Of a stretch of DNA of 64,000 nt, positions 1-64,000 are shown one piece after another; position 1 is the stretch's first letter, and each line of letters opens with the position of its first letter. A model generated the notes under the pieces. That model worked only from the letters and a program-made list of their open reading frames with translations, did no database searches and was not told the DNA's origin. The position numbers and the translations under genes were made by a program. This DNA is from Gibbsiella quercinecans (lineage in GTDB: Bacteria; Pseudomonadota; Gammaproteobacteria; Enterobacterales; Enterobacteriaceae): the NCBI RefSeq assembly GCF_002291425.1, contig NZ_CP014136.1:3782001-3846000 (forward strand). The letters run 5' to 3'.

Positions 1-530
1 AGCGCCGCTTCCAGCACCGGGAACTGCTCCAGCGGGCCATTGCCGAAGAGTGCCCCAACGGCGGTGCCGGCCACCCAGGCCAGCCAGGAACACAGCGCAA
101 TACCCAGCATCCAGTTTTCACTCCAACTGCGGTTATTGCGCATCAGTTTGGTGGTGGCGGCGGCAAACACTTCATCCGTCAGGCCAAACGCCCACAGCGC
201 GGTTTTCCCGCCCGACATGTGCGTAACAATACGGTGGCGCAGCGCCGGGCCGTACAGCAGGTGGCGCACGTCCATCGCCATCACTGTCAGGGCCGATACC
301 CACAGCGACATCCCGGCGCTTAGCAGGGCGGTAATCACGAACTGGCTGGCGCCCGCATAGATAATGCAGGAGAAGAAAATACTTTCGAGCGGGGTGAAGC
401 CCAGTTTTACCGTGCTCAGGCCAAAGGCAAACGCCACAGGCACATAGCCGATCACGATCGGTAAACTGTCAACGACGCCGTTCGTGAAGGTGGCGGCGGG
501 GGTGAGGTTGTCTGCTGCTTGGTTTGGCAT
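1..530 (-). CDS. ygaZ: AzlC-family branched-chain amino acid exporter subunit YgaZ (3' end cut by window edge)
   Basis: The minus strand reads open from an ATG at 530 to the left edge without a stop, giving about 176 residues of a hydrophobic AzlC/YgaZ-type membrane protein (begins MPNQAADNLTPAATFTNG; contains the family-like stretches GYVPVAFAFGLS and YAGASQFV). YgaZ is the large subunit of the YgaZH L-valine exporter of the inner membrane. In E. coli ygaZH lies beside ygaY and proVWX, and the same order is seen here, so ygaH should lie just beyond the edge. No strong Shine-Dalgarno is visible before the ATG. The gene is incomplete only because the window ends. Confidence 0.88.
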   Translation of the reverse strand, partial: MPNQAADNLTPAATFTNGVVDSLPIVIGYVPVAFAFGLSTVKLGFTPLESIFFSCIIYAGASQFVITALLSAGMSLWVSALTVMAMDVRHLLYGPALRHRIVTHMSGGKTALWAFGLTDEVFAAATTKLMRNNRSWSENWMLGIALCSWLAWVAGTAVGALFGNGPLEQFPVLEAA

Positions 531-656
531 TTTTATTCGAATTATCAGGGATAAAGGGCGCCGTCACGCATAGCGAAATACGGCCCCGTTTCATGCTCAT
601 CACCTTACCAGAGAGCCAGGCGCCTTTATACCCCTACCCAGGCTTTCGGCTGCGCC

Positions 657-1838
657 CTAGGGATCAAGCCGCTTGCCGAACTGCCAAATCGTCAGGTTGA
701 GCAGGCATAAAACGCCGCCGACAGCGGACACCCCATACCATCCTGCGTGCTGGTAGGCCGAGGCGGACAACAGTGAGCCCAGCGCGCCGCCGATAAAATA
801 GCTGGTCATATAGCCGGCGGTCAGGCGGTTGCGGGCTTCCGGCATAATACGGTAAATCACGCTTTGGTTGGTGACGTGTACCGCCTGTACCGCCAGATCG
901 AGGATCACAATCCCCACAATCAGCGCCCATAGCGATTGTTTCGCCAGCGCAATGGGCAGCCATGACAACAGCAACAGCGCCAGGCCAACGCTGGTGGTCA
1001 GGCGAGCCTTGCCCTTATCGGCCAGATGGCCGGCGCGTGAAGCGGCCAGCGCCCCGGCAGCGCCCGCCAACCCGAACAGCCCAATGGCGCCTTCCGAATA
1101 GTTGAACGGCGGCGCTGCCAGCAGAAAGGCGATGGACGTCCAGAGAACGCTGAAGTTGGCGAACGACAGCGCGCCAAGCAGCGCGCGGGTACGCAGCAAC
1201 GGCGTGCCGCTGAATAGGGTGAAAATCGATTTCAGCAACTGGAGATAATTTAGCCCGGTATGCTGTTTGTAGCGCGGCAGCGCACGCCACAGCAGCAGCG
1301 CCATTAGGATCATCAGCACGCTGGCTACCCAGTAAATGGTGCGCCAACCGCCGATCGCCGCCAGCGCGCCTGCCACAGTGCGCGCCAGCAGGATACCCAG
1401 CAGCAGGCCGCTCATGATAATCCCCACGGTCTTTCCGCGCTTTTCCGGCTGCGCCAGCGAGGCCGCCAGCGGCACCAGTATCTGCGCCACCACCGAAAAC
1501 AGCCCGGTCAGGGCGGTGCCCAACATCATCAGCGGCAGTGTGCCCGCGCTGGCGGTGATCAGCATGCCGCAGGCTGCCAGCAGCGTCATGAATACAATCA
1601 GCCCGCGGCGTTCAAACATATCGCCGAGCGGCACCAGCAGCAGCAGGCCGGTGGCATAGCTCAACTGGGCGACAGTGACGATCAGCCCAGCCTGGTTGAC
1701 CGACAGGCGGAAACTCTGGGCGATGGTTTCCAGCAGTGGCTGGGCATAATAGTTACTGGCGACCGCCAGGCCGGTGGCGATGGCGATCAGGGCGGTCAGC
1801 ATCGGGCTGAGGCCTGAAGTTGGGGTTGATGGGCGCAT
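657..1838 (-). CDS. MFS transporter, YgaY-like
   Basis: This 393-residue protein is a typical 12-helix major facilitator. It begins with the family-like ASNYYAQPLLETIAQSF segment and has the loop 2-3 type motif PLGDMFERRG near residue 75. The E. coli neighbour of ygaZ at this place is ygaY, often broken in E. coli; here the frame is intact. It is transcribed away from the LysR gene at 1941, so that LysR is its likely regulator. The substrate cannot be read from sequence; drug or metabolite export is the usual guess for this subgroup. Confidence 0.8.
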   Translation of the reverse strand: MRPSTPTSGLSPMLTALIAIATGLAVASNYYAQPLLETIAQSFRLSVNQAGLIVTVAQLSYATGLLLLVPLGDMFERRGLIVFMTLLAACGMLITASAGTLPLMMLGTALTGLFSVVAQILVPLAASLAQPEKRGKTVGIIMSGLLLGILLARTVAGALAAIGGWRTIYWVASVLMILMALLLWRALPRYKQHTGLNYLQLLKSIFTLFSGTPLLRTRALLGALSFANFSVLWTSIAFLLAAPPFNYSEGAIGLFGLAGAAGALAASRAGHLADKGKARLTTSVGLALLLLSWLPIALAKQSLWALIVGIVILDLAVQAVHVTNQSVIYRIMPEARNRLTAGYMTSYFIGGALGSLLSASAYQHAGWYGVSAVGGVLCLLNLTIWQFGKRLDP

Positions 1839-1919
1839 AGGTTCTCATCATCGGAAAACGTGGGGGGAGTATCCGGCAGCGCGGTGCATTAAACCAATGT
1901 ATAATTTTCATTTGATTAA

Positions 1920-1932
1920 TCTCATTTTGAGA
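1920..1932. promoter_or_regulatory. Small palindrome in the MFS/LysR divergent region
   Basis: TCTCATTTTGAGA is a perfect 5-bp-arm palindrome with a 3-nt centre, 8 bp before the LysR ATG at 1941 and about 80 bp before the MFS start. Its position suits autoregulation by the LysR protein, but this is inference from position and symmetry only. Confidence 0.3.
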
Positions 1933-1940
1933 TAGATACC

Positions 1941-2819
1941 ATGAACCTGAAACAGATCCGCTATGCGCTGGCGGTGGCCGAGGAGCAGAGCTTTACCCGG
2001 GCGGCGCAGCGCTGCCATACGGTGCAGTCGGCTCTGAGCCACCAGATTGCCAAGCTGGAGGATGAGCTGGGTTGTTCACTGTTTGAACGCACTTCGCGCC
2101 GGGTCAGGCTGACGACCGCTGGCCAGGCATTTATTCCGTCCGCGCAGCGGTTGCTGGCGGCGAAACAGGCGCTGGTGGAAGAGGTCACCGCCGCCAGCAG
2201 CACGGTGTCCGGCACCCTGAGTATCGGCACCATCTCAACGATAAACGCGATTGATCTGCCCAGTATGCTCGACAAGTTTCACCGCCACTATCCGGCGGTG
2301 AATATCCGGCTGTATGTGGGCATGAGCGAGATGCTGCTGGAGGATGTGCGCCAGCAGAAAATCGACCTGGCGTTTGTTGGCATCTGGCCGGGGGATATCG
2401 ATCTGCTGCCGGTTTCCCATCGTCGGTTGATCGATGAGCCATTGGTGGCGCTGGTGGCCGCACAGCACCCGTTGGCCGGCTGTGAACGGGTAAGCCTGAA
2501 GGCGCTGTCGGAAGTGCCGCTGGTGGATTTTTATAGCGGCACCGCCGCAAGGCGGCAGACCGATCGCGCGTTTCAGGCTGCGGGTATCAAGCGGCACGTC
2601 AGCTTTGAAATCGACCATTTCGAATGGCTGGAAAATCTGGTCAGCCGAGGATTGGCTGCGGGTATCGTGCCGATCTCAACGGCGCAGCGCCTGAGCACGC
2701 TGGTGTCGATCCCGATTCAGGATGGGCCGCGGCGCCAGGTGTTTTGCGTATGGCCACAGCCGCTGTCAAAGGCCGCTGAGCGTTTTTTGCAGTGTGGGGG
2801 GATTGTCGTCGAGGAATAA
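1941..2819 (+). CDS. LysR-family transcriptional regulator
   Basis: 292 residues with an N-terminal winged HTH (MNLKQIRYALAVAEEQSFTR, about residues 1-60) followed by a LysR substrate-binding domain (about 90-290). It is divergent from the MFS gene at 657-1838, with about 100 bp between the starts, the classical layout for a LysR gene controlling the neighbouring transporter. The ATG at 1941 is the first possible start and agrees with the conserved N-terminus. The inducer is unknown. Confidence 0.88.
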   Translation: MNLKQIRYALAVAEEQSFTRAAQRCHTVQSALSHQIAKLEDELGCSLFERTSRRVRLTTAGQAFIPSAQRLLAAKQALVEEVTAASSTVSGTLSIGTISTINAIDLPSMLDKFHRHYPAVNIRLYVGMSEMLLEDVRQQKIDLAFVGIWPGDIDLLPVSHRRLIDEPLVALVAAQHPLAGCERVSLKALSEVPLVDFYSGTAARRQTDRAFQAAGIKRHVSFEIDHFEWLENLVSRGLAAGIVPISTAQRLSTLVSIPIQDGPRRQVFCVWPQPLSKAAERFLQCGGIVVEE

Positions 2820-2841
2820 GGGGCGCAGCAGGCTGCGCCCC
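2820..2841. terminator. Hairpin between convergent LysR and proX
   Basis: GGGGCGCAG and CTGCGCCCC form a perfect 9-bp stem with a 4-nt loop, between the LysR stop (2819) and the proX stop (2850). On the minus strand it is followed by a T-rich stretch; on the plus strand there is no good T-run. It probably ends the proU operon and may serve both genes. Confidence 0.6.
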
Positions 2842-2849
2842 GGAAGGCA

Positions 2850-3851
2850 TTATTTCTGTGCGGCTTCAGCGGCGGTTTTGACCCAGCCGTCGAAGGTCGC
2901 CTGGTGGGCTTTAATCCAACCATTGACGTGGTTTTCGATATCGGCTTCAGAAGACTGGCCTTCATGCATACGCAGGTTTTGTGCGTTCACGTCCGCGATA
3001 GGCAGGCGCATGATCGCGAACAGTTTGGCGGCTGCCGGGTTGGCTTCGGCCCACTGTTTGTTGGCGGCGATACGCATGGTATTAACCGGGAAACCGTAGT
3101 TGTTGCCGTTAGGCAGCTTGGTATCCACGTTTTGCTGCGCGCCCGGCAGGGATGAGAACGGCACCTGCAGCCACACTACGTCACGCCCTGGCACCAGCAC
3201 GTCGCTAACCCAGTATGGCGTCCAGGTGTAGTACAGCACCGGCTTGCCTTCTTTATAACGGGTGATGGTATCGGCAATCATCGCTGCGTAGTTGCCCTGG
3301 TTGTGCTCAACGGTCTTGCTTAGGCCGTAAGCCTCTATCTGGTGGTTAATCACCGCTTCACAGCCCCAGCCTGGCGTACAGCCGGTCAGATCGGCCTTGC
3401 CGTCGTTATTGGTATCAAACAGCTTGGCGATGTTGGGATCTTTCAGCTGTTCAATGTTGGTGATGTGGTGCTGTTCGGCGGTTTTCTTGTCAATCAGGTA
3501 GCCCTGTGCGGCACCGTTAACGTACACACCTTCACGGTAGAACTTGGCATCGCCGCCGGCAGCCTTGTACTGATCGGCGTGCAGCGGATCCCAGCTCACG
3601 GCGAGGAAAGTGGCGTCGCCAGAGGCAATGGAGGTATAGGCAACGTTATAGTCCACTTCACGCGGCGGCTTAACGTCATAGCCGAGTTTTTCCAGCGCTT
3701 TGCTGACCAGCAGCGTCTGGAAGGTTTCTTCCGAGATGGTGCTTTGCACCGGCTGTACCGAAATGCCTTTGCCTGGCAGATCGGCGGCGTAGGTGAACGA
3801 TGAACCCATCAGTGTTGTCAGGGCCAGAGCCCATATTCCTGCTTTGCGCAT
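2850..3851 (-). CDS. proX: Glycine betaine/proline betaine-binding protein ProX, copy 1
   Basis: Periplasmic substrate-binding protein of the ProU osmoprotectant ABC importer. The start is put at the ATG at 3851 ([19 protein letters not shown]), which opens a clear signal peptide ending SFTYA before ADLPGKG and has AAGG upstream; a longer start at 3875 only adds eight residues before the signal. The mature protein keeps ProX signatures such as [11 protein letters not shown] and the C-terminal [13 protein letters not shown]. It is the distal of two tandem proX genes, 51 bp downstream of copy 2. Two binding proteins may feed one transporter with different affinities or ligands; that is inference. 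Confidence 0.9.
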
Positions 3852-3902
3852 AGTGAAATACCTTATTTTTGTCATGTGACGCCGGGTTACCGGCGCAGGA
3901 GA

Positions 3903-4898
3903 TTATTTCGCCGTCGCGGCAGCCGTTTTGACCCAGCCGTCAAACGTGGCCTGGTGAGCGTGGATCCAGCCGTCGACATGGCGCTGTATATCGGCGCTGC
4001 TGTTTTCGCCGTTGTGCATACGCAGGTTCTGCGCGTTCACATCGGCCAGCGGCAGCTTCATGATGGCGAACAGTTTCGCCGCCGCCGGGTTGGCCGCCGC
4101 CCACTGTTTATTGGCGACGATATGCTCGTTATTGACCGAGAAACCGTAGTTTTTGCCGTTAGGCAAGGTGGTGTCGGTGTTTTTCAACGAGCCGGGGCCG
4201 GAGGAAAACGGCACCGTCAGCCACACCACGTCGCGGCCCGGCACCAGTTCGTCGCTGACCCAGTATGGTGTCCAGGTGAAGTAGAGCACCGGCTTGCCCT
4301 GTTTAAAGCGGGTCAGGGTATCGGCGATAATCGCCGAGTAGTTACCCTGGTTTTGTGTAACGGTTTGGCTAAGCCCATAGGCATGGATGTGGGTGTCGAT
4401 CACATTGCCGCACACCCAACCCGGCTCGCAGCCGGCCAGATCGGCCTTGCCGTCGCCGTCCGCGTCAAACAATTTCGCCAGCTTGGGGTCTTTTAACTGG
4501 GAAATATCGTGGATTTTGTAGCGATCCGCCGTTTTCTTATCGATCAGATAGCCCTGTGCGGCGTTGGTGATATACACCCCTTCACGATAAAACTTTTGCC
4601 CACCGCCGGCGTTGTTATACATATCCACCTGCAGCGGTTCCCAGTTCACCGCCATATAGGTGGCGTCGCCGGCGGCAATCGAGGTATAGGCTACGTTGTA
4701 GTCCACTTCTGCCGTGGGCTGAACGTCGTAGCCCAATACCGTCAAGGCTCGGTTGACCAGCTCTGTCTGGAAGCTTTCTTCTGCAAGGGTACTTTGTACC
4801 GGTTTTACCACGACGCCTTTACCGGGAAGTTCTGCGGCAAAGGCTTGAGCACTAAACAATGCTCCAAGGGCGACAGCCCAAATTCCTGCCGAACGCAT
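3903..4898 (-). CDS. proX: Glycine betaine/proline betaine-binding protein ProX, copy 2
   Basis: A second ProX of 331 residues, directly downstream of proW. The ATG at 4898 ([20 protein letters not shown]) follows an AAGGGGAA ribosome site and starts a signal peptide ending AFA before AELPGKG. It aligns end to end with copy 1, sharing [24 protein letters not shown] and TWTPYWVSD, but differs at many positions, for example YITNAAQG against YVNGAAQG and [14 protein letters not shown] against [14 protein letters not shown]. The two are therefore diverged paralogues and not a recent identical copy. The order proV-proW-proX-proX with no other gene between supports one operon. Confidence 0.9.
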
Positions 4899-4961
4899 AA
4901 TGGTTCCCCTTCGGTGATGGTTGCGTGCCACGGCCCCCGGCTGGCGCCGGGAGCCGAGCTA

Positions 4962-6119
4962 TTACGCTTTTTTGATGAATGGACGGGCGAGCAGGCCGAT
5001 TGGCCCGTGGGCGTACCAGCGGCCCATCCCCTTGCTGCGGCGATCGCGCCCCAGTGATTGGGTCAGGCGATCGAGAATAATGGCCAGAATAACGATACCG
5101 ACGCCGCCGACCGCCGCCAGGCCCATATCAAGGCGACCGATACCGCGCAACACCATCTGGCCCAGGCCGCCAACGGCAATCATCGAGGCGATGACCACCA
5201 TCGAAAGCGCCAGCATCAGCGTTTGGTTCACGCCCGCCATAATGGTTGGCATCGCCAGCGGCAGTTGTACTTTGAACAGCATTTGGCGTGGGCTGGAGCC
5301 AAAGGACTCGGCCGCTTCGATCAGATCTTCCGGCACCTGCTGTATCCCCAGGATCGTCAAACGCACGATGGGCGGCAGGGCAAAGATGATGGTCACCACC
5401 ACGCCGGGCACGTTGCCGATACCAAACAGCATGACGATCGGCACTAGGTAAACAAACGCCGGGGTGGTTTGCATGGCATCAAGAATCGGCCGTATCACCC
5501 TGGCGGCGTTTCTGCTGCGCGCCAGCCAGATGCCGAGCGGTAAGCCGATCACGATACAAAACAGCAGGGCGGTTAATACCAGCGCCAGCGTGACCATCGC
5601 CTGCGACCAGGCGCCAATGGCGCCGATGGCCACCAGCGACACCAGCGTGGCGGCGCCCATGCCCAGGCTTGAAAGCTGCCAGGCGATCAGCGAGAACAGC
5701 ACAATGGCGACCGGTGCCGGCATGCCGAGCAGCATTTGCTGAAAGCCGCTCAGAATGAAATCCACCGGCACGCGGATCCCCTGAAACAGGGGGCGAAAGT
5801 GCAGCACCAGCCAGTCGATGCCGCTGGTGACCCAGGAATCGAACGGCACCCAGGCTTTATGGAACGGATCGAGCAGGTTGAAGTGCTCCGGCTGTGCCGG
5901 GGCGCTGTTCAGCCAGTCGCTGCCCTGTGCGGCCTGGCTGGCGGCATCGTGTGACGCGGGCGGCGGTGACGTTGACCAGGCATCGTTCGCATTGCCTGCG
6001 GGCGCTGCGGTGCTGGCCCAGGGATCGCTGCTTGCCGTGGCCTGGCCTGCGGCATCATGGGCCGGAGCGGCACTCTGTTCTGCGGTGCTGGCCCACGGGT
6101 CTTGAGTTTGATCAGTCAT
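4962..6119 (-). CDS. proW: Glycine betaine/proline betaine ABC transporter permease ProW
   Basis: Inner-membrane permease of ProU, 385 residues. The N-terminal 85 residues or so are polar and low-complexity, with DPWAST repeated and many Ala/Pro/Ser; they are followed by the ProW core ([18 protein letters not shown], then about six transmembrane helices). E. coli ProW also has a polar N-terminal tail, but this one looks longer. The binding-protein-dependent permease loop falls around [20 protein letters not shown]. Its start overlaps the proV stop by 4 nt, indicating translational coupling. Confidence 0.93.
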
Positions 6120-7315
6120 TCGGTTGAGCCCTCTTTATCTAAAGCCTGCAGCAGCATGGCTTTGGAAATAATGCCGATATAGTTGTTCTCTTCGCCGACG
6201 ACCGGCACGGCGCAAGGCGCCTGCGCGACCAAGGAAATCAGCTCACTGAGCGGCATGTCGGCCGGCACCGGTGCGGGCGCTTCGAGCAGCGCATCGTCCA
6301 GCGTCTGGCCGGCCGCCAGGGCTTTTTTCAGCGATTCTATCGACACCACGCCGATGAATTTCTGCCCGCGTTCAAGAACATAGCCATAATCGCGGTCTTC
6401 ATCCTGCAGCAGCCGGAGCGCTGAACGCGGACCAATACCGGGGGTTTTACGAATTAACGTTACCGGGCGGCGTTTGGCGATATCTTTCGCGCTAAATACG
6501 TGGCTGATATCAACGCCGCGGAAGAAGGTGCGGACATAATCATTGGCCGGATTATTCAGGATTTCATCCGGTGTACCGACTTGAATAACTTCACCGCCTT
6601 GCATAATGGCAATACGATCGCCAATACGCATGGCTTCATCCAAATCATGGGAAATAAACACGATGGTACGCTGGTGTTTAGACTGCAATTTCACCAGTTC
6701 ATCCTGCATTTCGGTACGGATTAATGGATCCAGCGCCGAGAAGGCCTCATCCATTAATAATATGTCGGGATCGTTTGCCATCGCACGGGCTAACCCTACG
6801 CGCTGGCGCATGCCGCCGGAAAGTTCATCCGGATAGGATTTGGCATAATTTTCCAGCCCCACCTGGCGCAATGCATCCAGCGCTTTTTCCTGGCGCTCAC
6901 GCAGTGGTACGCCGGCTAATTCCATGCCGAATGCCGTATTGTCTAATACGTTCATATGTGGCATTAGCGCGAATGACTGGAACACCATGCTGATCTTATT
7001 ACGACGCACGGTACGCAGGGCGGCATCGGATATTTTTGAAATATCCTCACCGTCGATCAGAACCTGCCCGCGGGTAGGTTCTATCAGACGATTGAGAAGG
7101 CGTACCAGGGTGGATTTCCCCGAACCGGAAAGCCCCATGATGACAAATATCTCGCCTTCTTCAATGGCCAGACTTGCGTTTTTTACACCCAGTGATAACC
7201 CGGTTTTTTCAAACAGCTGATCTTTGGATAATCCTTTATCAATCAGTTTGAATGCGCGATCTGGGTGCTCGCCAAATATCTTATATAGGTTTTTTACTTC
7301 GAGTTTAATTGCCAT
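6116..7315 (-). CDS. proV: Glycine betaine/proline betaine ABC transporter ATPase ProV
   Basis: 399-residue ATPase of the ProU importer. It contains Walker [10 protein letters not shown] (about residues 59-67), the signature [15 protein letters not shown], Walker [14 protein letters not shown] and two C-terminal CBS domains (about 280-399), which in the OpuA/ProV family sense ionic strength or nucleotides. First gene of proV-proW-proX-proX, read leftwards. In E. coli proU is osmotically induced and silenced by H-NS through AT-rich DNA around the promoter and early proV; the AT-rich 430 bp upstream would fit that here. Confidence 0.95.
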
Positions 7316-7743
7316 GCAATTTTCTGTTTCCTCTGGAGTAATTCAAACGATAAAAATTTCCTAATAGAAAATAATAGTGCCCTATACCCTAACACAGTGA
7401 GCTTCTGAGACAAGTCTCAATCTTCCCTCAAGGGTATATCTGCGGTTTACATCCGCTTTTTTATTGGTTATGGTAGTTTCGCCCACCTTGAATATTTTTT
7501 TCACTATTCGCAATAATTCCACGAACACACTGATTTTTAGATGTAATAAATTCGTTGTGAGATTTTCAAAAATTATTCTTAGTATTAAAATATTACCGTA
7601 ATACGTGACGCTTTCTGGGGAAAATAGGCGTTACATTTTAGGTTTACGTGATGCTATTTTCTGCGGGATATTTCGCTGCAATAAAACACAAATTACGCTT
7701 AATTATTGTGTGGATATGTAACCCCGCCTAATGAACCGAATGG
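7316..7743. promoter_or_regulatory. AT-rich proU promoter region, no gene seen
   Basis: About 430 bp between the proV start and the kinase stop with no credible ORF on either strand. It is markedly AT-richer than its surroundings, with A/T runs near 7490-7600, as expected for an H-NS-silenced, osmotically induced proU promoter. I cannot fix -35/-10 boxes with confidence. It also shows that no response-regulator gene follows the kinase at 7744-9339. Confidence 0.5.
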
Positions 7744-9339
7744 TTATCTTGCTTTGGGAATAAAAAGGGAGAACACGGTGCCATGCGGCGAATTATCCGT
7801 CACTTCTATGCTGCCGTGCGCCTGCGCCACGTGGCTGGCGACCAGGTGCAGGCCAATGCCGTGATCGCCCTTATCTTTTGTCGTCACCCCTTGCTCAAAC
7901 AGCGTGTCACGGATTGCCGGTGCAATGCCGGTACCCTGGTCTGCGACATCTATCACCAGTTCGCTGCCGCTATCGCTAATATACAGCTCGACGGGCGCCT
8001 GCGGTGTTGCGCCGTGCAGCGTTGCCTCTACGGCGTTATCCACCAGGTTGCCGATGATCGACATCAGCTCGGTTTCATTCAGCGCGGCAGGCAGCTGGCG
8101 CAGTTGGCAGGCGGGATCAAACTGCAGAGTAATGCCTTTTTCGCGGGCGCTGGCATATTTCCCTAACAGCAGGCCGCACAGCGCCGCCGAACTGAAGCGT
8201 TGTGCAATGAAATCCAGGATTTCCTGGGCGCCTTCCGACTGCGCCTCGACATAGCGCACGGCTTCATCGTAGCGATGCATATGTAACAGCCCGGCCAGGG
8301 TCGCCGCCCAGTTAAGCTGCTCATGGCGCATGATACGCAGGGTATCCGCGTAGCGCCGCACCTGGCTGAGCTGGCTGCTTAGCGTATTGATGTCGTTTTT
8401 GTCGCGGAAGCTGATCACCCAGCCCTGCAGTTTGTCCTCCTGCAGGATGCGTACCCGGCTGGCGATGACGCGCACGTGGTTAAAGCGGCAAACGTCATCG
8501 TGGGTATTCTGCGCGAGCTTGGCCGGGCTGAAAAAGTCTGGCTGGGCGTTGATCACTTCGTTGATCTCTTTGCCGATCAACACGCTGGCCGGTTGATGCA
8601 GCGTTAACAGTTCACGTGCGGCGCGATTGATGGTGATGATGCGCCGCCGATCGTCAATGGCGATCACCCCTTCGTAGATGGCTTCCAGCAAGGCCTTTTG
8701 CTGGCGGACCAGCAGGGCGATCTCTTCCGGCTCCAACCAAAACATCTGGCGTTTGAGGTTTTTTGCCAGCAGCCAGGAGAAAATGAACAGGGTGAGCAAT
8801 AGCAACACCACGGAGAGCACAATTTGGCTTAGGCTACGGGCATTCAAACTGTCGATGTACGATTTCAGGTAGCCGACGGAGACAATGCCGATCACCCGGT
8901 TGTGCTCATCCAGAATCGGGGCTTTGCTGCGCAGCGAAATGCCGATGCCGCCTTCGCGCACTGAAATGATGCTCTTGCCGGCCAGCACCTGTTTATTATC
9001 GCCGCCGACCATCGGCGTGCCGATACTGTCGGGGGATTGTGAGTGATAAAGATGCAGGGTCTGGCTATTGCCGATAACGATATAGCTGGCATCGCTGACG
9101 GCGCGGATTTTGTTCATCAGGGCGGCGATTTGCCCGGTATCGTTGTGTTCCACCGCGCTGATCAGCGGCGGCATCAGCGCAATTTCCCGTGCCTGTACCT
9201 GGGCGCGGGCGCCAAGATCCTCATGCAGTTTGGCATCCAGCCGGTAATAGGTATAGATACCGATCGCCGTCAGCAGCAGGCAGGAAAAGGCGACCAGGCC
9301 AAGAAACAGTTTGATTTGGAAAGACAGTTTTATGCGCAT
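7744..9339 (-). CDS. Sensor histidine kinase, DcuS/CitA-like, without adjacent response regulator
   Basis: 531 residues laid out like CitA/DcuS/DpiB kinases: a first membrane helix (about 8-30), a periplasmic PAS/Cache-type sensor (about 31-170, with EIALMPPLISAVEHND and GIGISLRSKAPILD), a second helix (about 172-194), a cytoplasmic PAS (about 210-310), a dimerisation box with phospho-acceptor H339 (RIMRHEQLNWAATLAGLL) and a HATPase_c domain (N box NLVDNAVEA, DQGTGI, GDHGIGLHLV). Ligands of this class are usually C4-dicarboxylates or citrate. Such kinases normally sit beside a response-regulator gene; none is found between proV and nrdF, so this is an orphan. Confidence 0.85.
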   Translation of the reverse strand: MRIKLSFQIKLFLGLVAFSCLLLTAIGIYTYYRLDAKLHEDLGARAQVQAREIALMPPLISAVEHNDTGQIAALMNKIRAVSDASYIVIGNSQTLHLYHSQSPDSIGTPMVGGDNKQVLAGKSIISVREGGIGISLRSKAPILDEHNRVIGIVSVGYLKSYIDSLNARSLSQIVLSVVLLLLTLFIFSWLLAKNLKRQMFWLEPEEIALLVRQQKALLEAIYEGVIAIDDRRRIITINRAARELLTLHQPASVLIGKEINEVINAQPDFFSPAKLAQNTHDDVCRFNHVRVIASRVRILQEDKLQGWVISFRDKNDINTLSSQLSQVRRYADTLRIMRHEQLNWAATLAGLLHMHRYDEAVRYVEAQSEGAQEILDFIAQRFSSAALCGLLLGKYASAREKGITLQFDPACQLRQLPAALNETELMSIIGNLVDNAVEATLHGATPQAPVELYISDSGSELVIDVADQGTGIAPAIRDTLFEQGVTTKDKGDHGIGLHLVASHVAQAHGSIEVTDNSPHGTVFSLFIPKAR

Positions 9340-9434
9340 GGCCTGCCGCTTAATCCGGTGAATAACAAGGGCGCAGTGGTGCGTTCAGCCGGTAAGCCTA
9401 ACATGATATGCGGTGCCAGTAATATTGCGGCCGA

Positions 9435-9464
9435 TCACGTTGCGCCGGGTTTGGCGCAACGTGA
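9435..9464. other. Strong stem-loop between nrdF and the kinase gene
   Basis: TCACGTTGCGCC and GGCGCAACGTGA form a perfect 12-bp inverted repeat with a 6-nt loop. It lies downstream of the nrdF stop (9486) and upstream of the kinase start (9339). There is no T-run after it on the minus strand, so it is either a weak or Rho-assisted terminator, an mRNA 3'-end stabiliser, or a protein site. Confidence 0.55.
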
Positions 9465-9485
9465 GGCGGGGCGGTGACGGCCTGC

Positions 9486-12579
<3,094 letters not shown>

Positions 12580-12598
<19 letters not shown>

Positions 12599-12984
12599 AA
12601 TGCGGTTACTCCCTGTCGAACGTTTGCAACGTCAAGCTCGGTGCCGAGCAGTTCAAAACGGTAAAGAAAAGGCACCTGGCATTTTTTAGCGATAATGTCG
12701 CCGGCAATGCCGTACGCTGCGCCGAAGTTGGTATTCCCGGCGGCGATCACGCCGCGCAGATAGGAACGGTTCTGTGGCACATTGAGAAAACGGATCACCT
12801 GGATCGGCACCGCGCCGACGGGACTACCGCCGCCGTAGCTGGGCACAATCAATATATAGGGTTGATCCATTAACAGCTTGCTGCGGGCGCCGGCGATCGG
12901 GATGCGGATCGCCGGCAGGCCCAGCTTCTCAACGAACCGATGGGTGTTCTCCGAACTGCTGGAGAAATAGACCAACGGATTCAT
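12580..12984 (-). CDS. nrdI: Flavodoxin-like NrdI, activator of NrdF
   Basis: 134 residues. The FMN phosphate-binding loop [14 protein letters not shown] stands at the N-terminus, as in NrdI, which supplies the oxidant for assembling the Mn-tyrosyl radical in NrdF. It lies 9 bp after nrdH and overlaps nrdE by 19 nt, so expression is tightly coupled. Length and context are normal. Confidence 0.94.
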
Positions 12985-12993
12985 GCCTGAACC

Positions 12994-13230
12994 TCACGAT
13001 GCCAGGGCTTGGGCCAGCGCGCCGATTTTGTCCGGGCGGAACCCGGCCCAGTGATCGTCGCCGGCGATAATCACCGGAACCTGTTGGTAACCTAATGATT
13101 TTACGTGTGTCAGGGCCTGTTGATCCTGCGTGAGGTCGATGACCTGATAATCAATCCCTTGCTTATCAAATGCGCGATAGGTGGCATTGCACTGGACACA
13201 GTCAGGTTTACTGTAAATAATAATGCTCAT
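12994..13230 (-). CDS. nrdH: Glutaredoxin-like NrdH
   Basis: Thioredoxin-fold electron donor for NrdEF with the redox motif CVQC (MSIIIYSKPDCVQCNATYRAF). I prefer the ATG at 13230, the standard NrdH start, over an ATG at 13239 that adds MRI; AAGG stands 3 nt before the upstream ATG and 12 nt before the chosen one, so the choice is not certain. First gene of nrdHIEF, preceded by two NrdR boxes at 13349-13395. Confidence 0.93.
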   Translation of the reverse strand: MSIIIYSKPDCVQCNATYRAFDKQGIDYQVIDLTQDQQALTHVKSLGYQQVPVIIAGDDHWAGFRPDKIGALAQALAS

Positions 13231-13348
13231 GATTCGCATTTACCTTGTGGTTTGAAGGAAAGGCGGACAACGCCAGGAAACGGAGCATCTTACGGCGTTT
13301 CTGGCAGTGTTATCAGCCGGCGCGATGTCCCTGCGGCTGACACAATGA

Positions 13349-13395
13349 ATACTATATATTGATGTTGGTTTTATCAACCATTCTACATATAGTGT
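13349..13395. promoter_or_regulatory. Pair of NrdR boxes upstream of nrdHIEF
   Basis: Two 16-bp sites, 13349-13364 (ATACTATATATTGATG) and 13380-13395 (ATTCTACATATAGTGT), resemble the NrdR consensus ACACWATATATWGTGT and start 31 bp apart, which is about three helical turns. NrdR is the dATP/ATP-sensing repressor of ribonucleotide reductase operons and binds such paired boxes. They lie about 120-165 bp before the nrdH start. Confidence 0.8.
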
Positions 13396-13470
13396 TTTTT
13401 GCTTTTTTTATGCAAACCCCAGCCGGGCTGGGTTGCGCGGGAAAAATTTTTTTTCTGGCGTGAGTTGTTC

Positions 13471-14325
13471 TTAATGCGGCCCGTCTTCAAACATCTCGAC
13501 AAACGGGTGAGTAACGCCCGCATCGGCGCTGGCGTGGCGGTAAAGTAGCCAGGTGCGGTTTTTCACCGTTTCATCGGCAATCTGGATAGGAACCCGCCAA
13601 AGGCGATCGTTCAACGCCGGATAGTTGGCAACAATGGCATAGCCCAGGCCGCGCGCCACCATGGCTAAACACACCTCCAGCTTATCTACCGTCATCGCCA
13701 CTCGCGGCGGTTGTGAGTAGTTGGCGTTCCACCAGCGCTCAATCAATTGGGTAAGGTGCGGCCCGTGATTGATACGGATTTGCGGCAGTTGCGGCAGCCG
13801 CGCCAGTTCGATGGGCTGGCTGCTCACCAGCAAGTAATCATCTTCTTCGACCAGCTTTTTGCCTTCTTTCCAGCCGAAATCATCCTTGACCAGCGCCAGG
13901 TGAATCTCTTCACGCTGTAGTTTGCGAAATATTGCTTCGCTATAACCACTGATCAAACTCACGCTGATGCCGGGATACAGCCTGCAGAAAGCGGCCAGCC
14001 GTTCCGGCAAACGGTAAGCGGCATAGTTGCTGGAAACGCCGATCCGCAGTTCGCCTTGCCGGGGCCGGTCAAGATCGGACAGCGTGCTCTTCAACTGTTG
14101 GAATTCTTGCAGCATGCCTGTGGCGCGCTGTGCCAGATAGCGCCCCTGCGCGCTGAACACCAGGCCGCGGCTACTGCTGTCAAACAGGCGGATACCGAGT
14201 TTGCGCTCAATTTGGCGCAGGCGGTAGCTTAGCGCCGGCTGTGAGGTGTAAAGCTGTTCGGCGGCGCGTGTGATGTTTTTATGCTGCCAAACCGCCTGTA
14301 CGATCAGCCAGTCTTTTTCATTCAT
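13471..14325 (-). CDS. LysR-family regulator of the M20/M28 module
   Basis: 284 residues with an N-terminal HTH (MNEKDWLIVQAVWQHKNITR, then AEQLYTSQPALSYRLRQIE) and a substrate-binding domain. It is divergent from the M20-SBP-M28 operon starting at 14488, with a perfect palindrome at 14371-14387 between them. It most likely senses a substrate or product of that operon. Start at the ATG at 14325. Confidence 0.88.
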   Translation of the reverse strand: MNEKDWLIVQAVWQHKNITRAAEQLYTSQPALSYRLRQIERKLGIRLFDSSSRGLVFSAQGRYLAQRATGMLQEFQQLKSTLSDLDRPRQGELRIGVSSNYAAYRLPERLAAFCRLYPGISVSLISGYSEAIFRKLQREEIHLALVKDDFGWKEGKKLVEEDDYLLVSSQPIELARLPQLPQIRINHGPHLTQLIERWWNANYSQPPRVAMTVDKLEVCLAMVARGLGYAIVANYPALNDRLWRVPIQIADETVKNRTWLLYRHASADAGVTHPFVEMFEDGPH

Positions 14326-14370
14326 GTGGCGCCCTCCGCCGCTGTTTACGCTCCTACCATAAAATAATTT

Positions 14371-14387
14371 TTGCAGCCGGGCTGCAA
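14371..14387. promoter_or_regulatory. Perfect 17-bp palindrome, candidate LysR operator
   Basis: TTGCAGCCGGGCTGCAA has 8-bp perfect arms around one central base and lies 46 bp before the LysR start and about 100 bp before the M20 gene. The T-N11-A type core and divergent placement fit a LysR binding site; the assignment is by position and symmetry. Confidence 0.55.
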
Positions 14388-14487
14388 GCGATAAAAAAGC
14401 TTAATTGGGCATGCGTAATAAAAACGCTTATATCTAGTTAATATCTTAATTTAAAAGAAATTAGTTGCACTTTTATGGGGATGGGAT

Positions 14488-15699
14488 ATGAGCGAATGCA
14501 CCAATATTGGGCATAAGGAAAAAATTATTTATGCCGTGGATGAGTTGGCCCAACCGATGACGCAACTGGCGATGGCGATCCATGCGCAGCCTGAACTGAG
14601 TTTTCAGGAATACCACGCTGCGGCAGCGCTGATCGCGCCGCTGCGAGCCGCTGGCTTTGAGATTGAGGAAAACGTGGCCGGCATGGCGACGGCGTTTCGC
14701 GCGACCTTTAACGGTAGCCAGGCTGGGCCGCGCATTGCCTTTTTGGCGGAGTACGACGCGCTGGCGGAACTGGGGCATGCCTGCGGACATAATCTGATCG
14801 GCACGGCATCGGTGACGGCGGCTTTGGCGCTAGTGCGCGCTTGCCCGCAAATCCCCGGCCGTATTGAAGTGATTGGCACGCCGGCCGAAGAAGAGGGCGG
14901 CGGTAAAATCATGATGGTCGATGGCGGCGTTTTCCAGGATGTCGATGCGGCCATGATGTTCCATCCGCGCGAACGTAACATGGTGACGCGTGGTGCGCTG
15001 GCCTGCGTGGATGCGGTGTTTCGCTTTTATGGCAAGGCTTCGCATGCTGCATCCGCGCCGCACCTGGGCATCAGCGCGCTGGATGCGGTGATCCAAACGT
15101 TTGTCGGCATCAATGCGCTGCGCCAGTTCTTTACCGACGATGTCCGGGTACACGGCATTATTACCCACGGCGGCAGCGCCACCAATATCGTACCGGCCTA
15201 TGCCGAGGCTAAATTCCTGCTGCGCGCCGCGACGGTGGCTGGCCTGAAAGAAGTGCGGCGCAAAGTGTATGCCGCTACGCGGGCCGCTGCGGAAATGAGC
15301 GGCGCCCGGCTTGAGATCGAAGAAGGGTTGACCTATGCCGAACGTAATAACAACCAGGCCTTGGCGGGCGGTTTCCAGCGCAACCTGGCAACGCTGGGGA
15401 TAGCGGTGAATGAGCCGCCTGCGGGCGGCGGCGTCGGTTCCTCCGACATCGGCAACGTCAGCCAGGTGACCGCCGCTATTCACCCGTATTTACGTATTGG
15501 CGACGCCATGCCGCATACGCCGGAGTTTGCCGTTGCCGCTGGCTCCAGCGCGGGCATGATCGCCATGCTGAATGCCGCCAAAGCGCTGGCGATGACCGCC
15601 TATGATCTTTGCGCCGATCCGGCGTTTTTCCACGCTGTCCGCGATGAGTTTACGCAATGGCAGTCCCGTTCGACTTCCACCGGAGAAATGCATTCATGA
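14488..15699 (+). CDS. M20-family metallo-amidohydrolase (AbgB/aminoacylase-like)
   Basis: 403 residues of the M20D group, which includes p-aminobenzoyl-glutamate hydrolase and aminoacylases. Metal-site segments are AEYDALAELGHACGHN, TPAEEEGGG and MMFHPRERN, with a dimerisation domain in the middle (SHAASAPHLGISALDAV). It probably cleaves an amide bond of a small N-acyl or peptide substrate in the cytoplasm. First gene of a three-gene operon; its stop overlaps the next start (ATGA at 15696-15699). A ribosome site GGGGATGGG precedes the ATG. Confidence 0.82.
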   Translation: MSECTNIGHKEKIIYAVDELAQPMTQLAMAIHAQPELSFQEYHAAAALIAPLRAAGFEIEENVAGMATAFRATFNGSQAGPRIAFLAEYDALAELGHACGHNLIGTASVTAALALVRACPQIPGRIEVIGTPAEEEGGGKIMMVDGGVFQDVDAAMMFHPRERNMVTRGALACVDAVFRFYGKASHAASAPHLGISALDAVIQTFVGINALRQFFTDDVRVHGIITHGGSATNIVPAYAEAKFLLRAATVAGLKEVRRKVYAATRAAAEMSGARLEIEEGLTYAERNNNQALAGGFQRNLATLGIAVNEPPAGGGVGSSDIGNVSQVTAAIHPYLRIGDAMPHTPEFAVAAGSSAGMIAMLNAAKALAMTAYDLCADPAFFHAVRDEFTQWQSRSTSTGEMHS

Positions 15700-16499
15700 A
15701 ACTGTTGAAAATAGCGGCCGTTGCGGCCTTGGCCCTGACTTGCCATGCTGCGTTGGCGGCGGGGCAAACGCTGCGCGTGGCGGCGGATCTGGCCTATCCG
15801 CCGTTCCAGTTCCGCGATCAAAACGGCAAACCGAGCGGTTTTGAAATTGATATCACCAATGCGGTTTGCCAGGCGGTACAGGTGAAGTGTGATTACGTCG
15901 TCAGCAGTTTTGATGCCGAGATCCCATCGTTGGTGGCTAAAAAAGTCGATTTTATTTCACCGCTGGGCGCCACCACCAAACGGCGACAGTCTATTGATTT
16001 TAGTGACTATATTTTCCATGTTCCGACGCAGTTGGTTGCCCGTAAAGGCAGTAATCTGTTGCCGGATGCGGCCGTATTGCAGGGCAAACGGATCGCCGTG
16101 CAACAGGGATCGATCCAGGAAATGTACGCCAACAAGTACTGGGCGGCGAAAGGTGTGGAGATTGTGATGTATCCCGATCAAGACATGATCTATCAGGATC
16201 TGGTTTCCGGCCGTCTTGATGGGGCATTATGCCCGGCGGTGGCCGTGAGCCATGGCTTCTTGAACACGCCGGAAGGGAAAGATTTCGCACTGGTCGGCGG
16301 CGAGGTGCGTGATGACGTACTGTTCAGCATCGGCTCGGCCTATGGGGTGCGCAAAGGGGATGATAAAACGCGTGAATTGCTCAATACCGGCCTGGCGAAG
16401 ATTATGGCCGACGGAACCTGGGACAAGATTAAACAGCACTATTTCGGCGATATCGACATGAAAGTGGCCCCATCAGGGAGCCGCCATGCCGCTCAGTGA
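15696..16499 (+). CDS. Polar amino acid-type ABC transporter substrate-binding protein
   Basis: 267 residues from the ATG at 15696, which opens a signal peptide (MKLLKIAAVAALALTCHAAL ending AAG) and overlaps the M20 stop; a longer frame start at 15657 lies inside the M20 gene and would hide the signal. The mature part is a family 3 solute-binding protein (LRVAADLAYPPFQFRDQNGK, GFEIDITNAVC). No permease or ATPase gene accompanies it, so it must use a transporter encoded elsewhere or act as a stand-alone receptor. It overlaps the downstream M28 gene by 14 nt. Confidence 0.86.
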   Translation: MKLLKIAAVAALALTCHAALAAGQTLRVAADLAYPPFQFRDQNGKPSGFEIDITNAVCQAVQVKCDYVVSSFDAEIPSLVAKKVDFISPLGATTKRRQSIDFSDYIFHVPTQLVARKGSNLLPDAAVLQGKRIAVQQGSIQEMYANKYWAAKGVEIVMYPDQDMIYQDLVSGRLDGALCPAVAVSHGFLNTPEGKDFALVGGEVRDDVLFSIGSAYGVRKGDDKTRELLNTGLAKIMADGTWDKIKQHYFGDIDMKVAPSGSRHAAQ

Positions 16500-18183
16500 A
16501 CTCAATCAGGCGCAGTTGGCGCCGCTGATGCAGCAACTGTTGGCTCGTTTCCAGCATCTGCATCGGCTTTCCGGTTCGGCGGATGCGGAGCACAGCGCCG
16601 ATGTGTTGCTGCAGATGCTTGAAGCGCTTGGCATCGTGGCGACGCGGGAGCGCTGCCCGCTGCTGCTAAGCGATCCGCTCTCCGCCAGCCTGGCGTTGCC
16701 GGGCAACCCAGATTGGCGCTGCGAAGCGAAAACGCGTTCATTTTCTGCCCATTGCCCACAAGGGGTTGAAGCCGAACTGTTTTATGACGAGCGATCGCGG
16801 ATGGCGATTCCGGATCGGCTACAGGCACAGTGGGCGGAGCAGGTGCGTGGCAAGATAGTGATTGCCGATCAGGGGTTTGAAGACTATGTGCAACGGCTAG
16901 CCGCCGCGGGTGCCGCTGGCCTGGTGCATATTTGGGGCTCGCCGGAAGAGGCGCTGCACGAAGAAACGGTTGGCCCCATCTGGGGAACCCCTGTGCCGGA
17001 TGATGCCGTGCGCTATCCAGCGCTGCCGGTGGTTTCCATTAATCAACAGCAGGGCCAATCATTGCTGGCGCTGTGCCGCCAGGGGCGATTAACGGCACGT
17101 CTGGCGACCGAGGTGCGGGTGCATGTTGCCGAATGCAGCCTGCCGTTGGTCACGATTGCCGGGCGCAGCGATGAGTTTGTGCTGTTGTCATCGCATTATG
17201 ATTCCTGGCATGAGGGCGTCACCGATAACGCTACCGGCAATGCACTGTGCCTGGCGCTGGCGTTGCATTTTCATCAGCAGCGCGGGCAGTTGCAGCGTGG
17301 GCTGCGTATTGCCTGGTGGCCTGGCCATTCCAATGCGCGCTATGGCGGCTCGACCTGGTATGCCGATCGGCACCGTGCCGTGCTGCAGAAGCATTGCGTG
17401 GCGCACATCAACGTTGATTCGCCAGGGTGCCGGCAGGCTACAGAAGTGGTGATCAATGCCAGCGGCGCGGAAGATCTCGCATTTCTCAATCAGGCCGTTA
17501 TCGCCGTGACCGGTGCGCCAGCGCGGCGTATCGCCCCTTTGGGCAAGGGGGGTGACCAGTCATTCTGGGGCAGCGGCATTGCCCTGCATTTTGCTTTCCG
17601 GGAAGAGCCGGCGGTGCGGGCTACCCAATCGCCGGGCAGCGGTGGCGGCTGGTGGTGGCATACTCAGGCTGATACGCTAGATAAGGTTGATGAAGCGATT
17701 TTATGGCGCGATTGCCGTATCCATGCCCATTGGCTGGCGGGGTTGTTGAGTGAGCCGGCCTTACCGGCCGATCTGGAAAGCTACCGCCAGCAGATGGTGC
17801 AATCCCTGGTAGAACTGCAGGTGGAGCTTGATGCGCGCTTCGATCTCACGCCGCTTCTGCTACGCCTAGCGGCGATGGCTGCGGATGTTTCCCGCACCGT
17901 GGCCGGTTGGCGGCAGGATCCACGGCGTTGGCAGCCAACGGTTCGCGGGGTGTTGGCGCTTTGGCATCAATTGCGCTACAGCTCAACGGATGATTTTCAT
18001 TACGATCTCAGCTACCGCGGCGGCGCGTTTCCCGGCCTACAGATGTTGCGCGGCCAGCATCAGGCCGACTGTACCGCAGTGACCTTTTTGATGATGGAAA
18101 CCCAGTTTTATCGCCAGCGCGATCGGGCGCTGAGTCTGCTGGCGCAGAGCCATGCCCTGCTGTGCGAGCAGCCAAAGGCGTAG
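16486..18183 (+). CDS. M28-like peptidase with PA-type insert
   Basis: 565 residues. A PA-like region (about 90-210) precedes a Zn-peptidase M28-like domain with SSHYDSWHEGVTDNATGNA, holding the HxD and Asp metal ligands. The usual catalytic EE and following GLxGS region is replaced by WWPGHSNARYGGSTWYAD, so the normal general base is not evident. No signal peptide is seen, so the protein should be cytoplasmic. AGGGAG stands 5 nt before the ATG. Operon with the M20 and binding-protein genes suggests uptake and stepwise hydrolysis of a peptide-like or N-acyl compound. Confidence 0.75.
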   Translation: MPLSELNQAQLAPLMQQLLARFQHLHRLSGSADAEHSADVLLQMLEALGIVATRERCPLLLSDPLSASLALPGNPDWRCEAKTRSFSAHCPQGVEAELFYDERSRMAIPDRLQAQWAEQVRGKIVIADQGFEDYVQRLAAAGAAGLVHIWGSPEEALHEETVGPIWGTPVPDDAVRYPALPVVSINQQQGQSLLALCRQGRLTARLATEVRVHVAECSLPLVTIAGRSDEFVLLSSHYDSWHEGVTDNATGNALCLALALHFHQQRGQLQRGLRIAWWPGHSNARYGGSTWYADRHRAVLQKHCVAHINVDSPGCRQATEVVINASGAEDLAFLNQAVIAVTGAPARRIAPLGKGGDQSFWGSGIALHFAFREEPAVRATQSPGSGGGWWWHTQADTLDKVDEAILWRDCRIHAHWLAGLLSEPALPADLESYRQQMVQSLVELQVELDARFDLTPLLLRLAAMAADVSRTVAGWRQDPRRWQPTVRGVLALWHQLRYSSTDDFHYDLSYRGGAFPGLQMLRGQHQADCTAVTFLMMETQFYRQRDRALSLLAQSHALLCEQPKA

Positions 18184-18209
18184 GGAAGCCGGGGGGATAA
18201 AACGTAAGC

Positions 18210-18231
18210 GGCCCGTGGTTACCCACGGGCC
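18210..18231. terminator. Terminator between the M28 gene and ygaM-like gene
   Basis: GGCCCGTGG and CCACGGGCC form a 9-bp perfect stem with a TTAC loop, followed on the plus strand by a T-rich stretch (TTTGTTGTTTTCTCTTT). It sits between convergent genes and can act in both directions. Confidence 0.7.
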
Positions 18232-18273
18232 AGACGCACATTTGTTGTTTTCTCTTTATAACTACAGGGGGTG

Positions 18274-18582
18274 TTAACGCCGGGCCAGCAGGACGCCGAG
18301 CACGATGCCAACAGCGGCCCCGATGCCTACGCCCTGCCAAGGTTTGTCGTGTATATAGTTGTCAGCATGGCTGACCGCGTCACGCGCGTGCTGTGTCAGG
18401 CTGGGGGAGTCGTTAAAGCGTGCTCGGGCATCGCGTAAAACCCCTTTTGCCTTATTGTGCAGCTCTTTCAGTTCCTCTTTACTCTTATCACCGGAAGCCC
18501 GTAGGACTTCGTCTAATGTATCGGCAAGCAGAGTGACGTCCTGATCGATATCTCGTTCTACTTTTTCGCTTTTCTTAAACAT
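18274..18582 (-). CDS. ygaM: ElaB/YqjD/YgaM-family membrane-anchored protein (DUF883)
   Basis: 102 residues from the ATG at 18582, preceded by GGAG; a longer start at 18705 would add an unlikely 41-residue head. An amphipathic charged helix region ([20 protein letters not shown]) is followed by the family's DARARF and a C-terminal hydrophobic anchor ending [12 protein letters not shown]. coli relatives bind ribosomes at the inner membrane in stationary phase. In E. coli ygaM sits beside nrdH, which supports the name; here about 5 kb of other genes separates them. Confidence 0.82.
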
Positions 18583-18795
18583 TCGGCTCTCCGTTTCGAC
18601 ACATGTCCAGTAAGTATAGACCATTTTGGTCATTTTGCAGGCGGTGCTGATGTGTTTGAGCTGCGGCAAACGGCTTCTGTACATTTGGTTACGCGAGGAA
18701 ACCAATCCCTTACTGAAGTGCTACACGGGTTCCTCTATTATCAGCGCAACGGCTCCATTGGGGGCTTACCGAAAAAAACGCTGAGGAATGTCACT

Positions 18796-19188
18796 ATGAA
18801 AAAAGTATTTGCGCTGATCGTTGCTGCCGCTATGGGTCTGTCTTCTGTTGCTTTTGCCGCTGATACTGCAGCTGCACCTGCTTCAGCACCTGCTACTGCT
18901 GCGGCGCCTGCTGCTGCACAGAAAGCACCGGCTAAAACCACCACTCACAAGAAAGCCCATAAAAAAGTCACCAAAAAAGCCCCGGCACAAAAAGCTCAGG
19001 CGGCTAAAAAACATCATAAAGCCACTAAAAAAGCAGCGCCAGCCGCTCAAAAAGCACAGGCTGTAAAAAAACACCACAAAGCCACTAAGAAAGCAGCACC
19101 AGCCGCTCAAAAAGCGCAGGCTGCCAAAAAACACCACAAAACCGCTAAAAAAACCGTCGCTAAAAAAGCCGCTACCCCAGCCGCTTAA
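18796..19188 (+). CDS. asr: Acid-shock protein Asr-like, Lys/His/Ala-rich repeat protein
   Basis: 130 residues from the ATG at 18796, which opens a signal peptide [20 protein letters not shown] ending A/ADT. The mature part is made of Ala-Pro and Lys-rich repeats, with about three copies of a 19-residue unit containing [20 protein letters not shown]-like sequence. Asr is a periplasmic, acid-induced basic protein of enterobacteria. The longer frame beginning at 18652 runs through the promoter and is rejected. A strong terminator follows. Confidence 0.88.
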
Positions 19189-19237
19189 TCATCAGTGACG
19201 GAACGGTGCCGGTTAACGGCACCGTGCCAGTATGCAG

Positions 19238-19268
19238 ACACCCGGGCTTGCCCGGGTGTTTTCTTTTT
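19238..19268 (+). terminator. Rho-independent terminator of asr
   Basis: ACACCCGGG and CCCGGGTGT form a perfect 9-bp stem around CTTG, followed by TTTTCTTTTT. A second inverted repeat (ACGGTGCC/GGCACCGT) lies just before it at about 19203-19225. Confidence 0.9.
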
Positions 19269-19299
19269 GTACGCCAACGGGGCAATCATCCGTGCGCTG

Positions 19300-20346
19300 T
19301 CATGCGCTGCGCGGCGGGAGCCATGGCCGGATAAAGTCAACGGCGGCACGAATGGCCTGTTGGTGAAATTCGTCGCGTTGCGCCGCCGGTGTGGCGCAAA
19401 TAAATGCTTCTCCGTCCGCTTCCAGGATGGATTTCGCCGCCGGTGTGCAGGTCGGCAAAAAATCGAAGTGGTTACCGCCAGGCAACGTTAGCGTGCGAAT
19501 AGGGTAGTTACCGCTATCGGCGGCCAGTTTGGCGCCGCCCAGATTCCCCACCGTGTTCCCTTCCATATAGTGCTGCGGCACGATAACCAACAGCGGCGCA
19601 CTGAGCCTGCGCAGGCTGGACGGCGACAGGTAATGCACCATCCCCGGATCGAGCGCGATGGCAAAACGGATGCGCGGATCGGTATAGTCTGCATCCATTT
19701 GCTGTGCCGGCAAGGCCGACAAATCTACCCCGGCCGCAGTATAGAATTGGCAGCTTGGCGTAGCTGGCGCCTGGCGGCAACCGTGGGCGAAACCCTCGCG
19801 CGTGATGCGTCCGCCGATGGCGGCAATGGCGCTGTAGCCCCCTTTGGAATGGCCGATGACGCCGATGGCGTTAGGATTGATATGTTGGCGCCAGCGTGGG
19901 TCTTGGCTGACCGCCGTAATCAGGGCGGAAATATCCTGCGTCTGCTGCCACAGCCTGGCCGAGCGTGCCGGTATGGAATCGCCGGTGGTGCTGCCGGGGT
20001 GGTTCACCGCCACCACGATAGCGCCTTGCTGCACCAACGCCTGCGCCAGCCAGGCTTGGCTCGTTGCGTTGCCGCCGCTGCCATGGCTTAACACAATCAG
20101 CGGGAAACGCCCGGCAGCGGCAGGCGCATCAAGATGGGTGTTGATGCAGTTAAATACTGCGGAGAGGCATTCAGGCGCCGGGGTGCTCGCCGCGCGTTGT
20201 TCATCGGGCGGCGTTGTGGGGTAACGTACCCACCCAGTAAGCACTCGCTCACCGTTGTGAAAGGTCTGTTGATGGCTGGCGACCTGATAGGGCGCGGCAT
20301 TCGCCAATGTGCTGAATAATGCAATAAGCAGCAGTAGGGTTTTCAT
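19300..20346 (-). CDS. Secreted alpha/beta-hydrolase (dienelactone hydrolase/PAF-acetylhydrolase-like)
   Basis: 348 residues with a signal peptide (MKTLLLLIALFSTLANA). The nucleophile elbow GVIGHSKGG places Ser167, and an oxyanion-type LSHGSGGN stands at about 87-93. A C-terminal GGNHFDFLPTC provides a likely catalytic His. The fold resembles periplasmic esterases annotated as dienelactone hydrolases or PAF-acetylhydrolase-like. A single-gene unit between asr and an AraC gene; substrate unknown. Confidence 0.78.
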   Translation of the reverse strand: MKTLLLLIALFSTLANAAPYQVASHQQTFHNGERVLTGWVRYPTTPPDEQRAASTPAPECLSAVFNCINTHLDAPAAAGRFPLIVLSHGSGGNATSQAWLAQALVQQGAIVVAVNHPGSTTGDSIPARSARLWQQTQDISALITAVSQDPRWRQHINPNAIGVIGHSKGGYSAIAAIGGRITREGFAHGCRQAPATPSCQFYTAAGVDLSALPAQQMDADYTDPRIRFAIALDPGMVHYLSPSSLRRLSAPLLVIVPQHYMEGNTVGNLGGAKLAADSGNYPIRTLTLPGGNHFDFLPTCTPAAKSILEADGEAFICATPAAQRDEFHQQAIRAAVDFIRPWLPPRSA

Positions 20347-20492
20347 TTCGGGTTCTCATGGCTGATGGAGACGCCATTGTGCCCACGCCGGGAATTGCCG
20401 CGACCTCGATCGCGATCCAGCACCTCAACCGATTGTTTTAACAGTTTTAAGGCCCTACACTCGGCATTCAGTCACTACTCTGATGGATCGCT

Positions 20493-21515
20493 ATGCCACT
20501 TGTTCCGCTTTCCTTTCTGTTTAGCCTGATGTGCCTGATCCTGCTGTTGCGCCTTGGCCGCCCACAGCGCCAGCGCTGGGCGTTCCAACTGTTGCTGCTG
20601 TTGTGTATCTGGCAGAGCCTGTTGATTGGGGTGCGCTATGGCTACCATGTGGCGCTGTTTAATCCGTTGCAGCCCTTCGGCGCCGTGCTGGTGCCGGTGC
20701 TGAGCTATCTGGCGTTGCTGACCAGTGCCCAGGGGCGGTTGAGCCGTTATACCTATGGGCACCTGCTGCTGCCGCTGTGGGTGTGGCTGGTTGTCCGGTG
20801 GGCGCCGGTGTTGTTGGATGCGTCGATTGTCGCCAGCTATCTGGGCTATGGCATCGCCATGCTGTTTTACCTGCGCCGGGGGGAGAACTGCCTGCAACAG
20901 GTGGCGCTGACGGAAAGCTGGCTGAGCTACCGGCTGTGGCGGGCATTGGGCGCCGTGCTGATACTGTGCAGCATGGCTGAAATCGTGATTATTGTGGATT
21001 TCGAGCTGTTCGACGGGCGGTTGGCGGCGCTGGTGGCCACCGTCAGCAATACGCTGCTGGCTCTTGGCGTCGCCCTGGCGCTTGGGCTGATGCGGCCGCC
21101 GGAGGCCGCGGTGGAGCCCGTGGCGGAGCCGGGCGGCGAGGAGCGTGCCGCCCCTGAACAGACGGCGGCGTGGTTTGCCCAAATATGCCAGCGTTTGCAA
21201 CAGGATAATCTTTACTTAACGCCTGAGCTGAACCTGGCCAGCCTGGCGCGCAAAGTGGGCCTGCCGGCCCGTAAGGTTTCGCAGGCCATTAACCAGCAGA
21301 CCGGGATGAACGTTTCCCAGTATGTGAATCAACTGCGGATCCAGCAGGCGGCGGCGTGGCTGCGCGGCAGTGAAAAGCCCGTGACAGAAATTATGCTGGA
21401 TGCCGGTTTTATCACTAAATCGAATTTTAATCGCGAGTTTCAGCGCGTCCTGGGCATGAGCCCCAGTGAATGGCGCAGGCAGCAAACTGAGAATGAAAAT
21501 AATAATTCGTTATAA
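20493..21515 (+). CDS. Membrane-anchored AraC-family regulator
   Basis: 340 residues. The first 200 or so are strongly hydrophobic, with about seven possible helices (PLVPLSFLFSLMCLILLLRL, LLVLLCIW-like runs); the C-terminal 100 residues form an AraC HTH (LNLASLARKVGLPARKVSQA, then ITEIMLDAGFITKSNFNREF-type second helix). Such proteins are thought to sense at the membrane and bind DNA directly. It precedes an MFS gene on the same strand by 78 bp, its likely target or operon partner. ATG at 20493. Confidence 0.84.
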   Translation: MPLVPLSFLFSLMCLILLLRLGRPQRQRWAFQLLLLLCIWQSLLIGVRYGYHVALFNPLQPFGAVLVPVLSYLALLTSAQGRLSRYTYGHLLLPLWVWLVVRWAPVLLDASIVASYLGYGIAMLFYLRRGENCLQQVALTESWLSYRLWRALGAVLILCSMAEIVIIVDFELFDGRLAALVATVSNTLLALGVALALGLMRPPEAAVEPVAEPGGEERAAPEQTAAWFAQICQRLQQDNLYLTPELNLASLARKVGLPARKVSQAINQQTGMNVSQYVNQLRIQQAAAWLRGSEKPVTEIMLDAGFITKSNFNREFQRVLGMSPSEWRRQQTENENNNSL

Positions 21516-21593
21516 CTATCACATTTCTCATCGGTTTGTGCTGGGGTATGCTGATAGACGTTGTCGTTCCCCCTTGTTTGTGAGCCACGCCCC

Positions 21594-22799
21594 ATGACCG
21601 CAATCAGTAGCAAAGAAAATAATTCTCAGCTTAACAAGCGGATTTTATCCGTGGTGATGTTTACGTTTACCTGTTATCTGACCATCGGTTTGCCGCTGGC
21701 GGTGTTGCCGGGCTTTGTACATAACCACCTGGGTTATAACTCGGTGATGGCAGGGTTGATTATCAGCGCGCAATATTTCGCAACGCTGGTCAGCCGTCCG
21801 CATGCCGGCCGCTACGCCGATCAGTTCGGGCCGAAAAAGGTGGTGCTGTTTGGCCTGGCCTGCTGCGGGTTGAGCGGGGTGTTTTACGCTATCGCCTATT
21901 GGTTCGATGGCCTGCCGTTGCTGAGCCTGATCCTGCTGTGCGTTGGCCGCGTGTTTCTGGGCGTGGGGGAAAGCTTCGCCAGCACCGGTTCGACGCTGTG
22001 GGGCATCGGGTTGGTGGGATCAGCACATACGGCGCGAGTGATTTCCTGGAACGGTGTGGCCACCTATGGTGCGATGGCCGGCGGCGCGCCGCTGGGCGTT
22101 TATCTTAACCAGCACTGGGGCCTGGCCGGGGTGGCCGGGCTGATTGTGTTCGCGGTGCTGGTGTCGTTGTGGCTGGCAAGCGGCAAACCGGTGGTGGCGA
22201 TTTCGGCCGGCAAGCGTATTGCCTTCAGCGCCGTGTTTGGGCGCATCTGGGCGTATGGGGTGGGGTTGGCGCTCGGCACCGTGGGGTTTGGCGTTATCGC
22301 CACGTTCATCACCCTGTACTACGCCGAAAAAAGCTGGAGTGGCGCGGCCTTCACGCTCACGTTATTTAGCTGTGCGTTTGTCGGTATGCGGTTGTTGTTC
22401 AGTAATGCCATCAACCGTCATGGCGGCCTGAGTGTGACGCTGGTGTCTTTTGCGATCGAAATTGCCGGCCTGCTGTTGATCTGGCTGGCGATTGCGCCGT
22501 GGATGGTGCAGATCGGCGCACTGCTGGCCGGGGCGGGCTTCTCGCTGGTGTTCCCGGCGCTGGGCGTTGAGGCGGTAAAACAGGTGCCGCAACAAAACCA
22601 GGGGACTGCGCTTGGGTTGTATTCGGCGTTTCTGGATTTGGCGCTGGGGATCACTGGGCCGGTGGCCGGGCTGCTGATCACCTATAGCGGTATGCCGTCA
22701 ATCTATCTGGCGGCGGCGCTGATGGTGTTTTTTGGCGCGCTGTTAACGCTGCGGATGCAGGCGCTGGCGCGCCGTGGATCGGCAATAAACCATAACTAG
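21594..22799 (+). CDS. MFS transporter, YfcJ/YhhS family
   Basis: 401 residues from the ATG at 21594; the frame can be extended to a TTG at 21561 but the ATG fits the family. Twelve predicted helices, with [17 protein letters not shown] as the loop 2-3 motif and [20 protein letters not shown] typical of the YfcJ/YhhS (UPF0226) exporters. It follows the membrane-bound AraC gene in the same direction. Substrate unknown; arabinose-like sugar or drug export has been proposed for relatives. Confidence 0.8.
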
Positions 22800-22902
22800 G
22801 GATTATTCTGAAACCCTTATTTATATTAATAAAGTTATTGTTTCATCTGTCGTTTGCGGTAAGGTCGCACTGCTATTTAGAAATAAAAATAAGGAGAAAT
22901 TA

Positions 22903-23238
22903 ATGTATTTACGGCCGGATGAAGTGGCTAGAGTGTTGGAGAGTGCCGGCTTTGTACGTGATTATGTCAGCGACCAGGCCTATGGTTACCGCAAGGGCGA
23001 ACACTATGTGTATGTTAACCGGGAAGCGCGTTTGGGGCGAACAGCCCTGGTGATCCACCCCGCGCTGAAAGAGAAGAGCCAGCATTTTGCCTCGCCGACC
23101 TCACCGGTGCGCACCAGCGAGCAGTATCTCGAATTCCCTCTGGACTTAAGTGGTGATGCGCCAACCCAGCGTTATGGTATCCCTCACGGTTTTAGCTCCC
23201 GCGATGCGCTTTCACGCTATCTGTACAGCATGTTCTGA
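22903..23238 (+). CDS. ygaC: DUF2002-family protein YgaC
   Basis: 111-residue soluble protein beginning [18 protein letters not shown] and containing [21 protein letters not shown] and [10 protein letters not shown], all typical of YgaC (DUF2002), a small structured protein of unknown function. AAGGAG stands 7 nt before the ATG. In E. coli ygaC lies next to ygaM and nrdH, so this is displaced backbone. An imperfect hairpin with a C/G-rich stem follows at about 23240-23268, between this gene and the convergent DUF1198 gene. Confidence 0.88.
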
Positions 23239-23269
23239 TGCGTTTTCCCCCGGCTGAGGGGGAACGCAC

Positions 23270-23716
23270 TCACAGCGCTACCAGCACCTCATGGTTGAAA
23301 CGCTCGTTATAGCTGCGGCGAAACTGCGCCAGCTCAAACGCGTCCAGATCCATATCGGCAAAATAAAACAGCGCGGCCTCGGTGTGCTCACTGAGCAACT
23401 CCGGCGACAGGCCCGCGCGTATTAATATTTCGCGCCAGTGGCCGATCTGCTCATCGTCCGCCTGTTTGACAAAGGTGGCATAGATAAAGATCAGATAGGC
23501 TGCCTGATGCATTTCTTCGGTGTAGCCGTTATTCAGCATCCTGATGAAATTTTGGCTTTGGCGCGGCCCCATTTCCTGCATCATCGACTCAATCAGCAAG
23601 GGTTTGATCTTCAGCCGATGCGCCAGTGAAGCCACCGCTTTGCGGGTATCGGAAGTCAGGATGAAGTAACCCGCGATAAAAACGAATACCAAGGCAGCGA
23701 TGATGATCCACGTCAT
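23270..23716 (-). CDS. DUF1198-family (YicN-like) single-helix membrane protein
   Basis: 148 residues: an N-terminal membrane helix (MTWIIIAALVFVFIAGYFIL) followed by a soluble helical domain (SDTRKAVASLAHRL, ESMMQEMGPRQSQNFIRMLN). The layout and the first 60 residues resemble the DUF1198/YicN family, whose role is unknown. Convergent with ygaC. The next gene, at 23766, has the same direction with a 49-bp gap and may be co-transcribed upstream of it. Confidence 0.7.
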   Translation of the reverse strand: MTWIIIAALVFVFIAGYFILTSDTRKAVASLAHRLKIKPLLIESMMQEMGPRQSQNFIRMLNNGYTEEMHQAAYLIFIYATFVKQADDEQIGHWREILIRAGLSPELLSEHTEAALFYFADMDLDAFELAQFRRSYNERFNHEVLVAL

Positions 23717-23765
23717 GACGTTGTCTTATTGTGTTGGGGCGCTGTGCCGGGCTATAGGCACCGGC

Positions 23766-24104
23766 TTAGTGCTCATTGCCAAAACTGCCGCCGGGGCGCG
23801 TTTGCGAATTATGCAGGTGGTGGTTGAAGGTAGCGGCATCTTTCGCCAGCGCATCCAGATGGGCGCCCAGCATTTTGATTTGTTTCACCAACGCATGCTG
23901 TTCCGGCACCGAACTGGCGGTGCTCAATTTGCGCCGCAACTGTTCATTCTGCGCGCGCAGAGCCGCTTCCCGCTGTTTGGCTTCTTCCAGCAGCTGTTGC
24001 AGTGCCTGATAGCTTTGCTGCCATTCACGGTGCTGCTTTTCGAAGCTGGCTTGCAATTCATTCATTGCATGTTGAAACCGAATATCCAGCTCGCGCATTG
24101 TCAT
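23766..24104 (-). CDS. Small coiled-coil protein of unknown function
   Basis: 112 residues from the ATG at 24104 (AAGGAAG upstream); a start at 24131 would add MSAAIRKKK. Nearly all of the protein is a predicted long coiled coil (DIRFQHAMNELQASFEKQHR, EEAKQREAALRAQNEQLRRK) with Ala/Gln/Glu heptads and a disordered C-terminus ending GSFGNEH. I do not recognise the family. Same strand as the DUF1198 gene. Confidence 0.65.
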   Translation of the reverse strand: MTMRELDIRFQHAMNELQASFEKQHREWQQSYQALQQLLEEAKQREAALRAQNEQLRRKLSTASSVPEQHALVKQIKMLGAHLDALAKDAATFNHHLHNSQTRPGGSFGNEH

Positions 24105-24309
24105 CTTCTTCTTCCTTATTGCGGCACTCAATCGAGGTTGGCAGTATAGCGAAAACTGTTCAGAAGCTCACCCGTTGCCGCACCCTTTGTTGACAATCTG
24201 TTACTTGCAACCCTGCGGCGGTGTCTTACAATCATCACTATCCCCTGACGGAGAAGGATCCCAGCCTTTTTTTTGCTATCCCCAGTAAGCCAGTAAGAGT
24301 GACACGACG

Positions 24310-24882
24310 ATGAGCAACGATGAACAAGGTTTTTTTGAGCAGGCGATGGCGGATGTGATCCCGCTCGCCGGGCGGCAGCAGACGCTGTACTTGAAACCGC
24401 AGGATTATGTGGATAAAACCCAGCGCCGGGAGGCGCGGGCCTTACCGTTGGACAACGTTCTTAGCACTGATTTTCTGGCGATTATTCCCCGAGCTACGGC
24501 GCTGGAATATAAACGTGAAGGGATCCAGCAGGGCGTGCTGGATAAGCTGCGCCAGGGGCGCTATGCCCTGCAGGGCAGTTTGAACCTGCGTGGCAGCACG
24601 GTGGAGCAGTGCCGGCAGGCGTTGTTTAGTTTTATTGTCCAGGCGGAAAGGCAAAACCTGCGCTCGTTGCTGGTTGTGCACGGCTATGGCCGGGCGGATG
24701 ACAGCCATGCGAACATCGTGCGCAGCTATGTCGCCAAATGGCTGGCGCAGCTCGAGCAGGTGCAAGCGTTTTGCCGGGCTTTACCGCGGGACGGCGGCGA
24801 TGGCGCCTGTTATGTCACGCTGCGTAAGTCTGCGGCGGCAAGGGCCGATAACTTCGAGCGTCATGCCAAACATAGCCGTTAG
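24310..24882 (+). CDS. smrA: Smr-domain DNA endonuclease SmrA
   Basis: 190 residues resembling E. coli SmrA (YdaL). The N-terminal LDNVLSTDFLAIIPRATALEY region is followed by a C-terminal Smr domain: LNLRGSTVEQCRQALFSFI, then VVHGYGRADDSHANIVRSYV, and GDGACYVTLRKS. Smr domains nick DNA or RNA; the E. coli protein has DNA-nicking activity. Single-gene unit; ATG at 24310. Confidence 0.9.
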   Translation: MSNDEQGFFEQAMADVIPLAGRQQTLYLKPQDYVDKTQRREARALPLDNVLSTDFLAIIPRATALEYKREGIQQGVLDKLRQGRYALQGSLNLRGSTVEQCRQALFSFIVQAERQNLRSLLVVHGYGRADDSHANIVRSYVAKWLAQLEQVQAFCRALPRDGGDGACYVTLRKSAAARADNFERHAKHSR

Positions 24883-24910
24883 CCAAAATATTTTAAAAAA
24901 ACTAATGAAT

Positions 24911-25040
24911 ATATACCCAAAATAATTCGAGTTGCAGGAAGGCGGCAACGCAGCGAATTCCCAGGAGCTTACTTGAGTAAGTGACTGGGGTGAGCGAAGA
25001 AAGCCAACACACCTGCAACTTGAAGTATGAAGGGGATAGA
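24911..25040. repeat. ERIC element (full length)
   Basis: About 130 bp with imperfect terminal inverted repeats (TATACCCAAAATAATTCGAG at the left; the reverse complement of the right end reads TATCCCCTTCATACTTCAAG). The core AGTAAGTGACTGGGGTGAGC is the classical ERIC2 primer site, and CCAGGAGCTTAC matches the ERIC1R side. Located between smrA and the cellulose operon, in non-coding DNA, as usual for ERIC. Confidence 0.9.
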
Positions 25041-25219
25041 GATTACGTTGCGTAATCAATAATTACGCCGGGTTTATATTTGTTTCCTTTATGTGCCTTT
25101 ACAGATGTTTTTCTGTACACAATAAAAATAATCTCGTGATATTTTTTTGATCTTCGTTACACTTTGAGTAACATTAAAGCGTAAGACGGTGTTTTTACAA
25201 TGGACTGTGTTTTTTTACT

Positions 25220-25309
25220 ATGAACCCGCCGTTTGTCTCCCTGATTAATGGTGATGTCAGTGCCTTTTGCGTGGATAAAAAGATAATCCAGACAGGGTTG
25301 CCTATATGA
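25220..25309 (+). CDS. Candidate 29-residue leader ORF before bcsO
   Basis: ATG at 25220 opens a 29-codon frame (MNPPFVSLINGDVSAFCVDK and nine more residues) whose TGA overlaps the bcsO ATG as ATGA. The overlap would couple its translation to bcsO. No good ribosome site precedes it and I know no homologue, so it may be chance. The DNA before it (25080-25220) is AT-rich and probably holds the operon promoter. Confidence 0.25.
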   Translation: MNPPFVSLINGDVSAFCVDKKIIQTGLPI

Positions 25310-26019
25310 ATAAGTATGATGATATCAAACGCTTTATCGAAAAAACAAAAGTAGAAGGCATTGATTATAAAGAGATAAATGAAAGGGTGGTGGAAGAGGA
25401 TCTGGCAACCTCAATGAAAAAATGGAGTTTGATTAAACAAATTTCCGCCATTGAAGAAGATTCCGATCCCCCTTTTGGTAAAGGCATGACCACCCAATCT
25501 GTGCCGCAGCCCGTGAGTGCGGAAGAGTTTGCCAATGCGGCACGGCAGGCGCGTAAGCAAGCAGAAACGGCTGCTGCCGCACCGCGCGCGCCAAAAGCCA
25601 CCTCTGCGCCTGCGATTGATCCTTTTTCTTCCGAAGTGCCGCCGCCGGTACCAGGCTCCCGTCTGATGGATTCCCTGCATGCGGTGCTGCCGCCGCAATC
25701 GGCGCCCACTGTGGCGCTGGAGGACGAAAACCCGGTGCTGCAAGTCGCATCCATTACCCCGGGCCACCAACAGAACCTGCTTGATTCCCTTAATCAGTTT
25801 TTGCCGCCAGGCCAGCAGGATGTTGCGCCAGCGGCTGCCCCTTCGCTGTTGGAGAAGGCGCCATTAACGGCGCCGGTAGCGGCTACACTGCCGCCAGCGG
25901 CAGCGGATAGCGGGTTCCGCCAGATGTTTAAGCAAAAAGCACCGCAGCAGGCCGCGGCATTATTACCTCGCGACACACCGCTCCAACCCTTGCTAGAGAT
26001 GATTGCATTATGCCGTTAG
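25306..26019 (+). CDS. bcsO: Cellulose biosynthesis protein BcsO-like with BcsR-like N-terminus
   Basis: 237 residues. The first 50 (DDIKRFIEKTKVEGIDYKEI, then LATSMKKWSLIKQIS) resemble the short BcsR domain, which in E. coli binds BcsQ and BcsA. The remainder is Pro/Ala/Gln-rich and probably disordered, with two short LxDSLxxxLPP repeats (RLMDSLHAVLPP at about 124-135 and NLLDSLNQFLPP at about 156-167). Pro-rich proteins of type I cellulose operons are thought to work with BcsD in arranging the synthase. AGGG lies 8 nt before the ATG; the 3' end overlaps bcsQ by 10 nt. Confidence 0.75.
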   Translation: MNKYDDIKRFIEKTKVEGIDYKEINERVVEEDLATSMKKWSLIKQISAIEEDSDPPFGKGMTTQSVPQPVSAEEFANAARQARKQAETAAAAPRAPKATSAPAIDPFSSEVPPPVPGSRLMDSLHAVLPPQSAPTVALEDENPVLQVASITPGHQQNLLDSLNQFLPPGQQDVAPAAAPSLLEKAPLTAPVAATLPPAAADSGFRQMFKQKAPQQAAALLPRDTPLQPLLEMIALCR

Positions 26020-26783
26020 TTTGCGTTTGTTCGCCGAAAGGTGGCGTAGGGAAAACCACGATAGCTGCAAATTTGGCCTATTCCCTGGCCCGCAGTGGCA
26101 GTAAAATCCTGGTGATTGATTTTGACGTGCAGAACGCACTGCGTTTGCACTTTGGCGTGCCCATTTCGGATACGCGTGGCTTTGTGGCGAATGCCACGGA
26201 GGAATCGGATTGGAGCCAGTTTATTTTAAAGGCCGGCTCTAATACTTTTGTGCTGCCCTATGGCGACGTGACGGAAGATCAGCGCCTGGCGTTTGAACAC
26301 CGTTTGGCGGCCGATCCGCTGTTTTTGAAGCGCGGCCTGAACGCCGTATTGAATTATCCGGGGCTGGTGATTATCGCCGACTTTCCGCCAGGCCCAGGGC
26401 CGGCGCTCAAAGCGGTGCAGGCCATTGCCGATTTGCACGTGGTGGTGATGCTGGCGGATACCGCCTCGCTGTCACTGTTGCCGCATATGGAGCAACATAA
26501 ATTAATCGGTATGCCGCTCAATAATAAAAATGGCGAGTATTATGTCGTCAACCAAATTGATACCCGCCGTACGTTAAGCCGAGATGTCACGCAGTTTTTT
26601 GAGCAGCGTTTGCATGAGCATTTATTAGGAACGGTTCACCGGGATGAGTGTGTGCCGGAGGCTAACGCTTCGCAACAGGCCATAATTGACTTTAATCCGG
26701 TATCTGCTTCGGCGTTTGATATTGAATTGATTAGCAAAAAGGTTGCCGCCATTTTGGGGATTAAAATCGGCGTGGGGGAATGA
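26010..26783 (+). CDS. bcsQ: MinD/ParA-like ATPase BcsQ
   Basis: 257 residues with the deviant Walker A CSPKGGVGKTTIAANL at about residues 5-20 and IADFPPGPGPALKA as Walker B region. BcsQ is a SIMIBI ATPase needed for cellulose secretion and polar localisation of the synthase in E. coli, where it pairs with BcsR. It overlaps bcsO by 10 nt, fitting a direct partnership with the BcsR-like head of that protein. Confidence 0.92.
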   Translation: MPLVCVCSPKGGVGKTTIAANLAYSLARSGSKILVIDFDVQNALRLHFGVPISDTRGFVANATEESDWSQFILKAGSNTFVLPYGDVTEDQRLAFEHRLAADPLFLKRGLNAVLNYPGLVIIADFPPGPGPALKAVQAIADLHVVVMLADTASLSLLPHMEQHKLIGMPLNNKNGEYYVVNQIDTRRTLSRDVTQFFEQRLHEHLLGTVHRDECVPEANASQQAIIDFNPVSASAFDIELISKKVAAILGIKIGVGE

Positions 26784-26838
26784 TTCGCACGATTAGATAT
26801 AAATAATTATCAATATTATTTTTTGGTGGCCTGATGTT

Positions 26839-28938
26839 ATGAATAAAATACTTTTTTATCTCCTGATGCTTTTGCTATTACCGGTTGCCGTGGTGATTAT
26901 CATTACGCCGATGGATAGCGAGAAACAGTATATTTTTGGTCTGATTAGCATCGCCATACTGTTTTTGCTGGGGCAAAGCAAAAGCAAGCGTATTACGGTT
27001 GTAATGGTCATCATGTCGGCCATGATGTCGATACGTTACATTTACTGGCGCACGACGGAAACGCTGCATTTTAACTCCACCATCGAAGCCATCCTAGGCA
27101 TCGGGTTATACCTGGCCGAATTGTACATCTGGGGGATCCTGCTGCTGGGCTACCTGCAAACCACGTGGCCGCTACAGCGCAAGATTGAGCCGTTGCCGGA
27201 TGACACCACACTTTGGCCGACGGTGGATGTTTATATCCCCACCTACAACGAAAGCCTGGACGTGGTGTGCGACACCGTACTGGCCGCACAATGCATTGAT
27301 TACCCAAAAGACAAAATAAAAATCTATGTGTTGGATGACGGCACGCGCAACGAGTTTGCCGTGTTCGCGGCGGACGCCGGCGTGGGCTACATTACCCGCG
27401 CCGAGCACTCGCATGCCAAAGCCGGCAACCTGAACCATGCGATGAAGGTCACCAAAGGCGAGTTGATCTGCGTATTTGACTGTGACCACGTGGCCACCCG
27501 CGCTTTCCTGCAGGCGACGGTTGGCGGTTTTCTGAAGGATCCCCGCCTGGCGCTGGTGCAGACGCCGCACTATTTTTATTCCCCCGATCCGTTTGAACGC
27601 AACCTGTCCGCCGCGCGTGCCATGCCGGGCGAAGGGGCGTTGTTCTATGGCCCGATTCAGCAGGGCAACGACAACTGGAACTCCACCTTTTTCTGCGGCT
27701 CTTGTGCGGTTATCCGCCGTACTGCGCTGGATGAAGTCGGCGGTTTTGCCGTTGAGACGGTAACCGAAGATGCCCACACCGCATTGAAAATGCAGCGTCG
27801 CGGCTGGAATACGTCCTTTTTGTCGATTCCGCTGGCCGCCGGGCTGGCAACGGAGCGCCTGGGGCTGCACATTGTTCAGCGTACCCGCTGGGCGCGCGGC
27901 ATGACACAGATTTTCCGCGTCGACAACCCGCTGCTTGGCCGTGGGCTGAAGCTACCGCAGCGCCTGTGTTACCTCAGCGCCATGCTGTATTACCAACTGG
28001 GGCTGCCGCGGGTGGTGTTCCTGACGGCGCCGAGCGTCTACCTGTTGTTTAACCTTAATATTATCTCCTCATCGGCCAGCCTGATTTTTGCCTATGCGCT
28101 GCCGCACCTGGTGATGTCGATCTATGTCAACTCGCGCATGAACGGCCGCTTTCGCTACAGTTTCTGGGGCGAAATTTACGATACCGTCATGGCGTTTCAC
28201 CTGGTATTGCCGACGCTCGTCACCATGCTGGCGCCCAAGCGCGGTAAATTCAACGTCACGGATAAAGGCGGGCTGCTGGACGTCGGCTTCTTCGACTTCA
28301 ACATCGTAAAACCGCACCTAATCGTTGCCGTGTTGATGATGATCGGTATCGGCTACGGCATTGTGCGGGCCATTTTCCACGATTACTTTGGCGTGGATCC
28401 GCGCGTAGTGGCGCTGAACGTGCTGTGGGGGGGATTTAGCGTACTGATCCTGCTGGCGGCGATCGCCGTTGCCAAGGAAACCCGCCAGGTGCGCAAAACT
28501 ATCCGCGTGGAAGCGGCGATCCCGGCGATTATCCACTACGCCAACGGTATTTCCCTGCGCACCACCACCATTGATATCTCTATGGGCGGCGTTCAACTGA
28601 TCACCCCGGATGAGCGTTACCTGAATGAAGAGATTGAGGATGTGGAAATTCAGTTATCTTCCGGTGCCGAAAGCTTCCCGGTGCGGCAAATCAGCGGCGA
28701 CAAAGATCGTCTTCGTCTGCAGTTCAAGAACCTGTCTTTACCACGGCGCCGTGAGCTGGTGCGCATTGTTTTATGCCGAGCGGACGCCTGGATTGGCGAG
28801 AGTTACCCACAGGATAACCCGCTGCGCTCTCTGGCCAGCATTGTGCGCTGTGTCTTTGAGCTTTTTTACAACACATGGAAAGAGCGTCGGGCCAAAAACA
28901 AGCCTGCTGCGCCTGCCAGCAAAGGTGAAGCGGCATGA
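26839..28938 (+). CDS. bcsA: Cellulose synthase catalytic subunit BcsA
   Basis: 699 residues: N-terminal membrane helices, a GT2 glycosyltransferase domain and a C-terminal PilZ domain. The catalytic motifs are complete: VYIPTYNE (about 131-138), DDG (166-168), DCD (214-216), TED with the general base (309-311) and QRTRW (347-351). PilZ has RKTIR (552-556) and DISMGG (579-584), the two c-di-GMP-binding motifs, so activation by c-di-GMP is expected. It polymerises UDP-glucose and translocates the glucan. Start ATG 55 bp after bcsQ; the stop overlaps the bcsB start (ATGA). Confidence 0.97.
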   Translation: MNKILFYLLMLLLLPVAVVIIITPMDSEKQYIFGLISIAILFLLGQSKSKRITVVMVIMSAMMSIRYIYWRTTETLHFNSTIEAILGIGLYLAELYIWGILLLGYLQTTWPLQRKIEPLPDDTTLWPTVDVYIPTYNESLDVVCDTVLAAQCIDYPKDKIKIYVLDDGTRNEFAVFAADAGVGYITRAEHSHAKAGNLNHAMKVTKGELICVFDCDHVATRAFLQATVGGFLKDPRLALVQTPHYFYSPDPFERNLSAARAMPGEGALFYGPIQQGNDNWNSTFFCGSCAVIRRTALDEVGGFAVETVTEDAHTALKMQRRGWNTSFLSIPLAAGLATERLGLHIVQRTRWARGMTQIFRVDNPLLGRGLKLPQRLCYLSAMLYYQLGLPRVVFLTAPSVYLLFNLNIISSSASLIFAYALPHLVMSIYVNSRMNGRFRYSFWGEIYDTVMAFHLVLPTLVTMLAPKRGKFNVTDKGGLLDVGFFDFNIVKPHLIVAVLMMIGIGYGIVRAIFHDYFGVDPRVVALNVLWGGFSVLILLAAIAVAKETRQVRKTIRVEAAIPAIIHYANGISLRTTTIDISMGGVQLITPDERYLNEEIEDVEIQLSSGAESFPVRQISGDKDRLRLQFKNLSLPRRRELVRIVLCRADAWIGESYPQDNPLRSLASIVRCVFELFYNTWKERRAKNKPAAPASKGEAA

Positions 28939-31343
28939 AATACAGTGTGAAAAACGGCAAGCGTTTATTTCGCGGCCATAAACTGCTCAGCAGCCTGCTG
29001 TTGATGCTCGGTATATTACCCGCAGCGCAGAGCGCTGCGGAAGAAGCCGCCCCTGCCGCCGGCGATGCCGCTGCGGTTACGTTGCCCGACTGGTTACCGC
29101 CGGCGCCTACGGCGCCGGCGGCTGTGGGAGCGGCTCCCACAGCCCAACAACAAACTGATGAGCCGGTTACGCCGCCGCCCGGCGGGCCAGCGGCGCAGCC
29201 GCTCGCCACGGATCTGACCGTAGCTGAAATGGGGCAGCCCGGCGGCCTGACGCTGAGCGGCGTGCAATTGCAATCCGGCATCACGTTCACGCTGCCGCGC
29301 GATCAGGTGATCACCAATGCCAAATTGACCCTGGTGCTGAAGGTGTCGCCGGCATTGCTTGCCCGCGACGCCTCGCTCGATCTGATGCTCAACGGCCAGC
29401 CGCTGGGTAGCCTGCCGCTCAGCCAGGATAGCGGCGGCAACGGTACCTATGAGCTGGATATTCCCGGCGCGATGATCGTCTCCAGCAACAACCTGAGCTT
29501 CCGGGTGAGCGGCAGCGACAGTATGACCTGCCAGGCGTCGGAATCCTCACAGTATTGGGTTACCGTGCAACCGAACAGCGTGTTGAAGCTGGAAGGGTTA
29601 CAACTGGACAGCAGCCCGGATTTGGGCCATTTCCCACGGCCATTCTTTGATTCGCTGCAAATGCAGGAATCGAAAATCCCGCTGGCGTTCTCCTCCACGA
29701 TGAAACCGGGCGACGTTAGCGCCGCGGCCATCGTTGCCTCTTATTTTGGTATAGTGTCCGATTATCGCGGCGTGGATTTCCCCGTGGTGCTGGGCGATCT
29801 GCCGGAGCAAAACGGCATTTTGTTTGGCCGGCCGGGCGAAAAAATTGGCTCGCTGACGCTGCCGGCCAGCAACGGCGCCTCACTGAAGGTTATCAATAAC
29901 CCGGTGAACCCGGTTTACAAACTGTTGCTGGTGCTGGGCAATAACGATGTCCAATTGCGCCAGGCCGCCTACCGGCTGGTGACCAGCCCGCTGCCCGATC
30001 AGATGGATACGGTGGCCGTGGACAACACGTTGATCCCGTCAAGGGCGCCTTATGATGCCCCGCGCTGGATTGATACTTCGCAGCCCGTGCCCCTGGGCGA
30101 ACTGATCGGCCGCGATCAGAACAATGCGCTGACATCGAACGGCATTTACCATGAGGGCATCAAGGTGGCCTTCCGCGCCGCGCCGGATCTGTTCATGTGG
30201 GATGGCCGCCATATTCCGCTGCGCCTGGATTATCACTTCCCGGCGGATCACTGGATTGATGAAGACCGCTCGCGGCTCAACGTGTCAATCAACGGCACCT
30301 TCCTGCGCGATCTGACGGTGAATAAAGTTGGCCTGCTGGAGAATATCTGGCGCCGCCTGGGGGGCGACAGCCGCCAGGAAAGCTACACGTTGCAGCTTTC
30401 CCCTTACCTGATCTACGGCGATAACCAACTGCAGTTTTACTTCGACATCAAGCCGAAGCAGGGCACACCGTGCAGCATTCTCACCAGCAATAACAGCAAA
30501 AGCCGCATTGACCCCCGCTCGTATATCGATCTGAGCGGCAGCTATCATTTTACCCAGTTACCGAACCTGTCCTACTTTGTCGGCGCTTCCTATCCCTTCT
30601 CTAAACTGGCGGATTTTTCCAGCAGCCTGCTGTTGCTGCCGGAGGCGCCTAGCGCAGGGGAAATCCGTAGCCTGATGAACATGAGCGCCCGTGCCGGTAA
30701 TGCTACCGGAGTGCCGGTGGGCAATGTGCAGGTGGCGTTTGGCTTGCCGGAAAACGCCCAGGAAAACCCGCTGTTTGCCCGCGATATTTTGGCGGTCAGC
30801 ACGCTGGCGAACAGCGGGTTTAACCAACGGTTGTTGCAGCAGTCGCCGTTTGACATCAGCGCTGACTTACTGGCAGTGAAAAAGACCACCCAGTTACAGC
30901 GCCTGGTGTCCTGGCTGACCGGTGATTGGTATACCCAACCGCTGGATGCCGATCGTTATCTGCAGTCTAACGGCGAGTGGCGCGGCTTTGTCAGCTACCG
31001 TTCACCGTGGTCGGCCAATCATGTTGTGGTGCTGGTGAGTGGCAGCGACGAGCAGGAATTGGCCAAAATCCATAACGATCTGAAGTCGCCGGAGATCAAC
31101 GCCGGCGTGCGCGGTGATCTCGCGGTGATCACCGATGAAAATGGCGTGCGCAGTTTCAGCGTTGGCCAACAGTTCCCGAGCGGCCAAATGCCCTGGCACA
31201 TGATGGTGATCTGGTATGCCAGCACCCATATTGTGATCCTGGCGTGGATCGCCGTGGCGCTTTCCCTGATCGCGGGCAGCGCGGCCTATCTGATGCTGGT
31301 GCGCCATTCGGCCAGGCGCTTGGGCAAGCAGCCAAAGAAATAA
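28935..31343 (+). CDS. bcsB: Cellulose synthase periplasmic subunit BcsB
   Basis: 802 residues. An N-terminal signal segment (hydrophobic LLSSLLLMLGILPAAQSA) is followed by a Pro/Ala-rich linker (about 38-85), then carbohydrate-binding and flavodoxin-like repeats, and a C-terminal membrane anchor (STHIVILAWIAVALSLIAGS) that completes the BcsA channel. It guides the glucan through the periplasm. The linker DNA holds two perfect inverted repeats (29097-29144). It overlaps bcsA by 4 nt. Confidence 0.96.
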   Translation: MKYSVKNGKRLFRGHKLLSSLLLMLGILPAAQSAAEEAAPAAGDAAAVTLPDWLPPAPTAPAAVGAAPTAQQQTDEPVTPPPGGPAAQPLATDLTVAEMGQPGGLTLSGVQLQSGITFTLPRDQVITNAKLTLVLKVSPALLARDASLDLMLNGQPLGSLPLSQDSGGNGTYELDIPGAMIVSSNNLSFRVSGSDSMTCQASESSQYWVTVQPNSVLKLEGLQLDSSPDLGHFPRPFFDSLQMQESKIPLAFSSTMKPGDVSAAAIVASYFGIVSDYRGVDFPVVLGDLPEQNGILFGRPGEKIGSLTLPASNGASLKVINNPVNPVYKLLLVLGNNDVQLRQAAYRLVTSPLPDQMDTVAVDNTLIPSRAPYDAPRWIDTSQPVPLGELIGRDQNNALTSNGIYHEGIKVAFRAAPDLFMWDGRHIPLRLDYHFPADHWIDEDRSRLNVSINGTFLRDLTVNKVGLLENIWRRLGGDSRQESYTLQLSPYLIYGDNQLQFYFDIKPKQGTPCSILTSNNSKSRIDPRSYIDLSGSYHFTQLPNLSYFVGASYPFSKLADFSSSLLLLPEAPSAGEIRSLMNMSARAGNATGVPVGNVQVAFGLPENAQENPLFARDILAVSTLANSGFNQRLLQQSPFDISADLLAVKKTTQLQRLVSWLTGDWYTQPLDADRYLQSNGEWRGFVSYRSPWSANHVVVLVSGSDEQELAKIHNDLKSPEINAGVRGDLAVITDENGVRSFSVGQQFPSGQMPWHMMVIWYASTHIVILAWIAVALSLIAGSAAYLMLVRHSARRLGKQPKK
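29097..29144. other. Two adjoining perfect hairpins inside the bcsB linker
   Basis: CCGCCGGCGCC/GGCGCCGGCGG (29097-29107 and 29111-29121, loop TAC) and GGCTGTGGGAG/CTCCCACAGCC (29120-29130 and 29134-29144, loop CGG) each have 11-bp perfect stems. They lie in frame, coding Pro/Ala/Thr/Gly, about 160 nt after the bcsB start. The first part overlaps the second by 2 bases. They could form mRNA structure; a codon-composition effect is the simpler alternative. Confidence 0.5.
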
Positions 31344-31404
31344 CGATGATGACAATGATAAACGCATTACCTATTAAGCAGCCTGGCGATTCCCGGGGTA
31401 GAAA

Positions 31405-34400
31405 ATGAAAAGAACAACGCTGTCTTTGGCAATACTCAGGGTGCTGTACCTGGTCGGTAGCGCAGGGATCCTTGCGGGCGCCATGCCGGCCCAGGCGGCG
31501 GATGCGCCCAACCCGGTGATGAGGGCGCTGTTTGAGCAGGCGGAGTACTGGCACGCGCGGGCGCACGATGAATTAGCGAAAGACGCCTTGCAGAAAGTGC
31601 TGTTGGTCGATCCGAACAACAGCCGGGCGCTGTATCTGATGGCGCTGTATTCGCTGCAAAGCGGCAATACGGCGGCGGCGACCCAGTGGCGTGAGCGGTT
31701 GGCGAAGGTGTCGCCGCAAGATCCGTTGCTGATTGAACTGGGGAACGCCAAGACGCTGCGCGCGGTGCCGCCTTCGCAGCTTGCCTCGGCGCGCCAGATG
31801 GCGGCGCAGGGCAACATTACCGGCGCGCTGGCTGCTTACCGCGTGATTTTCAACGGCGATACCCCTTTGGACAGCCTGGCGACCGAATATTACCTCACCA
31901 TGGCGGGGGATAAAAAACTGTTGCCGCAGTCGATAGCCAGCCTGGAACAACGGGTTGCCCAGCGCCCGGGCGATGCCGAAGCGCGCCTGGCGTTGGGCAA
32001 GATCATGACCTATCAGGAAACCACGCGCCGCCAGGGGATTGCCTTGCTGAACGGCATGGCGGCCGACAGCCCCGAGGCCGATCGCGCTTTGCGCCAGGCA
32101 TTGCTGTGGCAGGCCCCACAGGAAAGCGATCGCGATGTCTATCAGGAGTACCAGGCGCGCCACCCGAATGATACGGCGGTGATGGGATATTTCCAGAAGA
32201 ACATCGGCGGCGCCGCCAAAAACCAGGGGTTCACGGCGCTAAACAGCGGCGATGTCAACGCAGCGAAAAGCCAGTTTAACAGCGTGCTGGCCGGCAACCC
32301 GAACGATCAGGATGCGCTGGCCGGCCTAGGGTATATCGCCCAGCGCAGCGGCGATTTTGCCCAGGCCGCCGACTACCTGTCACGTGCAGCTCAGCAGGGC
32401 GGCGCGAATAGCGAACAGCTGAAAAGCCAGGCGGAAGACGCCGCCTTCTATGCGCAGTTGGCTAACGCCAAAGCGAGCGCGGACCGCGGTAACTATGACG
32501 CCGCGCTGGCTGCCGTGACGCCGCTGGCGCAAGGCAGTGATGACAAGGGCGTGTCTGCCGCGCTGCTGCGTGCCGATATTCTGCGCAGCAAAGGGGATCT
32601 GGCCGCGGCTGAGCAGCAATACAGCGCGCTGGGCAGCAACCAGAATGCCCGCGCTGGGTTGTATTACGTGCTGCGCCAGCAGAACAAAACGGCGCAGGCC
32701 GATCAGGTGTTGCAAACGTTGCCGGCGGAATTGCGCAGCCGGTTGCAGGCGCCGCCGGTGGTGGATGCCATTGAACCGCTGCGCCGCCAGGCGGCCCAGG
32801 CGGTGGCTAATGGCGAGCCGCAGCGTGCCCTGAGCTTGCTGCAACAGGCGCAGGCGCGCCAGCCCGGCAACGTCTGGGTGCGGCTGGATATGGCGCGCAT
32901 CCTGCAACAACAGGGGCAAACCGCGCAGGCTCAGGCGCTGATGCTGCCGCTGGAACGCCCGGGAGCCGGCACTACCGATTTGTACGCCGCCGCGCTGTTT
33001 GCCTCGGAAAAACAAAATTGGCCTTATACCCGTGCGTTGATGGCGCGCATCCCATCGGGCAGCCAGACGGCGGCTATGCGTGAGCTGAACCAGCGTGCCA
33101 ATTTCAACCAGCAGATGGCCGCCGCCGATGCCTATCTGCAACAGGGCAACAGTGTTGCCGCCGCCAATACGCTGCGCGCGCTGGCGCAAAACCCACCGGC
33201 TGCGCCGGCCGATGTGGGCGCACTGGCGAAGAAACTGGCCGCGACCGGGCAACTGCCGCTGGCGGTGCAACTGGTGCGCCAGAGCATGCAGGCCGGGGTG
33301 AAAGGCAATGCCGGCGACTATGCCGATCAGGTCGCGGTGCTCAATGAAGCCGGCCTGAGCAATGAAGCGCTGGCCTTCTTACAGGATCCGCAGATTCAGT
33401 CTTCGACCTCCTCAACGGTGCTGGCGGATATCCGCAACGGCTTTGTGATCAACGAAGCCGATCGGCTGCGCGAGCAGGGCCAATATGCCGAAGCTTACGA
33501 TCGGCTGGTGGTGGCGCTACAGGCCGATCCGCAAAACCGCGATATGATGCTGGCAATGGCGCGCCTTTATCAGTCGGGCAAAATGAATCAACAGGCGAAT
33601 CAGGTCTATACCTACCTGATGAACAATGACACCCCGGGGCAGGATGCGCGTATGGGGGCGATCAATATCGCGTTGGCTGAAGGGGATACCCAGCGGGCGG
33701 ATACGCTGATGCAAGGGTTAACTGGCCCGCGCACGCCGGATCGTCTGCTACTGGCGGCCAGGGTGGCGGAAGCGAAGGGCGATCACCAGCAGGCGCAGGC
33801 GCTGTTGCGCTCCGCCAAAGGAAAAATGATTGGCCTGGATGGCGGGGAAGGCTCATTGCAAATTGCCGGCCTGCAGATGGCCGACAATCCGTTCGTCAAT
33901 CGCACAACGCGCGGCAACCGGCCGGCGACGCAGTCGGTTTACGGTACGGTAATGCCATGGCAGCAGTCCGATCAGCTTTCTTCCGGCGCGGCGGCATTGC
34001 AGGCCGGCAGCGTGCCTACCGCGGTGGCGCAGCGCAGTGCGACGGAGCAGCAGATCGACACCATGCTCGATCGCCTGCGGGACAAAACGGCCACGTGGGT
34101 ACAGGGCGATCTGTCGGTGCGTGGGCGCGATGGCGAAAGCGGCCTCAGCCAGTTGACGGAAGCCAAAGCACCGATGACCTTCTCGTTTGTGCCGTTCGAA
34201 ACCTCGCGCTTAAGCCTGACGGCGACGCCGGTTTCTCTGAATGCCGGCAACCCATCCGGCACCGGCAACACGCGTTTTGGGCAGGGGGCGCTTGCCCAGG
34301 CACAGTATGCAAAAGAAGATGCCGAAGGATATGCGAGCACGCTGGGGATTTCGGGGGATACGCTGTCGGCGTTGCAAACCGCAGCCACCAGAGCCTATAG

Positions 34401-35358
34401 CAGCAGTTGTAGCAGCAGTTCACAAACCGCATCAGACACGCAGTGCGATGCCTATAGCGCTATCAGCGGTATGGATCCAACCACCTATTCCGCACCTGAT
34501 GCCGGCGGGCAAAGCACTACCGGCGTTGAGCTGAACCTGGCGCTGTCCGGTGACAATTACCGGGCGGATATCGGCAGCACACCGCTGGGCCAGGATCTCA
34601 ACACGCTGGTGGGGGGCGTCCAGTGGTCGCCGAAGCTGACGGACTACACTACGCTGACCGCCACCGCCGAGCGGCGGATGGTTACCGACAGCTACCTGTC
34701 TTACGTGGGTACCAAAGATACCTACAGCGGCGATACCTGGGGCCAGGTTACCAAAAACGGCGGCAGCCTGAACCTGTCCTATGATGACGGCGACGCCGGG
34801 TTCTATGCCGGCGCCGGCTATTACAGCTATTTGGGCAACAACGTCGCCAGCAATAGCTCGGTCAATGCCAACGCCGGCCTGTATATTCGCCCATACCGCG
34901 AGGATGACCGCGAGCTGAAAACCGGCATTAACGTCGGTTACCTCAACTTCGATAAAAACCTCAGTTACTACAGCTACGGCCAGGGGGGCTATTTCAGCCC
35001 GCAGAACTACGTTAGCGTGTCGTTCCCGGTGGAATATACCCAGCAATACAGCAACTGGGATCTGAAGCTTAGCGGTGCGGTGGGTTACCAATCGTATACG
35101 CAGGACCGCAGCGCCTATTATCCGAACAACCCGGATATGCAGAGCGAGCTCGAAAATCTGGTGGCGGCCGGTTACGCCACCGAAGCCTACTACGCGGGCG
35201 CAACCCAGAACGGCATTGGCTGGAATCTGGGGGTTGGCGGCAATTATCATCTGAACAGGAACATGCGCATTGGCGGCCAGGTCAGCTACGATACCTTCGG
35301 CGACTACAATGAAAGCAAAGCGCAGGTTTACTTCCGCTATTTGATGGGCGACAACTGA
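31405..35358 (+). CDS. bcsC: Cellulose export outer-membrane protein BcsC
   Basis: 1317 residues: signal peptide (ends AMPAQA/ADAP), a long array of TPR-type helical repeats through the periplasm (about 30-850), a Ser/Thr-rich linker with a Cys pair near 1010-1030 (SSSCSSSSQTASDTQC), and a C-terminal BCSC_C beta-barrel (about 1050-1317, rich in alternating aromatic strands, ending QVYFRYLMGDN). It is the outer-membrane exit channel for cellulose. Located between bcsB and bcsD. Confidence 0.95.
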   Translation: MKRTTLSLAILRVLYLVGSAGILAGAMPAQAADAPNPVMRALFEQAEYWHARAHDELAKDALQKVLLVDPNNSRALYLMALYSLQSGNTAAATQWRERLAKVSPQDPLLIELGNAKTLRAVPPSQLASARQMAAQGNITGALAAYRVIFNGDTPLDSLATEYYLTMAGDKKLLPQSIASLEQRVAQRPGDAEARLALGKIMTYQETTRRQGIALLNGMAADSPEADRALRQALLWQAPQESDRDVYQEYQARHPNDTAVMGYFQKNIGGAAKNQGFTALNSGDVNAAKSQFNSVLAGNPNDQDALAGLGYIAQRSGDFAQAADYLSRAAQQGGANSEQLKSQAEDAAFYAQLANAKASADRGNYDAALAAVTPLAQGSDDKGVSAALLRADILRSKGDLAAAEQQYSALGSNQNARAGLYYVLRQQNKTAQADQVLQTLPAELRSRLQAPPVVDAIEPLRRQAAQAVANGEPQRALSLLQQAQARQPGNVWVRLDMARILQQQGQTAQAQALMLPLERPGAGTTDLYAAALFASEKQNWPYTRALMARIPSGSQTAAMRELNQRANFNQQMAAADAYLQQGNSVAAANTLRALAQNPPAAPADVGALAKKLAATGQLPLAVQLVRQSMQAGVKGNAGDYADQVAVLNEAGLSNEALAFLQDPQIQSSTSSTVLADIRNGFVINEADRLREQGQYAEAYDRLVVALQADPQNRDMMLAMARLYQSGKMNQQANQVYTYLMNNDTPGQDARMGAINIALAEGDTQRADTLMQGLTGPRTPDRLLLAARVAEAKGDHQQAQALLRSAKGKMIGLDGGEGSLQIAGLQMADNPFVNRTTRGNRPATQSVYGTVMPWQQSDQLSSGAAALQAGSVPTAVAQRSATEQQIDTMLDRLRDKTATWVQGDLSVRGRDGESGLSQLTEAKAPMTFSFVPFETSRLSLTATPVSLNAGNPSGTGNTRFGQGALAQAQYAKEDAEGYASTLGISGDTLSALQTAATRAYSSSCSSSSQTASDTQCDAYSAISGMDPTTYSAPDAGGQSTTGVELNLALSGDNYRADIGSTPLGQDLNTLVGGVQWSPKLTDYTTLTATAERRMVTDSYLSYVGTKDTYSGDTWGQVTKNGGSLNLSYDDGDAGFYAGAGYYSYLGNNVASNSSVNANAGLYIRPYREDDRELKTGINVGYLNFDKNLSYYSYGQGGYFSPQNYVSVSFPVEYTQQYSNWDLKLSGAVGYQSYTQDRSAYYPNNPDMQSELENLVAAGYATEAYYAGATQNGIGWNLGVGGNYHLNRNMRIGGQVSYDTFGDYNESKAQVYFRYLMGDN

Positions 35359-35373
35359 TTGCTGGTGGGGAAT

Positions 35374-35856
35374 ATGCAAGAACACCGTTATACACAGCTC
35401 GAACAGGAATATTATCGCCATCGTCAGCAGGCCGTCTCCGGTTGGCAAGTCCTTACCCAGGCCTTGTTTTCCGGTATTCTGTCCTCTTCGGATGATGAAG
35501 ACGGCCGGCGCTTTCTCAACCTGGTCGGCAAGAATTTGGCCGGCCAGCACCCGCTGCCGTTTTCGCGTTCGCTGGGGGAATTGGAAGACAATATGAATGC
35601 CATCCTCGGCCGCTTTGACTGGGGCGTGTTAACCATCGAAGCCAGCCAGCAACAGCTCACGCTGGTGCACCTGGCGTGGCCGCCTTCCCCCCAGGGGCAG
35701 GACGATGAGTTGTGGCGCGTGGCGTTGATCTCACTGCTTGAAGGCATGTACGCTGAATGGCTGCTGTCCCAGGGCGGGCACCCCACGGTGCCGCTGCGCT
35801 GGGTGAATAATTCGGCGGAAGGCGCGTTTATCTTCCGTTACCAAAATGGATTGTAA
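35374..35856 (+). CDS. bcsD: Cellulose synthase subunit D (BcsD)
   Basis: 160 residues from the ATG at 35374, with GGTGGGG just upstream; a TTG at 35359 could add five residues but is less likely. The sequence (begins MQEHRYTQLEQEYYRHRQQA; contains SLLEGMYAEWLLSQGG) fits BcsD, a periplasmic or cytoskeletal ring protein that organises strands in crystalline cellulose producers. Its presence marks a type I bcs operon, not the E. coli type II with bcsEFG. 15 bp after bcsC; 3 bp before bcsZ. Confidence 0.87.
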   Translation: MQEHRYTQLEQEYYRHRQQAVSGWQVLTQALFSGILSSSDDEDGRRFLNLVGKNLAGQHPLPFSRSLGELEDNMNAILGRFDWGVLTIEASQQQLTLVHLAWPPSPQGQDDELWRVALISLLEGMYAEWLLSQGGHPTVPLRWVNNSAEGAFIFRYQNGL

Positions 35857-35859
35857 GGA

Positions 35860-36867
35860 ATGTTTATGCGGTCGATAAGGGCTATCAGTCTGTTGGTGCT
35901 GGCGCTGTTTTCCACAGCGGCGCTGGCCCAAGGCAACGGTTGGTCAACCTACAAACAGCGTTTCCTAATGGCTGATGGACGTATCGTTGATACGGCGAAT
36001 AAAAACGTCAGCCATACCGAAGGGCAGGGGTTCAGCATGTTGCTGGCGGTGTTCAATAACGATCGGCAAACCTTTGATAAACTGTGGCAGTGGTCAAACG
36101 CCAACCTGTTTCGCAGCGACGTAGGGATGTATTCCTGGCGTTATGATCCCAACAGCGTGCCCAAGGTGGCGGATAAGAATACCGCTTCCGACGGTGATAC
36201 GCTGATGGCATGGGCGCTGCTGCTGGCCGGCGACAAATGGCATGATACCCGCTATACCCAGGCTTCCGAGAAGCTGCAGGCGGCGCTGATCAAACATACG
36301 GTAATAAAATACGCCGGTTATACCGTGATGCTGCCTGGGTTAAGTGGTTTTAACCAAACCACGTCGATTACCGTTAACCCTTCCTACTTCCTTTTCCCTG
36401 CGTGGCAGGCGTTTTATCAACACAGCCATTTGAAGGTGTGGAAGGATCTGGACACCAGCGCGCTGGCGATGCTTGGGAAAATGACGTTTGGCCAATACCG
36501 GTTGCCTTCCGATTGGGTCACGCTCAATGCCGACGGCACACTGGCGCCCGCCAGCAAGTGGCCGGCGCTGTTCAGTTACGATGCTATTCGCATCCCACTT
36601 TATCTGCGCTGGGCGCACCCTGGGCAAGCGGCGCTGGCGCCCTATATTCAGTTCTGGCAGCAAACCCCGCGTAATGCCACCCCGGCCTGGGTTAACGTGT
36701 TGAGTGGCGCCAAGGCCAATTACATGATGTCGCCGGGCCAACTGGCGATTCGCGATTTCACCATGGCAAATACCGGCGCCATCAGCGATCAACTCTCCCA
36801 GGGGGATGATTACTACTCCTCCAGCCTGCAACTGCTGGCCTGGTGGGCCGCCAACGGCGCCCATTAA
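35860..36867 (+). CDS. bcsZ: Periplasmic endo-1,4-beta-glucanase BcsZ (GH8)
   Basis: 335 residues (or 333 from an ATG at 35866) with a signal peptide ending ALAQG. GH8 signatures are present: SHTEGQGFSMLLAVFNND, with the acidic Glu, and ASDGDTLMAWALLLA, with the general-base Asp region; GMYSWRYDPNSVP lies between them. BcsZ trims cellulose during secretion. Last gene of bcsO-Q-A-B-C-D-Z; a weak hairpin (CCAGGCCG/CGGCCTGG at 36875-36902) may end transcription. Confidence 0.94.
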   Translation: MFMRSIRAISLLVLALFSTAALAQGNGWSTYKQRFLMADGRIVDTANKNVSHTEGQGFSMLLAVFNNDRQTFDKLWQWSNANLFRSDVGMYSWRYDPNSVPKVADKNTASDGDTLMAWALLLAGDKWHDTRYTQASEKLQAALIKHTVIKYAGYTVMLPGLSGFNQTTSITVNPSYFLFPAWQAFYQHSHLKVWKDLDTSALAMLGKMTFGQYRLPSDWVTLNADGTLAPASKWPALFSYDAIRIPLYLRWAHPGQAALAPYIQFWQQTPRNATPAWVNVLSGAKANYMMSPGQLAIRDFTMANTGAISDQLSQGDDYYSSSLQLLAWWAANGAH

Positions 36868-37251
36868 GCGCGCGCCAGGCCGTGCGCTGACCGGCGGCCT
36901 GGTCCTTTCCCTCACTCTGCCAGCAATCAAATCGATTTGCCCCGCCAGCATGGCCCTGCCGCTGTCAATGCATTGCCTTGGCTGGCTAGACTTCATCGGT
37001 TAGCCTATCGACGCCTTCAATTATGCATAAAAAGTATTGTTAAACTTCATTGATGCGGTTTATTAATAATAAAAAAGCATAATTTTATAAAAAAATGTGC
37101 CTGTACATGGTGAATGAATTACCGCATGATTTTGCAACACATAGCGCGTTTTTTTATTTTTTTTATATACAAATCATAGCGATATTTAACCTGTGCCAGG
37201 CTGGCGATGGCACCGGTAACCACGGCGTTGCAGCAAAATCGAGGGGAAATC
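36868..37251. other. Intergenic region between bcsZ and tctC
   Basis: 384 bp with a weak hairpin at 36875-36902 and then an AT-rich stretch (37010-37180, poly-A and poly-T runs) that probably contains the tctCBA promoter. I see no convincing gene or RNA in it, and no clear -35/-10 pair that I would defend. Confidence 0.4.
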
Positions 37252-38226
37252 ATGAAGAAGTTATGCTCTGGCTTATACGGCTTAATGGCAGGTGCTGCCA
37301 TGTTCCACGCGAGTTTTGCTGCGGCGGATGCCAGCTACCCTGATAAACCGATCCAGATGATTGTCGCCTTTGCGCCGGGCGGCGGCACCGACATCGCGGC
37401 GCGCACCATTGCGCATTACCTGGAAAAACACCTGGCGGACGGCGCGCGCGTGGCGGTGATCAACAAACCCGGCGCGGGCGGCGAAATCGGCTGGACAGCG
37501 CTGGCGCGCAGCAAGCCGGATGGCTACACCATCGGTATGATCAACCCGCCAGCCACCAATTCACTGGTGGTGGAGGGGAAAGCCAAATACACCATGGATG
37601 ATTTCCAGCCGATCGCCAATATTGTTTACGATCCGGCCATTCTGGTGGTGAATAGCAAGAGCCCGTATCAAACGCTGCAGCAGTTTATCGACGCCGGCAA
37701 GCAAGCGCCCGGCAAGCTGGTGATCGGCACGTCTGGCGCGGCCGGCTCTTCTGAACATGTGGCGTTGCTCAACCTTAACCGCCTGGCGGGCGTTGAATTG
37801 AAAGCCGCGTTCTTCGGCAGCACCGCGCCGGTAAAACAGGCGGTGTTGGGGAACCATGTGCCGGCGGCGACCATGAACCTGAGCGAAGCGCTGCAACTGG
37901 CGCGTGAAGGGCAGATACGTATCCTCGGCGTGATGGCCGAACAGCGCTCGGACTATGTGAAAGATGTGCCTACTTTCCGTGAGCAGCATATCGATCTGAT
38001 CGCCGGCGCCTCTCGGGGAATCGCTACGCCGAAGGGCACACCGCCGGCGATTGTCGCCAGGTTGGAAAAAGCGCTGCACGATGTGGTTAACGATCCGGAC
38101 TACCTGGCGGCCGCGCAAAAAGCCGAAATGCCGCTGAACTACCTGGATGCCAAAAGCTACAGCGCGTTAATCGCCCGTATTAACACTGACCTGGCCGAAA
38201 CCTGGAAAATCACGCCATGGCGTTAA
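37252..38226 (+). CDS. Tripartite tricarboxylate transporter substrate-binding protein TctC-like
   Basis: 324 residues from the ATG at 37252 (GAGGGGAA ribosome site); an earlier in-frame start at 37207 is not needed. Signal peptide MKKLCSGLYGLMAGAAMFHA and so on; then the TctC core PIQMIVAFAPGGGTDIAART, IINKPGAGG-type motif and PFRELQHID-like tail. The Bug/TctC family binds carboxylates or varied organic acids in the periplasm. First gene of tctC-tctB-tctA; overlaps the tctB start by 10 nt. Confidence 0.9.
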   Translation: MKKLCSGLYGLMAGAAMFHASFAAADASYPDKPIQMIVAFAPGGGTDIAARTIAHYLEKHLADGARVAVINKPGAGGEIGWTALARSKPDGYTIGMINPPATNSLVVEGKAKYTMDDFQPIANIVYDPAILVVNSKSPYQTLQQFIDAGKQAPGKLVIGTSGAAGSSEHVALLNLNRLAGVELKAAFFGSTAPVKQAVLGNHVPAATMNLSEALQLAREGQIRILGVMAEQRSDYVKDVPTFREQHIDLIAGASRGIATPKGTPPAIVARLEKALHDVVNDPDYLAAAQKAEMPLNYLDAKSYSALIARINTDLAETWKITPWR

Positions 38227-38699
38227 GTTTTAACCCCCGCAAGGCTCGGGTTGAGTTGCTGTTCGCCATCCTCTGGGTGGCGTTAGCCATTTGGCTGTAT
38301 GTTGAGGCCGGCCATTTCAGCGCGGCCAGTGCCACTTTCCCACGCGCGCTGGCGGTGCTGCTTGGTATTTGCGGCGTGGTGCTCAGCGTTAAATCTTTCC
38401 TGGCGCTGCGCCGTTTGCCCGCCGCGCAGGCGGCACGCTTGTTTCAGGCGCCGGGCCGCGTGCTGATGGGCTTTGTGCTGGTGTTCCTCTATCTGTTGCT
38501 GATGGACTGGGTGGGGTATATCGCCGCCAGCCTGCTGTTTGGCCTGGTGCTGCCGTTGCTGGCCGGTTATCGCGACTGGAAACAACTGCTGTGGGTGATC
38601 GGCGGCACCATCGTGTTTATCTGGCTGGTGTTTAACGTGCTGCTGGAGCGCCCGTTGCCGCAGGGCATTGTGGCGTCGTTCCTGGGGGGCCTATTGTGA
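38217..38699 (+). CDS. Tripartite tricarboxylate transporter small subunit TctB-like
   Basis: 160 residues with four hydrophobic segments (for example VELLFAILWVALAIWLYVEA and VLMGFVLVFLYLLLMDWVGY), the size and pattern of TctB. It overlaps tctC at the start and tctA at the end (4 nt), which is usual for this operon type. Confidence 0.86.
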   Translation: MALSFNPRKARVELLFAILWVALAIWLYVEAGHFSAASATFPRALAVLLGICGVVLSVKSFLALRRLPAAQAARLFQAPGRVLMGFVLVFLYLLLMDWVGYIAASLLFGLVLPLLAGYRDWKQLLWVIGGTIVFIWLVFNVLLERPLPQGIVASFLGGLL

Positions 38700-40180
38700 T
38701 CGATGCGCTGATTAACGCCTTGCCACTCGTGCTGGCCCCGATGAACCTGCTGGCGGTGCTGCTGGGCACGGTGGCCGGCCTGGTGGTTGGGGCGTTGCCC
38801 GGCCTGACCGTGACGACCGGTATTGCGGTGCTGATCCCGCTCACCTTTGGCATTGAGCCGCTGTTTGCGCTTGGCATGATGGCGGGGATGTACAACGGCG
38901 GCAGCTACGGCGGCGCCATACCGGCGATTTTGTTGCGTATCCCCGGCACGCCGGCATCCGTCGCCACCACGCTGGATGGCTACGCGCTGACCCAGCAGGG
39001 CAAGGCGGCCTATGCGCTGCAGGTAGCGGTAGTCTCCGGCGTGGTGGGCAGTGTGCTTTCGGCGATTTCACTGATCTTATTTGCGCCGGGGCTGGCGAAG
39101 GTCAGCCTGGTATTTGGCCCGGCGGAGTATTTCTGGGTGTCGATCCTTGGCCTGGCGACCGTCACCTCGCTATTGGGCAACGATTTCCTGAAAGGGCTGA
39201 TTGCCGCGATTATCGGGCTGGTGATTGGCACCATCGGGCAGGATATCTCCACCGGTGACGAGCGCTACACGTTTGGCAGATTGGAACTGGCGGAAGGGCT
39301 GGATCTGGTGGTGCTGCTGACGGCGCTGTTCGCTTTCCCGCCGGTGATCCACATGCTGGAGAAGGTAACGCTGAAAGGCATGTCTTCGCACCTGCTGCAT
39401 CTGCGCAAACAGGGCTCGGTGCTGGCGAAGTGGCGTGAGTTTCTGCCGGTGTGGCTGCGCAGCTCGGTGATTGGCATCATCATCGGTATCTTGCCCGGCG
39501 CGGGCGGCAGCATGTCTTGCTATCTGGCGTATAACGATGCCAAGCGCCGCGATAAAGACCCGGAAAGCTTTGGCTATGGCAACCCGCGCGGCGTTGCGGC
39601 ATCGGAAGCGGGCAACGGCGCGGATAACGCCTCTTCACTGATCCCGGCGCTGACGCTGGGCATTCCCGGTTCCGGGGTGGCGGCGGTGATCCTTGGCGGC
39701 CTACTGGTGCAGGGGCTGCGCCCTGGCCCGCAGTTGTTTCAGGATCACCCCGACGTGGTCTACGGTTTTATGCTGCAAATGCTGATTTCTGCCCTGATGT
39801 TGGTGCTGGTGGGCGGGTTGACCGCCACGCGTATTTTTGGCCAGGCGCTGCGCCTGCCGACCGTGTTGTTGGCACCGGTGATCATGCTGTTTATCACCGT
39901 GGGGGTCTATGCGGTCAATAACGCCGAGTTTGATCTGTGGTTGTTCTTCGGCATTGGCATTGTGGCGTATTTCCTTGAGAAATTGGGCTATCCCAGCGCA
40001 CCGATTATTCTGGGGGTGATGCTTGGGCCGATTGCCGAAACCCAGTTGAACCTGGCGCTGACCATTTCAGGCGGCGATCCTGTGGCGTTGGTCAATACGC
40101 CGCTTTCCTGGCTGCTGATCGCGCTTTCGGTGTTTATCCTGCTGACGCCTGGCTGGCGTTACCTGCGCAACCGCCGCTGA
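38696..40180 (+). CDS. Tripartite tricarboxylate transporter large subunit TctA-like
   Basis: 494 residues from a GTG at 38696 overlapping the tctB stop. It has the TctA signature GALPGLTVTTGIAVLIPLTF and GGSYGGAIPAILLRIPGTP near the N-terminus and a repeated half motif GILPGAGGSMSCYLAYNDAK, within about 12 membrane helices. It forms the channel for the carboxylate bound by the TctC-like protein. No TctDE two-component genes are nearby, so regulation differs from the Salmonella prototype. Confidence 0.92.
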   Translation: MIDALINALPLVLAPMNLLAVLLGTVAGLVVGALPGLTVTTGIAVLIPLTFGIEPLFALGMMAGMYNGGSYGGAIPAILLRIPGTPASVATTLDGYALTQQGKAAYALQVAVVSGVVGSVLSAISLILFAPGLAKVSLVFGPAEYFWVSILGLATVTSLLGNDFLKGLIAAIIGLVIGTIGQDISTGDERYTFGRLELAEGLDLVVLLTALFAFPPVIHMLEKVTLKGMSSHLLHLRKQGSVLAKWREFLPVWLRSSVIGIIIGILPGAGGSMSCYLAYNDAKRRDKDPESFGYGNPRGVAASEAGNGADNASSLIPALTLGIPGSGVAAVILGGLLVQGLRPGPQLFQDHPDVVYGFMLQMLISALMLVLVGGLTATRIFGQALRLPTVLLAPVIMLFITVGVYAVNNAEFDLWLFFGIGIVAYFLEKLGYPSAPIILGVMLGPIAETQLNLALTISGGDPVALVNTPLSWLLIALSVFILLTPGWRYLRNRR

Positions 40181-40202
40181 GCCGGCGTGCAACGGCACAG
40201 CC

Positions 40203-40240
40203 AAAAGCGCAACCGCCATTCCGGCCGTTGCGCTTTTTTT
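40203..40240 (+). terminator. Rho-independent terminator of tctCBA
   Basis: AAAAGCGCAAC (40203-40213) and GTTGCGCTTTT (40227-40237) form an 11-bp perfect stem with a T-run after it. It lies 23 bp after the tctA stop, before the convergent CMD gene, and its A-rich left arm would allow function on the minus strand too. Confidence 0.9.
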
Positions 40241-40267
40241 ATCACTGATGCGGAAATAAAACGGCGC

Positions 40268-40843
40268 CTACCTGGGCGTGGCGTGGCCCAGCGTATGCAT
40301 CAAACGGTTGGCCCAGCCGAAAATGGCGGCGGCGTGGATCAGATCGACGATTTCCGCTTTGCTCAGGCCGGCGGCCAACAACGGCTGCAGCTGTTCGGCG
40401 GTAACTGCATCGGCACTTTGCGAAAGTGCGCGGCAGAAATCGATAATTGCCTGCTGACGCGGAGCAAAACGGGCGCTAAAGCCTTGGGTATATAAGGCGT
40501 TGATCACATCCTGCCGGCCGGAAAGCTCCAGATAGCGGCGGGCATGCACGGATGCGCAGTAGACGCAGCCGTTAACGCCAGAGGCCACCAACGCGCCCAG
40601 TTCCCGCTCATCGCGGCCCAGGCCGCCACGGCAGTACATGATGGCGTTAAACAGGCGGGTACGCGCCAGGTAGGATTCCGGATCGTGCGCCAGGGTGCGC
40701 ACGTAGGGCGAGATTTTAGTATTGGACGGCGTGACCTGCATCGCCGCCAACTGTTCCGGCGTGGCTTCCGCGACGTCAACCGGCGTGATCCAGGGCGCCC
40801 AGTGCTGGGCTTTCACCGTGACTTTTACGGCCTTGTTCGCCAT
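40268..40843 (-). CDS. CMD/AhpD-like peroxidase-related protein
   Basis: 191 residues of the carboxymuconolactone decarboxylase superfamily. The AhpD-type redox motif is clear in GCVYCASVHARRY (CxxC followed by His). It resembles the Avi_7169-type alkylhydroperoxidase-domain group that pairs with a second CMD protein, as here. Only 1 bp separates it from that upstream gene. It likely reduces peroxides or acts on an intermediate of the neighbouring flavin enzyme. Confidence 0.78.
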   Translation of the reverse strand: MANKAVKVTVKAQHWAPWITPVDVAEATPEQLAAMQVTPSNTKISPYVRTLAHDPESYLARTRLFNAIMYCRGGLGRDERELGALVASGVNGCVYCASVHARRYLELSGRQDVINALYTQGFSARFAPRQQAIIDFCRALSQSADAVTAEQLQPLLAAGLSKAEIVDLIHAAAIFGWANRLMHTLGHATPR

Positions 40844-40844
40844 A

Positions 40845-41342
40845 TTACAGCGCCCCCAGCAACTGTAGGCCCGCCATCACGCGGGATTCGAAATTAACAA
40901 AGGCTATCAGCTCCGTTAGCGCGACAATCTGCGGCGCGCTCAGGCCGGCTTCGGCCAGCGCGTGAATGTGTTGCTCGGTGCTGTGCCTGGGCTGCAGGGT
41001 AACGTGATCGCTATGGCGCACGATGGCCGCCAGCCAGGTGTCTTCTGCCGACGGCGAGCCGCCGTTGGCGATCGCTTGATAGGCGTCGCCCTGGGCGAGC
41101 GTGTGGTAAAACGCCGCCTGCGCCGGGTTACCGCTTAGCCGGGCTATGCGTTGCGCCAGCGCGATGCGCAGTGCGCTGGGGAGCCCTTGATCGTTCTTGG
41201 GCCACAGCACAGTAGCGCGGCAGGCTTCGACGCCATCGACAAACTCCGGGCGGGCGCGGCGTATTGCATGCAGTGCAGAGCCGGGCGCAATGCCGGCCAC
41301 GGCATCCACCACGTTGAGTGGGGCTTCACCCTGATTATTCAT
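40845..41342 (-). CDS. CMD-domain protein without the AhpD cysteine pair
   Basis: 165 residues from the ATG at 41342 (MNNQGEAPLNVVDAVAGIAP); a start at 41363 lies inside the upstream gene and adds seven residues. It shows the helical CMD pattern (YHTLAQGDAYQAIA, AEAGLSAPQIVALTELIAFV) but has only isolated Cys, so redox activity is doubtful; it may be a structural partner, as in Avi_7170-type proteins. Middle gene of FMO-CMD-CMD, overlapping the FMO stop by 8 nt. Confidence 0.7.
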   Translation of the reverse strand: MNNQGEAPLNVVDAVAGIAPGSALHAIRRARPEFVDGVEACRATVLWPKNDQGLPSALRIALAQRIARLSGNPAQAAFYHTLAQGDAYQAIANGGSPSAEDTWLAAIVRHSDHVTLQPRHSTEQHIHALAEAGLSAPQIVALTELIAFVNFESRVMAGLQLLGAL

Positions 41343-42777
41343 GGTTTGCATCCTGCCATTCATCCCCTAACAACTCCGGCGTATCAAACGCCACCAGGTT
41401 GGCGAAGTGGGTTTCGCGGTCTTCCACAAAAATGCTGCGCACAATCCCCTGCGCCAGGCGGCGCGCGCCTTCACTCACCGCCGGAATATCGCCGGAGAGT
41501 TTGCCGTGGCTGAGGGTGGAGGGATAGTTGAAGCAGTAAATGCGGTGCAACGCAGGGCATTGGCCCGGTTGTTTCTCCTGGAAGCTAAAGTCATCCCCCA
41601 GATAGGGGGAGGTTGCCAGTTCGCCTTGTTCTTCACCGGCGGGTGGCGTGAAGGCGTCTTGCCAGAATTTGATGGCCGAAGCAAAGCGCGCCAATTCTGG
41701 CTTTTGGGCCAGATCAACCCGAAAGCCGGTGGCGAAAATCACAAAATCCAGTTCGTGGGTACCGGAAGGCGTTGCCAGCAGCACGCGCTCGCCCTGTTGC
41801 TTAAGCGACAGAACCGGGCTGTTGAGCCAAAACCGGCCGTTTGGATGGCGTGAAACGCGCAACGTTGAATCACGCGGCGGCGGGGTCTGTGCCGCTAACG
41901 TATGGTGCAGGAACTTCCACTTCCAGTGATCGTCCAGCGCCTGGAAACCGTGCACCACACCCTGGCTGGCGATGCCGGTGAATTTATTAATGCGTGGGAT
42001 ATCGCCACGGCGAATAAACAGATCCACCTGGGCGGCCCCCAGTTCCAGCGCGGTGGCAGCGTTGTCCATTGCCGAAGCGCCTGCACCGATCACCGCAATG
42101 TGTTTACCGGCGAGTTGGGTAAAATCGATATCATCGGCCGAGTGCGCCCAGAAGCGTTGATCCACCGAGTGGGCGATGCCCGGCACGTAAGGGCCGCCCA
42201 GGCCGTCGCGGCCATTCGCCAGCACCACGCGCCGCGCGTAATAAATCTGTGTGCCGCCGTTCGCCAAATCCTGTGTGTGCAGCGCAAACAGGCCGGGTTC
42301 AATGGATCGAATATCCGTTACCTCAACCTGGTTAACCACCGGCAATTGCAGCACCTTGCGATACCAGGCCAGGTAGTCCATCCATTGGGTGCGGGGGATT
42401 TTCCCGAGCGCCTCCCAGGCGGCGTTGCCGAATTGCGCTTGGTACCATGCGCGGAAGGTGAGTGCCGGCAGGCCCAGCGCCGGGCCGGTGAGCTGTTTTG
42501 GCGAGCGCAGCGTTTCCATGCGGGCAAACTTCAGCCAGGGCCCTTCTAATCCCGCTGGCGATTTATCAAGGCACAGCAGGTTGTCCACGCCGAGAAAGCG
42601 CAGTGATGCGGCGGCGGTGAGGCCGCACATGCCGGCGCCGATGATGATCACATCGTGAACCGCATGCTGCTGGTAATGGCGTGGCGGGATCCAGGGTTTG
42701 GCCGGCAGTTCCAGCAGGCTGAGATCGTCTGCCAGCCGCTGTTCAAGCGCCTTCAGAGTGGTGTGATGACTGCTCAT
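41335..42777 (-). CDS. Flavin-containing monooxygenase-like NAD(P)/FAD oxidoreductase
   Basis: 480 residues with two Rossmann motifs: DVIIIGAGMCGLTAAASL for FAD at about 42-60 and IAVIGAGASAMDNAATAL for NAD(P)H at about 231-248. It has the FATGF-type motif VIFATGFRVDLA near 360. Family members hydroxylate or oxidise heteroatoms or carbonyls. It starts the three-gene unit FMO-CMD-CMD, divergent from the LysR gene at 43045. The real substrate is unknown. Confidence 0.78.
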   Translation of the reverse strand: MSSHHTTLKALEQRLADDLSLLELPAKPWIPPRHYQQHAVHDVIIIGAGMCGLTAAASLRFLGVDNLLCLDKSPAGLEGPWLKFARMETLRSPKQLTGPALGLPALTFRAWYQAQFGNAAWEALGKIPRTQWMDYLAWYRKVLQLPVVNQVEVTDIRSIEPGLFALHTQDLANGGTQIYYARRVVLANGRDGLGGPYVPGIAHSVDQRFWAHSADDIDFTQLAGKHIAVIGAGASAMDNAATALELGAAQVDLFIRRGDIPRINKFTGIASQGVVHGFQALDDHWKWKFLHHTLAAQTPPPRDSTLRVSRHPNGRFWLNSPVLSLKQQGERVLLATPSGTHELDFVIFATGFRVDLAQKPELARFASAIKFWQDAFTPPAGEEQGELATSPYLGDDFSFQEKQPGQCPALHRIYCFNYPSTLSHGKLSGDIPAVSEGARRLAQGIVRSIFVEDRETHFANLVAFDTPELLGDEWQDANHE

Positions 42778-42920
42778 CGAACAGTGTCTCCTTCAGATCG
42801 GTATTTCGCGATGGAGCGGGGCCGTTTAAGCGGCAACCTTCGGTAAGCATGCCCGAGAAGGCCGCCAGAGGCGAATGCTTATTATGTTTTTTATGGATTA
42901 TAATTGGTGTTTGATGTGAT

Positions 42921-42940
42921 TGATTAATAATAATTAATCA
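42921..42940. promoter_or_regulatory. AT-rich palindrome in the FMO/LysR divergent region
   Basis: TGATTAAT and ATTAATCA are perfect 8-bp arms around AATA, between the FMO start (42777) and the LysR start (43045). It is a candidate site for the LysR protein. The region (42778-43044) is otherwise AT-rich promoter DNA with no ORF. Confidence 0.4.
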
Positions 42941-43044
42941 TTAGCTTATTCACAAACAGCGATTTATTATCGCTGGTTAACCGCGGATTATCGGGCGTTT
43001 TAGCGCGCCCAAGCGCTGATGGCGCTCAGGGGAGAAGAAGTAAC

Positions 43045-44013
43045 ATGACATCACTAAACGATCTGGATCTGCGCCAACTGGAAGCGTTCGCCACCGTGAT
43101 CTCTGCCGGCAGCGTGACGGCGGCGGCCAGAGTGTTGGGCCGTTCGCAACCGGCGGTGACTAGGCTTATTCAGGATCTTGAAGCTTCTTTGGGCTACCCG
43201 TTGTTTGTGCGCAATGGCCCGCGCATTCACCCCACCGAACAGGCGCTGAAGCTGCATCAGTATGTAGAAAAGGCGCTGCTTTCGCTGGAGCAGATTCGCC
43301 TGCGGGCGCAGGAGATCGGCCAGGCAGGGGAGAAACCGCTAATGATTGCCGCCACCCCGGCGATGTCTTCCGGTTTATTGCCGGGGGCGTTGGCGCAGAT
43401 GGCGCTGACGGCGGGCGTGCAGATCCTCAGCGACTCGGCTGAACAAACCGCCCATGCCGTGATCACCGGCGAGGCCGATCTGGCCATCAGTAGCCTGCCG
43501 CTGGAGCACCATGCGGTAAACCTGCACTGGATCGGCCAGGCGCGCTGCGTGCTGGCGCTGCCGGAAGCCGATCCGCTGGCGGCCAAGGCGGTGATTAGCC
43601 TGGGCGATTTGGCATCGCGCCCGCTGATTGCCCCGCACAACCCCTGGCGTCTGCGTCGCCGCTTCGATAAGGCGCTGGCAAAGCACCGCACCCGACCAAA
43701 AACGATCGTTGAAACCAACTCCTCTGCCAATATTCTTGCCTGTGTGCGCGCCGGGCTGGGCATCGCCATTCTGGAACCGGTGACGGCCTATGGCCTGCCG
43801 GTGCAAGGGGTGGCGATCCGCGAGCTGGAGATTGATATTCCCTATTACTTTGGCGTGGTCACGCCGCTTGGCCGGGCGCCGAACGAGCGGGTGTTGGCGC
43901 TGGTGGAAGCCCTGGGTAACGTTGCCGCCGCCATGCTGCCCATGTTCCAGCGCCTGGCACCGGGCGAGCACCAGCGGGTGATGCAACTGCTGAATAAGGA
44001 AAAGGCGTTGTAG
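43045..44013 (+). CDS. LysR-family transcriptional regulator
   Basis: 322 residues: HTH at 8-65 (LDLRQLEAFATVISAGSVTA, QPAVTRLIQDLEA) and a substrate-binding domain. It is divergent from FMO-CMD-CMD and is the likely regulator of that unit, possibly also of the tct operon beyond. GGGGAGAAG stands before the ATG at 43045. Confidence 0.88.
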   Translation: MTSLNDLDLRQLEAFATVISAGSVTAAARVLGRSQPAVTRLIQDLEASLGYPLFVRNGPRIHPTEQALKLHQYVEKALLSLEQIRLRAQEIGQAGEKPLMIAATPAMSSGLLPGALAQMALTAGVQILSDSAEQTAHAVITGEADLAISSLPLEHHAVNLHWIGQARCVLALPEADPLAAKAVISLGDLASRPLIAPHNPWRLRRRFDKALAKHRTRPKTIVETNSSANILACVRAGLGIAILEPVTAYGLPVQGVAIRELEIDIPYYFGVVTPLGRAPNERVLALVEALGNVAAAMLPMFQRLAPGEHQRVMQLLNKEKAL

Positions 44014-44131
44014 GGGAGATTTTGGGTATTAACCGTGGTGCCGGGTAGCCGTTGCAGGTATTAGAGCCTGATGTGGTTGGTTTTCGTAACCTGGGCGGTG
44101 AGTTATTTCAGTGTTGAGCGCCGTCTCGATG

Positions 44132-44356
44132 CTAATTTTCTTCAGTAGGCGTTCGAACTGTGTATGAACCTGGCACATAGGTTACAGACCAAGGCACAGT
44201 AAACCTATCTATCTCGTTGACTGTGCGAGTTATAACCTGTGACCCCTGTGTTCGGTTCATACCACCGCAGCCGATAATCAGTTTGCCATTCTCGCGTATC
44301 CAATCCGCCCCCCAGCGCCAGGCTGGCTCCGCACCGCGTGTGCCTGGTGGCGCCAT
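44132..44356 (-). pseudogene. Possible gene fragment of 74 codons, unknown
   Basis: The minus strand reads MAPPGTRGAEPAWRWGADWI and so on through NGKLIIGCGGMNRTQGSQVI to a stop at 44132. The amino-acid make-up looks protein-like, yet I recognise no family and no ribosome site is clear. It may be the 3' end of a lost gene or a small real gene downstream of the ABC ATPase. The rest of the 362-bp gap (44014-44375) holds nothing else I can support. Confidence 0.25.
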
Positions 44357-44375
44357 CGGTTGGCAGTGGCTTCCC

Positions 44376-45104
44376 TCAATGCGTTAGCACCTGCTGCAGA
44401 AATTCCCGCGCGCGCTGCGACTTCGGTGCCTGGAAGAATTGCTCGGCGTCGGTATCTTCAACAATCTCTCCCGCATCCATAAACAATATCCGATCGGCTA
44501 TTTTTCGCGCGAAGCCCAGCTCATGTGTTACGCAGAACATGGTCATCCCGTCGTGCGCCAGTTCGGCCATCACCGCGAGCACCTCCGCCACCATTTCCGG
44601 ATCTAACGCAGATGTCGGTTCGTCAAATAGCATTGCGCGAGGCTCCATCGCCAGCGCTCGGGCGATGGCGACGCGCTGCTGTTGCCCGCCGGACAGTTGC
44701 TCCGGATATTTATCGGCGTGCTCCAGCAGGCCGACGCGTCGCAGCAGCGCCTGGCCTTTGCAGAGCGCGGCCGCCTTATTGCGCTTTAAGATCTTTCTCT
44801 GCGGAATCACCAAATTATCCATCACGGTCAGATGTGGGAACAGTTCGAATGACTGAAACACCATGCCGACCTGACGGCGCAGCTCCGGCAAATGGGTATT
44901 TTTATCGCCCAGCTGCATCTCATCGATCTGGATATTGCCCTGATCAAAGGTTTCCAGCGCGTTGATGCATTTAATTAACGTCGATTTGCCGGAGCCGGAC
45001 GGGCCGCAAATAACAACGACTTCGCCGGTATTCACCTGAACGGAGCAGTTCTTCAGCACCTGAAAGTCTCCGTAAGATTTGCAAAGATTGTTGATTTTTA
45101 TCAC
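44376..45104 (-). CDS. Polar amino acid ABC transporter ATPase (GlnQ-like)
   Basis: 242 residues from a GTG at 45104, preceded by AAGGAG at good distance; the longer frame to 45281 lies inside the M20 gene. Walker [11 protein letters not shown], signature [15 protein letters not shown] and Walker [13 protein letters not shown] are intact, with the PAAT-family H-loop [13 protein letters not shown]. It completes the importer whose binding protein and permease are at 50312-51912 across the divergent promoter. It lies 1 bp after the M20 gene. Confidence 0.9.
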
Positions 45105-45105
45105 T

Positions 45106-46341
45106 TTATACTCCTTCGGATAACAGAGAGAACAGGCTGTTCGCCACAACATGCGTGGCCAGACGCAAATCTTCCAGCCGCACGCGTTCGTCGGCGCGGT
45201 GGGCATTCGCTTCGAGCAGCGTGCGTGGACCGGCGCCATACATGATGGTGGGAATACCGGCGCTGCTGTAGAGGCGGGCATCGGTATAGAGCGGCAGGCC
45301 GACCACCGGAATCGGTTCGCCCAGCACGGCTTCGGCTTCCCGGCATACCAGCTCCGCCAGCCGATCGCTGCCCGCCACCGGGGTAAACGGGCGTGCCAGC
45401 AGGATTTGGCGCACCTGAATCGTGATCTGCGGCAGCGTCTCCTCCACGCGGGCGATTAGCGCGCGCATTTCTGCTTCAACCTCTTCCGGGGATTCTTCCG
45501 GGATAATGCGTCGGTCTAGCCGCAGAGTCAGCGTATCAGCCACCACATTGGTATTGATGCCGCCGTTAATTAAGCCGACCACCATGGTGGGATGACCGAT
45601 CCCGGGAATGGCTGAACTGCGCTGCGCCAGACTATCGCGATAGGCGTACAGCGCCTGCAGCAGTTGTACGCCCGCCTCAATGGCATCGGTGCCGCTGTCC
45701 GGCATCGCCGCGTGGGCTGACACGCCCTTCACCGTGATCTCCAGATGCAGGCAACCGTTGTGCGCGGTAACTACGTGGTAGGGCAGCGCCGCGCAGATCA
45801 CGTAATCCGGCTTACTTTTACCGTTATCGAGGATCCAGCCCGGGCCGGTTTGGCCTCCGGTTTCTTCATCGTAGGTCACGTGCAGCTCAACGCAGCCGGC
45901 AAGGGGAGGGGCCAGCTGTTTCAACGCTCGCAACGCGCAGGCGAAGGTGGTGATATCCGATTTGGATACCGCTGCGCCCCGGCCATACAGCCAGCCGTCG
46001 TGGATTTCCGCGCCGTAGGGATCCACGCTCCAGCCCTGGCCAGGCGGCACCACATCGCCGTGCGCATTGAGTGCGATAGTCGGGCCGGCGCCGAAATGCT
46101 CGCGCACAATCAGGTTGGTTGCACTGCGCATGCCGGCACCCTGCACAACGTCCGCCGGCACCTGATGGCGTTCCACCGTGAACCCCATTTCCTCCAGCAA
46201 CTGGGCCGTACGTTCCGCATGCGGGGCGCAGTCGCCCGGCGGATTATCCGACGGCGTCTGCACCAGGGCTTTCAGCATATCGACCTGGGCGGCGAAGTCG
46301 TCGTCAATCAGAGTTGCCAGTCGTTGTTTATCCACATTCAT
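45106..46341 (-). CDS. M20-family deacylase/amidohydrolase (ArgE/DapE-like)
   Basis: 411 residues with ArgE/DapE-type zinc motifs: [20 protein letters not shown] and a dimerisation domain with the [14 protein letters not shown] segment. It removes an N-acyl or N-carbamoyl group or opens an amide in a small amino-acid derivative. In this cluster it would act after the hydantoinase-like enzyme. Located between the ABC ATPase gene and the fused dehydrogenase gene, all read leftwards. Confidence 0.82.
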
Positions 46342-46355
46342 TCAATACGGCCTCT

Positions 46356-49289
46356 TTAGTTGAAACGCTCAATAAGGTAGGGGGAAATATCGATGTCGGT
46401 ATGCCCGCGGGTCATCAGATCGGCCACGATGCGGGCGACAATCGGCGCCAGCGTGTAGCCGTTCGAGGTCACAGCGTTGAAGAAGCCCGGTTTGCCGGGC
46501 ACCTCGCCGATGATCGGCGCGCCGTCGATGTTGACGTTCATGCCGGCCCAACTGCGTAACATATGCAGCCCGCGCAACGGTGGCAGCACGTTGGCGGCGA
46601 CCCATAAATTGCCTTCGATGCTGCGGCGCAGGGCGTAATTCATGCGCATATCGGCGGAAAAGCCCGCGCTCCAGCCGCCGCCGATCAGCAGGCCGCCGTT
46701 GACGGTCTGTTTCAGGCTTAAATGGCGGTCGGCATGGGCGATCAGGTGGTCGATCATTTTGGGTGCCCGTTCAGTCACGATCATCTGCAGCGGTGCGCCG
46801 CGTACCGGAACGTTAATACCGGCCATCTGACCGATGCTGCCGGCCCAGGCGCCTGCGGCGTTGACCAGCCTCCGGGCGCGGATAACGCCGCGGCTGGTAG
46901 TGACGCGATAGCCGCCTTCGCGCAGCGTTTCTATCGACAAAACGTTGGTGCCGCGTTGGAAGCGCGCTCCCTGTTGCCGAGCCAGACGGCCAACCACATA
47001 GGTGGCGCGCAACGGGTTGATTTTTCCCTCCAACGGGCAGAATTCCGCCCCTTTCAGCGTTGGCGCAAGGTGCGGCGAAAGACGCAGCAGATCCGCCTGG
47101 CCCAGCAGTTCCGCTTCAATGCCGTAGCTGCGCTCCATGCGGATTTTTTGCTCAAGGAAACGCAGCCCTTGTTCGCTGTCCGCGACCATCAGGCCGCCGG
47201 TGATTTTGATCTCCAGCGACTCGCCGCTCAACGCTTCCAGCATTTGCCACTGACGGATGGCGTGTGGGCCGAGCGGCAGCGTCTGGGCTGCCGGGCCGCC
47301 GCCGGCCTGCGCTTTCTGGCCGAAATCAAATGACAATAATTGGACGTGCAGACTGCCGGCATTGGCGCCTGAAGCCTGCATATTGGCCTCGTCGCGGTCG
47401 ATCACCAGAACGTCGGCGCCCTGACTGGCCAGGTAATAGCCCAGGCAATTGCCCAGCACGCCGGCGCCGATGGTCAGGATGTCGACAGATTGTTCTGGCA
47501 GCGTATCGCTGACCACCGGCCGGGCGAGGTTGGGGGTGATGGCCGGGAAGTGGCCGCCCCATTCCGGTTTTTCGAACGTTAGGGCGGCGATCGGAACGGG
47601 TTTGGCCGGCACTCGGGGGGCGAAAAATCCTTCCACGTCGGGCTGGCGCCCGGTCATTTCGCTGATTAAGCGGGCAGCGACGCCGGAACAGTAGCGCCCC
47701 TGGCAGGGGCCCATACCGAGCCGGGTATTGCGTTTTAGCATGCCGGGCGTGTCATAGCCCTGTTTGATCTGGTTGCGAAGCTCGCCAAGGGTGATATTTT
47801 CACAGCGGCAGATCAGCGTGTCGTCGGGCAGATGGGACAGACTAACCGGCGGCGCCTGGTAAATACGCCACAGCGCGCGCTGAAAATCCTCCGCCCGCCG
47901 CAGCTTCGCTTCCGCCTGACGCCGCGCGGGCGCATTGTCGCCAAGCCCCAGCGCGGCGGCGGCGGCCAGTCCGGCCAGCGTGCCGCGGGCTAACGCCACG
48001 CGGGAGCCGCCCAGATCCGCGCCGTCGCCCACCACGAACACCCCGTCGACGCTGCTGGCGCCGGCAGGATCGGTTTTAATGGCCGGCGTACTGAACGGGG
48101 TGTCGCGCAAGTATTGCTCGCAGCCCAGCATGCGCGCCAGCTCGGTGGAAGGAATAAAACCGTGGCCAAGGCAGAGCACATCGCACTCGATACGCCGCTC
48201 GCTGCCGGGCACGACCTGGCCTGACGGATCAAACCGGGCAACGGTGATCGCCTCGAGCCGTTCAGCGCCGTGTGCGGCAATCACTGTCTGCCCCCAGTAC
48301 ATCGGTACGCGGCCCAGTTTCAGCCGCGCGATATATTTCTGCCCTTCGGCGATCAGGTCCGGCGCATTTTTCAGTAGCCTCAATGCCTGTACGCTGTCTT
48401 TCAGGCCGGGCCGGGGGGCGGTTTCCAACAGCGCGCACACGCTGGCACCGCCGGCGGTCAGATCGGCCGCTAGCTGTAGATTCAGCGGGCCATTGCCGCT
48501 GATCGCGATACGCTGGCCGGGCATAACCTGGTAAGCCCGCGATAAAGTTTGCGCCGCACCGGTGGTCATGACGCCCGGCAGGGTCCAGCCGGGAAAGGGC
48601 ACCGGCCGTTCATAGGCGCCGGCAGCGATGATCAGTTTACGGGGACGAAACAATCTCGCTTTACCGTCGATCAACACCGCGATTTCATCGGCTGCAAAGG
48701 CGCCCCAGACGGTAGTGTTCTGATACAGGGTAACGCCAACATCCTTCAACTGTGTAAGGAGGGAGAGTCCATTGGCGAACTGCGCCGGCACCCGGCGGAC
48801 AAAGCGGTGCGATGGCGCCAGCGGTTTATAGAACTGCCCGCCGCTTTGCGCCCGTTCGTCGAGGACACAGACTTTCGCCCCCTGGCGTGCGGCGGCCAGC
48901 GCGGCGGAGAGCCCCGCAGGCCCCGCGCCCACCACCAGCACATCACAGGTTTCCAGCGGCGGTTCATTTTCGCACGGCGTATTGCTCAGCGCCTGGCGCT
49001 GGTCAAGGGTGGACGGCGCACTGCTGATCTGCATGCCGTTCGCTACTTTGGTCATACAACTGCGTTGCCCAGGACAGCCGTCGACTTCCACCACGCACTC
49101 GAAACAGGCACCCATGCCGCAGTATAGCCCCCGACGATCGCCGCTCTGAGTCTGGCGAATGCTGACCAGATCGGCTCTTGCCAGCGCGGCGGCGATGGTT
49201 TCCCCCTGCTGGGCGGGAATCGGGGTGCCGTTGAACCAGATCTGGATCGTCGGAGAATCACATTCAATTGAGGGATGAATAAGGCGCAT
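46356..49289 (-). CDS. Fused HcnA-HcnB-HcnC-like iron-sulfur flavoprotein dehydrogenase
   Basis: 977 residues from the ATG at 49289 (AGGA upstream; a longer start at 49337 would run through the operator). Modules in order: [2Fe-2S] ferredoxin-like domain with C57, C62, C65 and C78; pyridine-nucleotide-disulfide-type FAD domain, GAGPAG at 121-126; BFD-like [2Fe-2S] domain with C494, C496, C529 and C534; D-amino-acid-oxidase-type FAD domain with GAGVLG at 608-613. Opine oxidases, HCN synthase and D-hydroxyproline dehydrogenase usually split these into two or three subunits; here all are in one chain. It probably oxidises a secondary or D-amino acid at the membrane or in the cytoplasm. Confidence 0.85.
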   Translation of the reverse strand: MRLIHPSIECDSPTIQIWFNGTPIPAQQGETIAAALARADLVSIRQTQSGDRRGLYCGMGACFECVVEVDGCPGQRSCMTKVANGMQISSAPSTLDQRQALSNTPCENEPPLETCDVLVVGAGPAGLSAALAAARQGAKVCVLDERAQSGGQFYKPLAPSHRFVRRVPAQFANGLSLLTQLKDVGVTLYQNTTVWGAFAADEIAVLIDGKARLFRPRKLIIAAGAYERPVPFPGWTLPGVMTTGAAQTLSRAYQVMPGQRIAISGNGPLNLQLAADLTAGGASVCALLETAPRPGLKDSVQALRLLKNAPDLIAEGQKYIARLKLGRVPMYWGQTVIAAHGAERLEAITVARFDPSGQVVPGSERRIECDVLCLGHGFIPSTELARMLGCEQYLRDTPFSTPAIKTDPAGASSVDGVFVVGDGADLGGSRVALARGTLAGLAAAAALGLGDNAPARRQAEAKLRRAEDFQRALWRIYQAPPVSLSHLPDDTLICRCENITLGELRNQIKQGYDTPGMLKRNTRLGMGPCQGRYCSGVAARLISEMTGRQPDVEGFFAPRVPAKPVPIAALTFEKPEWGGHFPAITPNLARPVVSDTLPEQSVDILTIGAGVLGNCLGYYLASQGADVLVIDRDEANMQASGANAGSLHVQLLSFDFGQKAQAGGGPAAQTLPLGPHAIRQWQMLEALSGESLEIKITGGLMVADSEQGLRFLEQKIRMERSYGIEAELLGQADLLRLSPHLAPTLKGAEFCPLEGKINPLRATYVVGRLARQQGARFQRGTNVLSIETLREGGYRVTTSRGVIRARRLVNAAGAWAGSIGQMAGINVPVRGAPLQMIVTERAPKMIDHLIAHADRHLSLKQTVNGGLLIGGGWSAGFSADMRMNYALRRSIEGNLWVAANVLPPLRGLHMLRSWAGMNVNIDGAPIIGEVPGKPGFFNAVTSNGYTLAPIVARIVADLMTRGHTDIDISPYLIERFN

Positions 49290-49310
49290 TTGATCCTGTC
49301 CAAAAAAAGG

Positions 49311-49348
49311 TTGCATACACATTGTATACGTATACACTTCGTATGCAA
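49311..49348. promoter_or_regulatory. 38-bp nested palindrome, candidate GntR operator
   Basis: A perfect 14-bp inner palindrome TGTATACGTATACA (49323-49336) is flanked by arms TTGCATAC (49311-49318) and GTATGCAA (49341-49348). All share one centre at 49329.5, with 16 of 19 base pairs symmetric. It lies between the divergent dehydrogenase (start 49289) and DapA-like (start 49376) genes. Inner and outer parts can be read as tandem or overlapping sites for the GntR protein at 53380. Confidence 0.75.
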
Positions 49349-49375
49349 TAACCTCATTTACATTTGGACAGAACG

Positions 49376-50275
49376 ATGGAAACTTTTCGCGGTACCTATA
49401 CGGTTTTAGTCACTCCATTTACTCCGGATGGAGCAGCAATTGACGTGCCAGCATTGGAACAGCTGGTGGAATGGCAAATAGAACAGGGAATTCATGGGCT
49501 TATTCCGCTTGGTAGCACCGGCGAGTTTTTGTCGATGACGCGGGAAGAGCGACAATTGGTCACCGAAACGGTGATTCGCACCAGCAGAGGGCGTGTGCCC
49601 GTGCTAATGGGCACCGGGGCCGAATGGACCCGCGACTGTATCGAACTCAGCCGGGAAGCGGAGGCGATGGGAGCGGATGGCGTGATGATCATTCCGCCGT
49701 TCTATAGCTGCCCGAATGATGATGAGCTCTTCACCCATTACCGCAAAGTCGGCGAAGCGATCAGCATTCCGATCATGATCTACAACAACCCGGCTACGGC
49801 GAATGTTGATCTGCAACCCAAATTGGTCGCGCGGCTGGCGCAGATTGATACGGTGAATTACATCAAGGAATCGACGCTGGAAGTCACCCGGGTGCGCGAC
49901 ATCATCGAACTGTGCGGCGACAAAATGAACGTATTCGCCGGCATTCTCGGTTATGAATCCTTCTGGCTGGGCGCCTGTGGCTGGATTGCCGTCGCCTCTA
50001 ATCTGCTGCCGCAACTGTGCGCCCAGATGTTTGAAGCTGCGGTGGACCGGCAGAACCGCGACGAAGCGCTGGCGATCTATAAACAGATCGTGCCTGTCGT
50101 CCGGGCCGTGGGCGGGCCATTCTATGTTTCGGCCAGCAAAGCCGGGCTCGATATGCTCGGTCTGCCGGTCGGCGATCCGCGCGCGCCGCGTTTGCCGCTG
50201 GAGGCGTCCGCCCAACAGGCGTTGCGCCAGGCGCTGGATAAGCTCGGTGTGCTTAATAGCATCAATATGCAGTAA
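49376..50275 (+). CDS. DapA-family lyase/deaminase (not lysine biosynthesis by context)
   Basis: 299 residues from the ATG at 49376; a TTG at 49364 is less likely. It is a TIM-barrel class I lyase of the dihydrodipicolinate synthase superfamily: PLGSTGEF binding loop at 45-52, Y136 in IYNNPAT and Schiff-base K164 in NYIKEST. In catabolic clusters such enzymes are keto-acid aldolases, dehydratases or 1-pyrroline-4-hydroxy-2-carboxylate deaminase. Next to a D-amino-acid-type dehydrogenase and a transporter, one of these roles is expected here. Confidence 0.85.
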   Translation: METFRGTYTVLVTPFTPDGAAIDVPALEQLVEWQIEQGIHGLIPLGSTGEFLSMTREERQLVTETVIRTSRGRVPVLMGTGAEWTRDCIELSREAEAMGADGVMIIPPFYSCPNDDELFTHYRKVGEAISIPIMIYNNPATANVDLQPKLVARLAQIDTVNYIKESTLEVTRVRDIIELCGDKMNVFAGILGYESFWLGACGWIAVASNLLPQLCAQMFEAAVDRQNRDEALAIYKQIVPVVRAVGGPFYVSASKAGLDMLGLPVGDPRAPRLPLEASAQQALRQALDKLGVLNSINMQ

Positions 50276-50311
50276 CCGATTCTCTCTTTGTTCATTACTG
50301 GGGAAAACGAT

Positions 50312-51142
50312 ATGAAAAAATTGTCTGCTTTGCTTCACGCTGTTGCGCTGTCCGGGCTGTTGGTTAGCACGGGATCTTTCGCCGCCGCCTGTAGCGCGCC
50401 AGCCGGCGCGCAGCTGATCGTTCCCGGTCAGTTAAATATGTCCACTAACCCGACGCTGCCGCCTTTGCAGTTTGTTGATAACACTGGCCAACTGAAGGGG
50501 ATGCGTATCGAGCTGGGCAAAGAGATCGCGAAGAGGCTATGCCTTGAACCGAACTATATTCGTATCGAGTTTTCCGCCATGGTGCCGGGGCTGCAGGGCG
50601 GCCGCTGGGACATGATCAATACCGGCATTTTCTTTACGCCGGAACGCGCCAAAATCATGTGGATGATCCCGTATGAAAATCAGTCAGTGGGCCTGTCGAC
50701 GATCCCGGACAACCCAGCCGGTATCAGCAAGCCTGAGGATCTGGCAGGTAAGCGCGTGGGCGTGGAGATCGGCGGTTTTGAAGAAAAAGCGATCCGCCGT
50801 GTCAGCGCTGAGCTGCAGGCTAAAAAGCTCAAGCCGATTGAGATCCTCACCTTTGATAACTTCGCCATCGCTTTTCAGGCGTTACGCGCCGGCCAAGTGG
50901 ACGCAGTGATCAGCCTGGATGCTGTGGCCAATGAATACCAGCGGCAGGGACAGTTTCGCCAGGTGATTTCCGGCCTGGAGCCAACGCCGGTTTCTCTTGC
51001 GTTCCGCGATCGCGCCCTGGCGGAGGCCACGGCGAAAGTCCTAAACGAGATGCGTGCCGATGGCAGCCTGGATGCCCTGTTTAAACGCTTTAATGCGCAA
51101 ACGACGTCCGGAACTTTTACCGTTCACGGCCCTTCCTTGTAA
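50312..51142 (+). CDS. ABC transporter substrate-binding protein, family 3
   Basis: 276 residues from the ATG at 50312 (GGGGAAA upstream). Signal peptide with core LLHAVALSGLLVSTGSFA; mature part begins ACSAPAGAQLIVPG and includes GMRIELGKEIAKRLC and the ligand-site MVPGLQGGRWDMINTGIF. It binds the cluster's substrate, probably an amino-acid-like or cyclic compound, in the periplasm. Followed at 23 bp by the permease gene. Confidence 0.88.
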   Translation: MKKLSALLHAVALSGLLVSTGSFAAACSAPAGAQLIVPGQLNMSTNPTLPPLQFVDNTGQLKGMRIELGKEIAKRLCLEPNYIRIEFSAMVPGLQGGRWDMINTGIFFTPERAKIMWMIPYENQSVGLSTIPDNPAGISKPEDLAGKRVGVEIGGFEEKAIRRVSAELQAKKLKPIEILTFDNFAIAFQALRAGQVDAVISLDAVANEYQRQGQFRQVISGLEPTPVSLAFRDRALAEATAKVLNEMRADGSLDALFKRFNAQTTSGTFTVHGPSL

Positions 51143-51165
51143 CTGCCTTACGGGAGAGATGAGCA

Positions 51166-51912
51166 ATGAATCACGGCTGGAGCTGGGCAGGCTACTTCGA
51201 GTACCTGTTCAATCATTATTTAATGATGGGTGTTGTTTATACCATCTGTCTTACCCTGGTGGGGATGCTCGGAGGCCTACTGCTGGGTGCGTTAGTCGCT
51301 TTCTCCCGCCTCTCCCCGATAGTCTGGTTGAGCCAGACGGCCAAATTCTATACATGGATATTCCGCGGCACGCCGTTGCTGGTGCAGTTAATCATCATCT
51401 ATACCGGCCTGCCGCAGATAGGTATTCGCTTTACCGTTGTGGAGGCGGTGCTGATTGGCCTGATTCTGAACGAGGCCGCTTATCTGGCCGAGATTATCCG
51501 CGGCGGCGTGCAGGCGGTCCCGCGTGGCCAGATCAACGCGGCGAAAGCGCTGGGGTTCGGCGGTGTAGGCGTGCTGCGCTACGTCATCTTTCCCCAGACG
51601 ATGCGGCTGATCCTGCCGTCTCTTGGCAACAGTTTCAACGGCTTGCTGAAAACTACCTCGATTGCCTCGGTGATCTCGATGGAAGAGCTGCTGCGCCGTA
51701 CGCAGATGCTGATTCAGGAAAAGTTTATGGTGCTGGAGCTGTTTATGGTGGCCGCCACCTATTACCTGATTCTGACCACGCTGTGGGATCTGATACAGCG
51801 CCGCATTGAGCGACATTACGCTAACGCTTACCGCAGCGAGCATACGCCGAAGGACGAAAAGGCCGGGGCGGCGATCGGCGCCGGCAACAAATTAAATAAC
51901 GAGACGCGCTAA
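51166..51912 (+). CDS. Polar amino acid ABC transporter permease
   Basis: 248 residues with about five membrane helices. The HisMQ-type motif is visible in RGTPLLVQLIIIYTGLP and AAYLAEIIRGGVQAVPRGQI, and the EAA loop in AAKALGFGGVGVLRYVIFPQ. Only one permease gene is present, so a homodimer is expected. It overlaps the hydantoinase ATG by 1 base. Confidence 0.9.
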   Translation: MNHGWSWAGYFEYLFNHYLMMGVVYTICLTLVGMLGGLLLGALVAFSRLSPIVWLSQTAKFYTWIFRGTPLLVQLIIIYTGLPQIGIRFTVVEAVLIGLILNEAAYLAEIIRGGVQAVPRGQINAAKALGFGGVGVLRYVIFPQTMRLILPSLGNSFNGLLKTTSIASVISMEELLRRTQMLIQEKFMVLELFMVAATYYLILTTLWDLIQRRIERHYANAYRSEHTPKDEKAGAAIGAGNKLNNETR

Positions 51913-53330
51913 TGAAAGCATATGATCTGATCATCCGCCGGGCCGACATCGTAACTGCGGCGGATCGCTTTACCGGCGATATCGGTATTCATCAGGGGCG
52001 GATTGTCGCCATTGGCGAACGGCTTGATCCGGCTCTGGCGGAACAGACCATTGACGCGGCGGGGCGGATGGTGACGCCGGGCGGGGTAGACGCGCATTGT
52101 CATCTCGATCAGCCTTCGGCCGACGGCTCTGTCGGTTCCGACGACTTTCTCACTGGCACCCGCTCGGCCGCTTGCGGCGGCACCACCACAGTGATCCCGT
52201 TCGCCATGCAGTTTAAGGGGCAAAGCCTGGATGACGCGGTGGCCGATTACCATCGGCGTGCCGACGGTAAGGCCTGTATCGACTATGCCTTCCACCTGAT
52301 CATCAGCGACGCCGCGCCCGACGTGGTGAATGAACAACTGCCACGCATGGTGGCGTCTGGCTATAGCTCATTTAAAATTTACATGACCTATGACGCGCTG
52401 AAACTCAGAGATCGCGACATTCTTGACGTGCTGGACGCATCGCGCAAACTGGGGGCGCTTAGCATGATCCACGCGGAGAACGACGACTGCATCAGTTGGC
52501 TGACTGAACGTCTGTTAAAGCAGGGTAAGAGCGCGCCGCGTTTCCATGCCGTTGCGCATAGCGCGATCGGCGAGAGGGAGGCGACGCACCGGGCGATTTC
52601 GCTGGCCGAACTGGTCGATGTACCGATTTTACTGGTGCACGTCTCCAGCCGCTCTGCGCTGGAGCAGATCTATTGGGCGCGTGGCAAGGGGCTGAATATT
52701 TTCTCTGAAACCTGTCCACAGTATCTGTTCCTGACCGCGGAAGATCTGGGGATCGACGATCATTTCCACGGCGCGAAATGTATCTGCAGCCCGCCACCTC
52801 GCGATACCGACAGCCAAAACGCGATCTGGACCGGGCTGACCAACGGCACCTTTAGCATTTTTTCGTCCGATCATTCGCCCTATAACTATGACGATCCGCA
52901 CGGCAAGAAACTGCATGGCGATAACGCCTCGTTCGATCGGGTGCCCAACGGTATTCCGGGGCTGGAAACGCGTATGCCGTTATTGATGAGCGAAGGGGTG
53001 CTGAGCGGCAGGCTGACGCCGCAGCGGTTTGTCGAGCTGACCGCGACGGCGCCCGCAAAGTTGTACGGGCTGTATCCGCAGAAGGGTACGCTGTCGATCG
53101 GCGCCGATGCGGATATTGTTATCTGGGATACACAGAGCGATAAAACGATCCGCCATGCGGATCTGCATTCGGCTGCCGATTACACGCCGTATGAGGGTAA
53201 GGCGCTGCGCGCCTGGCCATCGATCACGCTGGCGCGCGGCAAAGTAGTATGGGCCGATGGGGCTTTTTGTGGCCAGGCGGGCGACGGGCGCTTTTTACCC
53301 TGCGCGGCGCCTTTCCCTCCGGCCATATAA
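51912..53330 (+). CDS. Dihydropyrimidinase/D-hydantoinase-like cyclic amidohydrolase
   Basis: 472 residues, the usual length of the hydantoinase/dihydropyrimidinase family. The metal motif GVDAHCHLDQP (HxH), the carboxylated-Lys region SSFKIYMTY, His residues in MIHAEN and VHVSS, and the metal Asp in SSDHSPYNYDD are all present. It opens cyclic amides such as hydantoins, dihydropyrimidines or related rings. In this cluster it would feed the M20 enzyme and then the dehydrogenase. Last structural gene before gntR; a 49-bp gap follows. Confidence 0.88.
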   Translation: MKAYDLIIRRADIVTAADRFTGDIGIHQGRIVAIGERLDPALAEQTIDAAGRMVTPGGVDAHCHLDQPSADGSVGSDDFLTGTRSAACGGTTTVIPFAMQFKGQSLDDAVADYHRRADGKACIDYAFHLIISDAAPDVVNEQLPRMVASGYSSFKIYMTYDALKLRDRDILDVLDASRKLGALSMIHAENDDCISWLTERLLKQGKSAPRFHAVAHSAIGEREATHRAISLAELVDVPILLVHVSSRSALEQIYWARGKGLNIFSETCPQYLFLTAEDLGIDDHFHGAKCICSPPPRDTDSQNAIWTGLTNGTFSIFSSDHSPYNYDDPHGKKLHGDNASFDRVPNGIPGLETRMPLLMSEGVLSGRLTPQRFVELTATAPAKLYGLYPQKGTLSIGADADIVIWDTQSDKTIRHADLHSAADYTPYEGKALRAWPSITLARGKVVWADGAFCGQAGDGRFLPCAAPFPPAI

Positions 53331-53379
53331 TTCGTTACACTTAGGCCCTTACTTTTATGGACACAGGTAAACATGTTCC

Positions 53380-54066
53380 ATGTCAGACTATCAGGATCAC
53401 GTGCTTGCCGCGATTATGGCGGCTAAGCCACTTTATCTGAAATCAGCCAGTCTTTCCGAGCAGGTTTACCTGCTGCTGCGGGAGTTGATTCTGGAAAGGA
53501 AAATTCCGGGCAGCAGCGAGATGTCTGAATCGCGGCTGGCTGATGAATTGCAGGTATCGCGCACGCCGATGCGTGAAGCATTGGTCCGACTGGCGGGCGA
53601 GAATCTGCTGGTGAGGCGTGGCGCTCGCTCTTATGCGGTGCGTTCCGTGGATATTAAAGAATATCTGGACACCATGGCGCTGCGCGAGGTGCTGGAGTGC
53701 GAGGCGGTAAACCGCGCGGTAGAGCGTATCGACCTGGACGAACTCGGCCAGTATGCCAGCGAACTGCAGGCGTTGATGTCTGGCGAGCATGAGGAACATG
53801 TATACTGGCGCTTTGATGACCGGCTGCACAATTTTATCGCCGAATCCTCAGGCAATAAAGTGTTGGTGCAAATGCTGGAAAAGCTGCGTATTAATGTGCG
53901 GCTGTTTCGCCTGCACAGCCCGCTGCATCGCCAGAGTGAAAATCATGTCGAGCATCAGGATATTATTTATTACCTGACTCAGCGCGATGCGGTAAAAAGC
54001 GTCGAGGCGATGAGAATGCATATTAGTAAATTGCGTAACGACGTGATTGTTTCTTTATCCGGCTAA
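53380..54066 (+). CDS. GntR-family regulator, FadR-type (FCD domain)
   Basis: 228 residues: winged HTH at about 20-85 (LREL and SRLADELQVSRTPMREALV) and an all-helical FCD ligand-binding domain at about 95-215 (RFDDRLHNFIAESSGN). FadR/VanR types respond to small acids. It closes the catabolic cluster, and the 38-bp palindrome at 49311-49348 is its natural candidate operator. Confidence 0.9.
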   Translation: MSDYQDHVLAAIMAAKPLYLKSASLSEQVYLLLRELILERKIPGSSEMSESRLADELQVSRTPMREALVRLAGENLLVRRGARSYAVRSVDIKEYLDTMALREVLECEAVNRAVERIDLDELGQYASELQALMSGEHEEHVYWRFDDRLHNFIAESSGNKVLVQMLEKLRINVRLFRLHSPLHRQSENHVEHQDIIYYLTQRDAVKSVEAMRMHISKLRNDVIVSLSG

Positions 54067-54230
54067 TTTTTACCAGTAATAAAAATATATACTCTAAATA
54101 ATTTGGGGGGCAGAAAAATCTGCCGGCCGGGATTTCAGCGCTGCTGGTTGTTGAGGCCACGTCGCGGGCCATATAATTAAGTGCAGCCGACGTACGGTAA
54201 GTGTCAAGATAGTTGGCACCCCCGGTTAAT

Positions 54231-55235
54231 TTAGGCTGCCTGTTTTTCCCGCTCTGGATTCAACATTACCTCGCCTATCGGTTGCCAGTTCCGTGTCCTG
54301 CCAGACCAGCGTTCAGGTCGTTGCGCTTTTGCCATCTGGTACACGTCATCCCGCTTCTTCAGCACCGTGCCATCTTCACCACGGTGCCGTTGGCCTGGCG
54401 TTACATACCTGATGCCGCTATGTCGATGCGTTTCGTTATACCACCGGGTAAAACTCTCTACCCATTCACGCGCATCATCTAACTTGTCGAACCCCGATGA
54501 CGGCCACTGCGGCACATATTTCAGCGTCCTGAACAGCGACTCCACATAGGCATTATCGTTACTGACCCTTGGCCGGCTGTGAGATGGCGTTATTGCCAAC
54601 TCATGCAGCTTCATCTGCAACGTCTGTGACTTCATCGCCGCCCCATTATCCGCATGCAGCACCGGCGGACATTGCCAGCATCCTTCCCGACGTACCGTGC
54701 GCTGTATCAGGGCGGCTGCCTGCTCGCCACTTTCTGCTTCATGCACTTCATATCCCACGATTTTTCGGCTGAAGAGGTCTTCCACCAGATACAGGTAAAA
54801 CCAGCGTCCCTTCACGGTTGACGGGAGCCATGTGATATCCCATGTCCACACCTGATTCGGCCCACTGGCCTGCCAGGTCGTTGCCGGGGTGACTTTCTGT
54901 GCCGCTCGCTGTCGTCCCCTGCGATGCGCTTCTCCATGCCGACGCAGCACACGGTAGAAGGTTGATTCACTCGCCAGATAAATCCCGTTATCAGCCAGCT
55001 CCGGCACGATTTGTGACGGGGGCAGGCTGGCATACGCGGGTTGATGGCACACCGCCAGTATCTGTTGCTCTTCTTGCGCACTTAGCCGGTTCGCCGGCGA
55101 GGGTCTGACTGAGCTGGCACGCTTGTCCTCCATCGAGATTTGCCAACGCCGCCACGTCCGCTCACTTAATCCGGCTTCAGTGAGCGACACCGACAACCGA
55201 GCGCCTGACACCATCGCTTCGCGCACATAACCCAC
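54231..55235 (-). CDS. IS3-family transposase orfB (DDE integrase core)
   Basis: 334 residues from a GTG at 55235, and the frame stays open further upstream, into orfA, so a frameshift fusion is possible. It has an integrase-type rve core: VWTWDITWLPS (first Asp), HADNGAAM (second Asp) and a later Glu region in RVSNDNAYVESLFRTLKYVP. The C-terminus ends NPEREKQAA near the left inverted repeat. Intact-looking. Confidence 0.88.
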   Translation of the reverse strand: MGYVREAMVSGARLSVSLTEAGLSERTWRRWQISMEDKRASSVRPSPANRLSAQEEQQILAVCHQPAYASLPPSQIVPELADNGIYLASESTFYRVLRRHGEAHRRGRQRAAQKVTPATTWQASGPNQVWTWDITWLPSTVKGRWFYLYLVEDLFSRKIVGYEVHEAESGEQAAALIQRTVRREGCWQCPPVLHADNGAAMKSQTLQMKLHELAITPSHSRPRVSNDNAYVESLFRTLKYVPQWPSSGFDKLDDAREWVESFTRWYNETHRHSGIRYVTPGQRHRGEDGTVLKKRDDVYQMAKAQRPERWSGRTRNWQPIGEVMLNPEREKQAA

Positions 55236-55261
55236 CAGGACCTGTCGCTCTGTGCCGGATG

Positions 55262-55765
55262 TCAGTCGTCCTCGTCGGTTTCCCCGTAGAAGTCCCGCAA
55301 CTGCTTTCGGAGCACCAGTATCGCTGCCGCCTCCGCCAGCGCCTTTTCCTTACGAACCAGTTCGCGTTTCAGTTGCTTGACTTCTTTCTGGCTTTGTCTG
55401 AGCGCGGCTTTATCATTAGGCGAAGATACCTGCAAAAATCCTTGTTTCCACTGACTAATCTGCTCAGGATAAATCCCTTTCTTACGGCAGTATTGCGCCA
55501 GTTCCGCTTCACTGAGTGTGGCGGTTTCGATAATCACTGCCAGCCGGGCATCGGCTGACCATTGGTCTGTGGTTTTGTCTGCACCCGGCACCGGTATTCC
55601 CTCTGTTTTCGCCTTGTTACGCCAGTTATAGAGGGTAGCTTCTGATATCCCTTCCATCTGTGCAACTGCGGTGACGGTCATGTTGTAGGGCGGCAGTAAT
55701 TTAGCCAGTGCGGCTGATTTACGTTCTGGTGAAATACGTTTCACGATCGGGTCCCATCTTGTCAT
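55262..55765 (-). CDS. IS3-family orfA, helix-turn-helix protein
   Basis: 167 residues from the ATG at 55765 (MTRWDPIVKRISPERKSAAL); the longer frame to 55915 runs across the inverted repeat and is rejected. It contains a MerR/HTH-like head (VAQMEGISEATLYNWRNKAK), a second helical HTH (YCRKKGIYPEQISQWKQGF) and a Lys/Glu-rich leucine-zipper tail. It would bind the IS ends and pair with orfB. Confidence 0.85.
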   Translation of the reverse strand: MTRWDPIVKRISPERKSAALAKLLPPYNMTVTAVAQMEGISEATLYNWRNKAKTEGIPVPGADKTTDQWSADARLAVIIETATLSEAELAQYCRKKGIYPEQISQWKQGFLQVSSPNDKAALRQSQKEVKQLKRELVRKEKALAEAAAILVLRKQLRDFYGETDEDD

Positions 55766-55801
55766 TAGTGTTTTCGATAGGGGGTGCCATCTATCCTGAC
55801 A

Positions 55802-56116
55802 GAGGGGGCGTATCTGCAGCCTGAAATATGGTGATATACCAAAAACAATTCGCGTTGCAGGAGGGCAGCGGTGCAGAGAGCTATCAGGATAAGCCGGGTA
55901 ACCAAGCCAACACACCTGAAACTTGCAGCATGACCAATATATTATGATTAACTAAATATCCGCTATGCCTGCGAAGAGTGGATGTGGCTTTTGGCCCTGA
56001 TGACGAATTCCTTCCTTTCCGATATCGTTCCACTGCGTTTCTTCAGGCAAAGTGTTGAATATTTGCGGCCGCTGACTGTTTTATACTCATTCTTGAGCCT
56101 TCACAGGGGTAAATGA
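55802..56116. other. Gap with degenerate ERIC-like remnant
   Basis: 315 bp between the IS and the first island ORF. 55831-55940 repeats the ERIC ends in altered form: ATATACCAAAAACAATTCG on the left, CCAACACACCTG and ACTTGCAGCATGA on the right, with the central part diverged. AT content rises from here on. The short piece at 54085-54111 left of the IS, TATACTCTAAATAATTTGGG, is a possible second partial ERIC end. No gene is seen. Confidence 0.5.
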
Positions 56117-56398
56117 ATGGATGAAGGGCACATGATTGGTTTTAGCGCAATCTCTTCAGTTTCATACAGTGGTACATTCAGCAGTACAGTAGACACTCAG
56201 GCTGAAAGCCTGCCCTGGCATCGGTTTAGTTCTCCTCTGATCGATTGGTTGAAAAGAGTTGGCGCAAAACATGTGCATCTAATGACAGAGCTGCCGCCGG
56301 AATGCTTGGTAGCAGCTACGGGCTGTAGCAGTTACGCCAGCGATAAGGCCGCCACCGCATTTAGCAGGCACAAAACAGCCCGCGCTGGGGGAAGTTGA
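56117..56398 (+). CDS. Small hypothetical protein, 93 residues
   Basis: Open frame from the ATG at 56117 (CAGGGGTAA nearby), or from a second ATG at 56132 with AAGGGC before it. Sequence begins MDEGHMIGFSAISSVSYSGT; the middle SPLIDWLKRVGAKHVHLMTE looks folded and the C-terminus is basic. I do not recognise it. A hairpin with a T-run follows at 56457-56482, which supports a real transcript. It faces the CBASS operon convergently. Confidence 0.45.
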   Translation: MDEGHMIGFSAISSVSYSGTFSSTVDTQAESLPWHRFSSPLIDWLKRVGAKHVHLMTELPPECLVAATGCSSYASDKAATAFSRHKTARAGGS

Positions 56399-56456
56399 AT
56401 TTATTCCCTATTATTTTGATTATATGGCTTATTCATGATTTGATTTTTGTTTTATG

Positions 56457-56482
56457 GGCCCAAGTGTGGGCCTAAAAATTTT
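56457..56482 (+). terminator. Short hairpin plus T-run after the 56117 ORF
   Basis: GGCCCA and TGGGCC pair around AGTG, followed by TAAAAATTTTTTG. The stem is short but GC-rich. Confidence 0.5.
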
Positions 56483-56666
56483 TTGCTTGCTTAAAGTAGA
56501 TGCTGTGGGACTCATTTTTGACATGAGTAGCAAAATATTTTCAACCGAGGAATCGAATTATGTGTTTTTAGCCATAGTGACCTGCTCCCAATTGATTAAC
56601 ATACGGTAGTGTTTGTAATATCTGCTTCTGGCACTCAGTTGCCTGCAAGAGTTCCATCAGGCGGCT

Positions 56667-56783
56667 ATGAGCGATAAGCAGACCTATCATTATGGTGTGT
56701 TTATCAACGGGGAGCAGGTCAGGATGACCCCGTCCGAATTCGCCGAGAAATCTGCCGGTTGCCAGAATAAGCAACCAACCTGA
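56667..56783 (+). CDS. Possible 38-codon ORF or gene remnant
   Basis: ATG at 56667 reads MSDKQTYHYGVFINGEQVRM and on to a TGA at 56781-56783. The frame is open back to 56619 without a start, so it may be the tail of a lost gene. No clear ribosome site. The remaining part of 56399-56879 holds the terminator above and the tandem repeat below. Confidence 0.25.
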   Translation: MSDKQTYHYGVFINGEQVRMTPSEFAEKSAGCQNKQPT

Positions 56784-56882
56784 AGCCGGTTATTCCTGAT
56801 TATGTATGGATCATATTCGGGGTCAGGGTCATGAAGCCGGTTATTCCTGATTATGCATGGATCATATTCGTGGCCAGGGTCA
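56781..56882. repeat. 51-bp tandem direct repeat at the cap3 3' end
   Basis: Two adjoining 51-bp units, 56781-56831 and 56832-56882, share TGAAGCCGGTTATTCCTGAT and the rest with only a few differences, for example GTATGG against GCATGG. The second unit ends on the cap3 stop codon (56880-56882), and the first ends on the same triplet. Confidence 0.8.
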
Positions 56883-57356
56883 TAACAAAGTTATTTCTGA
56901 TTCGCTTTTCGTTCCATTTGGGAGATAGGTGTGAGCAGTTATAATTAGCTCACCTTTCGAACCTGATTTGACAATGACAAGGACCGCGAAGTTTGCTCCA
57001 ACATTTTTATCCTGAACAATTTGAAGCATGGACCTGTCGTCCTTACTGCTGGGGTACGGTTCAAAAGATGGGTGGGAGTGCCATTCACCGATATAGTTAA
57101 ATATCTGATAATTATGGCCTGTTTCGTTAAAAAATTTACTGAACCCACTGATTGCTTCTTCAAGCCGTCTGACAAAGTAGGCAAATGCACCACAACGATG
57201 TACTGTCATTTCGCGTACTATAAATTCATTGGGTCCAATATGTTCCCCCATTAAAACCCCACCAATTTCGCGGCGTCCGGCTTTAGATAGAGCGTCCATT
57301 ATCACTGCCTGTTGTTCAGCCGGAAGAATCAGGTTCAGCACGTTCCTCTCCTTCAT
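56880..57356 (-). CDS. cap3: CBASS Cap3-like JAMM/MPN isopeptidase
   Basis: 158 residues of the JAB1/MPN metalloprotease family. The zinc motif is complete: E38 in GGVLMGEH, then H93-S-H95 and S103xxD106 in EWHSHPSFEPYPSSKDD. Cap3 removes the conjugate that Cap2 places on the cyclic-nucleotide synthase, tuning the type II CBASS response. The start at 57356 overlaps the cap2 end by 41 nt; a later start is possible. Last gene of the operon, ending in the 51-bp tandem repeat. Confidence 0.85.
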   Translation of the reverse strand: MKERNVLNLILPAEQQAVIMDALSKAGRREIGGVLMGEHIGPNEFIVREMTVHRCGAFAYFVRRLEEAISGFSKFFNETGHNYQIFNYIGEWHSHPSFEPYPSSKDDRSMLQIVQDKNVGANFAVLVIVKSGSKGELIITAHTYLPNGTKSESEITLL

Positions 57357-59082
57357 AAATTTTCAGTATTGCTTGTAGGGCAGCTAAACGATCCTCTTCA
57401 CTGACGCTTGTGTCATCGGTATCCCACCCAGCACCAGACACATGGACTGGGTGCGTGTCAAAAGGTTGCTCAAAAATCCACTCACAGCGCATGCCGAGTA
57501 AATATAGAGAGTAAGGGAATACGCTGGGGTCTCTTGATAATGCTGTATCAATAGCAAGCCTGGTTAGCGCTGTAGCGATAAATCCAACATCACTGTCATA
57601 TGCGGTCAGAGGCTGTTCTTCACTGCCATCGTAATTTTGGGCGCTATCAAAAGGTGCTTTAGGAAGAGTTGATAGATGACTATAAAATGCATCGCGAACG
57701 GCCAAAGGGTTTGGGTCATAACCCGGACGGGAACGAGCAATCATTCCCCCGTACCCTCCTGCAAAAATTTCCCCCCAACACAGCGGAATCTTATAGCGTT
57801 TCGCAAGAGCGGACAGCTGAAGAAAAACCTCAGGGTTTGCCGTTGCGTCAATAAGCAGATCGCATTTGGAGAGTTCATTAAGGATGGAAGCCATAAATAC
57901 CGAGGACTCTTGTCCCGCCAGACGAATAATACTTGCATCGACTTCAATGCCCGCAGAAATCAGTGAAAGTGCACTTTTTACGCCTTCTACCTTATGTTCG
58001 CCAACATGATTCCAGTACAGCTCGTGACGTACCATATTGCTGGTAGCCAGGTAATCATCATCAACTAACAAAAATCGCTTTATTCCTGACCGGGCAAGTG
58101 AAGTTGCGATTTTACTACCCATTGAGCCCAGGCCAATGATTCCTACTCTGATCTTCGTCAGTCGTTGTGATTCCTCTGATAACCTAAGCTCTGTGGATGA
58201 AGGAAAAATAATACTGAATTCGTGTATAGTGGGTTCATCACTAGAGGTAAGGTAAAAAGTTCTCACTGATGATCCATCTCTACCTAGTAACGCTATCGTT
58301 CTGGCCTTGTACTTATTATCTTCCTGAACCAGAATGTCTTCTGTATCAAAGCCCTCATCTGATATCGCCTGAATTAAATCTTCTCCAGATTTAATTTTCA
58401 ATCTCAAATCAAATCCTTCACTTTTGAACACCCACCCTTCTCCGGAAAGTGAAAGTAAGTAAGTTAATGCCCCAAGACTTTGTGGAACGTCTTCGACGTT
58501 TTTGAAATTATTCTCTGCATCGGAAATCTGAGTGATGAATGTAACAGCCTTATCAGAACTGAACAGGGTTGCCGTTTTTAAACTGGCTCTGGATAGAGGA
58601 GGAAGATTACTCCAAGTTTCCATGATATCGGTGGTTAGTATTAAGCGCCAGGTCGAACTCCGCAAAATCTGGCCTTCTGTTAAACGATGTGCTGAGGGAA
58701 CTGAATTTGGTAGTTCGGGATGCTGCTCTGTGTTCAGCAACTCAAAGGCACTGAGCACCATATCCGCCCCAGTTACGTCAGGCTGCCAGTTATCTGCTCG
58801 CCATTGCAGACACAATGACCCCCCTTCACCATATTGGTGGTTTGACCATCTCTCGGAACTATCTCTGGGACGGATATAGGGTGGAGAATCTGGAAACGAG
58901 TCCGGATAAGTCATTCTCCCTTCATAAACGCGACCATGAATAGTCATGTTTATTTCTACTGACAACTTACCATCGCCCTTAAAGCGCAAAGCTATGTTTA
59001 GCCACTCTTGCTCACTCTCAAGGCGTTTGAGCTCCTCCTGCTCACGCAAAAAGCGCGCAGGATTCTCCAGTAACCAATTCAT
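57316..59082 (-). CDS. cap2: CBASS Cap2-like E2-E1 ubiquitin-transfer fusion
   Basis: 588 residues: an N-terminal E2-like domain (about 1-160) with likely catalytic C91 in GSLCLQWRADNW, a linker or dimer region, and a ThiF/E1 adenylation domain (about 305-570) with GLGSMG at 317-322 and VDDDYLATSNMVRHEL. C533 (LGMRCEWIF) is the best-placed candidate for the E1 cysteine; C435 is another. Cap2 conjugates the C-terminus of the CD-NTase to target molecules and primes it. Its ATG shares one base with the synthase stop (TGATG). Confidence 0.88.
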   Translation of the reverse strand: MNWLLENPARFLREQEELKRLESEQEWLNIALRFKGDGKLSVEINMTIHGRVYEGRMTYPDSFPDSPPYIRPRDSSERWSNHQYGEGGSLCLQWRADNWQPDVTGADMVLSAFELLNTEQHPELPNSVPSAHRLTEGQILRSSTWRLILTTDIMETWSNLPPLSRASLKTATLFSSDKAVTFITQISDAENNFKNVEDVPQSLGALTYLLSLSGEGWVFKSEGFDLRLKIKSGEDLIQAISDEGFDTEDILVQEDNKYKARTIALLGRDGSSVRTFYLTSSDEPTIHEFSIIFPSSTELRLSEESQRLTKIRVGIIGLGSMGSKIATSLARSGIKRFLLVDDDYLATSNMVRHELYWNHVGEHKVEGVKSALSLISAGIEVDASIIRLAGQESSVFMASILNELSKCDLLIDATANPEVFLQLSALAKRYKIPLCWGEIFAGGYGGMIARSRPGYDPNPLAVRDAFYSHLSTLPKAPFDSAQNYDGSEEQPLTAYDSDVGFIATALTRLAIDTALSRDPSVFPYSLYLLGMRCEWIFEQPFDTHPVHVSGAGWDTDDTSVSEEDRLAALQAILKIYEGEERAEPDSSG

Positions 59083-60146
59083 CAGGCAAACCCCGCTGAT
59101 TTATTAGGTGTGACGGGGTGAGCGGGGAAGGATAGATATGCCGATGCGCTGACAGCTGGGCGCATGAGAGATTTGGACATGTTGGTGTCCTGAGAGATTT
59201 CTGTACTGAAATAATCAGTGTTGAAAACCCTATCCCAGGCAAGCGCGGCTTTTTCACGAGTGCAGTTATACTCTTCAAGCACTTCAAGTACATTTAGCGC
59301 CTCAGTTAGGCATTCTTGAAAGAAAATTACGGCGTCATCGTTTTCTTCTGCAAGATTCTTATCTGCAAACACCGGATGCCCGATGCGCTGGCTATATGTC
59401 AGCTGAGATTTGATGACCTTCCACGTTTCACGTAAAGCATCATCATCTCGGCCCGCCTGACCAACAAAATGATCTACAACTAATTTCGAAATACAAATAC
59501 CGCTGGTGGTTTTCTTTTTCCATGAGGTCCGGGAACGAGCCATTTTCTTGGTCAGCTTTGTAACACGGCGAAGTTGGCTGGTATCAGCCTGACCAGTTTT
59601 AAGCTCTGAACCAACAGCATTGTTGTACCATCGGGTAACCTTACGGGCATCGGATTTAGTCCACTCATCGCCACTGGCGAGCTCATATTCAGTTGTTTCG
59701 TTACCCCAAAAGTCCTTTGTGATAAATGAACGGTATATTGGGATATCGATGTGATAACCATCAGGGTAGAGTTGGCGTACGCAATTTGTCTTAACAACAG
59801 CATTATAGGCCAGCCTGTCGTCTTTCAACGCTTTTCGAACTCGCTTTCGTGCATCCTGCGCACCAAGATAATTACCGTCTCCATCTTTCAGGTCTTCTTT
59901 GTTGAAATAAATTCCGTCATCGATGTCGTAATCACATAAATCGTCCTGGACCATGGTGCGCATCGCATAAGAACCTTGGGAGCTAAATTCTTTTGGCAAT
60001 GGATGGGATGAGCGAGTCAGGCCATTTTCGAGCCGTTTTCTTCCATTATCACGACGGTCACGCATTTCAGACTGGTCAGTGTTTGACAGAGTTACTTTTT
60101 CTGAATGATACCCTTTCATTTCTTTATTGCAGTCAATTAACGTCAT
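59082..60146 (-). CDS. CBASS cyclic-dinucleotide synthase, DncV-like CD-NTase
   Basis: 354 residues, shorter than V. cholerae DncV at about 436. Nucleotidyltransferase motifs: G58-S59 in SSQGSYAMRT, D74 and D76 in DYDIDDGIYF (close to DncV DIDDGTY) and a third acid D134 in YHIDIPIYR. The C-terminus, ending SAGFA, is the expected conjugation site for Cap2. It would make a cyclic dinucleotide, such as 3'3'-cGAMP by analogy, upon phage infection to activate the phospholipase. GGGAG precedes the ATG. Confidence 0.86.
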   Translation of the reverse strand: MTLIDCNKEMKGYHSEKVTLSNTDQSEMRDRRDNGRKRLENGLTRSSHPLPKEFSSQGSYAMRTMVQDDLCDYDIDDGIYFNKEDLKDGDGNYLGAQDARKRVRKALKDDRLAYNAVVKTNCVRQLYPDGYHIDIPIYRSFITKDFWGNETTEYELASGDEWTKSDARKVTRWYNNAVGSELKTGQADTSQLRRVTKLTKKMARSRTSWKKKTTSGICISKLVVDHFVGQAGRDDDALRETWKVIKSQLTYSQRIGHPVFADKNLAEENDDAVIFFQECLTEALNVLEVLEEYNCTREKAALAWDRVFNTDYFSTEISQDTNMSKSLMRPAVSASAYLSFPAHPVTPNKSAGFA

Positions 60147-60169
60147 GTTGATCTCCCAGAGATTTAAAT

Positions 60170-61243
60170 TTAGGTATTAGATTTAATCGACAGGGCGGTT
60201 CGAAATTCTTTCATGTGATTATTTGATTCGGCAAGAGCCCATGCGTAATCAACGTCGGACACTGCCTGCCGGGCTAATGCATTAAGTACTCTTGGACGTG
60301 CGTCATCCATATTTTCGAGGTATTTGTGTAGCTCCCCAGAGGGGCACTGAGCTGGCATTCGGTATGCAAAACTGCCATTGCCTCTCAACTCGGCAATTTT
60401 CCGAGCCATATAATCGTAAGCAACCGCCTGGGCATTCATACTCGCAGTGATTGCTTTGAGGCCGCCGGACCATCCCAAAGCTCCACGGTGCAACATACTG
60501 CTACTGGCAAGTTCCTCACCTCCCTGAACAGGAAGAGTGCCCAGCATGAATAAGTGTACAGGGCGTTCAGTCTCGCCCCTGAGCTGGAGAATTTCATGGG
60601 CTTCGATCATGCCTACAGCACCTGGATTATTAGCCCAGAGCCCACCGTCAACGTAATCGACGATTGCTCCGCCAGAGCCTGGCTCCTCAAGGCGTGCGAT
60701 TGATCGGAGGATAGGTGCAGCACTAGTTGCCATACATACATCAACCAGTAGTCGATCATTGTCTCGTCCATTTAGGCGAGCCATATGCGGTGTTTTAAAT
60801 ACAGTTGAGGAGTGACGATTTAAATCTAAAGTAGTGATGGCTAAACCGATCCCTCGGCGTTCATAAACTTTGCCAATAGTTTCTTCACCAAAGGTATCTT
60901 TAAGCACTTTACGTAAGGCAAATTCACCTGAAGCTAGTCCCGAGCACAACCCGCGAACGTATTTACCTACAAAAGGAAGGGCACGAAGTCGCTGCCGTGG
61001 AAAAATATCTTTACCGTAAGTCTGGTAAAGCTCGAGAACCTTCTCAAGCTGAATACCAGCGGCTAATGCGCAGGCAACGATCCCTCCTGTACTGGTACCT
61101 ACCAGTAGATCGAAGGCAGAACCAGGGTCAGACTGTTTAAAACCTGTCTGACTTAGCCTTTGAGAAAAAGTCTGTAAGTAGGTGGCCTGATAAACACCAC
61201 GCATTCCACCACCGTCTAAGCACAAAACACGAAATGGGTTCAT
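60170..61243 (-). CDS. capV: CBASS effector, patatin-like phospholipase CapV
   Basis: 357 residues from the ATG at 61243 ([16 protein letters not shown]); a TTG at 61261 could add six. Patatin motifs: oxyanion loop DGGGMRG (10-16), nucleophile S51 in GTSTGG, dyad D199 in VDGGLW. In V. cholerae and E. coli, CapV is switched on by cGAMP and degrades membrane lipids, killing the infected cell. First gene of the operon capV-CD-NTase-cap2-cap3, the same order as the V. cholerae VSP-1 locus. No clear Shine-Dalgarno is visible. Confidence 0.9.
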
Positions 61244-61245
61244 TT

Positions 61246-61294
61246 GCACTATATATGCCAAAAGAAAAATGGGTTAGTTACTATATATAGTGAT
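61246..61294. promoter_or_regulatory. Two NrdR-box-like sites just upstream of capV
   Basis: 61279-61294 (TTACTATATATAGTGA) contains a perfect 12-bp palindrome and is close to the NrdR consensus ACACWATATATWGTGT. 61246-61261 (GCACTATATATGCCAA) matches its left half, 33 bp away, and lies directly before the capV ATG. They may be operator sites of NrdR or of another regulator; no regulator gene adjoins the operon. Confidence 0.45.
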
Positions 61295-61477
61295 TTCAAT
61301 CTTTTTTCAAGTCATGCTGGATATAATCACATACTGTGACTTGCTCCCCGTCAGTCAACACTAAGTGCTGTTAGCTACTTCCGCTTTTGGCACGGAGCGG
61401 ATCGCCTGAAACACCGCGAGGACCTGACATTGACTAGTCAGGGTTGAATATTTTTCACATCGAACATCACATCCCTA

Positions 61478-61984
61478 TTATGAATCGGTCTGTGAATCGC
61501 GTCTCATCAGAAATTCGTCATGAAACTCCCCATCAACGCATAGCGCAGCGTTATCAGTCGCCCACTCGGTGAACCCGAAGGAACGATAAAGCGCATATGC
61601 AGCCCGGTTGGTTGTAACTACTGACAGTTTTACTGTTTTGGCTGAACTGGCGGCTTCCAGCGCCGCATCCATGAGTCTGGCTTAAAGCCCGGAACCTCTC
61701 TTCTCGGCGCGAACATACATTCCCCAGATATTCGCAACATGACTCAGCTTTGGTAACGAGCTTCTGTTCACGCCAATCATGCCCTGCAAGGTGTTATGAA
61801 CATCAAAACCGCCGAAGACATGACTGGTTCGTAGTTGTTCGGCAAAGAATTGCAGTGGCTTCTGGCTGCATTCTCCATAAGACGCACCAAAGGCTTCAGG
61901 ATGAAGCCGTAAAGCCTCCAACCTCAATTTCCTGAAATCGTCCAGATCGTTCTCGATTATGCGCCGTACTGTAAATGCTTCCAC
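61478..61984 (-). pseudogene. GNAT acetyltransferase broken by one in-frame stop
   Basis: Start ATG at 61984 (MEAFTVRRIIENDLDDFRKL) reads to a TAA at 61682-61684 after RAEKRGSGL, then continues in the same frame as ARLMDAALEAASSAKTVKLS to a stop at 61478. Together this is about 168 codons of a normal GNAT fold: the acetyl-CoA loop lies at the break (RGSGL-stop-ARL), and NRAAYALYRSFGF follows in the C-terminal half. A single nonsense mutation is the simplest reading. Confidence 0.85.
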
Positions 61985-62177
61985 TCATGACTCCTTGCTG
62001 CCCCAGATTTATAGTGTCAGAACCTGAATAATCTAGCATAAGAGTTCCTATGAAACTTCCGCTCTTGGCACTCTGAGGACGTTCGGCCCCCTCCAACTAT
62101 TGCCGGAAGGGCCGTCAGTGCTGACGGCAAACACTTCTCAGTTGTGGCTTATTCATCGATGCATCATCCACAACAGA

Positions 62178-62510
62178 TTACTTGACGTTTTTATAGGGAG
62201 TAAATTCTCCCGGACGAGCTTGTGATCCTTTATTTTTAAGCTTTAGCTTTTGGCATAACCGAGCATAAATATCGGGAGGAAAACCTCCGTCAAATGACCA
62301 TTCATCACCACGTTTCTTCATCTGCAGAACACCAGATATATTTTTATATTTAGCGCCAAGGTTATTCTTAACAATATATTCAGAAACCTCCGAGCTATGT
62401 GTGAAGCCCTGCGCTGATAATTCTGTTACCAGTTCGTTAAACTCCTGTTCATTTAATGATTCAGTATTTGGTACTGAAAGGATTGTTTGCGGCTTACGTA
62501 TAAATGCCAT
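62178..62510 (-). CDS. Small hypothetical protein, 110 residues
   Basis: ATG at 62510 (MAFIRKPQTILSVPNTESLN) with GGAG before it; an upstream start at 62522 adds MEII. A helical N-terminal half (EQEFNELVTELSAQGFTHSS) precedes a basic segment (KYKNISGVLQMKKRGDEWSF) and a Lys-rich tail. I do not recognise the family. It is AT-rich like the CBASS genes and reads leftwards toward the broken GNAT gene. Confidence 0.55.
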   Translation of the reverse strand: MAFIRKPQTILSVPNTESLNEQEFNELVTELSAQGFTHSSEVSEYIVKNNLGAKYKNISGVLQMKKRGDEWSFDGGFPPDIYARLCQKLKLKNKGSQARPGEFTPYKNVK

Positions 62511-62686
62511 AATGATCTCCATATATTTTACGTCTCAGCGTCATAAATGTGAGCTAAGTTTGCAATGAAAAGCTTCCGGGGCCAGCACTTAACTCTATCC
62601 CATTTTGTAAAATCGGCAAAGAGAGGACCAGTTCCTCATGATGTCAGCCATGTCCGCTTCACGCCCTGAGGCACTCGACAAGTTTT

Positions 62687-62947
62687 TTATGACTTCAGTA
62701 AGGGCGAATTTATCTCTTTGAGTGCCAGCAAGTATTTTGCTTCGTCGTAGCATGTTCTGGCCTTCCAGCAGTGGTAAATGATCCTTATCCATTTGAACGC
62801 CAGAGCCTGGATCGCGGATTGATGAGATTTTCCCTTTTCTCTCTGCCCCTGATAATACAGTTTGGCCCAGTATGATGAGTTAACCGTCTTCGCAGTCCAT
62901 TCCACGAATGTCTGTCGGACGAACTTGGCACATAGCCGCCTGCCGGA
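62687..62947 (-). pseudogene. Remnant of an IS110-family transposase (C-terminal part)
   Basis: The frame after the TAA at 62948-62950 reads RRLCAKFVRQTFVEWTAKTV, then SYWAKLYYQGQREKGKSHQS and ALAFKWIRIIYHCWKARTCY to a stop at 62687. This resembles the C-terminus of IS110/IS116/IS902 transposases (SxYQxxxxxGKxxxxAIRALAFKWIRI). The N-terminal DEDD domain and most of the element are missing. The region between it and the recombinase (62948-63021) holds nothing else. Confidence 0.7.
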
Positions 62948-63021
62948 TTAGATTGCGCTCAGATCAGCAAAAGAGCCAGATCGAGCATGGGTCAGAACAC
63001 GCCGATTTATTCAACGACACT

Positions 63022-63897
63022 CTACAGCGCTTTCCCATAAACCCGCTCCACATACCGCCCACGTCCATCACCATGCCCTAAATCCATCGACACCAGCGAG
63101 CGGGCTTCCCGGTTGCTGAACCCCTGTCGCCGGTAATAACGCATCGCATCCTGCGCCCATGCGTAACGCAGGCTGTGCGGGGAATATTGCCCCTTTAGTC
63201 CTGCCAGAACGGTTTGCGAGCGCCAGCGATTCATGGCGCTTTTCAGATCCGGTTTATCAATCAGCCGATCGTTGCGGGTAGCGGCAATCGCCAGCGCCTG
63301 ATTCACCGTCTGCATTAACACTTTCCGATCCAGCACCCGCGTTTGTCGGGGCCGTCCGCCCTTGGTGCCAAATACTACCGTCAATTGCTCGTCGCCCCGT
63401 TCCAGCGCGGTGGCCCATGTCTGAAGCGACTGCGAACACTGCACCGCTTCCTGTGAGCGCAGGCCCATCATGCGAGCCAGTTGCAGCGTCAGCGCGAGTC
63501 CGGTGTCTTTCTGTTGCAGGGTTGCCAGCGCTGCCTGATAGCGCTCCGGCGTAATCGCCTGCCGCGTACCGTCCCGGCTGGCGCCGCTCAGCCCTAACGC
63601 CTTGTTGCTCAAGCGTTCCGCATCCGCCAGCTTAACTCGCCCGGCGGTGCGCAGCATCACCCGTACCGCCGCCATTTCGTTATGCAGCGTGCGTAGAGTA
63701 ATTCCCTGTTCTAACCGCCCGGCGATATAGCATTCGATATGTTTCGCTTTCAGATGCTGCACCGTGCGTATCTGAATATTCAAAGACAGCAGGTGGCTGG
63801 CAAGCCGCTCTGCAATTTTTAGTCGGTCATGTACCGTCTTATGGCTGCCGCCAGCCTGTCGGGCCAGCGTCTGCATCTCCCGGCTTAATCGTGACAT
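63022..63897 (-). CDS. Tyrosine recombinase/integrase-domain protein
   Basis: 291 residues. A SAM-like N-terminal domain (about 1-100) precedes the catalytic domain with R in MMGLRSQEA, K in VFGTKGGRPR, HxLR in SPHSLRYAW, a later H in DLGHGDGRGRY and Y in YVERVYGKAL, which are the full set of tyrosine-recombinase residues. The GC content is higher than in the CBASS genes. Such proteins are often found in integrative elements. It may belong to an island that continues beyond the right edge. Confidence 0.82.
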   Translation of the reverse strand: MSRLSREMQTLARQAGGSHKTVHDRLKIAERLASHLLSLNIQIRTVQHLKAKHIECYIAGRLEQGITLRTLHNEMAAVRVMLRTAGRVKLADAERLSNKALGLSGASRDGTRQAITPERYQAALATLQQKDTGLALTLQLARMMGLRSQEAVQCSQSLQTWATALERGDEQLTVVFGTKGGRPRQTRVLDRKVLMQTVNQALAIAATRNDRLIDKPDLKSAMNRWRSQTVLAGLKGQYSPHSLRYAWAQDAMRYYRRQGFSNREARSLVSMDLGHGDGRGRYVERVYGKAL

Positions 63898-64000
63898 ATG
63901 TTATCCCCCCATCCTCAATAACCTCTGTTCTCCGGCGCACGGCGATTTACGACACGGGGAAACCGTGCCGCACTGAGCAATACCTGCGCGCCGGAGCGGC

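Follow-up and report, generated by a model that had tools for sequence, protein, structure and literature searches.

A candidate tandem operator for an FCD-type GntR repressor: two abutting pairs of GTATAC-type boxes between divergent catabolic operons of Gibbsiella quercinecans

The DNA analysed here—a 64,000-nucleotide stretch of the Gibbsiella quercinecans genome, 'the window'—contains two operons that diverge from a gap of only 86 bp, flanked by the ATG of a leftward oxidase gene (49289) and the ATG of a rightward DHDPS-family gene (49376). The genes and the sites discussed below are collected in Table 1. The large protein that opens the leftward operon is a fusion that resembles sarcosine or opine oxidase subunits joined together. 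The rightward operon ends with the gene for a regulator of the FCD-type (FadR-subfamily) branch of the GntR proteins: an N-terminal winged helix-turn-helix domain (PF00392, 47.8 bits against a cut-off of 27) is followed by a C-terminal FCD domain (PF07729, 67.3 bits against 24.3). D146, H150, H192 and H214 of this protein are unchanged across four aligned proteins and may correspond to the conserved Asp/His residues of the FCD metal site.

Table 1. Features of the divergent cluster and of the intergenic element (window coordinates)
Feature	Position	Strand	Remarks
Leftward operon, further genes	44376..46341	-	
Amino-acid-type ABC ATPase, leftward operon	within 44376..46341	-	
M20 peptidase/deacylase family, leftward operon	45106-46341	-	
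Fused Fer2 / pyridine nucleotide-disulphide oxidoreductase / BFD / DAO protein, leftward operon gene 1	46356..49289	-	977 aa
38-bp element TTGCATACACATTGTATAC / GTATACACTTCGTATGCAA	49311..49348	.	arms 49311-49329 / 49330-49348, 19 nt, gap 0
Possible weak sigma-70-like promoter, DHDPS operon	49311..49338	+	TTGCAT 49311-49316, 16 bp, TACACT 49333-49338; by eye
Left operator copy, GCATAC + GTATAC	49313..49329	.	N5 = ACATT; PWM score 18.8 (site in training set)
Possible weak sigma-70-like promoter, oxidase operon	49321..49348	-	TTGCAT 49348-49343, 16 bp, TACAAT 49326-49321; by eye
GTATACGTATAC core, two abutting boxes	49324..49335	.	centres 6 bp apart; invariant in 8/8 close orthologous promoters
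Right operator copy, GTATAC + GTATGC	49330..49346	.	N5 = ACTTC; PWM score 19.8 (site in training set)
DHDPS/aldolase family (PF00701), rightward operon gene 1	49376..50275	+	
Remaining rightward operon genes before gntR	50312..53330	+	
Solute-binding protein, rightward operon	up to 51142	+	
ABC permease, rightward operon	51166-51912	+	
Dihydropyrimidinase/hydantoinase family, rightward operon	51912-53330	+	
FCD-type GntR regulator, final rightward-operon gene	53380..54066	+	PF07729 + PF00392, operator co-occurrence

Within its family the cluster has a foreign appearance, and it may have been acquired horizontally. Among the DHDPS matches listed from 147 genomes (own included), none from another genome exceeds 40% identity, so the cluster is rare in the family. 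A search of Escherichia coli genomes with the promoter and the DHDPS gene gave no match. Variovorax plasmids, by contrast, carry the entire cluster in identical gene order, with proteins 53–72% identical. Our literature search on the chemistry of the cluster turned up no paper on it. The right side of the window has a mobile look of its own: immediately downstream of gntR lie two ORFs (54231-55915) that by eye resemble an IS3-type transposase pair, and an integrase-like ORF occupies 63022-63897. At 56880-61261 there is also a complete-looking type II CBASS-like defence operon (PADLOC matches), composed of a patatin-like phospholipase effector, an oligonucleotide cyclase, an E1-E2 protein and a JAB protease.

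In the middle of the 86-bp gap sits a 38-bp palindrome, noticed when the DNA was first read by sequence alone and borne out here by a repeat search and by simulation. Its arms are complementary at 16 of 19 pairs (84%), which places it first among the even-centred palindromes with 19-bp arms in the window. Sixty Markov-1 simulations of 64 kb produced a single palindrome of 16/19 in total and none higher, or about 0.02 expected per window; 60 more, with A+T-rich intergenic composition, produced none at 16. The runner-up in the window (62138-62176) reaches 15/19 about position 62157. The repeat search also returned a 13-nt direct repeat inside the element (49315-49327 and 49332-49344, spacing 17). 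Four GTATAC-type boxes can be read along the element: GCATAC (49313-49318), GTATAC (49324-49329), GTATAC (49330-49335) and GTATGC (49341-49346). Boxes 1 and 2, and likewise 3 and 4, are separated by 5 bp (11 bp from start to start), and box 3 follows directly on box 2 (6 bp from start to start). Two exact GTATAC and two GYATRC-type boxes thus provide the GT-N2/3-AC palindromic core given as the consensus for the subfamily (PMC4494728). The element is better described as two abutting 17-bp copies of GYATAC-N5-GTATRC.

What is conserved in relatives agrees with this description. Close orthologues were defined by a DHDPS protein at least 70% identical together with a divergent oxidase. The non-redundant set comprises eight loci, the window and seven from Burkholderiales (L065, L073, L074, L091, L175, L176 and L178); L066, L174 and L177 were excluded because they duplicate, or nearly duplicate, L065, L091 and L073, respectively. 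L175, L176 and L178 came from a DHDPS search (E up to 1e-90) of 399 genomes from the family of a Variovorax genome. Nine of the genomes had a match, five of them at 71–72% identity and with a divergent oxidase, including the genomes of L073 and L091. The matches in the other four (L179-L182), 55–57% identical and in a different neighbourhood, do not figure among the orthologues counted here, and the strict site is absent from their genomes. The presence of gntR was checked at the orthologue loci apart from L175, L176 and L178. All eight promoters contain GTATACGTATAC-N5-box, the last box being GTATAC, GTATGC, GTACAC or GCACAC, so that the right operator copy is matched throughout. By this comparison, the site appears to be conserved in orthologous promoters together with its regulator. 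The left outer box fares differently. It is present in three of the eight—the window, L065 (and its near copy L066) and L176—and its absence from most orthologues indicates that the full set of four boxes is not generally required.

The sequence-only reading had interpreted the palindrome as concentric overlapping dimer sites, an inner TGTATACGTATACA and outer TTGCATAC/GTATGCAA around one shared centre, and had proposed a search for the same palindrome upstream of homologous clusters. The symmetry of the window about 49329/49330, with outer arms complementary at 8/8 positions, invites that interpretation, and the search did recover the GTATACGTATAC-N5-box in all close orthologues; the outer left arm and the dyad are mostly lost. 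Dyad symmetry across the 38 bp falls from 16/19 in the window to 6–10/19 in the eight other close loci examined (two of which, L065 and L066, are nearly copies of each other), and we rejected the dyad as a conserved unit on these grounds. In the relatives L075, L076, L077 and L067, moreover, the two-box site GTATAC-N5-GTATAC occurs without a shared centre. Two palindromes set end to end are automatically palindromic about their junction, and so acquire a nested look without any concentric binding. Concentric sites are, we conclude, very improbable; the units would be two adjacent two-box copies, instead.

The distribution of the motif follows that of the regulator. Fourteen two-box sites went into a position weight matrix (PWM): the two in the window plus those at loci with a GntR protein at least 42% identical or with a close-orthologue promoter. 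The matrix was applied to 80 loci with GntR relatives, ranked by GntR similarity. A locus was scored positive when its best match exceeded all of 40 Markov simulations. Seventeen of the 19 loci with GntR bits of at least 106 are positive, versus one of the 61 below. Fourteen of the 19 lie outside the training set, and 12 of these 14 are positive, counting L076, which is approximately a copy of training locus L075, and two pairs of close relatives, L080/L082 and L087/L088. The two misses, L089 and L090 of Rhizobium leguminosarum, have helix-turn-helix domains nearly equal to that of L080, which is positive. In both, around position 9122, a degenerate sequence of no significance (PWM 2.7–4.4) occupies about the same place upstream of a solute-binding protein gene. 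The positions of 17 PWM matches were examined, and none falls inside a cluster-gene match; most precede a cluster operon or gntR where such neighbours were found (at L079 and L085 by ORF inspection), and one, at L092, has no cluster gene nearby.

In the 5.55-Mb own genome GTATACGTATAC occurs in a single exact copy, with one further match at one mismatch; the same pattern written backwards, our control, gives 19 forward matches. GYATAC-N5-GTATRC occurs four times: twice in this element, once in the promoter of a paralogous cluster and once, at 3480270, inside an ORF, which is why we took that last copy for chance. The stricter GTATAC-N5-GTATRC is present in 18 of the 147 genomes (own included), and every match to it in the own genome falls at the two clusters. 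The paralogous cluster (L067, own genome 3206000-3224000) comprises a hydantoinase, a DHDPS-family protein, an ABC transporter and an oxidase in several pieces. Its GntR protein is 42% identical to that of the window, and the motif is found both upstream of its gntR, at 4870-4886 of that locus, about 70 bp ahead of the start of the gntR match, and in its divergent promoter, as a three-box array. The two regulators may cross-regulate.

The same co-occurrence weighs against a regulator of another kind. The pattern of half-sites is not peculiar to GntR proteins: the operator of DitR, a TetR-family protein, is given as CATAC-N5-GTATG, with a footprint on it (PMC9342713), and both its half-site pattern and its 5-bp spacer match those of the inner part of the window's sites. 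A gene for a LysR-type protein (43045-44013) lies about 5 kb from the element. Among ten cluster and flanking proteins scanned, however, there is no TetR protein, and orthologous loci show at most partial LysR matches of 32–38% identity in differing places (in one comparison, only matches of at least 35% were considered). LysR was rejected as the regulator because no LysR gene occupies a shared place in these loci. Both Variovorax plasmid loci, found without using gntR, turned out to contain gntR, and over the 80 loci the motif follows GntR similarity. That the operator serves a TetR- or LysR-type protein is, accordingly, very improbable.

That the element works as RNA, forming a leader hairpin on one side or both that serves as attenuator or stabilizing stem, is far more doubtful still. 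None of 200 shuffles folds as well as the + strand (z -3.5), but any comparable palindrome would fold, and the palindrome suffices to explain the hairpin; no terminator-like site was found, Rfam gave no match across 49000-49700, and the orthologues keep the boxes while losing the symmetry. A chance palindrome, of which some 0.02 per 64 kb might turn up in a scan over many windows, is close to negligible given conservation of position and sequence across Burkholderiales and the paralogous cluster.

How might the element act? With start codons only 86 bp apart, both promoters should lie on or beside it, unless they reach into the coding regions. An automatic promoter scan found none at the element; by eye, a possible weak sigma-70-like promoter can be drawn in each direction, the two overlapping one another. 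In seven Burkholderiales promoters, again by eye, TTGNNN stands 16–17 bp before TATACT, which falls on box 3 and the next base. We consider it highly probable that the element serves the cluster's own FCD-type GntR repressor as a tandem operator, placed to shut both overlapping promoters, and one repressor can probably silence both operons. The sequence-only reading had already suggested a GntR site, present twice in this divergent catabolic promoter, from which one regulator could close both transcripts; comparison upholds this much of it. In the absence of inducer, GntR dimers would occupy the boxes and cover the overlapping -35 and -10 regions of both promoters in the gap, repressing the oxidase-M20-ABC operon on one side and the DHDPS-transporter-hydantoinase-gntR operon on the other. 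Binding of the substrate, or of a pathway intermediate, in the FCD domain would then release the protein. As gntR is the last gene of the rightward operon, the regulator would repress itself, too.

The general scheme is well known: an FCD-type GntR repressor acts from a palindromic operator within a divergent promoter, in some cases with extra boxes or with repeated boxes that are bound cooperatively. Among the closest parallels is Atu1419 of Agrobacterium fabrum, a repressor of the FCD/VanR group (PMC7797058). As described there, it shares with the window's regulator the FCD-type architecture, a palindromic site containing GTATAC (ATGTATACAT in Atu1419) and the presence of two sites in a divergent promoter. 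In the crystal structure Ser44, Arg45, Thr46 and Arg49 contact GTATAC DNA, and this Ser-Arg-Thr-x-x-Arg helix is conserved in the window's protein as S60-R61-T62-x-x-R65, with the same spacing in the alignment. The SRTP-x-R helix is common to essentially all of the GntR relatives listed, so it does not explain specificity. The Atu1419 sites are 190 bp apart and a tetramer can bridge them and loop the DNA, whereas the boxes in the window are 11 and 6 bp apart. In the sources as consulted, GTATAC is linked to FCD-type GntR proteins through Atu1419 and, by way of a primer, through CitO. Searches for the motif strings themselves (GTATACN5GTATAC, ATACN5GTAT and variants) gave, by title and abstract, no paper on a GntR protein.

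Two further systems bear on the repetition of the boxes. NanR of Escherichia coli, also of FCD type, reads short boxes repeated at fixed spacing, (GGTATA)3, to which several dimers bind cooperatively (PMC8012715). By that account the NanR boxes are direct repeats, and an N-terminal extension of 32 residues is required, whereas the boxes in the window, also regularly spaced, are palindromic, with the pairs in mirror arrangement. About 24 residues precede the first residue of the helix-turn-helix domain in the window's regulator. FadR-subfamily operators are described as GT-N2/3-AC palindromes with weaker extra boxes 7–12 nt from the centre (Suvorova et al. 2015, PMC4494728). The neighbouring boxes at 11 bp in the window fit such extra half-sites, but differ from those in that survey in that the neighbour is about as strong as the first box, and a third abuts at 6 bp.

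It is this phasing that is unusual. Related operators repeat the box every 11 bp; in the window, two pairs meet end to end with an offset of 6 bp. When 18 loci from beyond the close lineage were scanned for a third box, the top-scoring offset lay 22 bp from the first box, another 11 bp on: its mean score is -1.5, against -5.8 for the next best offset and -9.6 (sd 2.3) as the average of those tested; as the set includes the weaker, hand-picked loci L071, L094 and L101, and the better of two sides was used for each locus, these figures are descriptive. The close lineage has its third box at -6, directly against the first. Which unit a dimer recognizes can be argued from conservation in either direction. 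Among 20 sites the leading G of the boxes is present in 20 and 16, and the closing C in 19 and 18, as one would expect if every box formed a complete GT-N2-AC dimer core. The 14 training sites, on the other hand, show slightly stronger conservation of their inner than of their outer bases, a pattern that suits a dimer site of 17 bp. We lean toward one dimer per GTATAC box, because of the GT...AC polarity of the family (PMC4494728) and because Atu1419 is described as binding a single 10-bp palindrome, ATGTATACAT (PMC7797058); one dimer per 17-bp pair is the less likely arrangement, though a serious one.

Within a pair the boxes lie 11 bp apart, one helical turn; the 6-bp step between the inner boxes should place the two pairs on roughly opposite faces of the DNA. 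Tentatively, and with the balance of our judgement still against it, we suggest that this clade of regulators reads arrays of two to three palindromic GTATAC boxes with an 11-bp period, through cooperating dimers, and that the divergent lineage re-phased its array to 6 bp, so that in-phase pairs on opposite faces each guard one promoter; on this view both paralogous regulators of the genome would recognize a common operator, and cross-regulation of the two catabolic clusters could follow. If true, a compact two-sided lock would have arisen from the shift of one box. The 11-bp arrays of most relatives, set against the abutting 6-bp lineage, make dimer phasing on a divergent promoter something that can be tested. 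The element also carries a lesson, that tandem palindromes are easily mistaken for a single nested one. The analysis gives a candidate operator and a matching regulator for an uncharacterized catabolic cluster—fused flavin oxidase, DHDPS-family and hydantoinase-family proteins, and ABC uptake—and a candidate operator, as well, for a GntR clade that extends across Pseudomonadota.
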